Shown: positions 1 to 32,764 of the stretch, piece after piece
How positions within the stretch are numbered: position 1 is the stretch's first letter
Layout of the letters: each line of letters begins with the position of its first letter
Virus record (IMG/VR): IMGVR_UViG_3300037189_014166
Location: 1 to 32,764 of that record
DNA length: 32,764 bases
Origin: a virus
Reading direction: 5' to 3' (one strand)
Program-made: the position numbers and the translations under genes
The notes under the pieces: generated by a model
Database searches by the model: none
What the model was told of the DNA's origin: nothing
What the model saw: the letters and a program-made list of their open reading frames with translations, nothing else

Positions 1-87
1 CTGGTATGGATGGAACGACGACGCGGCAAGACTAGCCGCGATCCTAGATCGAACACAAAGTGACGTCTGGCTAGTAGACCGCCCATC
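1..87. repeat. Terminal direct repeat (left copy)
   Basis: Bases 1-87 are identical to bases 32678-32764. Removing one copy gives a circle of about 32,677 bp, and the open reading frame at the right end continues in frame into the left end. An exact overlap of 87 bases inside a gene is more like an assembler k-mer overlap of a circular or permuted molecule than a biological terminal repeat. Confidence 0.9.
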
Positions 88-370
88 CGTTAGCGAGCTA
101 CACCCGACAACAAAACCAATCGAGCTGATCATGCGAGCTATCGATAACAGCAGCAGACCGGGATCAATCATCCTTGAACCATTCGGAGGAAGCGGATCAA
201 CACTGATCGCCGCAGAGATCTCGGGAAGACGAGCTAGAGTGATTGAACTTGACCCCGCATACTGCGACGTCATCGCACGCAGATACCAGGAGTCAACCGG
301 AGACATGCCAAAGCTCAACGGAGAAGACAAAGACATGATCATCGACGAACCAGAAGACGATAATGGCTAA
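1..370 (+). CDS. ParB-like/DNA methyltransferase fusion, C-terminal part (continues from the right end of the window)
   Basis: This is the C-terminal third of a protein that begins at 31686 and crosses the circle join; the frame is continuous (TGG codon at 2-4 equals 32679-32681). The motif EPFGGSGST followed by IELDPAYCDVIARRY is the S-adenosylmethionine-binding motif I plus the acidic motif II. Because motif IV (DPPW) lies before it, in the other half, the motif order is that of beta-type N6-adenine/N4-cytosine methyltransferases. The whole protein is about 453 aa. The gene ends 8 bp inside the small terminase gene, so both are probably translated from one message. A likely role is protecting phage DNA from host restriction; the recognised sequence cannot be read from the protein. 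Confidence 0.93.
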   Translation, partial: WYGWNDDAARLAAILDRTQSDVWLVDRPSVSELHPTTKPIELIMRAIDNSSRPGSIILEPFGGSGSTLIAAEISGRRARVIELDPAYCDVIARRYQESTGDMPKLNGEDKDMIIDEPEDDNG

Positions 371-806
371 ACCTGGACCACAACCAACACCAACTCACCT
401 GAGAGTCGTACGCGGAGAACGAAAGGACCGCATCAACACACAGGAACCAAAGCCCAAGAAGAAGAAGCCGAAATGCCCAGACTTCCTGAGCGACGAAGCA
501 AAGGTGATCTGGAGGAGAACGGCAAAGCAGCTAGAACAGATGGGGATGCTATACGAAGCAGACCAAGACATCTTGGCAGCATACGCAAATGCGGTCCAGA
601 ACTACGTGAAAGCAAGCGAGCTCGTAGATCGCTCAGGAGTTCTCATCAAAGGTCGAAGGGACGGGGTAGTCACAAACCCAGCCGTTCGTGTACAAAGGGA
701 CAGCGCCACACTGATCCGAATGCTTGCCGGCGAATTGGGTCTAACCCCATCCGCAAGGACACGACTGAAGGCGGACCAAAATGACACAGACGACTTCCTC
801 GACTAA
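363..806 (+). CDS. terS: Terminase small subunit, P27 family
   Basis: The 147-aa product is the DNA-recognition subunit of the packaging motor. It has a basic, proline-rich N-terminus (MAKPGPQPTPTHLRVVRGER, then a KPKKKK stretch), a helical middle region, and the C-terminal signature LAGELGLTPSARTRL typical of the P27-like small terminase family (Terminase_4). Its position directly before the large subunit fits. The start ATG overlaps the methyltransferase stop by 8 bp and the gene overlaps the large subunit by 26 bp, implying coupled translation. Identification rests on the signature and gene order. Confidence 0.92.
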   Translation: MAKPGPQPTPTHLRVVRGERKDRINTQEPKPKKKKPKCPDFLSDEAKVIWRRTAKQLEQMGMLYEADQDILAAYANAVQNYVKASELVDRSGVLIKGRRDGVVTNPAVRVQRDSATLIRMLAGELGLTPSARTRLKADQNDTDDFLD

Positions 807-2415
807 TGAAATCGAGTGGACTAGACCAGCTCACACGTCGGCAGGCAAGTATTTACCAGAAGGAGCATACTACGATGAGGATGCAGCAGACCGAGCGGTC
901 CAGTTCTTCGGATTACTGAAGCTAGTCGAAGGGCGCGGCGCCGGCGAACGCTGGGATCTGATGCCCTGGATGGAATACGAAGTGATTAGACCCCTCTTCG
1001 GATACAAGAGAGCTGACGGCACGCGCCTCTATCGAACTGTGTGGTTAGAGGTGCCTCGCAAGAACGCTAAAACTACGCTGGCAGCAGGACTAGCACTCTA
1101 TGGGCTCGTCGCCGACGGAGAACCGGGAGCACAGGTCTACATGGGAGCTCGAGACCGCCACCAAGCACGCATCTGCTTCGAATTAGCACGCAAAATGGTC
1201 CAGGCATCGCCGTCACTGAGAAAAAGATGCCGAGCGGTTAGATCTTACATCGAAGTGCCAGACACCGGCAGCGTACTTCGCACAATATCAGGAGAAGCCC
1301 TGGGCCAACACGGATTCAACGCGCACATCGCTGTGCTAGATGAGGTCCACGCACACAAAAACAGAGATATTTGGGACGTAATGGCAAGCTCGGTGGGAGC
1401 CAGAAGGCAACCAATCGTAATCGGGATCACAACAGCGGGCACATATGATGTAAACCACATCGCCTGGGAGCAGCACGACTACGCAGTGAGAGTGGCATCA
1501 AACGAGCTCGACGATCCATCCTACCTAGCCGTGATCTACGGCGTAGAACCAGAGGATGACTGGACAGAACCAAAAATCTGGAAAAAAGCAAACCCATCAA
1601 TGGGCGTGACAATCATGCCAGAGTTCTTCGAGGACGAAATCAGAAAAGCTAAGGTTAGCCCGGCCAGACAGACATCATTCGAGCAGCTCTACCTCAACAA
1701 ATGGACAAGAGAAGTCTCGCGCTGGATCAATATGGACTCATGGAGCACATGCGGGGAAAAACCAATCGACATTGAGGCCTACAAAGGCCGGGCATGCTTC
1801 GTGGGACTCGACCTATCATCGACAACAGACATCTCCGCCCTTGTGCAAATCTTCCCAGAGGAGGACGGAAGCTTCACGGTCTACCCACGCTTCTGGATCC
1901 CAACGGACAACCTGGCAGACAGAGAGCGCCGAGACCGGCTTCCATACGGACAATGGGCTGCAAGCGGCCACCTCAATATGACACCGGGCAACGTAATCGA
2001 CTACAGATTCATCAAACACGAGATCGAGCAGATGGCAACAGACTTCCATATCCTGGAGTTGGCCTACGATCCGTGGAACTCAACGCAACTAGTGGTTGAG
2101 CTGGCCGAACAGGGTCTTAGAGTGGCACCAACGCGTCAAGGATTCGCCACAATGTCGGCCCCAACCAAAGAACTTGAGAGATTGATCGTCTCAGGGCAGC
2201 TGAGCCACGGAAACCATCCCGTATTGGCGTCACACGCGGACGCGGCACTGGTTTCAACAGATCCGGCTGGTAATCTCAAACCTGACAAGGCGAAGAGCAC
2301 AGCTCGCATCGACGGTCTGGTCGCCCTCATCATGGCGCTCAACTCCGCGATGCTGGCAGGCACGTCGTTGACCGGAAAATCCGTCTATGAGGAACGAGGA
2401 GTAGAGCTACTATGA
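781..2415 (+). CDS. terL: Terminase large subunit
   Basis: The 544-aa packaging ATPase/nuclease is of the HK97-like Terminase_1 type. An unusual Walker A, VPRKNAKT (residues 91-98), lacks the classic GxxxxGK but is normal for this family. Walker B is IAVLDE (183-188), followed by HAHKN. The C-terminal RNase H-like nuclease begins at FVGLDLSSTTD, with the first catalytic Asp, continues through LAYDPWNS, and has a late HADAAL/KPDKAKSTARIDG segment that carries the other acidic residues. Length is normal. An AAGG sequence lies about 10 bases before the ATG. The stop overlaps the next start as ATGA. Confidence 0.96.
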   Translation: MTQTTSSTNEIEWTRPAHTSAGKYLPEGAYYDEDAADRAVQFFGLLKLVEGRGAGERWDLMPWMEYEVIRPLFGYKRADGTRLYRTVWLEVPRKNAKTTLAAGLALYGLVADGEPGAQVYMGARDRHQARICFELARKMVQASPSLRKRCRAVRSYIEVPDTGSVLRTISGEALGQHGFNAHIAVLDEVHAHKNRDIWDVMASSVGARRQPIVIGITTAGTYDVNHIAWEQHDYAVRVASNELDDPSYLAVIYGVEPEDDWTEPKIWKKANPSMGVTIMPEFFEDEIRKAKVSPARQTSFEQLYLNKWTREVSRWINMDSWSTCGEKPIDIEAYKGRACFVGLDLSSTTDISALVQIFPEEDGSFTVYPRFWIPTDNLADRERRDRLPYGQWAASGHLNMTPGNVIDYRFIKHEIEQMATDFHILELAYDPWNSTQLVVELAEQGLRVAPTRQGFATMSAPTKELERLIVSGQLSHGNHPVLASHADAALVSTDPAGNLKPDKAKSTARIDGLVALIMALNSAMLAGTSLTGKSVYEERGVELL

Positions 2416-2693
2416 GCATTATCGTCACAGCAACCACGGTCGGAACGGCCGCAACACAGATTATCTTGGTGGAGGACTTCGCCGCAGCAGCAAAAGACGG
2501 ACGGGTAACATACGAGATCCTGAACAACGGAAACACCACAATCTGGATTGGTGGGGATGACTCAGTCACCGATTCAACAGGAACCCCACTGCCAGCCGGT
2601 GGAGCAAGAACACTAGACCTGCGTCTTGGAGCAGCCGTCTACGCAATCTCAACAGCGGCCAGCCAAGACGTCCGCATCTTGGAGGTTCGATAA
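2412..2693 (+). CDS. Small beta-rich structural protein (possible head decoration)
   Basis: The 93-aa product has no cysteine, signal peptide or membrane segment. Alternating hydrophobic and polar residues (VTYEILNNGNTTIWIGGDD, then PLPAGGARTLDLRLG and AVYAIS) suggest a small beta sandwich, as in actinophage virion proteins that display or decorate heads or tails. It starts by a 4-bp ATGA overlap with terL. That it is a virion protein is inferred from its place between terminase and portal and from composition; no specific family is recognised. Confidence 0.75.
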   Translation: MSIIVTATTVGTAATQIILVEDFAAAAKDGRVTYEILNNGNTTIWIGGDDSVTDSTGTPLPAGGARTLDLRLGAAVYAISTAASQDVRILEVR

Positions 2694-2694
2694 C

Positions 2695-3525
2695 ATGGAT
2701 AGCTCATTCTACTCACCAGGTGGAGCCGGCGCAGCTGCAGACACCGATGCATACACACTATTTCGCAAGATCAATGTATCAAGCACCTACGAATGGGTCT
2801 CACCCACAAGCGTAGGAGGTTCTACATCTCAGTACACTCAAATGCGTGGCGGGTGGGCAGTTCCAGTACAGTTCGCTCAACCAACATCAGTCTCAGACAT
2901 TATCATCCCGATCTACGACCTAAACCTTAGTGGCACAACCCCGTGGGGACAGCCGGCCATCAATGCCGGCGTCACAATACAGATCAACCTATGGGAAACA
3001 GACGATAATGGAATGCCAACCAACCACCTCGACGTTCTTCAAACACAAGAAAAGACTGTCACAGGTGGGGGCAGAGAGACAATCGTCGTCCCGGTCAACA
3101 GATACTTCGAAGCCAACAAGAAATACTGGCTTGGATTCGTACACACATTCGCGGCGGCCAACAAAGATCTCAACCCAAACTCGACCTACGACATAGTCGA
3201 AGGAGAAATCGTTCCAGGATCAACGGCACAGCTATTTACACCTCTCGCATTCTCACTCGCAGAGACAAACCAATACCCATTCGGAGCCGGTCTGATTATC
3301 TCGCAAGGAGATGAGGACAATGGTCAACAAGTATTTACGAACAGCGCAAACGTAAGCTACGGTCCGCTCTACAACTACGATGATGATACAACGGCCCGAG
3401 ATCTATTCACCGAATCCCCAGGAGGATCATGGAATCCTACCTATGACTTCATAACAGATAGATCTCACGACATCAAGGGAACAAACAACGGCTATGTGTT
3501 CTACTTCCGGGCGAACATTGACTAG
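2695..3525 (+). CDS. Putative beta-rich virion protein, unknown function
   Basis: The 276-aa protein is Gly/Ser/Thr/Asn-rich and predicted mostly beta, for example TPWGQPAINAGVTIQINLWE and VPVNRYFEANKKYWLGFVH. The last reads like the core of jelly-roll or carbohydrate-binding modules, where a strand with aromatic residues packs a sandwich. The start at 2695 was chosen because a GGAGG lies 9 bases upstream; the open frame extends upstream but that part overlaps the previous gene. Likely a virion surface protein made with the gene at 2412. No catalytic motif is visible and the fold is an inference. Confidence 0.72.
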   Translation: MDSSFYSPGGAGAAADTDAYTLFRKINVSSTYEWVSPTSVGGSTSQYTQMRGGWAVPVQFAQPTSVSDIIIPIYDLNLSGTTPWGQPAINAGVTIQINLWETDDNGMPTNHLDVLQTQEKTVTGGGRETIVVPVNRYFEANKKYWLGFVHTFAAANKDLNPNSTYDIVEGEIVPGSTAQLFTPLAFSLAETNQYPFGAGLIISQGDEDNGQQVFTNSANVSYGPLYNYDDDTTARDLFTESPGGSWNPTYDFITDRSHDIKGTNNGYVFYFRANID

Positions 3526-3736
3526 AGCATATAAGCGCCTCGCATACACGAAGCGAGTGCTCGTAAACCTGAAATCAGGCGCCGCGTTCCGTGGCAACCT
3601 GACAAAGGAAATAGGGCAGCTCATCGTGATCCAATCAGCGGAGTACATCGAACCCGGAGCAGAGGCAATCTCAGCGCCAGGCGAGATCATCATCGAGAAA
3701 TCGAACATCGAGTTCATTCAAATCATCGGAGGGTAA
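3494..3736 (+). CDS. Sm-like small phage protein
   Basis: Up to 80 aa. The core VLVNLKSGAAFRGNLTKEIGQLIVI, an acidic stretch with GEIIIEKSNIEFIQII, matches the five-strand pattern of Sm/LSm-like barrels (strand, GxxFxGxL turn, strand, final I-x-F-I-Q strand). Similar short proteins lie between terminase and portal in other actinophages as I recall them; their job is not known to me. The start is uncertain. ATG 3494 has an AAGGGA 13 bases upstream and overlaps the previous gene by 32 bp, while a TTG at 3518 would give an 8-bp overlap and a product starting MTRAYKRLAY. Confidence 0.7.
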   Translation: MCSTSGRTLTRAYKRLAYTKRVLVNLKSGAAFRGNLTKEIGQLIVIQSAEYIEPGAEAISAPGEIIIEKSNIEFIQIIGG

Positions 3737-3739
3737 GGG

Positions 3740-5686
3740 ATGGCAATCGTTCAGAACGGAGACGGTCTGCTGAACGTGCGGGCAATTTCACCGATGTCGT
3801 CGCTCATTAGCGGCAGCATCAAGCTCTTTGACGACCGCATGATCGACTACGCGGAGCTCTATAAATCTCAACACGAGGTTCGCACAGTCATTGACTTCCT
3901 AGCACGCAACATCTCGCAGATCCCTCTACACGCCTACCGCCGCGTCTCAGACAACGAGCGCGAGCGAATCACGGGCAGCGACCTAACCAATGCGCTAGAG
4001 CACCCAGACGTCTACGTCACACGCTCACGCTGGATGGAAGCATTAGTCAAGGATCTCTGCATCTTCGACGAGGCAATCCGGATCAAGGTCCGAAACGCAG
4101 ATGGCAAGATCGCCCTAGTGCGAGTGCCCCCAACGATGGTCAAACCGATCGGAACAAACTGGCTGCGCCCGGACGGATATGAGATCATTGGCAAAGAGAC
4201 AACCCTCCGTTACACCAGAGACGAAGTCATTCACATTCACGGCTACGATCCAAAAGACCCTCGCAAGGGACTTTCGCCACTGGAAACACTGCGCCAGCTC
4301 ATGGCAGAGCAGTACGCAGCAGCAGAACACCGCGAAGGATTGTGGAAGCAGGGAGCCAGAGCATCCCTAGTAATCGAGCGACCATTGGGAGCACCAACCT
4401 GGTCTGACACAGCTCGCTCTAGATTCAGAGCCGAATGGGATTCAAGCTACACAGGCGGCAAGAACGCCGGTAAGACAGCAGTACTAGAAGAGGGCATGGT
4501 GGCAAAGCCACTCGAAACCTTCTCACCACGCGATTCACAGTTCCTAGAAAGCTCACAACTAGCACGCGAGATTGTAGCAGGAGCATATGGAGTGCCAATC
4601 GGCCTACTCGGACTAGGGGCATCAACCTACGCTTCATTGAGCGAGCAGAACAGACAGCTCTACCAGAACGCATTAGCTCCGTGGCTGACGCTGATCCAGG
4701 AAGAACTAGAAGCCCAACTTTTGCCTGAGTTCAACTCACCAGACACATACCTCGAGTTCATGCTAGCCGACAAGCTCAAAGGCAGCTTCGAAGAGCAAGC
4801 AGCCGTCCTACAGGCATCAGTTGGAGCACCCTATCTAACAAGAAACGAAGCTCGAGCACGACTGAACCTCTCAGCGATCGCTGGGGGAGATGAACTGGTT
4901 ACCCCTCTCAACGTAATGATCGGAGGGCAAGCAAGCCCACAAGATAGCGTAAGCGACGAACGCATTTTGGGAAGCAGCGCTGCACAACCCCCAAAAGGTA
5001 AAGCGGCCTTAGGCCGCGACACCTACGTTCAGGTCCGCAAAGAAGCAACAGAAGAGCTCAACACCATATTCAGATCAAACCTGAATAGACAACGCAAAGC
5101 CGTCCTGAGTAAACTCGGAGCACAGAAGAGCGAAATCGCTCACATAAAGGCAAACGCTGGACGTATCTACGACCGAGCAAGATTTGACAAAGAGCTAGCA
5201 AAGGATCTGGAGCCAGCGCTAAAGCGAACCGCAAAGAAATCAGCAGCCACAGTAGGAACATGGGACGTTGACAATGCCGAAAACTGGCTAAAGGCCGTGG
5301 CTCTTTCGACGGCAAAAAGAGTGAACAAAGCAACAGAGGCCAGGATTGCTTCCAGCCTCCAAGACCTAGAAGACGACATGGATGCGATCGACGCACTGGA
5401 CGGCCTATTTGACGACATGACTGACAACGATGTTGTCTCAGCGTCATGGACCGTAGCATCATCAGTGGCAAACTTCGCACGAAACGAAAGCGCAACAGAG
5501 AACGGTCGCAGAATGAAAACCTGGATAGTCACCTCGGGCAATCCAAGAGCATCACACGCAGCGCTAAACGGAGAAAGCGTTCCAGTCACCGGGAACTTCT
5601 CGAACGGAGCACGCTGGCCGGGAGATCCGGATCTAGATGTAGACGAGACGGCAAACTGCGCATGCATTTGCGACTTCGGAGACTAG
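3740..5686 (+). CDS. Portal protein fused to a MuF-like minor head domain
   Basis: The 648-aa product joins two virion proteins. Residues 1 to about 400 are an HK97-family portal (Phage_portal): it has the segment SQHEVRTVIDFLARNISQIPLHAYRR, a central IHIHGYDPKDPRKGLSPLE motif, and AREIVAGAYGVPIGLLGL. The rest is a helical region ending in a MuF-type domain, KTWIVTSGNPRASHAALNGE ... ENCxC-like tail TANCACICDF, normally found in a separate minor head protein. The portal forms the DNA entry ring; MuF domains are thought to contribute to head morphogenesis or to be injected. GGAGG lies 6 bases before the ATG. Confidence 0.92.
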   Translation: MAIVQNGDGLLNVRAISPMSSLISGSIKLFDDRMIDYAELYKSQHEVRTVIDFLARNISQIPLHAYRRVSDNERERITGSDLTNALEHPDVYVTRSRWMEALVKDLCIFDEAIRIKVRNADGKIALVRVPPTMVKPIGTNWLRPDGYEIIGKETTLRYTRDEVIHIHGYDPKDPRKGLSPLETLRQLMAEQYAAAEHREGLWKQGARASLVIERPLGAPTWSDTARSRFRAEWDSSYTGGKNAGKTAVLEEGMVAKPLETFSPRDSQFLESSQLAREIVAGAYGVPIGLLGLGASTYASLSEQNRQLYQNALAPWLTLIQEELEAQLLPEFNSPDTYLEFMLADKLKGSFEEQAAVLQASVGAPYLTRNEARARLNLSAIAGGDELVTPLNVMIGGQASPQDSVSDERILGSSAAQPPKGKAALGRDTYVQVRKEATEELNTIFRSNLNRQRKAVLSKLGAQKSEIAHIKANAGRIYDRARFDKELAKDLEPALKRTAKKSAATVGTWDVDNAENWLKAVALSTAKRVNKATEARIASSLQDLEDDMDAIDALDGLFDDMTDNDVVSASWTVASSVANFARNESATENGRRMKTWIVTSGNPRASHAALNGESVPVTGNFSNGARWPGDPDLDVDETANCACICDFGD

Positions 5687-5687
5687 A

Positions 5688-7079
5688 ATGGCCAACACAA
5701 AACTAGAAGATGGTGACTTCGTAGCACCAGAAGGAGCTCAAGAAGAGGCTCTGCTAGGCCTTCGATGGAGAGAAGAATACAAACGCGGGGGGACCGCAAT
5801 CGGAGTAGCTAGAGCAAGAGACATCTCAAACGGAGCAAACCTGTCACGAGACACAATCCAGAGAATGGTCAGTTACTTTGCCCGGCATGAAGTCGACAAA
5901 CAAGCCGAGGGATGGTCAAGGGGAGAAGCAGGATACCCGTCAGCAGGCCGAATCGCCTGGGCGCTCTGGGGCGGAGATCCGGGAAGATCGTGGGCAGAGG
6001 GTCTCCAAAGGCGGATTCAAGAAGAGCAAGACGGTATTGAAGAAGAGAACCAAGAGAGCACCAATACAAACAAGGAGGCTAGAAGCCATATGAACGTAAA
6101 ATCATTCCCAGTTGACACCATTGAGGTGAAAGCAGCAGCATCAGACATCGCGCCTAACGGAGAGTTCACGGCGCTAGTAAGCGTGTTCGGAAACACCGAC
6201 CTAGTCGGAGACCGGGTGATGCCCGGAGCATTCGCAAAAAGCCTTGCAGCCTACGCGTCAGCCGGAAAGAACCTCCCGATCGTCTGGTCACACGACTGGG
6301 GAAACGCAGAATCATTCATCGGAAAGACGATAAGCGCCGAAGAGACCGAGGATGGCCTACTGATCCGTGGAGCCTTCTTTGACACACCAAGAGCTCAAAC
6401 AGTGCGCACGCTCCTAGCCGAGCGAGTGGTCAACGAGTTCAGCTTTGCCTACGACATCCTAAATGAACAAAAAGGATCAGACGGAGTAAACGAACTTCTC
6501 GAGCTAAGCATCCTTGAGGCCGGGCCAACGCTGAAAGGCGCAAACCCAGCCACACAGCTCATAGCAGCAAAATCGGCAGATATCAACAGTAAAGCCGAAC
6601 CAGGCGAATTGAGCGAAGGATCCTATGTAGAATGGGAGGATGGCTACGGCCGCGTTGAATACATCATGACAGAGGGAACCTTTGGCGTCGAGGGCGACGA
6701 GCTCAGCCCGGTAGCCTCACCAGAAGACCCACTAGCCCTGGTTCGCATCTTCCAAGAAACAGCCGAAGGCTACATCCCAACAGATCTATTTACAGCATTC
6801 CGCTTCTCAGAGCTTCAAACAAGCGAAGAAAAGCAGGCCAAGAGCGCAGCTGGCCAGAGAGTTGTGAACGCAAAGGCAGGGCGCACTCTGTCTACGAAGA
6901 ACGAGAATCTCGTCAAGCAGGCCAAAAACCTACTCGAAGAGGTGATTAGTTCGCTCGATACACCGGCAGATCCTGCCAAGTCTGAGGAACCCATTGAGGT
7001 CAAGGCCGAGGAGCAGGGGATGGATCCGGGGATCGCGGCAACACTCATCGAACTCACCGAGCTCGATGCCGATCTCTAA
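5688..7079 (+). CDS. Capsid maturation protease (U35/HK97 prohead type) with extra N- and C-terminal domains
   Basis: The 463-aa protein has three recognisable parts. Residues 24-103 form a phage domain of unknown function with GGTAIGVARARDI, FARHEVDK and SAGRIAWALWGGDPGRSWA. Residues about 135-295 are the HK97-type prohead protease: the His in LPIVWSHDW (H202) and the Ser in NEFSFAYD (S252) are the expected catalytic pair. Residues 311-377 (SYVEWEDGYGRVEYIM ... GYIPTDLFTAFRFSELQ) look like a small SH3-like domain found in phage proteases. The C-terminus is helical and may act as a scaffold or delta domain. An internal ATG at 6090, with a strong AAGGAGG, probably gives a second, 329-aa protease lacking the N-terminal domain. 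Confidence 0.92.
   Translation: MANTKLEDGDFVAPEGAQEEALLGLRWREEYKRGGTAIGVARARDISNGANLSRDTIQRMVSYFARHEVDKQAEGWSRGEAGYPSAGRIAWALWGGDPGRSWAEGLQRRIQEEQDGIEEENQESTNTNKEARSHMNVKSFPVDTIEVKAAASDIAPNGEFTALVSVFGNTDLVGDRVMPGAFAKSLAAYASAGKNLPIVWSHDWGNAESFIGKTISAEETEDGLLIRGAFFDTPRAQTVRTLLAERVVNEFSFAYDILNEQKGSDGVNELLELSILEAGPTLKGANPATQLIAAKSADINSKAEPGELSEGSYVEWEDGYGRVEYIMTEGTFGVEGDELSPVASPEDPLALVRIFQETAEGYIPTDLFTAFRFSELQTSEEKQAKSAAGQRVVNAKAGRTLSTKNENLVKQAKNLLEEVISSLDTPADPAKSEEPIEVKAEEQGMDPGIAATLIELTELDADL
6072..6092 (+). promoter_or_regulatory. Internal ribosome binding site and start inside the protease gene
   Basis: AAGGAGG at 6072-6078 is followed after 11 bases by ATG 6090-6092, in the frame of the protease. 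It is among the best Shine-Dalgarno sequences in the window, while the annotated start at 5688 has little. The site lies exactly between the N-terminal domain and the protease domain. Confidence 0.7.
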
Positions 7080-7101
7080 AACCAACCCAACAGGAGAAAA
7101 T

Positions 7102-8298
7102 ATGAAGCACCTGATCGAACAAGCTAAGCAGCTTGCGGCAGTTGCAGCTGAAGAAGGACGCGCTCTCACATCAGAAGAGCGTGAAACCGTCGAAGCCGCA
7201 ATCTCTGGCGCAAAGGCTGTCAAGGCAGACAACGAACTCCGTAAAGCAGTAGACACACTCGGTTCAGAACTCGCTGGCGCACAGGTAGAAGATACCACAA
7301 CGTCAACAGCTCGCACACCGGGCGCAAAGCTCTTCGCAGACCCAGCATTCAAGAGCTGGATCGCAGAAGCAAACCGCAACGGACAACCAGACGTAAAATC
7401 ACTAGTAAACTCACCATCAGTAGCAGTCGGTGGAATCAAGGCAACACTCCTTGGATCATCAGACACATCAGCAGGATCATTGATCACAAACGATCGATAT
7501 GCTCCAGTTGGTATTGCCTACGGTCGCGGTGGCCTAAACGCACTCAACCTCGTCACAATTGGTTCAACAACCTCAGACGCAGTTGACTTCGCTCGCGCAA
7601 TGCGCATTACAGGCGGACAGTCTGTAAACGCAGCTGCTCCAGTCGCAGAAGGAAACTCAGCCGCAGAATCAACACTGACGTTCGTCAAGGACACAGCAGT
7701 AGTTCGCGACCTACGTACTTTCATCCCAGCTTCGACTCGCGCATTAGCAGACGCAGCTCAACTTGAGACGATCGCCAACAACTTCCTCACATATGCAATC
7801 CAGGAAGAGCTTGAAGATCAAATCATCAACGGAAACGGCTCAGGCGAGAACATGACTGGTATTTTCAACACCGGTTACGTCCAAGCACAGGCCTACGACA
7901 CAGACATCATCACATCAATCCGCAAGGCGATCCGCAAGGTGGAAACAGTTGGCAACAGCCGCTCAACCGCAGTGTTGGTTCACCCAGAGGACAATGAGAA
8001 GATTGATCTCCTACTTGATGCAAATGACGCGTACTACTTCGGTGGACCGGCAGTGACATCAACACCTACGATCTGGGGACTCCCTCGCGTCGTATCTTCC
8101 GCAGTGCCAGTAGGAAACGCCATCGTTGGCGACTTCCGTAAGGCAATCATCTGGGAGCGCCAGCCGCTAACAGTGTCACTGTACCCACAGCACAGCGACT
8201 ATGCTATCAAGGGCCTCGTAGCTCTCGTAGCACAAGCACGCGCTGCGTTCGGTGTCATTCACCCAGAAGCGTTCTGCACGGTCGACCTGACCGCGTAG
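7102..8298 (+). CDS. Major capsid protein, HK97 fold
   Basis: The 398-aa shell protein is of the HK97 family (Phage_capsid). A charged helical N-terminus (MKHLIEQAKQLAAVAAEEGR to about residue 70) resembles a delta/scaffold region cleaved by the upstream protease. The mature part has the family segments TFVKDTAVVRDLRTFIPAST, AIQEELEDQIINGNGSGENMTGI and VLVHPEDNEKI ... GLPRVVSSAVPVGNAIVGDFRKA. The start at 7102 was chosen for AGGAG five bases upstream; the frame is open further 5' but overlaps the protease gene. A stable hairpin follows the stop. Confidence 0.96.
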   Translation: MKHLIEQAKQLAAVAAEEGRALTSEERETVEAAISGAKAVKADNELRKAVDTLGSELAGAQVEDTTTSTARTPGAKLFADPAFKSWIAEANRNGQPDVKSLVNSPSVAVGGIKATLLGSSDTSAGSLITNDRYAPVGIAYGRGGLNALNLVTIGSTTSDAVDFARAMRITGGQSVNAAAPVAEGNSAAESTLTFVKDTAVVRDLRTFIPASTRALADAAQLETIANNFLTYAIQEELEDQIINGNGSGENMTGIFNTGYVQAQAYDTDIITSIRKAIRKVETVGNSRSTAVLVHPEDNEKIDLLLDANDAYYFGGPAVTSTPTIWGLPRVVSSAVPVGNAIVGDFRKAIIWERQPLTVSLYPQHSDYAIKGLVALVAQARAAFGVIHPEAFCTVDLTA

Positions 8299-8310
8299 TC
8301 TAAGCTTCAA

Positions 8311-8358
8311 AGACGGCCCGGTCGAGGGATGGCGAAGGCCACCTTCACCGGGCCGTCT
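8311..8358 (+). terminator. Nested hairpin after the capsid gene
   Basis: AGACGGCCCGGT (8311-8322) pairs perfectly with ACCGGGCCGTCT (8347-8358). Inside the loop a second perfect hairpin, GAAGG-CCA-CCTTC (8334-8346), forms. No U-run follows, so full termination is doubtful. It may be a partial terminator or a 3'-end stabiliser that raises capsid mRNA relative to the downstream genes. Confidence 0.65.
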
Positions 8359-8391
8359 GCGTGAAACCCTAATCAAACCAAAGGAGAACAA

Positions 8392-8616
8392 ATGTCAATC
8401 GTAATCGTAGAAACAGAACCAGGCACCTTCGTACGCCTTCCAAAAGCTGAAGCAGATCGCCTAGGTCTGGTAGCAACCGAGCTAAAGCCGATCCTTCCTC
8501 AGAAGAACAAGGCAATCAAGCCCGGCAAGACCAAGAAGGCAGCCGAAGTTCCAGCAGAGAAAGCGGTAGAAGTTCCAGTTGAGGAGGCCGCGCAGGACGA
8601 GGCCTCCGATGAGTAA
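8392..8616 (+). CDS. Small head-region protein with Lys/Ala/Glu-rich tail
   Basis: The 74-aa product has an ordered beginning (MSIVIVETEPGTFVRLPKAEADRLGL) and a low-complexity tail of Lys, Ala, Glu, Pro and Val (residues about 40-74, with a repeated AEVPAEKAVEVPVEEA pattern). AAAGGAG lies just before the ATG. Small genes of this kind commonly follow the capsid gene in actinophages; their role is not known to me. The tail could be disordered and bind a partner. The stop overlaps the next start by 8 bp. Confidence 0.75.
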   Translation: MSIVIVETEPGTFVRLPKAEADRLGLVATELKPILPQKNKAIKPGKTKKAAEVPAEKAVEVPVEEAAQDEASDE

Positions 8617-9136
8617 TCTCGCCAACCAAGCAGCCCTAGAAGACTGGCTCGGCCGAACCGTAGATAGCGGTGCGGCAGACCAGGCTCTCACAATCGCCAG
8701 CGACACAGTTCGAGCTTACTGCGGGCATAGCATCACACAGATCCTGAACGATGTAGCAATCCTGGACGGCAGCGGAACAAGCACAATCATGCTCCCTGCC
8801 ATGCCAATCAACGGGATTGACCTTATCGAAATTGATGGAGAAGAACTCGACGACTCCAAATACAAGTGGAGCCGAAAAGGGTGGGTTCGCCGAACAGACG
8901 GCATCCTATGGCCAACACTACCGGGATCGATCAGCATCACCTACAACCACGGATACGCAACAACACCGGGCAGCATAACCGGAGTCGTACTAGCACTGGC
9001 TGGGCGGATTGTGGACGGCTCATCAGGAATCAAGCAAGAAACCATCGGAAGCTACTCGGTCACATACGGAGACCCATCGCCGGTTCTCCGTGCCAACGAG
9101 CAATCCGCACTAGACGCCTACAGGGTGACCCTGTGA
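8609..9136 (+). CDS. Head-tail connector (gp6-like adaptor)
   Basis: The 175-aa protein resembles the HK97 gp6/SPP1 gp15 adaptor group that adds the ring below the portal. It begins with a helix LANQAALEDWLGRTV, continues with ALTIASDTVRAYCGHSI, a beta segment containing the hydrophobic LPAMPINGIDLIEIDGE, and ends with IGSYSVTYGDPSPVLRANEQ and ALDAYR, a typical adaptor C-terminus. The start ATG 8609 lies within the previous stop (8-bp overlap); the longer open frame would overlap the previous gene by more and begins with an Arg/Pro-rich shadow sequence. Confidence 0.85.
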   Translation: MSNLANQAALEDWLGRTVDSGAADQALTIASDTVRAYCGHSITQILNDVAILDGSGTSTIMLPAMPINGIDLIEIDGEELDDSKYKWSRKGWVRRTDGILWPTLPGSISITYNHGYATTPGSITGVVLALAGRIVDGSSGIKQETIGSYSVTYGDPSPVLRANEQSALDAYRVTL

Positions 9137-9462
9137 GCTTTCACGCCCTCCTGAACAAGACAGCAGACCTATACCGACTCACAGGAGACTCAGATAGGTA
9201 TGGAAACCTCGTAAATGAGTTCGAGCTGCAGGAATCAGCAATCCCGGTCCGAATCGATTCAGGATCCTCAACCGAACCTGGGGAGAGCGTGAATACAACA
9301 CTAACAAATGCAAGAGCATACACGGCATACACAGGAATCATCCCCTTCGACGAGCTCGAGGTAGACGGGGAGCGTTGGCGCGTCATTGGAGACCCGCTGC
9401 CACGCTACACACAGAGCACACTACACCACTACGAGATAGCGGTCGAAAAGGTAGACGTATGA
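9133..9462 (+). CDS. Head closure / head-tail stopper protein
   Basis: The 109-aa product starts with GTG in a GTGA overlap with the adaptor gene. The fold pattern (MSFHALLNKTADLYRLTGDS, then DRYGNLVNEFELQESAIPVR and a final ELEVDGERWRVIGDPLPRYT ... HHYEIAVEKV) is the small beta barrel of phage head-closure proteins (HK97 gp7/SPP1 gp16 class), which plug the portal until the tail attaches. Gene order (adaptor, stopper, gp10-like, terminator) supports it. Confidence 0.8.
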   Translation: MSFHALLNKTADLYRLTGDSDRYGNLVNEFELQESAIPVRIDSGSSTEPGESVNTTLTNARAYTAYTGIIPFDELEVDGERWRVIGDPLPRYTQSTLHHYEIAVEKVDV

Positions 9463-10046
9463 GTAAGCCAGAAGGCTTCGAGTTTGTGGCATTCGACTTC
9501 GACGTAGTCTGGTCCGCCCTAAGCAGATCAACGCAGCTCAGAAACCACGTAGAAAACATTGCGAAACAGCTCGAGAACGAAGCAACAAGCCTAGCCAGAG
9601 CGGTAGCCTACGACGAAGGATACTACGCAGATCTGTTCACTTCCCAGGCAACGACATCCCAAGAGATCCGCAGAGAGTTCCAAAACACATATGACAAGCG
9701 CAGAAACCGTCGACGTCGAGGCACAAACAACCGGCTAATTGACGCCCCGACGGTCCAGGGTGAGGACGGAAAGCCGGTCAAGATCAAGGGCGATCCAGAT
9801 GGCAGCGAGTACAAAGGATCCGTCGGCATCGTAGCCAACACAGACTTCAAGGCAGTATGGGTAGAATACGGCAGCATCGCAAAGGGGCCACGCTTCGTTA
9901 TGAGCAAGGCAGCCGAAACTGTCGCTAACTCAAACGGTGGGGAGTGGGAGCCGTTATACTCCAACACACACGAGCAAAACCTCGGCGAGTTAGGCAGCAA
10001 GATCAGCGCCGGACGAACCAAAGGCAACAAGGGAGATAAGAAATGA
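9459..10046 (+). CDS. Neck/tail-completion protein (HK97 gp10-like)
   Basis: The 195-aa protein starts at an ATGA overlap with the stopper gene. It has a helical N-terminal half (STQLRNHVENIAKQLENEATSLARAVAY), a basic RRNRRRRGTNNR patch, and the typical gp10-like end VGIVANTDFKAVWVEYGSIAKGPRFVMSKAAE. Proteins of this group sit between the connector genes and the tail terminator gene. The exact function is poorly defined in general. The product is somewhat longer than many relatives because of the basic insert and a polar C-terminus. Confidence 0.78.
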   Translation: MSKPEGFEFVAFDFDVVWSALSRSTQLRNHVENIAKQLENEATSLARAVAYDEGYYADLFTSQATTSQEIRREFQNTYDKRRNRRRRGTNNRLIDAPTVQGEDGKPVKIKGDPDGSEYKGSVGIVANTDFKAVWVEYGSIAKGPRFVMSKAAETVANSNGGEWEPLYSNTHEQNLGELGSKISAGRTKGNKGDKK

Positions 10047-10453
10047 CATATGGTAAAATCCCAGACTTCGAGGCGATCATAGTGGCAGTCCTCAACGATA
10101 GCACGGCGATCTCCGCCCTAGCAGGACCCGGATCAGCTGGCACGGAGCTTCCACCAGACGCAATACTCCCGCGCATCAGAGTCACACTATCAGGCGGACG
10201 ACCAACGGTGCGTGGATGGCTCCATGCTCCCCGCGTGACCATCGAGGCCTGGGCGACAACCAAGACAGAAGCGTTCGATCTGATCGCAGAAGCATGCCTT
10301 GTATTGGAGAATGACGTCGAAGGGGCACAGTTCACCGAAGGGGTAGTGACCTCAATGACTCAGGAGACTGGGCTATCATGGTCGCCAGACCCAGCTACGA
10401 ATACACCGAGATACCTCGTAGGCTTCGTAGGGCACGTTCACCCACAACCATAG
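10043..10453 (+). CDS. Tail terminator protein
   Basis: The 136-aa product is translated from an ATGA overlap. It shows the alpha/beta pattern of lambda gpU/HK97 gp11-type tail terminators: an N-terminal helix FEAIIVAVLNDSTAISAL, a beta core LPRIRVTLSGG ... PRVTIEAWATTKTEAFDLIAEA, and a final strand PRYLVGFVGHVH. It caps the tail tube when the tape-measure length is reached and forms the surface that joins the head. The position just before the major tail protein is standard. Confidence 0.82.
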   Translation: MTYGKIPDFEAIIVAVLNDSTAISALAGPGSAGTELPPDAILPRIRVTLSGGRPTVRGWLHAPRVTIEAWATTKTEAFDLIAEACLVLENDVEGAQFTEGVVTSMTQETGLSWSPDPATNTPRYLVGFVGHVHPQP

Positions 10454-10464
10454 GAGACCCATCA

Positions 10465-11031
10465 ATGACAGCAAACGCCTCACAGGTAGTAGTTGGCTCA
10501 GGCGGAAAGGTATATGTCGCACCAGTAGGCACGGCAGAACCCAACACAGCCACAGAAGCGCTCAACGCAGCCTATCTAGATCTAGGCTACATCTCAGAAG
10601 ACGGCGTATCAGCCTCATTCGGAGTTTCAGTCGAAGACATCAACGCATTTCAATCACTTCTTCCAATCCGCCGCGTGGTCACAGGCCGCACAGCAGACGT
10701 AAGCTTCACCTGCCGCCAATGGAACGCAGACACATTCTCACTAGCACTAGGCGGAGGATCCTTCGACGTATCAGGCGGATCAACCTACCTCTTCTACCCA
10801 CCAGCAAACGGTGACGCGCTCGCAGAGAACGCAGTCATCATCGAATGGAACGACGGCAGCAAGAACTACCGCCTCGTGATCCGTCGCGCCGTGGTAACAG
10901 ACGCAGTAGAAACACAGATCGTACGCAACGCAGCAGCTGACCTACCAGTCACGCTAAGCGTTCTAGGATCAGAAGCTACAGACGCCTGGTACCTCATCAC
11001 AGACGACGACGCGTTCGACACAGGAGCTTAG
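10465..11031 (+). CDS. Major tail tube protein
   Basis: The 188-aa product begins at ATG 10465, eight bases after AGGAG; the frame is open upstream but lies in the previous gene. Composition and pattern (VVVGSGGKVYVAPVGT, YLDLGYISEDGVSASFGVSVEDIN, TGRTADVSFTCRQWN, LVIRRAVVTDAV, AADLPVTLSVLG) match the beta-sandwich tail tube subunits of siphophages, with the LGYISEDGV segment characteristic of the family. It is followed 3 bp later by the chaperone gene. Confidence 0.9.
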   Translation: MTANASQVVVGSGGKVYVAPVGTAEPNTATEALNAAYLDLGYISEDGVSASFGVSVEDINAFQSLLPIRRVVTGRTADVSFTCRQWNADTFSLALGGGSFDVSGGSTYLFYPPANGDALAENAVIIEWNDGSKNYRLVIRRAVVTDAVETQIVRNAAADLPVTLSVLGSEATDAWYLITDDDAFDTGA

Positions 11032-11034
11032 TAG

Positions 11035-11322
11035 ATGAGCCGCGTAATCGATCTCGATGCGGCCCGCGCAGCAAGAGCAACAGCACAAGCTGAAGCACCT
11101 GTAATCAAGTTCGGTGGAGAGGAATATACCCTTCCAATCGAACTGCCGTGGAGCATCGTCGAAGCAGCATCCTCATCAAACACCAGCGAAATCGTCAACG
11201 CCGTCAAATCCCTGCTGGGTGAGCAGTGGACCACATTCGAAGCAACCGGAGTCTCCGTTGCCGACATGACGACATTGATCGAAAGCATCGCAGGGGTGTA
11301 TTCAACAGACTCGGGGGAATGA
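11035..11322 (+). CDS. Tail assembly chaperone (gpG-like)
   Basis: The 95-aa protein starts MSRVIDLDAARAARATAQAE and contains the typical actinophage chaperone segment VIKFGGEEYTLPIELPWSIVEAA. These chaperones coat the tape measure protein before tube polymerisation. The gene ends with an ATGA overlap, next to a GGGGGAA run, so part of its product may be extended by -1 frameshifting into the following frame, as for lambda gpG/gpGT. Confidence 0.85.
   Translation: MSRVIDLDAARAARATAQAEAPVIKFGGEEYTLPIELPWSIVEAASSSNTSEIVNAVKSLLGEQWTTFEATGVSVADMTTLIESIAGVYSTDSGE
11313..11319 (+). promoter_or_regulatory. Candidate -1 frameshift slippery site (GGGGGAA)
   Basis: Codons read TCG GGG GAA TGA. A -1 slip of tRNA-Gly on the run of five G keeps perfect pairing (GGG to GGG) and moves translation from the 11035 frame into the 11319 frame, which is open upstream of its own ATG. 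The A-site pairing after the slip (GAA to GGA) is imperfect, so this is not a canonical X-XXY-YYZ heptamer. Confidence 0.45.
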
Positions 11323-11738
11323 TCGGCCTCGGCCATCTCGTAAAGCAACATTACGGGGCGGTCGAGGCGGACTGGCGTAGGTTCTACGGCAGAAGCCTCA
11401 AAAACGATCTCTGGGGTGCCGAGTATTTGTGCGCCCGAGAAATCACATCGATGCTTCGTTGGCTTCCACCTGAAGCCGCCATTTGGCGAGCAGCAGGAAC
11501 AAGCTGGACGACAGACAACGAACTACAAGCAGCAACGGTAGAGATCCTCGATTCCTTCATGCGCTTGTTCATCCAGGTAAACTCAAAGCCAGGCGGCCAG
11601 AAACAAAAGCCGCTGCGCATTCCACGTCCCTGGGACAAGAGTGAAAAAGAGCAAGTTCGGCGCACTACTCTATCAGAGATGCTAAGCAATGGGCTCGCCG
11701 TACGCAGGCCAGCTCCCAAAACTGAGGGTGGTGAGTAA
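11319..11738 (+). CDS. Second tail assembly chaperone frame (gpT-like)
   Basis: From ATG 11319 this encodes 139 aa (MIGLGHLVKQHYGAVEADWRRF ... GAEYLCAREITSMLRWLPPEAAIWRA). It is the normal companion of the gpG-like gene and precedes the tape measure gene, with which it shares one base (TAATG). It may be made by reinitiation at the ATGA overlap or, as in most siphophages, as the C-terminal part of a fusion made by -1 frameshifting at 11313-11319, giving about 235 aa. The ending PRPWDKSEKEQVRRTTLSEM is hydrophilic and helical. Confidence 0.8.
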   Translation: MIGLGHLVKQHYGAVEADWRRFYGRSLKNDLWGAEYLCAREITSMLRWLPPEAAIWRAAGTSWTTDNELQAATVEILDSFMRLFIQVNSKPGGQKQKPLRIPRPWDKSEKEQVRRTTLSEMLSNGLAVRRPAPKTEGGE

Positions 11739-14458
11739 TGGCCGGTATTGAAGCAGGTATACTAAACGTACTCATTGCACCCAAGCTCGTATCAGACTTC
11801 GCTTCCAAGCTCGGCATCGACCTCAAAGACGGCGTCGGAGATGCCGGAGAGAAAGCCGGGGAATCTCTAGGCAAGAGACTCGGCGAGGGGTTCACAAAGA
11901 CCGGCAAGGATCTGACCAAGAAGGTCACCGCACCGATCGTAGCAGGATTCGGCCTGCTTATTGCCAACGCCCTCAAAGTTGACGAAGCATTCGACACGAT
12001 CCGAGCACAGACCGGCAAAACCGGGGCAGAAGCTGACAAGCTCCAGGAGTCCTTCAAAAAGGTAGCATCAAACTCGGCAGCGCCGCTCAACGAAGTCGCC
12101 GATAACATCGCCAAGCTCAGCGTCCAGTTTGAGAACCTTTCCGGTAAGCCGCTAGAAGCGCTATCTACCGCATTCATCCAACTCAAAGAGGTTACAGGAG
12201 AGGCCCTAGACGAAAAGGCCTTCGCAGACGTAGCCAAGAGATTCAAGATCCCAGCAGACAAGCTAACCGGAAGCCTAGATCAACTCCTTCGAGGAAGCCA
12301 ACTCTCAGGCATCGGCATAGGTCAACTCACATCTTCTCTAGAGACCAACGCAGCAGTTCTGACCGAGCTAGGCTTCGATTACGTGGAATCAATCGCGCTT
12401 ATCGGAAAGCTTGAGAAGGCGGGATTCAACGCAGCTCAGGTTCTCGGCGGCCTGCGCAAAGCATACCTCACCGCGATCGGCGCGGATGATGAGGCAGCTG
12501 TCGCTACCGAAAACATAGCAAAAGCAACCGATGACAGAAGCAAGGCCGAGGCCGAACTAGCAGTGGCACAGTTGCGTCTACAAGAGCTGCAAGCCAAAGG
12601 CCTACCGGGAGCAAAAGAAGCAGGCAAAGAACAAGAACGAATCGCTAAGATCACTGCGCAGATCACAAAGAAAAAAGAGGACCTCGCCCTTGCTGAACTA
12701 AAGCTGCAGGAGCTGTCTCAGGGCAAAGGCCCAGCAAACGCAGCCGCGGCACAGCTAAAAATCCAAGAGAAGCTGAGACTGAAGACTGCCGATCTACAGA
12801 TCGCTCAACAAAAACTAAACGAGAAGCTGGCTGATCCCAAAGCAGCACAGTCAGCAGTGTCGGCTGCCAGACTTGCGGTAGAGAAAGTAACCAGCGAGAT
12901 AGCGTCACTGAAGGCAGAAGCAGCCAAGCCCGTTGAACTGAAGTTCGCACCAGACAGCGCAGTAGCAGCTGCTCAGCTAGCAGCAAAAAGAATCAGAGAC
13001 GACATCGCTCGCCTAGAGACGGACGCAGCAAAGACCTCAACAGGCAGAGGATCGGGCGCAGCCGGAAGTGAGATCCTTGCCCAGCAGAACAAGATCGCCG
13101 AACTCCAAGCAACCATTGATGCTGCCAACGGGCAAATCGTCAATGGACAAACAGAGTTGGCTAACGCCGCCAAAAAGAGCGGAATCAGCATTGGCGAGTT
13201 CACACTAAACGCTATCGCCGACATCAAGAAACTCAGCGAAGCGGGAGATGAGGCAGCCGCCAACGCAAGGGCGAAAGAGCTGTTCGGCCGATCCGCACTC
13301 GAAGTTCTGCAGGGAATTGAAGCCGGAGCATTCGACTTCACAGCACTCGCAAAAGAAATCGAGTTCGGCACAGAGACCGTAGGAACGGCTTTCGCGGCAG
13401 TAGTAGACTTCCCCCAGCAACTAGAGATCTTCCGCAACCGACTTTCAATCGCACTACAGCCAATCGGAGCGCAACTCTTTCCGGTGATTGAGAAATCGAT
13501 CGCGACGGTGCTGCCACTGGTAGAGAAGCTCATCAATCTCTTCACAAGCCTACCAGACGGCGTGCAGACAACGATTCTGGTCCTAGCTGGTCTGGCAGCG
13601 GCAGTGGGACCAGTGCTTGTAGGAATAGGCCAGATGATCACAGCATTCGTAGCCCTAACAGCATCGCAAGCAGCGTCAGCAGTGGCAGCAACCGTTCTTC
13701 GAGTAGCGCTAGCTGCAATCGGAATTGGTCTAATCATCGCGGCAATCGTTCTCCTGATCCAGAACTGGGACACCGTCAAAAAGGTCAGCCTCGCAGCCAT
13801 CGAGAAAATCAAAGAAGGAATCAAATTCGCCGTAGACTTCATCAAGAACAACTGGAAGAACCTGCTGATCATCCTAACCGGCCCATTCGCACCAGCAATC
13901 GCCATCATCACAAAGAACTGGGATCGGATCAAAGAAGGAGCGCTCGGAGCACTCAACGGTGTGAAAAACATTCTGTCCGGGGTTGGGAACGCAATCTCAA
14001 AGCCATTCGTGGATGGAATCAACAGCGCTCTGAAGTTTCTGACAGCCCTAAGAAATGGGGCAGGAACGGTCGTGAAGTCAATCATCGGATTCTTCTCACA
14101 GATGGCCAGCGGGATCGCAGCCGCAATCGCAAAAGTCCTGAAGCTCCCGGGATTCAGCACAGTAGCGAAAGTCGCAAGCTCGCTATCGGGCGCGATCGGC
14201 TTCCTACCAGGTCTGGCAACAGGAGGGCCAATGGCCGCAAACCAACCATACATTGTCGGAGAAAAAGGCCCAGAGATCGTGGTTCCAAAGTCAAATGGAT
14301 ACGTGCTACCAAACAACGTGCTGAACGGGTTGCTCGGAGGATCAACGGGATCAGCAGCAAACTACACGGTCAACGTCTACAACCCAGTAGCTGAAACATC
14401 AGCCGAAAGCATCCCTGCGGCATTACGAAGAGCTAACCTACTACGGAGCAACGCATGA
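11738..14458 (+). CDS. Tape measure protein
   Basis: The 906-aa product sets tail length; at about 0.15 nm per residue the tail would be near 135 nm. The N-terminus (VSDFASKLGIDLKDGVGDAGEKAGESLG) is typical. Residues about 255-470 are long Ala/Lys/Glu-rich coiled coil (EAELAVAQLRLQELQAKG and repeats of similar LQEL or LKLQEL units). Hydrophobic segments follow at roughly 615-680 (TTILVLAGLAAAVGPVLVG, AAIGIGLIIAAIVLLIQNW). The end carries GLATGGPMAANQPYIVGEKG ... IVVPKSNGYVLP, a common tape measure C-terminal motif. No lytic domain is visible. Confidence 0.95.
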   Translation: MAGIEAGILNVLIAPKLVSDFASKLGIDLKDGVGDAGEKAGESLGKRLGEGFTKTGKDLTKKVTAPIVAGFGLLIANALKVDEAFDTIRAQTGKTGAEADKLQESFKKVASNSAAPLNEVADNIAKLSVQFENLSGKPLEALSTAFIQLKEVTGEALDEKAFADVAKRFKIPADKLTGSLDQLLRGSQLSGIGIGQLTSSLETNAAVLTELGFDYVESIALIGKLEKAGFNAAQVLGGLRKAYLTAIGADDEAAVATENIAKATDDRSKAEAELAVAQLRLQELQAKGLPGAKEAGKEQERIAKITAQITKKKEDLALAELKLQELSQGKGPANAAAAQLKIQEKLRLKTADLQIAQQKLNEKLADPKAAQSAVSAARLAVEKVTSEIASLKAEAAKPVELKFAPDSAVAAAQLAAKRIRDDIARLETDAAKTSTGRGSGAAGSEILAQQNKIAELQATIDAANGQIVNGQTELANAAKKSGISIGEFTLNAIADIKKLSEAGDEAAANARAKELFGRSALEVLQGIEAGAFDFTALAKEIEFGTETVGTAFAAVVDFPQQLEIFRNRLSIALQPIGAQLFPVIEKSIATVLPLVEKLINLFTSLPDGVQTTILVLAGLAAAVGPVLVGIGQMITAFVALTASQAASAVAATVLRVALAAIGIGLIIAAIVLLIQNWDTVKKVSLAAIEKIKEGIKFAVDFIKNNWKNLLIILTGPFAPAIAIITKNWDRIKEGALGALNGVKNILSGVGNAISKPFVDGINSALKFLTALRNGAGTVVKSIIGFFSQMASGIAAAIAKVLKLPGFSTVAKVASSLSGAIGFLPGLATGGPMAANQPYIVGEKGPEIVVPKSNGYVLPNNVLNGLLGGSTGSAANYTVNVYNPVAETSAESIPAALRRANLLRSNA

Positions 14459-15309
14459 GCTACCAAGTCATAGGCACAGAATACTTAGAAATCAACAACA
14501 CGCCGATGAGCACGCCGGCATGGAGGATCCTAGACCACTCAGAGCTGAACAACGGGCCAGAACTAAGAGGATCAAACCTGACCATACCTCGACATCGAGG
14601 GCAGCTAGCTCAGATGAGGTACACAGACTCAAGAACAGTGAGTCTGCCAATCGCAATCTTCTCAGACAAGACACCATTCGGCGACAATCCATTTACAACA
14701 TACGGGGTGACAACATACCGAGAAGCCCTGTTCACAAACATCCAGTGGTTGAAATCACAGCTCACATTCAACCCAACTACAGACACGAGAACTTTCACAG
14801 CCATCTTCCACCGAGGCGCGACACTGGGTGACCTGCAGGCAGAGGTTCAGCCAAGCGTCTCTCTGGACATTCAGCACATCGGACTAAACAACGCACGAGG
14901 AGTGTTGACGCTAACCTTCCCAGAAGGCGTCTGGAGAACAACAGGCAGCCTCATAACCACAACAGGAACAGTAGCTGCAAGCACAACAGCGACCTTCAAC
15001 ATCCAAAGCGACGCAGAGGTGCTGGACGCCACAATTCAGATCCCGGGAGCAGCAAACTCACTTACAATCCTCAACAACGCAAATGGATGCTCAATCTCTT
15101 ACCCACACGCCATAACAAGCAGCGGGATAACCATCAACTGCGGGGCATACACCGCACAGGACGGGGCAACAGAAGTAGGAGGAAAGATCCTGACCACAGG
15201 AACACCTCTCTGGCTACCACTCGTGCCATACAACAACCAACTCGTAGTGACGCGCCCAGGAGGTAGCAGCGTGACAATGACATTCAGCTATCGGGGCGTT
15301 TACCTATGA
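14455..15309 (+). CDS. Distal tail protein (Dit-like minor tail protein)
   Basis: The 284-aa protein starts at an ATGA overlap with the tape measure gene and is followed by an ATGA overlap to the next tail gene. N-terminal features (MSYQVIGTEYLEINNTPMST, LTIPRHRGQLAQMRYTDSRT) and a C-terminal galectin-like beta domain (about 150-284; ATFNIQSDAEVLDATIQI, VTMTFSYRGVYL) match Dit-type hub proteins that connect the tube to the tip. Assignment depends on order and beta-rich pattern rather than on a single signature. Confidence 0.82.
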   Translation: MSYQVIGTEYLEINNTPMSTPAWRILDHSELNNGPELRGSNLTIPRHRGQLAQMRYTDSRTVSLPIAIFSDKTPFGDNPFTTYGVTTYREALFTNIQWLKSQLTFNPTTDTRTFTAIFHRGATLGDLQAEVQPSVSLDIQHIGLNNARGVLTLTFPEGVWRTTGSLITTTGTVAASTTATFNIQSDAEVLDATIQIPGAANSLTILNNANGCSISYPHAITSSGITINCGAYTAQDGATEVGGKILTTGTPLWLPLVPYNNQLVVTRPGGSSVTMTFSYRGVYL

Positions 15310-17789
15310 GCATCTTCCTCGGCGCAACCCTCTATAACCAAGACGGCATAACTGCGATCCGTCCGCTGGTCAACAGCATCAACAAAACATTCACAGACGA
15401 TCTGCGTGGGGAAGGGTCGTTCAGTCTCTCTCTTCCAGCCGAGAACGCCACCGATCTCGAAATCGGCCAGATCATCAAGTTCAGCTACGGTACAAGCTCA
15501 GCAGACTTCGTATTTGCCGGCGTAATCGAATCGCTGCGATACAACCACACGAGCGAAGAAGAAACAGTAGAAGTGGGCGGAAGAGGAATACGAAGCCTGC
15601 TAGAAGGCGCACTGATATACATCTCAAACCGCACATATACAAGCAAGACGGTCGGCTACATAATGAGCGAGCTCTTCATAGAAGCTCAAGCTCGCGGCGC
15701 CCTGACCGGAATGACGAAGACATTTACAAGCAGCGTGGACTCAGACGCAGTGTCATTTACAGTAGACCAAACGCTGACAATCGAAGAGCAGCTAGGATCC
15801 TCGCTCGCCGAAGTCGCAAACAGACATCAAGAGGTAGCCGTTGACGTGTGGGTGGCCCCAAATATGAGCTTGAACTACTACATCGAGCGTGGGGTCGATC
15901 GGCGCATTCAGGCCAACCCACTCGTGCTGCGAGTCGGCGAAAGCCTGATGTCATACACGCAGACAATCGAAGGCCCGGTCAAGAACGCAGCTCTAGTAGC
16001 ATACTCAACCGCAAGCACACCAACAGAATCAACGCGTGCCGGGAGCATCTCAACATACGGCCGAAGAGAGACATTCCTGTCACTAACAAACCTTCCAGAC
16101 CTCACAACCGCCGGAGTAGCGACTGAGAGAACACTAGACAACACGCAGATCCCAAGCACAGGCGCGACAATCGAGCTGTCTGACAACGGACCAAAACCCT
16201 ACCTAGACTTCGGTATCGGCGACTGGATATATCTGGTCGACTTCAACGGCGAGAGAGTAGAATACCGAGTAAGAGCAATCACACTGGCAGAACAAGATGA
16301 CGGATCGGTGCGGATCGTCCCCGAGCTGGGAAATGTCAAAGCAGCTCTCGAAGAAAGACTGCGCCGCCTGATCGCACGTCAAGAGGCAAAGACCGCAGCC
16401 GGATCAGCAGATGCAACAGCATCCTCAATTGACCTAACCGGACTCGGAGCAACAGGCGGCGGCGGAGCAGTGCTAGATGAGGGGACAGTGATCTCATACG
16501 ACCCACTAACAAACACAGGCATGATTGACGCACCAGGAATCGACCCAGATCCGATTGAGTTCGTGAACGGAACAGGCCAATATCTGTTTCCCGGCGACAT
16601 ACTTGTAGTAACGCCAGTAGACGATGACAATGATCCAGGGACGCCTGACGTGATTACAGCAATCGGCATCACCGAGCGAGCAGGCACAATCACCCCAGTC
16701 ACAAACCCAAGCGGCACAGTTCCATTGGACTTTCCATTCAGAACTGATAACATAGCATTCCCGGTCTCTTACGGCGGAAACAACTCAGGTGCATACTACG
16801 CACACGACCTAGCTGGCTTACTTGGCTTTGGCACCGATCTAATCATAGGCCCAAACAGCTCAGCAGCATCAGCAACAAACGCCGTCAACCGTGGAACCAC
16901 TAACAGCTATCAACTCTCTGGGTCAATCGGCTACCCTCAATACTACCTACAGGGTAGCAGACTCTGGGGCACAATCCCATCCTCGACCACACCAACAAGA
17001 GTTCGGAACGCAACCACTGGTGTGTGGTCTACGATTCACGGCTCAAACAAGACCAACGACCGCTACGCATTCGACCATTCCAATCAGATTATGTGGATGT
17101 ATCTACCCGGCACAACCGGCGGGCCATTCTTCAAAATGAACACAAGCGATGCCTCGCCAGTAGCTCAGGGAGACCTTGGAACTGGTCTATCAAACGCTTC
17201 CAACGCTACCATTCAGGCATTACTAGCCAACAACGGTAGAGTCCATGTCTCACAGAACAACTCACCGTTCGTTCAATGGCAAAAGAGCTCAGCGGACAGT
17301 TCGAACTTCGTCAGCACGGGCAGCATTACGACTACCATTGGATCACTATGGCACATAGGACCGGACGGAAGGCTCTGGTCCTGGTCTAACAACACAACAA
17401 CCAACACAATCTGGACTACAGTCTACAACCCAGCCAACAACAGCGTAGCAACACAAGACACAGGAATCATCTGGCGTATTGCTGGTGTTCAGGTTATCGC
17501 GGTCCAACAGATGCGAGCAATCGGCTCTTCAGTGGTGGCATTCTTCGCCTCGGCAAGGCAAGACAGAGTGGTGACGGGCGGCTCAACAAGCCTTATCGAA
17601 GCGGCGGTATTCACATTCAACGGGACAGCAAACTCAAAGGTATGGAATACCACAACCGGAACACTCGATTCTCTTGCTGGAACACAGTGGTCATACCCTG
17701 TCAATACAACTGGCACCACTTGGCGCTGGTCTTACTACACAGGAAGCACAACCACCCGTCTATGGCAAATGGAGCTGACATTCGTATGA
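15306..17789 (+). CDS. Tail tip/receptor-binding protein, Gp37-like N-terminus
   Basis: The 827-aa protein has an N-terminal half (residues 1 to about 350) like the ReqiPepy6 Gp37-like/tail-associated hub proteins: FTDDLRGEGSFSLSLPAEN, GVIESLRYNHTSEEETVEVGG, VANRHQEVAVDVWVAPN and GDWIYLVDFNGERVEYRVRAI. A Gly-rich hinge follows (GLGATGGGGAVLDEG, about 380-395). The C-terminal half is Ser/Thr/Asn/Trp-rich with repeated short blades (LWGTIPSSTTPTRVRNATTG, MWMYLPGTTGGPFFKMNTS, LWSWSNNTTTNTIWTTVYN), which looks like a beta-propeller-type or other repeated receptor-binding region. This half probably decides host binding. Confidence 0.85.
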   Translation: MSIFLGATLYNQDGITAIRPLVNSINKTFTDDLRGEGSFSLSLPAENATDLEIGQIIKFSYGTSSADFVFAGVIESLRYNHTSEEETVEVGGRGIRSLLEGALIYISNRTYTSKTVGYIMSELFIEAQARGALTGMTKTFTSSVDSDAVSFTVDQTLTIEEQLGSSLAEVANRHQEVAVDVWVAPNMSLNYYIERGVDRRIQANPLVLRVGESLMSYTQTIEGPVKNAALVAYSTASTPTESTRAGSISTYGRRETFLSLTNLPDLTTAGVATERTLDNTQIPSTGATIELSDNGPKPYLDFGIGDWIYLVDFNGERVEYRVRAITLAEQDDGSVRIVPELGNVKAALEERLRRLIARQEAKTAAGSADATASSIDLTGLGATGGGGAVLDEGTVISYDPLTNTGMIDAPGIDPDPIEFVNGTGQYLFPGDILVVTPVDDDNDPGTPDVITAIGITERAGTITPVTNPSGTVPLDFPFRTDNIAFPVSYGGNNSGAYYAHDLAGLLGFGTDLIIGPNSSAASATNAVNRGTTNSYQLSGSIGYPQYYLQGSRLWGTIPSSTTPTRVRNATTGVWSTIHGSNKTNDRYAFDHSNQIMWMYLPGTTGGPFFKMNTSDASPVAQGDLGTGLSNASNATIQALLANNGRVHVSQNNSPFVQWQKSSADSSNFVSTGSITTTIGSLWHIGPDGRLWSWSNNTTTNTIWTTVYNPANNSVATQDTGIIWRIAGVQVIAVQQMRAIGSSVVAFFASARQDRVVTGGSTSLIEAAVFTFNGTANSKVWNTTTGTLDSLAGTQWSYPVNTTGTTWRWSYYTGSTTTRLWQMELTFV

Positions 17790-18088
17790 GCGACTTAGCC
17801 GCACAGATACTCGTAGCCCTAATCGGAGCCGTTCCACCAACGATCATGGCAGCTGCCGCATGGAAACGAACCAACAGATTACTCAAACCCATCGAGCAGG
17901 TCAACCGTGCCGTCAACCACAGAGATGGCGGCCAAAAGAGACTCATCGAGGTCATAGATGACATGGCCGAATCACTTGGGTCAATGAGCAGCTCAATCAA
18001 CCGAGTCGAAGAAGACCTCCAAACACACCGAGCCTGGCATCAGAAAGCAGATGAGATCGATGATACATCGGACCAAGAAGAGTTCTGA
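17786..18088 (+). CDS. Small membrane protein, possible holin or tail-adjacent membrane protein
   Basis: The 100-aa product starts at an ATGA overlap with the last tail gene. One hydrophobic segment (about residues 4-25, LAAQILVALIGAVPPTIMAAAAW) is followed by basic residues and an extended helix likely to form a coiled coil (PIEQVNRAVNHRDGGQKRLIEVIDD, then SLGSMSSSINRVEEDL). The order membrane protein then endolysin suggests a class III (one-segment) holin. The pattern also resembles actinophage membrane proteins of unknown role (DUF2746-like). A second, better holin candidate is at 27959-28168 on the other strand. Confidence 0.75.
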   Translation: MSDLAAQILVALIGAVPPTIMAAAAWKRTNRLLKPIEQVNRAVNHRDGGQKRLIEVIDDMAESLGSMSSSINRVEEDLQTHRAWHQKADEIDDTSDQEEF

Positions 18089-18212
18089 GGAGCTACGAAG
18101 GCTGATGGAGCTACGCCGATCATCAGCAGCAACGCCCGTGCCCAGCAAGAAGCACTACTCTCGCAAGAAGACAAAAAATCAGCATAGGAGAACAAATGGC
18201 AACCAGGGCTAA
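18060..18212 (+). CDS. Possible 50-aa basic peptide
   Basis: This frame begins MIHRTKKSSEELRRLMELRR and ends with SRKKTKNQHRRTNGNQG. It would fill the otherwise empty 107-bp gap between the membrane protein and the endolysin. It is very rich in Lys and Arg. It overlaps the previous gene by 29 bp and the endolysin start by 17 bp, including the endolysin Shine-Dalgarno. There is no good ribosome binding site of its own. A shorter start exists at 18105. Confidence 0.35.
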   Translation: MIHRTKKSSEELRRLMELRRSSAATPVPSKKHYSRKKTKNQHRRTNGNQG

Positions 18213-18762
18213 ATTGTCAGCCGCAGGCACCAAGCTGCGCTCACAGATCAACACAGCATACCCAAAGCGGGATAAGGCAAGCGACGGGTGGATCGGGGAC
18301 CAGGCTCACCAAAAGACCAAGAGCGACCACAACCCGGACCCAAAAACCGGGATTGTGCGTGCCATCGACATAGACTCAGATCTAGGACCAGAGATCGATA
18401 GCTGGGAGCTCGCAGAGTCCCTACGTCAGCTGGCCAAAGCGGGAGAGAAGCGCATAGCCTACGTGATCCATAACAAGAAGATAGCCTCACCAATCCTCGG
18501 GTGGGTATGGAGGCCGTATTTGGGATCAAACCCTCACACACAGCACATTCACGTCAGCTTCACAAAGGCCGGGGACACAGATGGGACGAAGTTTGGGGCA
18601 ACCATGCCCGGGAAGAAGACAAACACGCCCACGGCACGCAACGATGAGCAAGCCAAAGCCGGTCAAGCAGCACTACAGAAGGAGCTCGCGGCCATAAAGA
18701 AGGAGCAGGCAGCACTCACAGCACGCATAACAGCCCTGGAAAAGCAGATCAAGCAGGGCTAA
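18196..18762 (+). CDS. Endolysin, M15-type peptidase
   Basis: The 188-aa lysin has a zinc peptidase domain of the VanY/D-Ala-D-Ala carboxypeptidase M15 group, expected to cut the peptide part of peptidoglycan. Metal ligands probably are H45 (KTKSDHNPDPKTG), D58 (VRAIDID) and H117 or H119 (HTQHIHVSF), with GDQAHQ at the front. The C-terminal 45 residues are a Lys/Ala/Glu-rich coiled coil (AALQKELAAIKKEQAALTAR) in place of a known cell-wall-binding domain. AGGAG lies five bases before the ATG. No signal peptide, so a holin is needed. Confidence 0.87.
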   Translation: MATRAKLSAAGTKLRSQINTAYPKRDKASDGWIGDQAHQKTKSDHNPDPKTGIVRAIDIDSDLGPEIDSWELAESLRQLAKAGEKRIAYVIHNKKIASPILGWVWRPYLGSNPHTQHIHVSFTKAGDTDGTKFGATMPGKKTNTPTARNDEQAKAGQAALQKELAAIKKEQAALTARITALEKQIKQG

Positions 18763-18771
18763 ACCAGCCTC

Positions 18772-18789
18772 GTGCCCGCCGCGAAGCAC
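18772..18789. promoter_or_regulatory. 18-bp dyad GTGC-N10-GCAC before the WhiB gene
   Basis: GTGC (18772-18775) and GCAC (18786-18789) form a perfect inverted repeat separated by 10 bp and end exactly 10 bp before ATG 18800. The same element, with the same spacing to the start, precedes the genes at 31200 (+), 30607 (-) and 28474 (-). The 31200 copy is nearly identical here, sharing CGTGCCC and AGCACCTATCC. Confidence 0.7.
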
Positions 18790-18799
18790 CTATCCAATC

Positions 18800-19033
18800 A
18801 TGGACTGGAAAGAAGACGCAGCGTGTAAGGGCATAGGCATAGCCATCTTCTTCAACCGGCGAACGGCCGAAGAAAGACAAACGGCACTCAACCTTTGTGC
18901 GAAATGCCCGGTTCGAGAAGAATGCCTCGACTACGCACTCGATCACGAAGCCTCAACAACGCTTAGAATAGGCATCTGGGGAGGCACAATCCCGAAGGAA
19001 CGCGGCAAGACAGAGAACGATACCGATGGATAA
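18800..19033 (+). CDS. WhiB-family Fe-S transcription factor
   Basis: The 77-aa protein has the four conserved cysteines that bind a 4Fe-4S cluster: C9 (DAACKG), C33 and C36 (NLCAKC) and C42 (REECLDYAL). The G[VI]WGG turn follows at 58-62 (GIWGGT), with a basic tail PKERGK. WhiB proteins are limited to actinobacteria and their phages and bind the primary sigma factor near region 4 to alter promoter choice. The gene starts the early/replication block, has no Shine-Dalgarno and probably is translated leaderlessly. It overlaps the next gene by 8 bp. Confidence 0.95.
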   Translation: MDWKEDAACKGIGIAIFFNRRTAEERQTALNLCAKCPVREECLDYALDHEASTTLRIGIWGGTIPKERGKTENDTDG

Positions 19034-19619
19034 GCACAACATACCCGTCCAGGAGATCCTTATAAGATACGCGGGCAACTTCCCGATCAGCGATGACGCC
19101 ATATTCAACATCCTGGAGCAGCTACAAGACGCCCAGGACCTGCCACCAAGACTACAGCCGGCAGCAGCCAGATACGCCGTAAAAGTGATCTGCGCCATAC
19201 TCCCAGAGCTAGACGTAGCAAAACCCGAGGATGCCCTGACCGTCTGCGGCCTAGACGCCAGCACACACAAGTATCTAGCCGCAAGCATGATCCAGGGCGA
19301 GGGACCGTGGGCAGGGGAGATAGGACCACTGAGGATCCGAGAGCTCCTGTTCTCGATCCAGGACGGAGAATACCCAGAGGACGCCGCCCAGCGCCTAGAC
19401 ATAGATCCAGGGCAGATGCTTCACCTAAATCACCTCCTAGCACTTCCGGAATACTGGCACGATGAAATCCTGCAACGGGTGCTCATGGTCCGTCACGAGG
19501 GCGGAAAATGGCTCTCAATCGCTCGATTACTGAATACCTGGCGGCCCTCGATAATCCTATCCTGGGTCCGAGAGGCCAGATCGGTCGAGAAAGAGATTCG
19601 AGCTCGTGTGCGCAGATAG
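19026..19619 (+). CDS. Hypothetical protein, possible HTH DNA-binding
   Basis: The 197-aa product is not recognised as a family. Its C-terminal half contains two segments that could be helix-turn-helix units: DGEYPEDAAQRLDIDPGQML (about 125-145) and GGKWLSIARLLNTWRPSIIL (about 158-178), the latter followed by a basic end EKEIRARVRR. The N-terminal half is acidic and helical. Its start lies inside the WhiB stop (8-bp overlap), so the two are co-expressed. A role in early gene control or replication initiation is possible but inferred only from position and HTH-like sequence. Confidence 0.7.
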   Translation: MDKHNIPVQEILIRYAGNFPISDDAIFNILEQLQDAQDLPPRLQPAAARYAVKVICAILPELDVAKPEDALTVCGLDASTHKYLAASMIQGEGPWAGEIGPLRIRELLFSIQDGEYPEDAAQRLDIDPGQMLHLNHLLALPEYWHDEILQRVLMVRHEGGKWLSIARLLNTWRPSIILSWVREARSVEKEIRARVRR

Positions 19620-19642
19620 GGTGTCCAGGCACACTAGAAGGC

Positions 19643-20341
19643 ATGTCCTCATACACCCCAAGCAACAAGTCCCAGCAATGGGGCGAAGGCTACATTGATG
19701 TAGCCACTCGCATCGTCGAGTTCCGCTCGAAGTTCCCAGAAGGATCACTACGCCCCTTCAACCCAGACCAGCCGGTCACAATCATCACCATCGAGGGTAA
19801 GACCTACCTCCAGTATGTAGCCTGCGCCTACCGCGATCCACACGACGCGGCACCAGGCATCGGAGTAGCCTGGGAGCCATTCCCGGGCAAGACACCATTC
19901 ACCAGAGACTCAGAAGCAATGGTAGCTGAAACATCCGCCTGGGGACGCGCAATCGTGGCAACCCTAGCAGCCGATACCAAAAAAGGAATCGCATCAGCGG
20001 ACGAGATTCGCGTGGCAAACGCCCGACGTGAAGCGCCAGCTAAAAGACCACAACCAGTAGAAGCACAAGACCCCTCACCTGAAGAAAGAGAACAGGCCAC
20101 AAGCACAATAGACCAGGGATGGGCATCCGGCGAAGAAGAGAAGCCAGCTCGAGCTAACGCTAAACAGGTTCAGCGCATTCAGATCATGCGCCAACAAGTG
20201 CCAGCTCTACAAGATGACGAGCTGTACCACGAACGCCTGCTCAAGGCCTACGGAGTGATCTCAACGAAAGATCTAACCATCGCTCAAGCAAACGACCTTA
20301 TCAAGAAGCTAGAAAAAGCAATCGAAGCGAGCAAGGCATGA
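19643..20341 (+). CDS. Probable single-strand annealing/recombination protein (Erf-like)
   Basis: The 232-aa protein begins MSSYTPSNKSQQWGEGYIDV. The core YIDVATRIVEFRSKFPEGSL ... AWEPFPGKTPFTRDSEAMVAETSAWGRAIVATLAAD resembles phage Erf/Rad52-type annealing proteins, where an E-T-S-A-x-G-R-A-like motif is conserved. The C-terminal 50 residues (ANAKQVQRIQIMRQQVPALQ ... SFKDLT-like STKDLTIAQANDLIKKLEKAI) resemble the small domain at the end of such proteins. It lies in the same block as a RusA resolvase and a helicase. Start: ATG 19643 has no Shine-Dalgarno at normal distance but has GGCAC-N10-ATG upstream; a longer frame from 19508 overlaps the previous gene by 112 bp. Confidence 0.62.
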   Translation: MSSYTPSNKSQQWGEGYIDVATRIVEFRSKFPEGSLRPFNPDQPVTIITIEGKTYLQYVACAYRDPHDAAPGIGVAWEPFPGKTPFTRDSEAMVAETSAWGRAIVATLAADTKKGIASADEIRVANARREAPAKRPQPVEAQDPSPEEREQATSTIDQGWASGEEEKPARANAKQVQRIQIMRQQVPALQDDELYHERLLKAYGVISTKDLTIAQANDLIKKLEKAIEASKA

Positions 20342-20580
20342 GAGACGAAATCCTCACACCGGAAGAGTCTGTAGCTCGCAAAATCCGCCGCATACAAGTA
20401 CTAATCGCAAACCGCACCGACCACGGAACGTTCGATGGTGATGAGGAAAGCGAACATCTAGCCTGGCTACTCGAAGAACGAGCAAGGTTAGAGGGTGAGC
20501 TGGAATCCACAAAGGATAGCGTCAGACGCCTAAGCAACATCCTACTACAAAACGCGGAGATTGACGGCGATGACCTATGA
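20338..20580 (+). CDS. Hypothetical coiled-coil protein
   Basis: The 80-aa protein is charged and helical: ESVARKIRRIQVLIANRTDH in the front and a heptad-like LAWLLEERARLEGELESTKD behind. It starts at an ATGA overlap with the annealing protein gene and is followed by the HTH-like gene, whose start overlaps it. No known family is recognised. A partner role in recombination or replication is inferred from position only. Confidence 0.7.
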   Translation: MRDEILTPEESVARKIRRIQVLIANRTDHGTFDGDEESEHLAWLLEERARLEGELESTKDSVRRLSNILLQNAEIDGDDL

Positions 20581-20791
20581 CCTACAGGCCCTGGTCGAAG
20601 CATACGGTCGACCGTGGCGAGAGTTTCGCCAAACAGTTCGCACCAACTACGCACTCCTGAATCGATACAAAGACGAAGGCCTGCCTTTCTACGTAGCAGA
20701 TCGGTTCGCAATGCTATGCGACTTACACCCAGTCGAAATCTGGGGGTACGAAGCATGGATCAACGGACCAGAAGCGAAAAGCGCATGCTAG
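20570..20791 (+). CDS. Small HTH-like DNA-binding protein
   Basis: From ATG 20570 the product is 73 aa. The sequence LVEAYGRPWREFRQTVRTNYALLNRYKDEGLPFYVADRFAMLCDLHPVEIWGYEAW resembles small phage helix-turn-helix proteins that end in a LHPxxIWGxEW motif. GGAG is 10 bases upstream. A TTG at 20561 in the same frame is an alternative start. It overlaps the coiled-coil gene by 11 bp and the resolvase gene by 7 bp. The target is unknown. Confidence 0.68.
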   Translation: MTYDLQALVEAYGRPWREFRQTVRTNYALLNRYKDEGLPFYVADRFAMLCDLHPVEIWGYEAWINGPEAKSAC

Positions 20792-21207
20792 AGTTTACAT
20801 TCAAAGTTCCCTCACACCCGCTCTCGGAAAACGAATCACGCCGGCTCCACTGGGCCGCACGTAGTCGCAGACTGAAACCGTGGGGGATCTGCACAATGGC
20901 CGCCTATCGAGCAACCGATAAAAAGGACCGAGACACCTTACAAGGTCAGAGGATCCGTATCGAAGTGAGCATCCCGTTTTTGCGGGCTGGACGCAGAGAT
21001 AGCCATAACTACGTCTCCACAGTTGTGAAGACTATCGTCGACGCCCTTATCACCGAAGGCATGGCGCCCGACGACACACCAGAATACGTTCAGGTCATAG
21101 AACCACATCTCGTGGTTAGAAAGACTCTCGACGTAGTGGTGCTCCTTACGCCCATCGGTCCGACACAAGGAGAACCAGATGTCAAAACTAACCAACTCAT
21201 CAGCTGA
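20785..21207 (+). CDS. rusA: RusA-like Holliday junction resolvase
   Basis: The 140-aa protein fits the RusA family that cuts four-way DNA junctions during phage recombination and replication. It has PSHPLSENESRRLHW in front and the catalytic block RRDSHNYVSTVVKTIVDALI ... GMAPDDTPEYVQVIE, with Asp72, Lys82, Asp86 and Asp96/97 in the positions expected for acidic metal-binding and lysine residues. Length is typical. The chosen start at 20785 overlaps the previous gene by 7 bp; the longer open frame upstream is a shadow of that gene. Confidence 0.85.
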   Translation: MLEFTFKVPSHPLSENESRRLHWAARSRRLKPWGICTMAAYRATDKKDRDTLQGQRIRIEVSIPFLRAGRRDSHNYVSTVVKTIVDALITEGMAPDDTPEYVQVIEPHLVVRKTLDVVVLLTPIGPTQGEPDVKTNQLIS

Positions 21208-22801
21208 GCAGAAGCTCGTGGGAGCCTGCCTAAACAGCGGAGAGATTCTCAACAAGATTATCGATCGGGTCGCACCAGGAGACTTCGACGACCAGAAACT
21301 AGGCACGGTGTTCAGTGCGGCAGCACGAGTCGCAACACGCGGCGACATCAACGCCCAAGCGGTGATCGAAGAGCTGAGAATCTCAATGGAGCTAGACTTC
21401 ATCGGTGGGGACAAAGCAATCACCTGGCTAGCAAACCGACCAGCAAAAGATGATGAAGTTCTCGAAGCAGCAAAGATGATCCAGAACCTAGCACGCCGTC
21501 GGGATCAAGCAATAGCAGCACGTGCCGCAGCTCGCACAATCGAAGAGGGCGGAGATCCAATCGCAGAGATCGCCTTGCTGAATCAAGTAGTCACAAGCTC
21601 AGACGACGATGGCTGGACCGACCTGGCACCGATCGTAGACTCAATCATAGCAGGAACACACCACCGACTCGAACCAGAGATCTTGAAAACCTGTGCCGGC
21701 AATGCGCTGATTTACCCAGGACGACTAAACATGATCATGGGAGCACCGGAATCAATGAAGTCATGGACAGCCAAATACGCCTGCGTGCAACAGATGATGG
21801 CTGGCCTGCCGGTCATCTACATCGACTGTGAAGAATCAGACGGAATCACTTGTTCAGAGCGCATCTACGCCATCGCACTAGGGCAAGGAGTCACCAAAGA
21901 AAAGCTTATGGATTGGATGAAGGGACCGCTAGACGAGAACGGTGAAAGAGATCGCAGCAAACGACTCTTCTACTACAAAGCCGAGACCGGAGGACTAGAC
22001 GGCAGATCAAGAGCACAGGTGCTCCGGCTTGTCAGAGCTCAGAAAGTATCATTCGTAGTGCTAGACGGCTTCGCAGCTGCAATGGCCTCACACAACCCGC
22101 CACTAGAAGAAGACAAAGCCAGAGACGTGAACATGTTCCTCTCAGGCAGCCTATGGCCAATCGTGAACGCAGGAGCAGGCGTTCTAGTAGTCGACCACAT
22201 CGCTAAAAGCTCCGGCCATCAAGCCGCCGGTTCGTTTCAACAAAGAGGCCCCCGGGGGTCAGGAGCTAAGCTTGCCTCAATCAGCGGTGTAGCCCTACAA
22301 GCGTCAGTGGTCATAGCCGGCTCAAGCTGGACCCCAGGCAAGGTAGAGCTCTACGTATCAAAAGATAGACCCGGCAGAGTCAAGATCGTTCAGCGCAACA
22401 ACAAGCGTCTGGCCGGAGTACTAGTCTCAACCCCAGACAACACCAACGGCATCGAGACAACCAAGCTGGAGCTTCTCAGCCCAGAGGAAATCGCCACACA
22501 ACAAGCCGAAAAGCGCTGGGACCTTATAGCAGCAGAAAAGATATCTAGACTGCTAGTAAACACCAACGCCCCAATGTCAAAGACCGACATCAAAGAAACA
22601 CTCAACGACGCCAGAAAAGCAGCCGGAGGAGCAGGATGGAGAGCAGACACGCTTGTAAAAGCGATTGACTTCCTCAGCACAAACAACTGGGTAAGGCTAG
22701 AAAAATCAGGCCGCCAGGACATGATTGAGTCACTCGTCGAGTACAAATCCGAATTCGGCGACATCCACAGCGAAGAGAAGCCGATGGGGAACCCATTCTA
22801 A
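21179..22801 (+). CDS. Replicative helicase-like ATPase (DnaB N-terminal domain plus RecA/RepA-type core)
   Basis: The 540-aa product has a DnaB-type N-terminal helical domain (residues about 7-110, SAEQKLVGACLNSGEILNKI ... DFDDQKLGTVFSAAARVA) and a RecA-like ATPase of the AAA_25/RepA kind. Walker A is GAPESMKS (188-195), with Met where Gly is usual, and Walker B is FVVLD (292-296). VVDHIAKSSG is a likely sensor motif. The C-terminal 100 residues may form a winged helix (SKTDIKETLNDARKA ... WRADTLVKAIDFLSTNNWVRLEKSG). It probably unwinds DNA for phage replication. AAGGAG lies just before the ATG; the stop overlaps the next start by one base. Confidence 0.88.
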   Translation: MSKLTNSSAEQKLVGACLNSGEILNKIIDRVAPGDFDDQKLGTVFSAAARVATRGDINAQAVIEELRISMELDFIGGDKAITWLANRPAKDDEVLEAAKMIQNLARRRDQAIAARAAARTIEEGGDPIAEIALLNQVVTSSDDDGWTDLAPIVDSIIAGTHHRLEPEILKTCAGNALIYPGRLNMIMGAPESMKSWTAKYACVQQMMAGLPVIYIDCEESDGITCSERIYAIALGQGVTKEKLMDWMKGPLDENGERDRSKRLFYYKAETGGLDGRSRAQVLRLVRAQKVSFVVLDGFAAAMASHNPPLEEDKARDVNMFLSGSLWPIVNAGAGVLVVDHIAKSSGHQAAGSFQQRGPRGSGAKLASISGVALQASVVIAGSSWTPGKVELYVSKDRPGRVKIVQRNNKRLAGVLVSTPDNTNGIETTKLELLSPEEIATQQAEKRWDLIAAEKISRLLVNTNAPMSKTDIKETLNDARKAAGGAGWRADTLVKAIDFLSTNNWVRLEKSGRQDMIESLVEYKSEFGDIHSEEKPMGNPF

Positions 22802-23646
22802 TGACATCAATCAGCAGCCTTACAGCCCGGCTATCGCGACCCGAATGCGAACCGCTAACACCAGAACGAGAAGCAGAACTGGGAGACCAGATGCGGATAG
22901 CCCTGGAGGAAGACGACGAGCTGGCCATCTCCCGGATCAGGGAAGAGCTAATCATGCGCCACCTCCGCCTGGTTCTCCACATCGGCAAGAAGTTCAAAAC
23001 CGCCCTAGAGTGGGACGAAGTGGTGGCCGTTGGATCGCTGGCCCTCACCCACGCAGCTGGACGCTGGCACCCGGACAAGGGTCAGATGTACCCGTGGGCT
23101 GAGAGATGGATCACAACCGGACTAACCCGTGCCGTCGACGCCTCCAGATCAATCAGGATCCCACAGGGTGTGGCCTACAAAGCTGCCCTAGTGAACAAGC
23201 GACTGAACCAGGCCGAGTCAGAGCTCGGAAGACCCCTGACAGCCGAGGAGAAAGCAGAGCTCACCGGAACAGATCTAACCTTCGACGACCTGCCACAGAT
23301 GAGCCGAAGCCTGGACGAGCCAAGCAACAGGTTTTCATCGTATGCCGGAGAAGGGGCAACCCGCACACTTGGAGAAGAACTAGAAGAAGAGGGCTCAGAC
23401 CCCGCCGAGATCGTAGAACGAGATCAGACGATTGAGGCGGTCAGGACGGCCCTCGAAGAACTGACCGAACTTGAGAAGGAGATTATCATGAGTCGATTTG
23501 GCATCGACGACGAAAAGCGGGAGACCCTAGCCCAGCTCGGGGAGAAGCATGGAGTGACCGGGGAGGCCATGCGCCGAGTCGAGGCAACCGCACTCGCCAA
23601 GCTACGCCACCCAGCCATGCTCAACCCAATCGAGGTAGCGCGATGA
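22801..23646 (+). CDS. Phage-encoded sigma-70 family factor
   Basis: The 281-aa protein has the parts of a primary-type sigma factor. Region 2 (about 45-118): NLRLV-like RHLRLVLHIGKKF, EWDEVVAVGSLALTHAAGRW, the aromatic MYPWAERWITTGLTRAVD and SRSIRIP. Region 3: VAYKAALVNKRLNQAESELGR and LTAEEKAEL. Region 4 (about 207-272): LTELEKEIIMSRFGIDDEKR, with the HTH TLAQLGEKHGVTGEAMRRVE and a final ATALAKLRHP. Region 1.1 and the usual -10 recognition residues are diverged. It should direct host RNA polymerase to phage promoters. Overlaps: TAATG with the helicase gene and ATGA with the zinc-ribbon gene. Confidence 0.92.
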   Translation: MTSISSLTARLSRPECEPLTPEREAELGDQMRIALEEDDELAISRIREELIMRHLRLVLHIGKKFKTALEWDEVVAVGSLALTHAAGRWHPDKGQMYPWAERWITTGLTRAVDASRSIRIPQGVAYKAALVNKRLNQAESELGRPLTAEEKAELTGTDLTFDDLPQMSRSLDEPSNRFSSYAGEGATRTLGEELEEEGSDPAEIVERDQTIEAVRTALEELTELEKEIIMSRFGIDDEKRETLAQLGEKHGVTGEAMRRVEATALAKLRHPAMLNPIEVAR

Positions 23647-24497
23647 CCAAAATGACAACCATCGAGCTCCGCTACGATGCGCTTATCGACGAAGGCATAG
23701 ACCCAAACAACCTGGTATCATACTGGGCCGAGAAGGGCGTCAAAGTGGTCTGGGGCGACCCGGGCGGATTCATGGCACACAACACAAAGCTACCAGAAGG
23801 CACCAAATACCGTGAGTGCCCTGGATGCTCAAGGAGCAAAGCCCTACACACATCTCGCTGGGAGAGGAACGTCAGAGCAAATGGCGACCTCGGCCGCTGG
23901 AAACCGGTCTGCAGGTCCTGCGCCAGAAAAGCCAAACAACGGCCATGTATGGAGTGTAAGGAAAAGAGAGACCGCGAGAGCTTCATAGGCAAATCGCGAA
24001 CCTGCATCAAGTGCCGGGAAAAGCCACCTGAGCTACGAAAGAGCAAGTGCACCAAGTGCCGCAAGAGAAAGCCAGGAAACAAGTTCGCCCTCACAAAAAC
24101 TGGACGCTTCAACAGCTGGTGCCACGACTGCGTGGGCAAGGCATCCCTGGCCGGGGTCATGGAGAAGTACCACGCCTCTTCCAAGAGCTGCCGAGACTGC
24201 CAGGAGACCAAGCCCCGATCTGAGTTCCCAGTGGTAGACTCCAAGAGAAGCCATTTCTGTAACCCCTGCTATCAAGCCCGCGTGACAGCCACAGAGAGAA
24301 CCTGCACCTCATGCAAGACCACCCGGCCGATTGAACGCTTCCACAGGCACAAACAGGGACCAGCTCAGCTAGGATCCATCTGCGCCGACTGTAACAACAG
24401 GGTCACCCAGATCAAGGAAAGCCGCAGAAAAGCCCGGGAAAGAGCACAAAAAGATGAGCAAGCCAAACGGGGTGTTTCGGACAAAAAGGGGCTCTGA
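23643..24497 (+). CDS. Protein with five tandem zinc ribbons
   Basis: The 284-aa protein contains exactly 20 cysteines in ten CxxC pairs, grouped as five four-cysteine units of about 30-45 residues: C59/62-C90/93, C102/105-C121/124, C136/139-C160/163, C183/186-C206/209 and C221/224-C247/250. Most units read CxxC-K/E-T/R-K/R-P-x-x-x-F ... CxxC, a zinc-ribbon form often found next to HNH nucleases, but no HNH motif is present. The N-terminal 50 residues (IELRYDALIDEGIDPNNLV) are separate and the tail is very basic. It is translationally coupled to the sigma gene by an ATGA overlap. Nucleic-acid or RNA-polymerase binding is inferred; the function is unknown. Confidence 0.85.
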   Translation: MTKMTTIELRYDALIDEGIDPNNLVSYWAEKGVKVVWGDPGGFMAHNTKLPEGTKYRECPGCSRSKALHTSRWERNVRANGDLGRWKPVCRSCARKAKQRPCMECKEKRDRESFIGKSRTCIKCREKPPELRKSKCTKCRKRKPGNKFALTKTGRFNSWCHDCVGKASLAGVMEKYHASSKSCRDCQETKPRSEFPVVDSKRSHFCNPCYQARVTATERTCTSCKTTRPIERFHRHKQGPAQLGSICADCNNRVTQIKESRRKARERAQKDEQAKRGVSDKKGL

Positions 24498-24539
24498 CCA
24501 GGACTTTTACCGTCGAATCATCTTGAAAAGGAGACGACT

Positions 24540-24577
24540 CGCAACCACGAAACGTGGCACCCCGTATTGGGGTTGCG
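24540..24577. other. Candidate attP: 38-bp imperfect inverted repeat centred on CA
   Basis: Bases 24540-24577 pair in 14 of 19 positions around an axis between 24558 and 24559. The outer arms CGCAACC and GGTTGCG match perfectly, and the central dinucleotide is the non-palindromic CA. It lies 73 bp before the serine integrase gene. Serine-integrase attP sites are about 50 bp, imperfectly symmetric, with a central dinucleotide, and usually sit beside int. The same bases could instead fold as RNA with two small hairpins (24545-24557 and 24560-24572). Confidence 0.55.
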
Positions 24578-24650
24578 GTGATTGCTAAACCAGCGAGGGC
24601 GCGCACAGTATGTAGCGTAGGGAGCCGACCAACCCTCAAGAGGAACGACA

Positions 24651-27494
24651 ATGACCGACCAAGAGCTAGACAACACAGCAGACCAGCTGGCACGCCTACA
24701 GCGTAGCCGCCACGAGAAGAAAGCCCAGGCTGCGCAGAGTGCGAACTCAGGGCAACCAGAAGGCATCGAACACTTCGTGGGTATCCGCGAGTCAGACAAG
24801 AACGCTCACAAGAGCAACGGAGCACAAGCCAGCGAGTTCACGCTGATGGCAGAACACACGCTCGACCGATCTGACGTCAAAATACTTCCGGGAGCTCAGA
24901 CCATCCGATCGATGGCAGCAGACCTAGTAGGCAACGACGGCAAAGCACAGGATCTACGAGAGCAGATCGGAGCGGTCGCAGTATACGAAGACCACATCCT
25001 GGTCGGCTACAAGATTGTGATCGAGAACACACTTTACCTGCTCAGCCTCTACTCAGCAGCAAAGGTCAAGATCAAAGAAACAGGCGGCCTGGTCGGAATG
25101 GATAACGCCTACAGTCTCGCGGTGGCTCGTCTGGTCAACCAGCACCAAATCAAAGTACTACACGTCGGCCCCTTCCACCGCCTGGTCCGTCACCAGAAAG
25201 CGATGCACGATCTCCTAGTCGCACTAGGACGCAACAAGACAAGAGTGATCGCGGACGGCACCGACCTCGACATGGGAACAGACAACGGTCAAGACATGTT
25301 CCGAATCAACGCGCTCGCCGGCGAAAAGCAATACATCGGAGCAGTCGCGGGACTAACAAACGGATGGCACGGACGACTCGACCGAGGCCAGTGGCCAAAG
25401 AGCGAAGGCCAGCTCCCAGCGATCGGCTACAAGTTCCGAGGCGAGAACGACCCGACCCCGATCCCTGATCTAGACAAGATCCAGATGATCCGAGACATCA
25501 TCACCTGGGCCGGAGACGAGAGCCTAAGCGACTACGACATCGCCGAGAAGATCGCCAAGACCTACGGCTGGGTCAGCGATGTGAAGAAGAGCCGCAAGAA
25601 CCAAGAAGCAGCTCAGATCACAGACCTGAAGTATCCAGAGACGGCAGTAAGAAACCTCCTCAAGCGCGGACTCCCACTCTGGGCGACCGGCAGCTACGCC
25701 TTCAAGACCGGAGTGCCATACCACCTAGAATCAGGCAAGCTACGCCCAAGCTCACAGGAGCGCATGGAGCAGCTGGACCAGGACACCCGCCAAGTCACCT
25801 ACGACGTGAGCTTCCACCACGAACTGCTCCCAGGCGGAGAGTGGATCGACCAGGCCTCAATCGCCAAAGCCATCAAGCGACTCACCGAGAGAGAAGAGAA
25901 GAACCAGGGCCGCGCAGCCTCGAATACGGATCGCAAACCACTAAGCTCGGTAGCAGAATGGAGCGCCGAGGGCACGCAGCACGCACTCTCAGCAAGAGAC
26001 AGCCACAACTACATCCTGATCAGCCGAGACGAAAGCCTAGCAAAGAACCCGGACGGAACCTACAACGGGTGGCACGATGAGGACCGAAACGTCCTAGCGG
26101 TGCTAAACCCCGAGGAGACCCACAAGGCGCTCGCAGAGGCGCTCATCGAGGCCATAAGCGAAACCGGCATGAACTGGACCCGGATCGGCAACACCACGGT
26201 AGAAGACTCAGCAGCCCTAGAGGACTCAAAGAGGATCGACCAGCTGGCCCAGGAATCAATCAAGATCGAGAAGGAGATCCTGAACGCAGAGTTCGACTAC
26301 CAGCTCGCCCGAGAAACAGGCAGCATCGAGACGGCGAAGAACCGCATTGTCCTGATCGAGAAGCTACGCAAAGACCAAACTGCGATCCAAGAGCGTGTAG
26401 CACAAGCCCAGAGCGCGGCCACAGCCCAGCGCCTCCTGAGCAGCGAAGCAAAGATCGACGCAGGATCGGTGGTCGCCACACTAGCCGCCCTAGCAAAGAC
26501 ACAAAACCAAGCCCCGGCTAAACTCAACCACCTGATGCGTCAGATCCTAACCGGAATGACACTAGAGGTCGCAGAGAACGGACTGACCGTCAAGATCACA
26601 ACCAAGATCAAGGTCGAGACGACAGACGGAACGATCATACTAGGCCCGGTCAGCACAAGCGTCACAAACAAGCGCCGCGAACTGAAGACAGCCCGGTCAT
26701 CAACCCTACTCGAAGACTTCCTGGCAAACGGCCTAAGCCTCGACGAAGCGATGATCAAGGTCGGCTACAAAGACCGCGAGTTCGCACGAGCACGACTACA
26801 CCAACAGCTCAAAGATGCCGACGTGATACCTACCAAAGGACTACGCTCAGCAATCGTCGACTGCCCGATCGTGGAGCTCCGCCAGGTCATCTGGGCGATC
26901 ATCCAGGCAAAGCGAACAGGAAAGACCTTCCGAGTGCCAAAGGGAATCAACCCAGCCTACGCAGCTCACATCCGCAGCGTCTACACGGACAAAGGAATGA
27001 ACTGGAACTCTAGCTGGGCATCAGACAACCCAGAGCATAGCAGAAACGCTATCGAGCTCCTCCAGCGCAACGACCTGGAAAACGGAATGCGATGGGACGA
27101 GATCCTGCCAGCAGTAGCTGCAGGACTAACAGGAGGATCAACAAGAGGCATAGAAGAAGAGCTGGTGCGAGGTAAGGGCAAGCAAAGCGCAGCCACCGCT
27201 AAGCACACAAGAATCGCCTACGAGCCGGTACTCGAGCGCGACGAGAAGTGGGATCGACACAACAAGAACCGCATGGTCTGGATCCGCAAGTGCTCACACT
27301 GCGACACCAGAACCCTCACCCACATCCTCCGAGTGCCGGAGATCCCAGGCGGCCTGATCTGCACAACCTGCCGCAAAGCCCCAGAGCTGCCAACCATCAC
27401 CTTCGGGCCGGAATACGGCAAAATCTGGAACGGGCCACGCACACTAGGCAAGGGCAAGAGCCAGGCCTGGAGCACAGGAACCACAACAGCCTAA
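24651..27494 (+). CDS. int: Large serine integrase (unusually long, 947 aa)
   Basis: Diverged but recognisable. GIRESDKN ... SNGAQ (residues 44-59) matches the YxRxS...S..Q start of serine recombinases, with S48 the likely nucleophile and R46 beside it. FHRLVR (175-180) matches the RLxR motif. EKQYIGAVAGLTNGWHGRLDRGQWP ending in LPAIGYKF (225-262) matches the hinge helix and the P-x-GY start of the recombinase domain. DYDIAEKIAKTYGW follows. A coiled coil lies about 524-586, and a C-terminal zinc ribbon has C881, C884, C904 and C907. Typical members are 450-700 aa; residues about 680-870 are an extra region with no recognised fold. AGAGGA precedes the ATG. Confidence 0.82.
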   Translation: MTDQELDNTADQLARLQRSRHEKKAQAAQSANSGQPEGIEHFVGIRESDKNAHKSNGAQASEFTLMAEHTLDRSDVKILPGAQTIRSMAADLVGNDGKAQDLREQIGAVAVYEDHILVGYKIVIENTLYLLSLYSAAKVKIKETGGLVGMDNAYSLAVARLVNQHQIKVLHVGPFHRLVRHQKAMHDLLVALGRNKTRVIADGTDLDMGTDNGQDMFRINALAGEKQYIGAVAGLTNGWHGRLDRGQWPKSEGQLPAIGYKFRGENDPTPIPDLDKIQMIRDIITWAGDESLSDYDIAEKIAKTYGWVSDVKKSRKNQEAAQITDLKYPETAVRNLLKRGLPLWATGSYAFKTGVPYHLESGKLRPSSQERMEQLDQDTRQVTYDVSFHHELLPGGEWIDQASIAKAIKRLTEREEKNQGRAASNTDRKPLSSVAEWSAEGTQHALSARDSHNYILISRDESLAKNPDGTYNGWHDEDRNVLAVLNPEETHKALAEALIEAISETGMNWTRIGNTTVEDSAALEDSKRIDQLAQESIKIEKEILNAEFDYQLARETGSIETAKNRIVLIEKLRKDQTAIQERVAQAQSAATAQRLLSSEAKIDAGSVVATLAALAKTQNQAPAKLNHLMRQILTGMTLEVAENGLTVKITTKIKVETTDGTIILGPVSTSVTNKRRELKTARSSTLLEDFLANGLSLDEAMIKVGYKDREFARARLHQQLKDADVIPTKGLRSAIVDCPIVELRQVIWAIIQAKRTGKTFRVPKGINPAYAAHIRSVYTDKGMNWNSSWASDNPEHSRNAIELLQRNDLENGMRWDEILPAVAAGLTGGSTRGIEEELVRGKGKQSAATAKHTRIAYEPVLERDEKWDRHNKNRMVWIRKCSHCDTRTLTHILRVPEIPGGLICTTCRKAPELPTITFGPEYGKIWNGPRTLGKGKSQAWSTGTTTA

Positions 27495-27568
27495 CCCTTG
27501 CAAGCCGAGGGCACGCACCAACGGTACTAGGAGACCCCGCATGGGATCACTGACCGCAGGAGTGCCAC

Positions 27569-27805
27569 ATGAAGCTGATCGAACACGCAACACCAATACG
27601 AGTGCCGGGCATCCGTGAGCTCTTCGAATACTACATGACCAAGAGTCAAAAGGCTCTGATCAACATAGCGTTCGACCAAGAGAAGACACAGGAGCTACAG
27701 ATCGAAGAGTTGGAAGAAGCAAACCCAGAGCACAACTTACAGTATGACACGCATAACCAATCAAGAGCGGTGGAACCGCCGCGCAACCCTGACGACCAGC
27801 ATTGA
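27569..27805 (+). CDS. Hypothetical protein
   Basis: The 78-aa product (MKLIEHATPIRVPGIRELFEYYMTKSQKAL ...) has a good AGGAG six bases before the ATG. The front is mixed, the middle is an acidic helix (DQEKTQELQIEELEEANPEH), and the end is disordered. It follows the integrase by 74 bp and could be transcribed with it. A role in excision is conceivable by position only. No family is recognised. Confidence 0.65.
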   Translation: MKLIEHATPIRVPGIRELFEYYMTKSQKALINIAFDQEKTQELQIEELEEANPEHNLQYDTHNQSRAVEPPRNPDDQH

Positions 27806-27896
27806 ACCAATCGCAGAACTACCACTAGCTGATAAAAGCCAAGACTGCGTAGACGGATCGTGTGACTGTAACACAGAGGACGAAAGCGCAGAATAA
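27744..27896 (+). CDS. Possible 50-aa cysteine-containing peptide
   Basis: The frame MTRITNQERWNRRATLTTSI ... QDCVDGSCDCNTEDESAE starts inside the 27569 gene (62-bp overlap), fills the stretch up to the terminator and ends 10 bp before it. GCAC lies at -14 to -11 from the ATG, the same position as in the leaderless genes of this phage. There is no Shine-Dalgarno. The CxxxxCxC group may be metal-binding. Support is limited to these points. Confidence 0.4.
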   Translation: MTRITNQERWNRRATLTTSIEPIAELPLADKSQDCVDGSCDCNTEDESAE

Positions 27897-27906
27897 GTGC
27901 GGTCAA

Positions 27907-27943
27907 GACGAAGGCCCCCGGAGAATATCCAGGGGCCTTCGTC
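27907..27943. terminator. Bidirectional intrinsic terminator
   Basis: GACGAAGGCCCC (27907-27918) pairs perfectly with GGGGCCTTCGTC (27932-27943) around a 13-base loop. It stands between the rightward integrase block and the leftward holin gene, ending 16 bp from the latter. The bases after it are only moderately T-rich (ATTCTCT). Confidence 0.85.
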
Positions 27944-27958
27944 ATTCTCTAGCGAATG

Positions 27959-28168
27959 CTAAGCATTGACGCCAAAGCGATCGTCGTTCGGATCTAGCGC
28001 AGTAATGATAAGCGGCAGCACAGCTGCAACTCCGGCGCTAACATAAGTGCGTAGGTCGCTGAAATCGACTGCGAAGAGATCGGCGCCGTTCGATAGAAAC
28101 AGACCGAAGACCGTAGCAGCAAAAACCTTGACGTAGCTCTTGATTGCGTTGATAGCTTGGATTGACAT
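27959..28168 (-). CDS. Holin, r1t-like, two membrane segments
   Basis: The 69-aa product begins MSIQAINAIKSYVKVFAATV. It has two hydrophobic segments (about 12-28 and 42-60; YVKVFAATVFGLFLSNG and YVSAGVAAVLPLIITAL), a short acidic link and the ending LDPNDDRFG typical of actinophage r1t-type holins. It should form the membrane lesions that release the endolysin. The start at 28168 is fixed by AAGGAGG a few bases upstream. The frame is open upstream and continuous with an HNH domain (next entry), so this start lies inside a longer frame. It is far from the endolysin gene and on the opposite strand. Confidence 0.82.
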   Translation of the reverse strand: MSIQAINAIKSYVKVFAATVFGLFLSNGADLFAVDFSDLRTYVSAGVAAVLPLIITALDPNDDRFGVNA

Positions 28169-28474
28169 TCTCACCTCCTTAGTGTGCGGGCAGAGACCGT
28201 CTCCAACACGACGGCCGTGGTTACAGGTGGCACAGAGAAGCTGGTAGCGATCACGCGGCCAAAAGCCGGTAGCTCGCCATTCCCTGCGAATCAAACGAAT
28301 GGTTACATTCGTATTGCTATCACGACGATGAGCAGTGCCCCCGCCGTGAATGTGGTCGAACACGAGCGCCCAACTCCGCTTCTCGCCGCAGCAGACGCAG
28401 ATTGGCTTACCGCCCGCAATGCCAATCATCGTCTCTGTCCGAAGGCGACGGCGTGATTCTGCGGAGTCGGGCAT
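27959..28474 (-). CDS. HNH domain in frame with the holin (possible fusion)
   Basis: From ATG 28474 the frame encodes 171 aa. Residues 15 to about 97 are a small HNH/endonuclease-VII-like zinc nuclease: CVCC (about 26-29), the catalytic pair in VFDHIHGGGTAHRR, and the second zinc pair in YQLLCATCNHGR. Such proteins normally stop soon after; here the frame runs without a stop through GLCPHTKEVR into the holin, and the holin Shine-Dalgarno encodes KEV. Translation from 28474 therefore gives an HNH-holin fusion, while internal initiation gives the holin alone. A GTGT-N10-GCAC dyad lies 10 bp before the ATG. HNH genes next to other genes are often mobile. Confidence 0.68.
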   Translation of the reverse strand: MPDSAESRRRLRTETMIGIAGGKPICVCCGEKRSWALVFDHIHGGGTAHRRDSNTNVTIRLIRREWRATGFWPRDRYQLLCATCNHGRRVGDGLCPHTKEVRMSIQAINAIKSYVKVFAATVFGLFLSNGADLFAVDFSDLRTYVSAGVAAVLPLIITALDPNDDRFGVNA

Positions 28475-28484
28475 AACCAGACCT

Positions 28485-28502
28485 GTGTTAGATCCCGGGC
28501 AC
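28485..28502. promoter_or_regulatory. 18-bp dyad (GTGT-N10-GCAC) between divergent genes
   Basis: Read on the minus strand this is GTGC-N10-ACAC, ending exactly 10 bp before the HNH-holin start at 28474. One base differs from the perfect copies at 18772, 30618 and 31172. It lies in the 96-bp region between the leftward gene at 28474 and the rightward gene at 28571, and so may serve both. The following bases on the minus strand, AGGTC-GG, match those before the methyltransferase start at 31686. Confidence 0.6.
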
Positions 28503-28570
28503 AGACACGCGCCGAGGGCACGCAGGACCGGGCGTATGTTCCAAGTGAAACACCCGGCACGATAGAGAGC

Positions 28571-28762
28571 ATGAAAACGATCTCAGTCAAAGAAGCCATG
28601 TGGCGCACAGGAACGACGCTGAGCAGGGAACGGTTCATCCGGCTCTGCGAGGACATGGGAGCATACGAGGAGGGGCGAGTCAACCTCCAGGCCTTCTACG
28701 GAGCACACGTGCCAATCACCAAACCCCCAAAGATCAGGATCATGGGAACCGTAAACCTATAG
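28571..28762 (+). CDS. Small HTH/excisionase-like protein
   Basis: The 63-aa protein starts MKTISVKEAMWRTGTTLSRE and continues RFIRLCEDMGAYEEGRVNLQAFYGAHV. This resembles a short MerR/Xis-type winged helix, where a K-E-A helix leads to a turn and a second helix, and then a grv beta wing. With a serine integrase in the same genome it is a candidate recombination directionality factor or switch protein. There is no Shine-Dalgarno; GGCAC-N10-ATG precedes the start, as in other leaderless genes here. Function is inferred. Confidence 0.6.
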   Translation: MKTISVKEAMWRTGTTLSRERFIRLCEDMGAYEEGRVNLQAFYGAHVPITKPPKIRIMGTVNL

Positions 28763-28809
28763 CAGAGCGCCCCCAGCACGCAGCACACAAAGAAACAAGC
28801 GCTCTGGGA

Positions 28810-28827
28810 TTGCCATGCCAGGGGCAC
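28810..28827. promoter_or_regulatory. Imperfect copy of the dyad before the transglycosylase gene
   Basis: TTGC-N10-GCAC, with TTGCC and GGCAC arms, one base from the consensus GTGCC-N8-GGCAC. It ends 18 bp, not 10 bp, before ATG 28846. A CCAC at the usual -14 position is also present. Confidence 0.4.
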
Positions 28828-28845
28828 CCGACCACCATTCTAAGC

Positions 28846-29208
28846 ATGAAGCGAACCGCCATCGCCCTCGGCGCAGCCACGATCATGAACCTCGTGGGAG
28901 CGCCCTCAACCGGGCAAGCAGCAGCAATACCGACACTGACACCCAAGCAATACGCCAAAAACGCCTCAGACGGCCTCTGGAGGCCCGCAGAGTGGCAATG
29001 CCTGGAAGAGCTCTGGCACAGGGAGAGCAGATGGAACCCAAAGGCCGACAACCCCAGGTCGAGCGCCTACGGCATACCCCAGATCCTGGGGCTCGACGAG
29101 AGACTAAGCCCCTTCCAGCAGATCGACGCGGGGATCCGATACCTGCTCCACAGACACGAGACCCCATGCCGGGCGCTCTCGTTTCACAACAAACGAGGGT
29201 GGTACTAG
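28846..29208 (+). CDS. Secreted transglycosylase/lysozyme-like protein
   Basis: The 120-aa protein has a signal peptide-like start (MKRTAIALGAATIMNLVGAPSTGQAAA, cleavage likely near 27). The mature domain EWQCLEELWHRESRWNPKADNPRSSAYGIPQIL ... QQIDAGIRYLLHRHETPCRALSFHNKRGWY is the short lytic-transglycosylase fold of actinobacteria, with the catalytic Glu probably in HRESRW. It could help cell entry, lysis, or change the wall of the lysogen. It has no good ribosome binding site. It lies far from the main endolysin but close to the minus-strand holin. Confidence 0.82.
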   Translation: MKRTAIALGAATIMNLVGAPSTGQAAAIPTLTPKQYAKNASDGLWRPAEWQCLEELWHRESRWNPKADNPRSSAYGIPQILGLDERLSPFQQIDAGIRYLLHRHETPCRALSFHNKRGWY

Positions 29209-29283
29209 AAACCGCCTGGCATCAACGCCCCCAGCGCCGACGGTATACGGCAGAAGGAAAACCAAACACCAAAGGAGAAACAC

Positions 29284-29499
29284 ATGAAAGACAGACTGCA
29301 CCTGATGAACCAGCTCACGGACATCATCTACTACCAGATCAAAACAGAAGGTGGTAAGAACGAGGGAGAGCGAATCCTAGCAAGGGACATAGCCGGCGAC
29401 ACACTGAAGGCGATCGAGAAACTACACGGAGTATACAAAGCCCTAGACCAAGAAAGCCAGGCAGCCTACATAGAGGCGCGAAAGAACAACCAGATGTAA
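29284..29499 (+). CDS. Hypothetical helical protein
   Basis: The 71-aa product (MKDRLHLMNQLTDIIYYQIK ...) has AAAGGAG directly upstream and is entirely helical and hydrophilic, with ARDIAGDTLKAIEKLHGVYKAL in the middle. No domain is recognised. It ends just before a bidirectional terminator. Confidence 0.7.
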   Translation: MKDRLHLMNQLTDIIYYQIKTEGGKNEGERILARDIAGDTLKAIEKLHGVYKALDQESQAAYIEARKNNQM

Positions 29500-29519
29500 A
29501 AAGCTGAAGATAAAGAACA

Positions 29520-29547
29520 GCCCCGCCGGACTTCTCCCCGGCGGGGC
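29520..29547. terminator. Bidirectional intrinsic terminator
   Basis: GCCCCGCCGG (29520-29529) pairs perfectly with CCGGCGGGGC (29538-29547) across an 8-base loop and is followed by TTCATCATT. It separates the converging genes ending at 29499 (+) and 29555 (-). Confidence 0.85.
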
Positions 29548-29554
29548 TTCATCA

Positions 29555-29755
29555 TTAGGTCCGAGGCTTCGGGGGCTTCGGGTTATCGGTGGAATAAAAG
29601 CCACCACCTTTGAAGACAGCGTTCGGCGAGCTGTAGATCCGCTGAGCAGGATTGCCACAAGCAGCACACTTCACCTGAACGTCACGATCCTCGATGGGGC
29701 GGCTCGCAACCGTGAGCTCGTTGCAGAGCATACAGCGATACTCGTAGTTAGGCAT
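29555..29755 (-). CDS. FmdB-like zinc ribbon protein
   Basis: The 66-aa protein MPNYEYRCMLCNELTVASRP ... VQVKCAACGNPAQRIYSSPN, ending FKGGGFYSTDNPK, is a clear FmdB-family zinc ribbon. C8/C11 and C30/C33 are the metal pairs. The family's biochemical role is not well known, though often called regulatory. The start at 29755 has GGAGG six bases upstream and overlaps the preceding gene by 8 bp. It is the last gene of a leftward operon. Confidence 0.92.
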   Translation of the reverse strand: MPNYEYRCMLCNELTVASRPIEDRDVQVKCAACGNPAQRIYSSPNAVFKGGGFYSTDNPKPPKPRT

Positions 29756-29888
29756 CGGAAACCTCCACATCAACGTCAGCGCAAGCTGCGCAGAACATCT
29801 TACCTTGCACGGGCTTGGTCTCGCCACACATAGAGCAGAGCACATCTCCGCCACGACACTTACAAGGGTGCCAATACTCACAGCACAT
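29748..29888 (-). CDS. 46-aa cysteine-rich zinc protein
   Basis: This gene is short but well supported. ATG 29888 has GGAGG seven bases upstream, and it overlaps the previous gene by one base (TGATG) and the FmdB-like gene by 8 bp. The product MCCEYWHPCKCRGGDVLCSM ... CGETKPVQGKMFCAACADVD has eight cysteines (2, 3, 9, 11, 18, 21, 33, 36). C18/C21 and C33/C36 form a CxxC...CxxC zinc ribbon. Its function is unknown. Confidence 0.75.
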   Translation of the reverse strand: MCCEYWHPCKCRGGDVLCSMCGETKPVQGKMFCAACADVDVEVSDA

Positions 29889-30085
29889 CAGACAACCTCC
29901 TTCTTCCGGCGCTTACGCTTGAATACATCAGGGTCTGAAAGCTCAGCCTTCGGAACACGGACAACGATCGTAGGATCCTTGATCTGATAAAGCAGGATGA
30001 GATCACCAGTGGCCTTGTCGTAGTACTTCGCGGCAAGCTGGGCCTCACCATTCTTCGGAGGATAACGTCTAGGCTTGCGCGGCAT
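29888..30085 (-). CDS. Hypothetical basic protein
   Basis: The 65-aa product (MPRKPRRYPPKNGEAQLAAK ...) has a basic start, a beta-like middle (YYDKATGDLILLYQIKDPTIVVRVP) and a very basic end (KRKRRKKEVV). GGAGG lies six bases before the ATG. It overlaps both neighbours in the leftward operon. Both ends look capable of binding nucleic acid, but no family is recognised. Confidence 0.75.
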   Translation of the reverse strand: MPRKPRRYPPKNGEAQLAAKYYDKATGDLILLYQIKDPTIVVRVPKAELSDPDVFKRKRRKKEVV

Positions 30086-30347
30086 CAGGCACCTCCAACA
30101 AAAGCTCAGCAGTGGTCACCGCATCATCGAAAGAACCAATGAAACCGTCAACCAAAAGAGTCTCTACAACCTCGGCAACACGAGCAGGAAGAGCCTCGAG
30201 ACGAGGAACAAACTCCTCCGCATGCTGAAAGATAGCAAACTCATCGATGCCGTTCTCAACAAGGATACGCATCTCCCCAACCTTTATAATCTGGGTACGA
30301 ATCTTGGTACACCCATTAGGATGCCAGGCGGTCTGACACTTGCTCAT
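30069..30347 (-). CDS. Hypothetical protein
   Basis: The 92-aa product starts at an ATGA overlap with the HTH gene. The N-terminus has two cysteines (KCQTAWHPNGCTKI); the rest (FAIFQHAEEFVPRLEALPAR, VAEVVETLLVDGFIG, VTTAELLLEVPDA) is helical and acidic. GAGGGTGA lies upstream. It overlaps the next gene by 17 bp. No family is recognised. Confidence 0.72.
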   Translation of the reverse strand: MSKCQTAWHPNGCTKIRTQIIKVGEMRILVENGIDEFAIFQHAEEFVPRLEALPARVAEVVETLLVDGFIGSFDDAVTTAELLLEVPDAAQA

Positions 30348-30607
30348 AGCTCACCCTCAATCGGTGCAATCTTCTTGGCAACGGTAGCACGACGGCTCTG
30401 ACCCTCAGGGCGCAGGAGATCACGAAGAGCTCCCTCGGTAATCCCTAGACGGCTGGCGGCCTTGCGGATGGACAAGCCCTCGGCTTGCCACTGAGTAACA
30501 GCAGAACGCACACGGGATCTATAAGCAGCGGCTGCTTGATCGGCGGTGGCCCGGGATGCAATCATCGAAGCTCGGGCAAGCTTCACTTCATCAACTGGAT
30601 CGGTCAT
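30344..30607 (-). CDS. Small HTH protein, first gene of leftward operon (candidate regulator)
   Basis: The 87-aa protein has a clear helix-turn-helix at about residues 44-67 (EGLSIRKAASRLGITEGALR), after a long N-terminal helix that could be a dimer interface. The end is basic. The operon it leads includes two zinc-ribbon proteins. Its start has no Shine-Dalgarno and is preceded, exactly 10 bp upstream, by a perfect GTGC-N10-GCAC dyad, so autoregulation is plausible. It is the best candidate here for the phage repressor or switch protein, though HTH proteins like this also occur as terminase-type or resolvase-type DNA binders. Confidence 0.75.
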   Translation of the reverse strand: MTDPVDEVKLARASMIASRATADQAAAAYRSRVRSAVTQWQAEGLSIRKAASRLGITEGALRDLLRPEGQSRRATVAKKIAPIEGEL

Positions 30608-30617
30608 GACTCAAAGT

Positions 30618-30635
30618 GTGCCTGGCCCTGGGCAC
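30618..30635. promoter_or_regulatory. 18-bp dyad GTGC-N10-GCAC before the leftward HTH operon
   Basis: GTGC (30618-30621) and GCAC (30632-30635) form the dyad; with the next base on each side the arms are GTGCC and GGCAC, separated by 8 bp. It ends 10 bp before the minus-strand ATG at 30607. A further GGCACAC follows at 30638. Confidence 0.75.
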
Positions 30636-30648
30636 GCGGCACACGATC

Positions 30649-30768
30649 CTAGCGAGAAGGAAAGTACAGCTGCATCAAGACGGTGCCGGCAATGGCAACG
30701 ATCCAGAGCACAACCTTCAACAGGAGCTCGAGTCTTTCATAAGGCTGGTTCATCAGGCGCTTCAACAT
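30649..30768 (-). CDS. Possible 39-aa membrane peptide
   Basis: The frame MLKRLMNQPYERLELLLKVV ... ATAG-side end LMQLYFPSR has a basic start and one strong hydrophobic segment (about residues 15-34, LLLKVVLWIVAIAGTVLMQL). A TTG at 30798 in the same frame would add a second hydrophobic stretch (WGLALTVLG), giving a 49-aa two-segment, holin-like peptide. There is no good ribosome binding site. It lies upstream of the HTH operon, in an otherwise empty 590-bp region. Confidence 0.35.
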   Translation of the reverse strand: MLKRLMNQPYERLELLLKVVLWIVAIAGTVLMQLYFPSR

Positions 30769-30852
30769 ACCCAGAACAGTGAGCGCCAGCCCCCACAAAG
30801 CACATAGGTAAGACCGGGAATATGAATGAGGTTCGCGCCCCCAGCGCGGAAC

Positions 30853-30955
30853 GTCACGGGAATGTCACGGGAATGTCAAACCCTATCACGCCCCCAACGC
30901 GCACGCGTTCCCACGCAGGGATTACCCTCTCGGCCGTTGACATTCCCACATTCCC
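30853..30955. repeat. Iteron-like repeats (GGGAATGTCA and inverted copies)
   Basis: An 11-bp unit GTCACGGGAAT occurs twice in tandem (30853-30863, 30864-30874) plus a partial GTCA. GGGAATGTCA is at 30858-30867 and 30869-30878. The inverted form TGACATTCCC is at 30938-30947 with a further ACATTCCC at 30948-30955. A 9-bp inverted pair, CGCGTTCCC (30904-30912) and GGGAACGCG (30990-30998), surrounds these. Probably a replication origin or control region. Confidence 0.65.
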
Positions 30956-31048
30956 CCAGTCCCGAAGGGACGGGGGAACTGTGAGGAATGGGAACGCGAG
31001 GTCATCCCCAGGGACAGGGAAACGGAATAGCATTCCCAGAGATTCCCA

Positions 31049-31184
31049 CCCCCCCAGGTACATACCCCCCACCACAGAACCCCCCCACCCTAAGATCACA
31101 AGGCCCCCCGATCCAAACAAAGCACCCCCCAGGGTCATACCCCCCCGGGGCTAGGCAACCCCCCAAGATGCGTGCCCACCCCCC
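31049..31184. repeat. Eight C6-7 tracts (G-tracts on the other strand)
   Basis: Runs of six or seven C begin at 31049, 31065, 31080, 31104, 31125, 31140, 31159 and 31179, 15-24 bp apart. The minus strand therefore has eight G-tracts able to form one or two G-quadruplexes. No credible gene is present in 30810-31199: the open frames there are only Pro- or Gly-rich low complexity created by the tracts. Confidence 0.85.
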
Positions 31185-31189
31185 AGCAC
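31172..31189. promoter_or_regulatory. 18-bp dyad GTGC-N10-GCAC before the HNH gene
   Basis: GTGC (31172-31175) and GCAC (31186-31189) are a perfect pair, ending 10 bp before ATG 31200. The run CGTGCCC ... AGCACCTATCC is shared with the WhiB copy at the same positions. It overlaps the last C-tract. Confidence 0.65.
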
Positions 31190-31199
31190 CTATCCCAGC

Positions 31200-31529
31200 A
31201 TGCCAATGAAACCACACACAAGATGCACCGAACCGGGATGCCCGGAGCTGGTGTCAGGAGCGAGATGCACAGAGCATCAGAAGCAGAGAGAGAAGGCTCG
31301 AGTAGAGCGTGAGGTCTGGAGAGACTACGGACCACAGTGGAAACACATCAGACGCAGGGTGCTCAGAGCTGAGCCGAACTGCAGGATGTGTGGAGAAGAG
31401 GCAACAGAAGTGGACCACATAGTATCCCTCAAAGAAGGCGGGACTCACGACCTGGAGAACCTAAGACCCCTCTGTAAATCGTGCCACTCTCGCAGAACTT
31501 ACTACGACACGCTTGGTCGGGAAAAATAA
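31200..31529 (+). CDS. HNH endonuclease
   Basis: The 109-aa protein has a front zinc pair (RCTEPGCPELVSGARCTEH), then a full HNH motif: CRMC (about 62-65), EVDHIVSLKEGG, DLENLRPLCKSCH with the second zinc pair and SRRTYYD. HNH proteins of this size next to the terminase genes are known partners of HK97-type terminases that help cut the cos site. The gene is a few hundred bases before the methyltransferase and terS. The start has no Shine-Dalgarno and carries the dyad 10 bp upstream. Confidence 0.93.
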   Translation: MPMKPHTRCTEPGCPELVSGARCTEHQKQREKARVEREVWRDYGPQWKHIRRRVLRAEPNCRMCGEEATEVDHIVSLKEGGTHDLENLRPLCKSCHSRRTYYDTLGREK

Positions 31530-31685
31530 AAAGCTCAGCGCAAAAAAAATCGCAGAAAAAAAATAAAAAGGGGAAGGGGGGTCAAAATTGTGAAATGATT
31601 TTCGCGCAATACCGCGCCCGAGGCTCGGCGCGTGAAATGACGAGTTAGAGTGGAAATGTCACCACCCCTGAGCACAGGTCAGGCC
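31522..31685. other. Intergenic A-tract and G-run region (possible cos/packaging region)
   Basis: From the end of the HNH gene to the methyltransferase there is no gene. A-tracts lie at 31522-31526, 31528-31532, 31542-31549, 31556-31563 and 31565-31569, roughly one helical turn apart, followed by GGGGAAGGGGGG (31570-31581) and an AT-rich stretch. This would bend DNA. Its place between the HNH gene and the packaging genes makes a cos or packaging site plausible. Confidence 0.4.
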
Positions 31686-32764
31686 ATGACCACAACACCA
31701 GAGCAGGAAACGGCCAAAGCTGCCGGGGCTGGAAAGCCAAAGACACAAGGCATCGCCGAGCAACTCAAATCACTGGCGGTCCCACTAGAGAACATTGAAC
31801 TCCTCCCAGGCAACCCTCGCAAGGGTGACGTCAAATCAGTCGCCAAGAGCTACGAGACCTTCGGGCAACGCAAACCGATCGTAGTCAAGCTCACCGGCAA
31901 AAACGACAACGGGCAGACTGGCGTCGTGATCGCAGGAAACCACCAGCTCCAAGCAGCGAGGCTTCTTGGCTGGACGCACATCGCAGCAATCTTCGTCGAG
32001 GACGATGAAGACACGGCCAAAGCCTACGCGCTCGCAGATAACAGAACAGCAGAGCTTGGCGGATACGACGCAGCAGCTCTCGAAAAGCTTGTAGAAGAAC
32101 TACGCGAAAACAACCCAGACTTACTTGGAGCAACAGGCTGGACAGATGACGATCTAGCAGAGATCATTGGCGGCAGCCTCAGCAAAGATCCAAAAGCATC
32201 AGACGACAAAGTGCCACCAGTGCCAAAGAACATCACAAGCAAGCAAGGCGACATCTGGACATTGGGCCGACACAGGCTGATCTGTGGAGACAGCACAAAA
32301 TCAGAGACATACGAAAAGCTACTCGGCAAAGAAAAAGCCGAAATGCTATTCACCGATCCACCCTGGAACGTGAACATCGGCGCGAAGGACAGCAAAGGCC
32401 GAGGTATCCTCAATGACAACATGGAAGACGGAGAGTGGACCAAGTTCATCGAGAGCTTCACCGTCCAGTTCAAGAACTACACCAAACCCGGAGCACCGGC
32501 ATACGTGGTCATGGGAACAAACGAATGGCCATCACTGGATCGATCGATGCGCAAAGCAGGCTTCCACTGGAGCTGCACAATCATCTGGGTAAAGGATCGC
32601 TTCGTGCTTGGACGAAAAGACTACCACGCACAATACGAACCAATGTGGATGGGACACAACGGACCATTCTCACCAATCTGGTATGGATGGAACGACGACG
32701 CGGCAAGACTAGCCGCGATCCTAGATCGAACACAAAGTGACGTCTGGCTAGTAGACCGCCCATC
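31686..32764 (+). CDS. ParB-like/DNA methyltransferase fusion, N-terminal part (continues at 1-370 through the circle join)
   Basis: Starts MTTTPEQETAKAAGAGKPKT. Residues about 28-140 are a ParB/sulfiredoxin-type nuclease-like domain (ENIELLPGNPRKGDVKSVAK, then VIAGNHQLQAARLLGW at 81-96). Residues 185 on are the methyltransferase: GDSTKSET and the catalytic FTDPPWNV (222-229, motif IV DPPW). Motif I (FGGSGST) is in the other part, giving the beta-type order. With that part the protein is about 453 aa. ParB-methyltransferase fusions are common in phages. GAGCAC-N10-ATG precedes the start; a Shine-Dalgarno is lacking. The gene leads the packaging and head operon. Confidence 0.93.
   Translation, partial: MTTTPEQETAKAAGAGKPKTQGIAEQLKSLAVPLENIELLPGNPRKGDVKSVAKSYETFGQRKPIVVKLTGKNDNGQTGVVIAGNHQLQAARLLGWTHIAAIFVEDDEDTAKAYALADNRTAELGGYDAAALEKLVEELRENNPDLLGATGWTDDDLAEIIGGSLSKDPKASDDKVPPVPKNITSKQGDIWTLGRHRLICGDSTKSETYEKLLGKEKAEMLFTDPPWNVNIGAKDSKGRGILNDNMEDGEWTKFIESFTVQFKNYTKPGAPAYVVMGTNEWPSLDRSMRKAGFHWSCTIIWVKDRFVLGRKDYHAQYEPMWMGHNGPFSPIWYGWNDDAARLAAILDRTQSDVWLVDRP
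32678..32764. repeat. Terminal direct repeat (right copy)
   Basis: Identical to bases 1-87. The methyltransferase frame is open through it and continues into the left end, so it represents the same DNA counted twice. Confidence 0.9.

Follow-up and report, generated by a model that had tools for sequence, protein, structure and literature searches.

A conserved element at a fixed distance from start codons in an uncultivated phage group is a candidate leaderless promoter

What is the role of a short sequence that recurs at exactly the same distance from start codons on both strands of a phage genome? The question is raised by the IMG/VR virus record IMGVR_UViG_3300037189_014166, the whole 32,764 nucleotides of which are here called the window. 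Its first 87 bases are repeated at its end, which indicates that the sequence is circular and 32,677 bp long, with a GC content of 54%. The host may be an actinobacterium, given the presence of a WhiB-like gene. No near DNA relative of the window was found in a collection of cultured phages, and the relatives of its terminase and helicase among cultured phages are distant and point to no host. Likewise, a search of genome contigs with an alignment of the phage sigma factor returned only distant sigma factors (at most 34% identity) from many unrelated phyla, which indicate no host. Using the terminase protein, we gathered 77 related loci. Loci with terminases that are 74–85% identical form one group, the members of which range in GC content from 37 to 60%, and a more remote group member, G040, reaches 64%. 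Orthologues in diverged relatives are 46–79% identical. Three of the loci (G003, G006 and L006) are fragmentary, and the sigma gene could not be seen in them.

According to the original prediction, GTGC-N10-GCAC dyads end 10 bp ahead of ATG start codons. On the respective strands we confirmed exact dyads with this spacing at 18772–18789, 30618–30635 and 31172–31189, as well as a copy that is one base off (GTGC-N10-ACAC, 28485–28502, minus strand). The site before whiB (18772–18799, plus strand) reads GTGCCC-N8-GCAC, with a T at 18793, seven bases before the start codon at 18800, and orthologous sites with equal spacing are found in six relatives. A second plus-strand site (31172–31199) precedes an HNH endonuclease gene upstream of the methyltransferase and terminase genes and is kept in G001, L004, L006, G007 and G014. 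The two leftward genes carry the element on the minus strand. The one before a helix-turn-helix (HTH) gene (30608–30635) is kept in G007 and G014, and the one before an HNH-holin-like gene (28475–28502), in which the right box is ACAC rather than GCAC, has counterparts at the same place in G007 (GTCCCC-N8-GCAC) and G014 (TTCCCC-N8-GCAC).

A fifth copy, GTCACC-N8-GCAC-N3-T (31658–31685, plus strand), lies before the methyltransferase gene. It was predicted as the imperfect dyad GTCA-N10-GCAC (31658–31675), which indeed ends exactly 10 bp before the ATG at 31686, and it is among the five best matches when the matrix is trained only on sites from outside the window. In G007 the corresponding sequence is GCAC-N10-ATG. 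As the spacing in L004 is 11 bp and the reading frame can also start at an alternative in-frame codon, ATGTCACC at 31656, which the site overlaps, we regard this copy as a probable member only, plausible but unsure. There are also two weak plus-strand candidates. At 28543–28570, a GCAC (28557–28560) stands exactly 10 bp before the ATG at 28571 with a poor left box, and G007 has a full site at its divergently oriented gene; at 19615–19642, a GCAC (19629–19632) stands exactly 10 bp before the ATG at 19643 with the left box absent, and GCAC occupies the same place in G007, G014 and L110.

Two further plus-strand sequences are not counted as members. The imperfect dyad at 28810–28827 had been assigned to the transglycosylase gene, but it lies 18 bp, not 10, before the ATG at 28846; it is out of register and clearly a decoy. 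The predicted list of four sites at 10 bp stands, but it missed a fourth exact dyad at 18138–18155, which has no start codon 10 bp downstream. This sequence lies inside a conserved small reading frame and encodes the conserved stretch VPS-x-(K/R)HYSR (VPSKKHYSR in the window). In L104, L109 and L110 the G of GCAC has been lost by a codon change, and the dyad is probably a coding coincidence. Since the position scores highly with the matrix in several genomes, it may, less probably, be a leadered promoter that overlaps with the coding sequence.

Counts against shuffled sequence show which description of the motif is informative. The exact dyad GTGC-N10-GCAC occurs four times in the window (18138, 18772, 30618 and 31172) against 0.69 expected, and one of 100 shuffles reaches four. 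When the motif is anchored to the start codon as GTSCC-N9-GCAC-N3-T-N6-RTG with at most one mismatch, six matches are found against 0.18 expected, a number that no shuffle reaches; five of the six are the whiB, HTH, HNH, HNH-holin and methyltransferase sites. The symmetric form GTGCC-N8-GGCAC with two mismatches allowed, by contrast, remains at chance level in the window (22 versus 17.1 expected). With the matrix trained without the window sites, four of the five best window matches are start-anchored, the fifth being 18138. Among the motif-bearing genomes, GTSCC-N9-GCAC occurs 22 times, ten of these exactly 10 bp before an open frame, compared with two occurrences for a spacer shortened by 1 bp, one for a spacer lengthened by 1 bp and three for the reversed motif.

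An alignment on the start codon of 22 sites from the window and its relatives gave the consensus G-28 T-27 (C/G)-26 C-25 C-24 C-23 A-22, G-14 C-13 A-12 C-11, T-7 and (A/G)TG at +1, with 8 bp between C-23 and G-14. C-23, C-13, A-12 and C-11 are invariant (22/22), followed by G-14 (21/22), G-28 and T-7 (20/22 each), and T-27 and C-24 (19/22 each). Upstream of orthologous starts, the same element at the same distance precedes the whiB, right HNH, HTH and left HNH-holin genes despite the divergence of the surrounding DNA. When the window, G007 and G014, which represent three lineages, are compared without gaps, 80% of the motif columns are identical as against 29% of the other columns; the latter value is close to chance, and the former is somewhat inflated by the choice of motif columns from an alignment that includes these sites. 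Thus, we are dealing with a real, conserved, phage-specific element associated with gene starts, and conservation in the relatives lends good support to the prediction that a regulon element, be it an operator or a promoter core, precedes starts on both strands. As a general description, however, the dyad does not hold. In relatives the left box is mostly GTCCCC rather than GTGC, which is not complementary to the right box GCAC, and the symmetry is not kept. The palindrome is therefore incidental, arising from the GTGCCC that the window happens to have, and binding by a dimer, which had been deduced from it, loses its basis. Judged from these alignments, the element is asymmetric and directional.

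Why should the element keep its distance from the start codon to the single base, at different genes and on both strands? This is what one would expect if the start codon were also the transcription start, and T-7 would then be the last base of a -10 hexamer. In Mycobacterium tuberculosis, TANNNT is centred 7–12 bp upstream of most transcription start sites, about a quarter of the genes have leaderless transcripts, and their promoters likewise carry TANNNT with the T at -7 (PMC3898074). In line with leaderless messages, Shine-Dalgarno four-mers precede only 3 of the 22 motif genes versus 89 of 174 other genes (Fisher p 0.001; 17% in random sequence), the starts in the comparison set having been taken mechanically. 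From the base positions relative to the start codon, the -10 element of a leaderless promoter appears a better fit than an operator. It is important to note that the host SigA hexamer TANNNT was not found at the element. As all 22 sites have AC at -12/-11, we did not file it as a SigA leaderless promoter; its hexamer is ACNNNT, preceded by GC. A consensus scan for host SigA or sigma-70 promoters gave three matches against 5.8 expected, none of them convincing, and revealed no separate promoter signature beside the element.

A potential reader is encoded by the phage itself. The gene at 22801–23646 (plus strand) specifies a sigma-70-family factor of 281 amino acids (phrog_351, E=1e-25; Pfam Sigma70_r4) with similarity to SigA of PDB entries (E=2e-29) and, by Foldseek, to mycobacterial SigA (E=2.5e-10); its AlphaFold model, with a moderate pLDDT of 70.6, was used solely to confirm the family. 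The factor was found in G000, G001, G007/G008, G014, L104, L110 and G040, but escaped detection in 22 terminase relatives that are more distant. Six large relatives without a detected sigma gene (about 218 kb) gave no start-anchored matrix match, a co-occurrence that is confounded by relatedness and is shared by the WhiB and HTH genes. G040, the most distant sigma carrier, has only a faint version of the element. In the region that reads the -10 element, the phage sigma has WAERWITTGL where SigA has YATWWIRQAI (in longer form, WAERWITTGLTR and YATWWIRQAITR, respectively), and in the -35 helix TRERIRQ of SigA is replaced by TGEAMRR. Most of these departures are common to the phage homologues, with a GEA(M/V)RR core in 7/7 aligned phage sigmas. 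Such changes would suit a different promoter specificity, short of proof.

From the motif, its spacing and conservation, the lack of Shine-Dalgarno sequences and the co-occurrence with the sigma gene we infer, with a probability of roughly 0.6, that the element is a phage-specific, directional, leaderless promoter with the phage sigma as its most likely reader. In this model, RNA polymerase carrying the phage sigma would recognize GCACnnnT (-14 to -7) in place of a -10 element and start transcription at the first base of the start codon, yielding a leaderless mRNA. GTSCCCA (-28 to -22) would serve as a second recognition box within the spacer. Since the alignment of the phage sigma with SigA has no more than short gaps between regions 2 and 4, the spacing of these regions should be normal, and the left box would be too close to the -10 element for region 4.2. 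The sigma alone may thus be insufficient to explain this box. It could be contacted by an unusually placed region 4 or by a co-factor, perhaps the HTH or the WhiB protein. The WhiB-like protein (18800–19033, plus strand; 77 amino acids; Pfam Whib, E=2.6e-17) is encoded by the first gene of a block that reaches the helicase and sigma genes. The HTH protein (30344–30607, minus strand; 87 amino acids; phrog_7061), with a long N-terminal helix and an HTH, could be a co-factor or an alternative reader; it is conserved in G007, G014 and G040, and its AlphaFold model (pLDDT 82) gave no significant match in a fold search. According to the model, the element would head the whiB block, the leftward HTH and HNH-holin genes and the block of HNH, methyltransferase and terminase genes. 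As the whiB block contains the sigma gene, positive feedback would result, and another start would be needed for the first round. More tentatively, the element might represent a new class of promoter: a phage sigma would read the non-canonical -10 element GCACnnnT plus a second box, GTSCCCA, located in the spacer only 9 bp upstream of the hexamer; most transcripts would be leaderless, and a single 28-bp element would determine both promoter specificity and the choice of start codon.

Other explanations have to be weighed against a leaderless promoter read by the phage sigma. In phage T4, MotA and AsiA redirect sigma-70, and by analogy a host SigA promoter could be redirected by a phage activator bound at GTSCCCA. 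The left box lies within the spacer, a position at which a bound activator could stand in for the -35 contact, and both candidate activators are encoded: WhiB-like proteins are known to bind sigma region 4, and the HTH gene is conserved together with the element in G000, G007, G014 and G040. Yet GCACnnnT lacks the TA of the host TANNNT, and every adequately complete motif carrier has a sigma gene with altered promoter-reading residues, which renders this scenario rather unlikely. The original prediction had put forward the HTH protein as first candidate reader, without mention of the sigma factor. Its conservation and the presence of the element upstream of the HTH gene in three lineages (G000, G007 and G014) keep it in play, and the modelled long helix followed by the HTH would be compatible with a dimer. 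A dyad operator for such a dimeric, autoregulated regulator, controlling overlapping promoters, is nevertheless a weaker explanation than a leaderless promoter, and quite an unlikely one. The palindrome is not conserved, position -26 being C in 12 and G in 6 of the 22 sites so that GTCCCC faces GCAC; an operator needs neither single-base spacing to the start codon nor T-7; and the consensus scan showed no signature of a separate promoter beside the element.

The fixed distance to start codons could also point to a translation-initiation or mRNA-leader element, as proposed for the start-associated sequences of Cluster K mycobacteriophages, the function of which is unclear (PMC3203893, PMC11373665). 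This is improbable, as the element lacks complementarity to the anti-Shine-Dalgarno sequence, Shine-Dalgarno matches are at background level, and in most relatives GTSCCC and GCAC cannot pair into a stem. Moreover, the Cluster K sequence GGGATAGGAGCCC has no match in the window at up to two mismatches and six at three mismatches, versus 8.1 expected. Chance or coding coincidence probably accounts for 18138–18155 and clearly for 28810–28827, and the 11-bp spacing of the methyltransferase copy in L004 is of a piece with it. For the whiB, HNH, HTH and HNH-holin sites it is refuted by the leave-one-out scan, the spacer controls and the conservation across lineages, and as a general explanation it is hardly credible.

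By this approach, sequence alone serves to predict where the promoters of an uncultivated phage group lie and where transcription starts, a candidate polymerase specificity factor is assigned, and annotated start codons are corrected. If true, a leaderless promoter that is specific to the phage and has two boxes in an unusual arrangement would allow one to ask how a sigma factor reads a box in the spacer and why regulated phage messages are leaderless.

Several known systems share features with the element. T4 middle promoters combine a MotA box with a normal TATAAT -10 element and depend on AsiA and host sigma-70. As in the present case, a phage-specific box replaces the -35 element at a short distance from the -10 element, but sigma factor, -10 element, box sequence and distance all differ. 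Phages phiEco32 and 7-11 likewise encode a sigma-70-family factor, and a short, asymmetric, non-host-like motif recurs before their transcription units (PMC4331800). Whereas the phiEco32-type motif is an extended -10 element alone (TAATGTATA), two GC-rich boxes 8 bp apart stand here at a fixed distance from the start codon, and the link between sigma and motif is a deduced one. The leaderless promoters of M. tuberculosis (PMC3898074) resemble the element in its end about 7 bp before the start codon, T-7, the lack of a Shine-Dalgarno sequence and the use of ATG or GTG, but they have TA instead of AC at -12/-11 and neither the near-invariant GC at -14/-13 nor the upstream GTSCCCA box. The closest start-associated elements in the literature searched are the SAS/ESAS of Cluster K phages, which are also repeated, tied to the start codons of several genes and conserved between related phages. 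SAS (GGGATAGGAGCCC) lies 3–9 bp before the start and has a Shine-Dalgarno-like core, and ESAS forms an inverted repeat of 17 bp that contains promoter hexamers resembling those of SigA (PMC3203893, PMC11373665); sequence, place and symmetry are all different. The literature searched agrees with the original statement that phages of this type have no such known element: within a limited set of open-access texts, this sequence, geometry or combination did not turn up. Phage sigma promoters and leaderless promoters are known kinds, and the element described here would be a variant of them in sequence and geometry.

The sequence at 18138-18155 resembles the element (GTSCCCA from -28 to -22, GCAC from -14 to -11 and T at -7, relative to the start codon at +1) and lies within a small reading frame that is conserved. 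The next start follows 41 bp downstream of it and carries a Shine-Dalgarno sequence; the element-like sequence could be a leadered promoter overlapping a coding region. The motif (A/G)C(A/G)CCCCCAGCACGCA is a second repeat and occurs in the window at 28769-28783, in the relative G014 at 26104, 26917, 27794, 29355, 31678 and 31802 (oriented coordinates), and in G007 at 19085. All copies lie on a single strand, most of them are intergenic, and the motif is found ca. 40-75 bp upstream of some starts.

The 87-bp ends of the record (1-87 and 32678-32764) are identical; therefore, the assembly is circular or terminally redundant. Immediately upstream of the HNH endonuclease gene that adjoins the terminase genes is a tract extremely rich in C-runs (31045-31165), found in relatives too, which is possibly a cos region. 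The leftward gene at 27959-28474 encodes an HNH-holin-like protein, HNH-like at its N terminus (phrog_2255) and resembling a membrane/holin segment in its C-terminal part; it shares 66% identity with its counterparts in G007 and G014.

The protein at 23643-24497 has a C-terminal zinc-binding part of the Lar-like/endonuclease VII-like type (phrog_5558, E=3.5e-11). The large protein at 24651-27494 (947 aa) has neither a Pfam match above the cut-off nor a PHROG match. Since the more remote phage G040 has a relative (33% identity) and the nearer G001, G007 and G014 have none among the matches listed, its gene is mosaic.

The HTH protein (30344-30607), a candidate alternative reader or co-factor of the element, faintly resembles sigma region 4, with a below-cut-off match to PF08281 (E=0.009), and its recognition helix, ITEGALRDLL, is similar to VTGEAMRRVE of the phage sigma factor (22801-23646).
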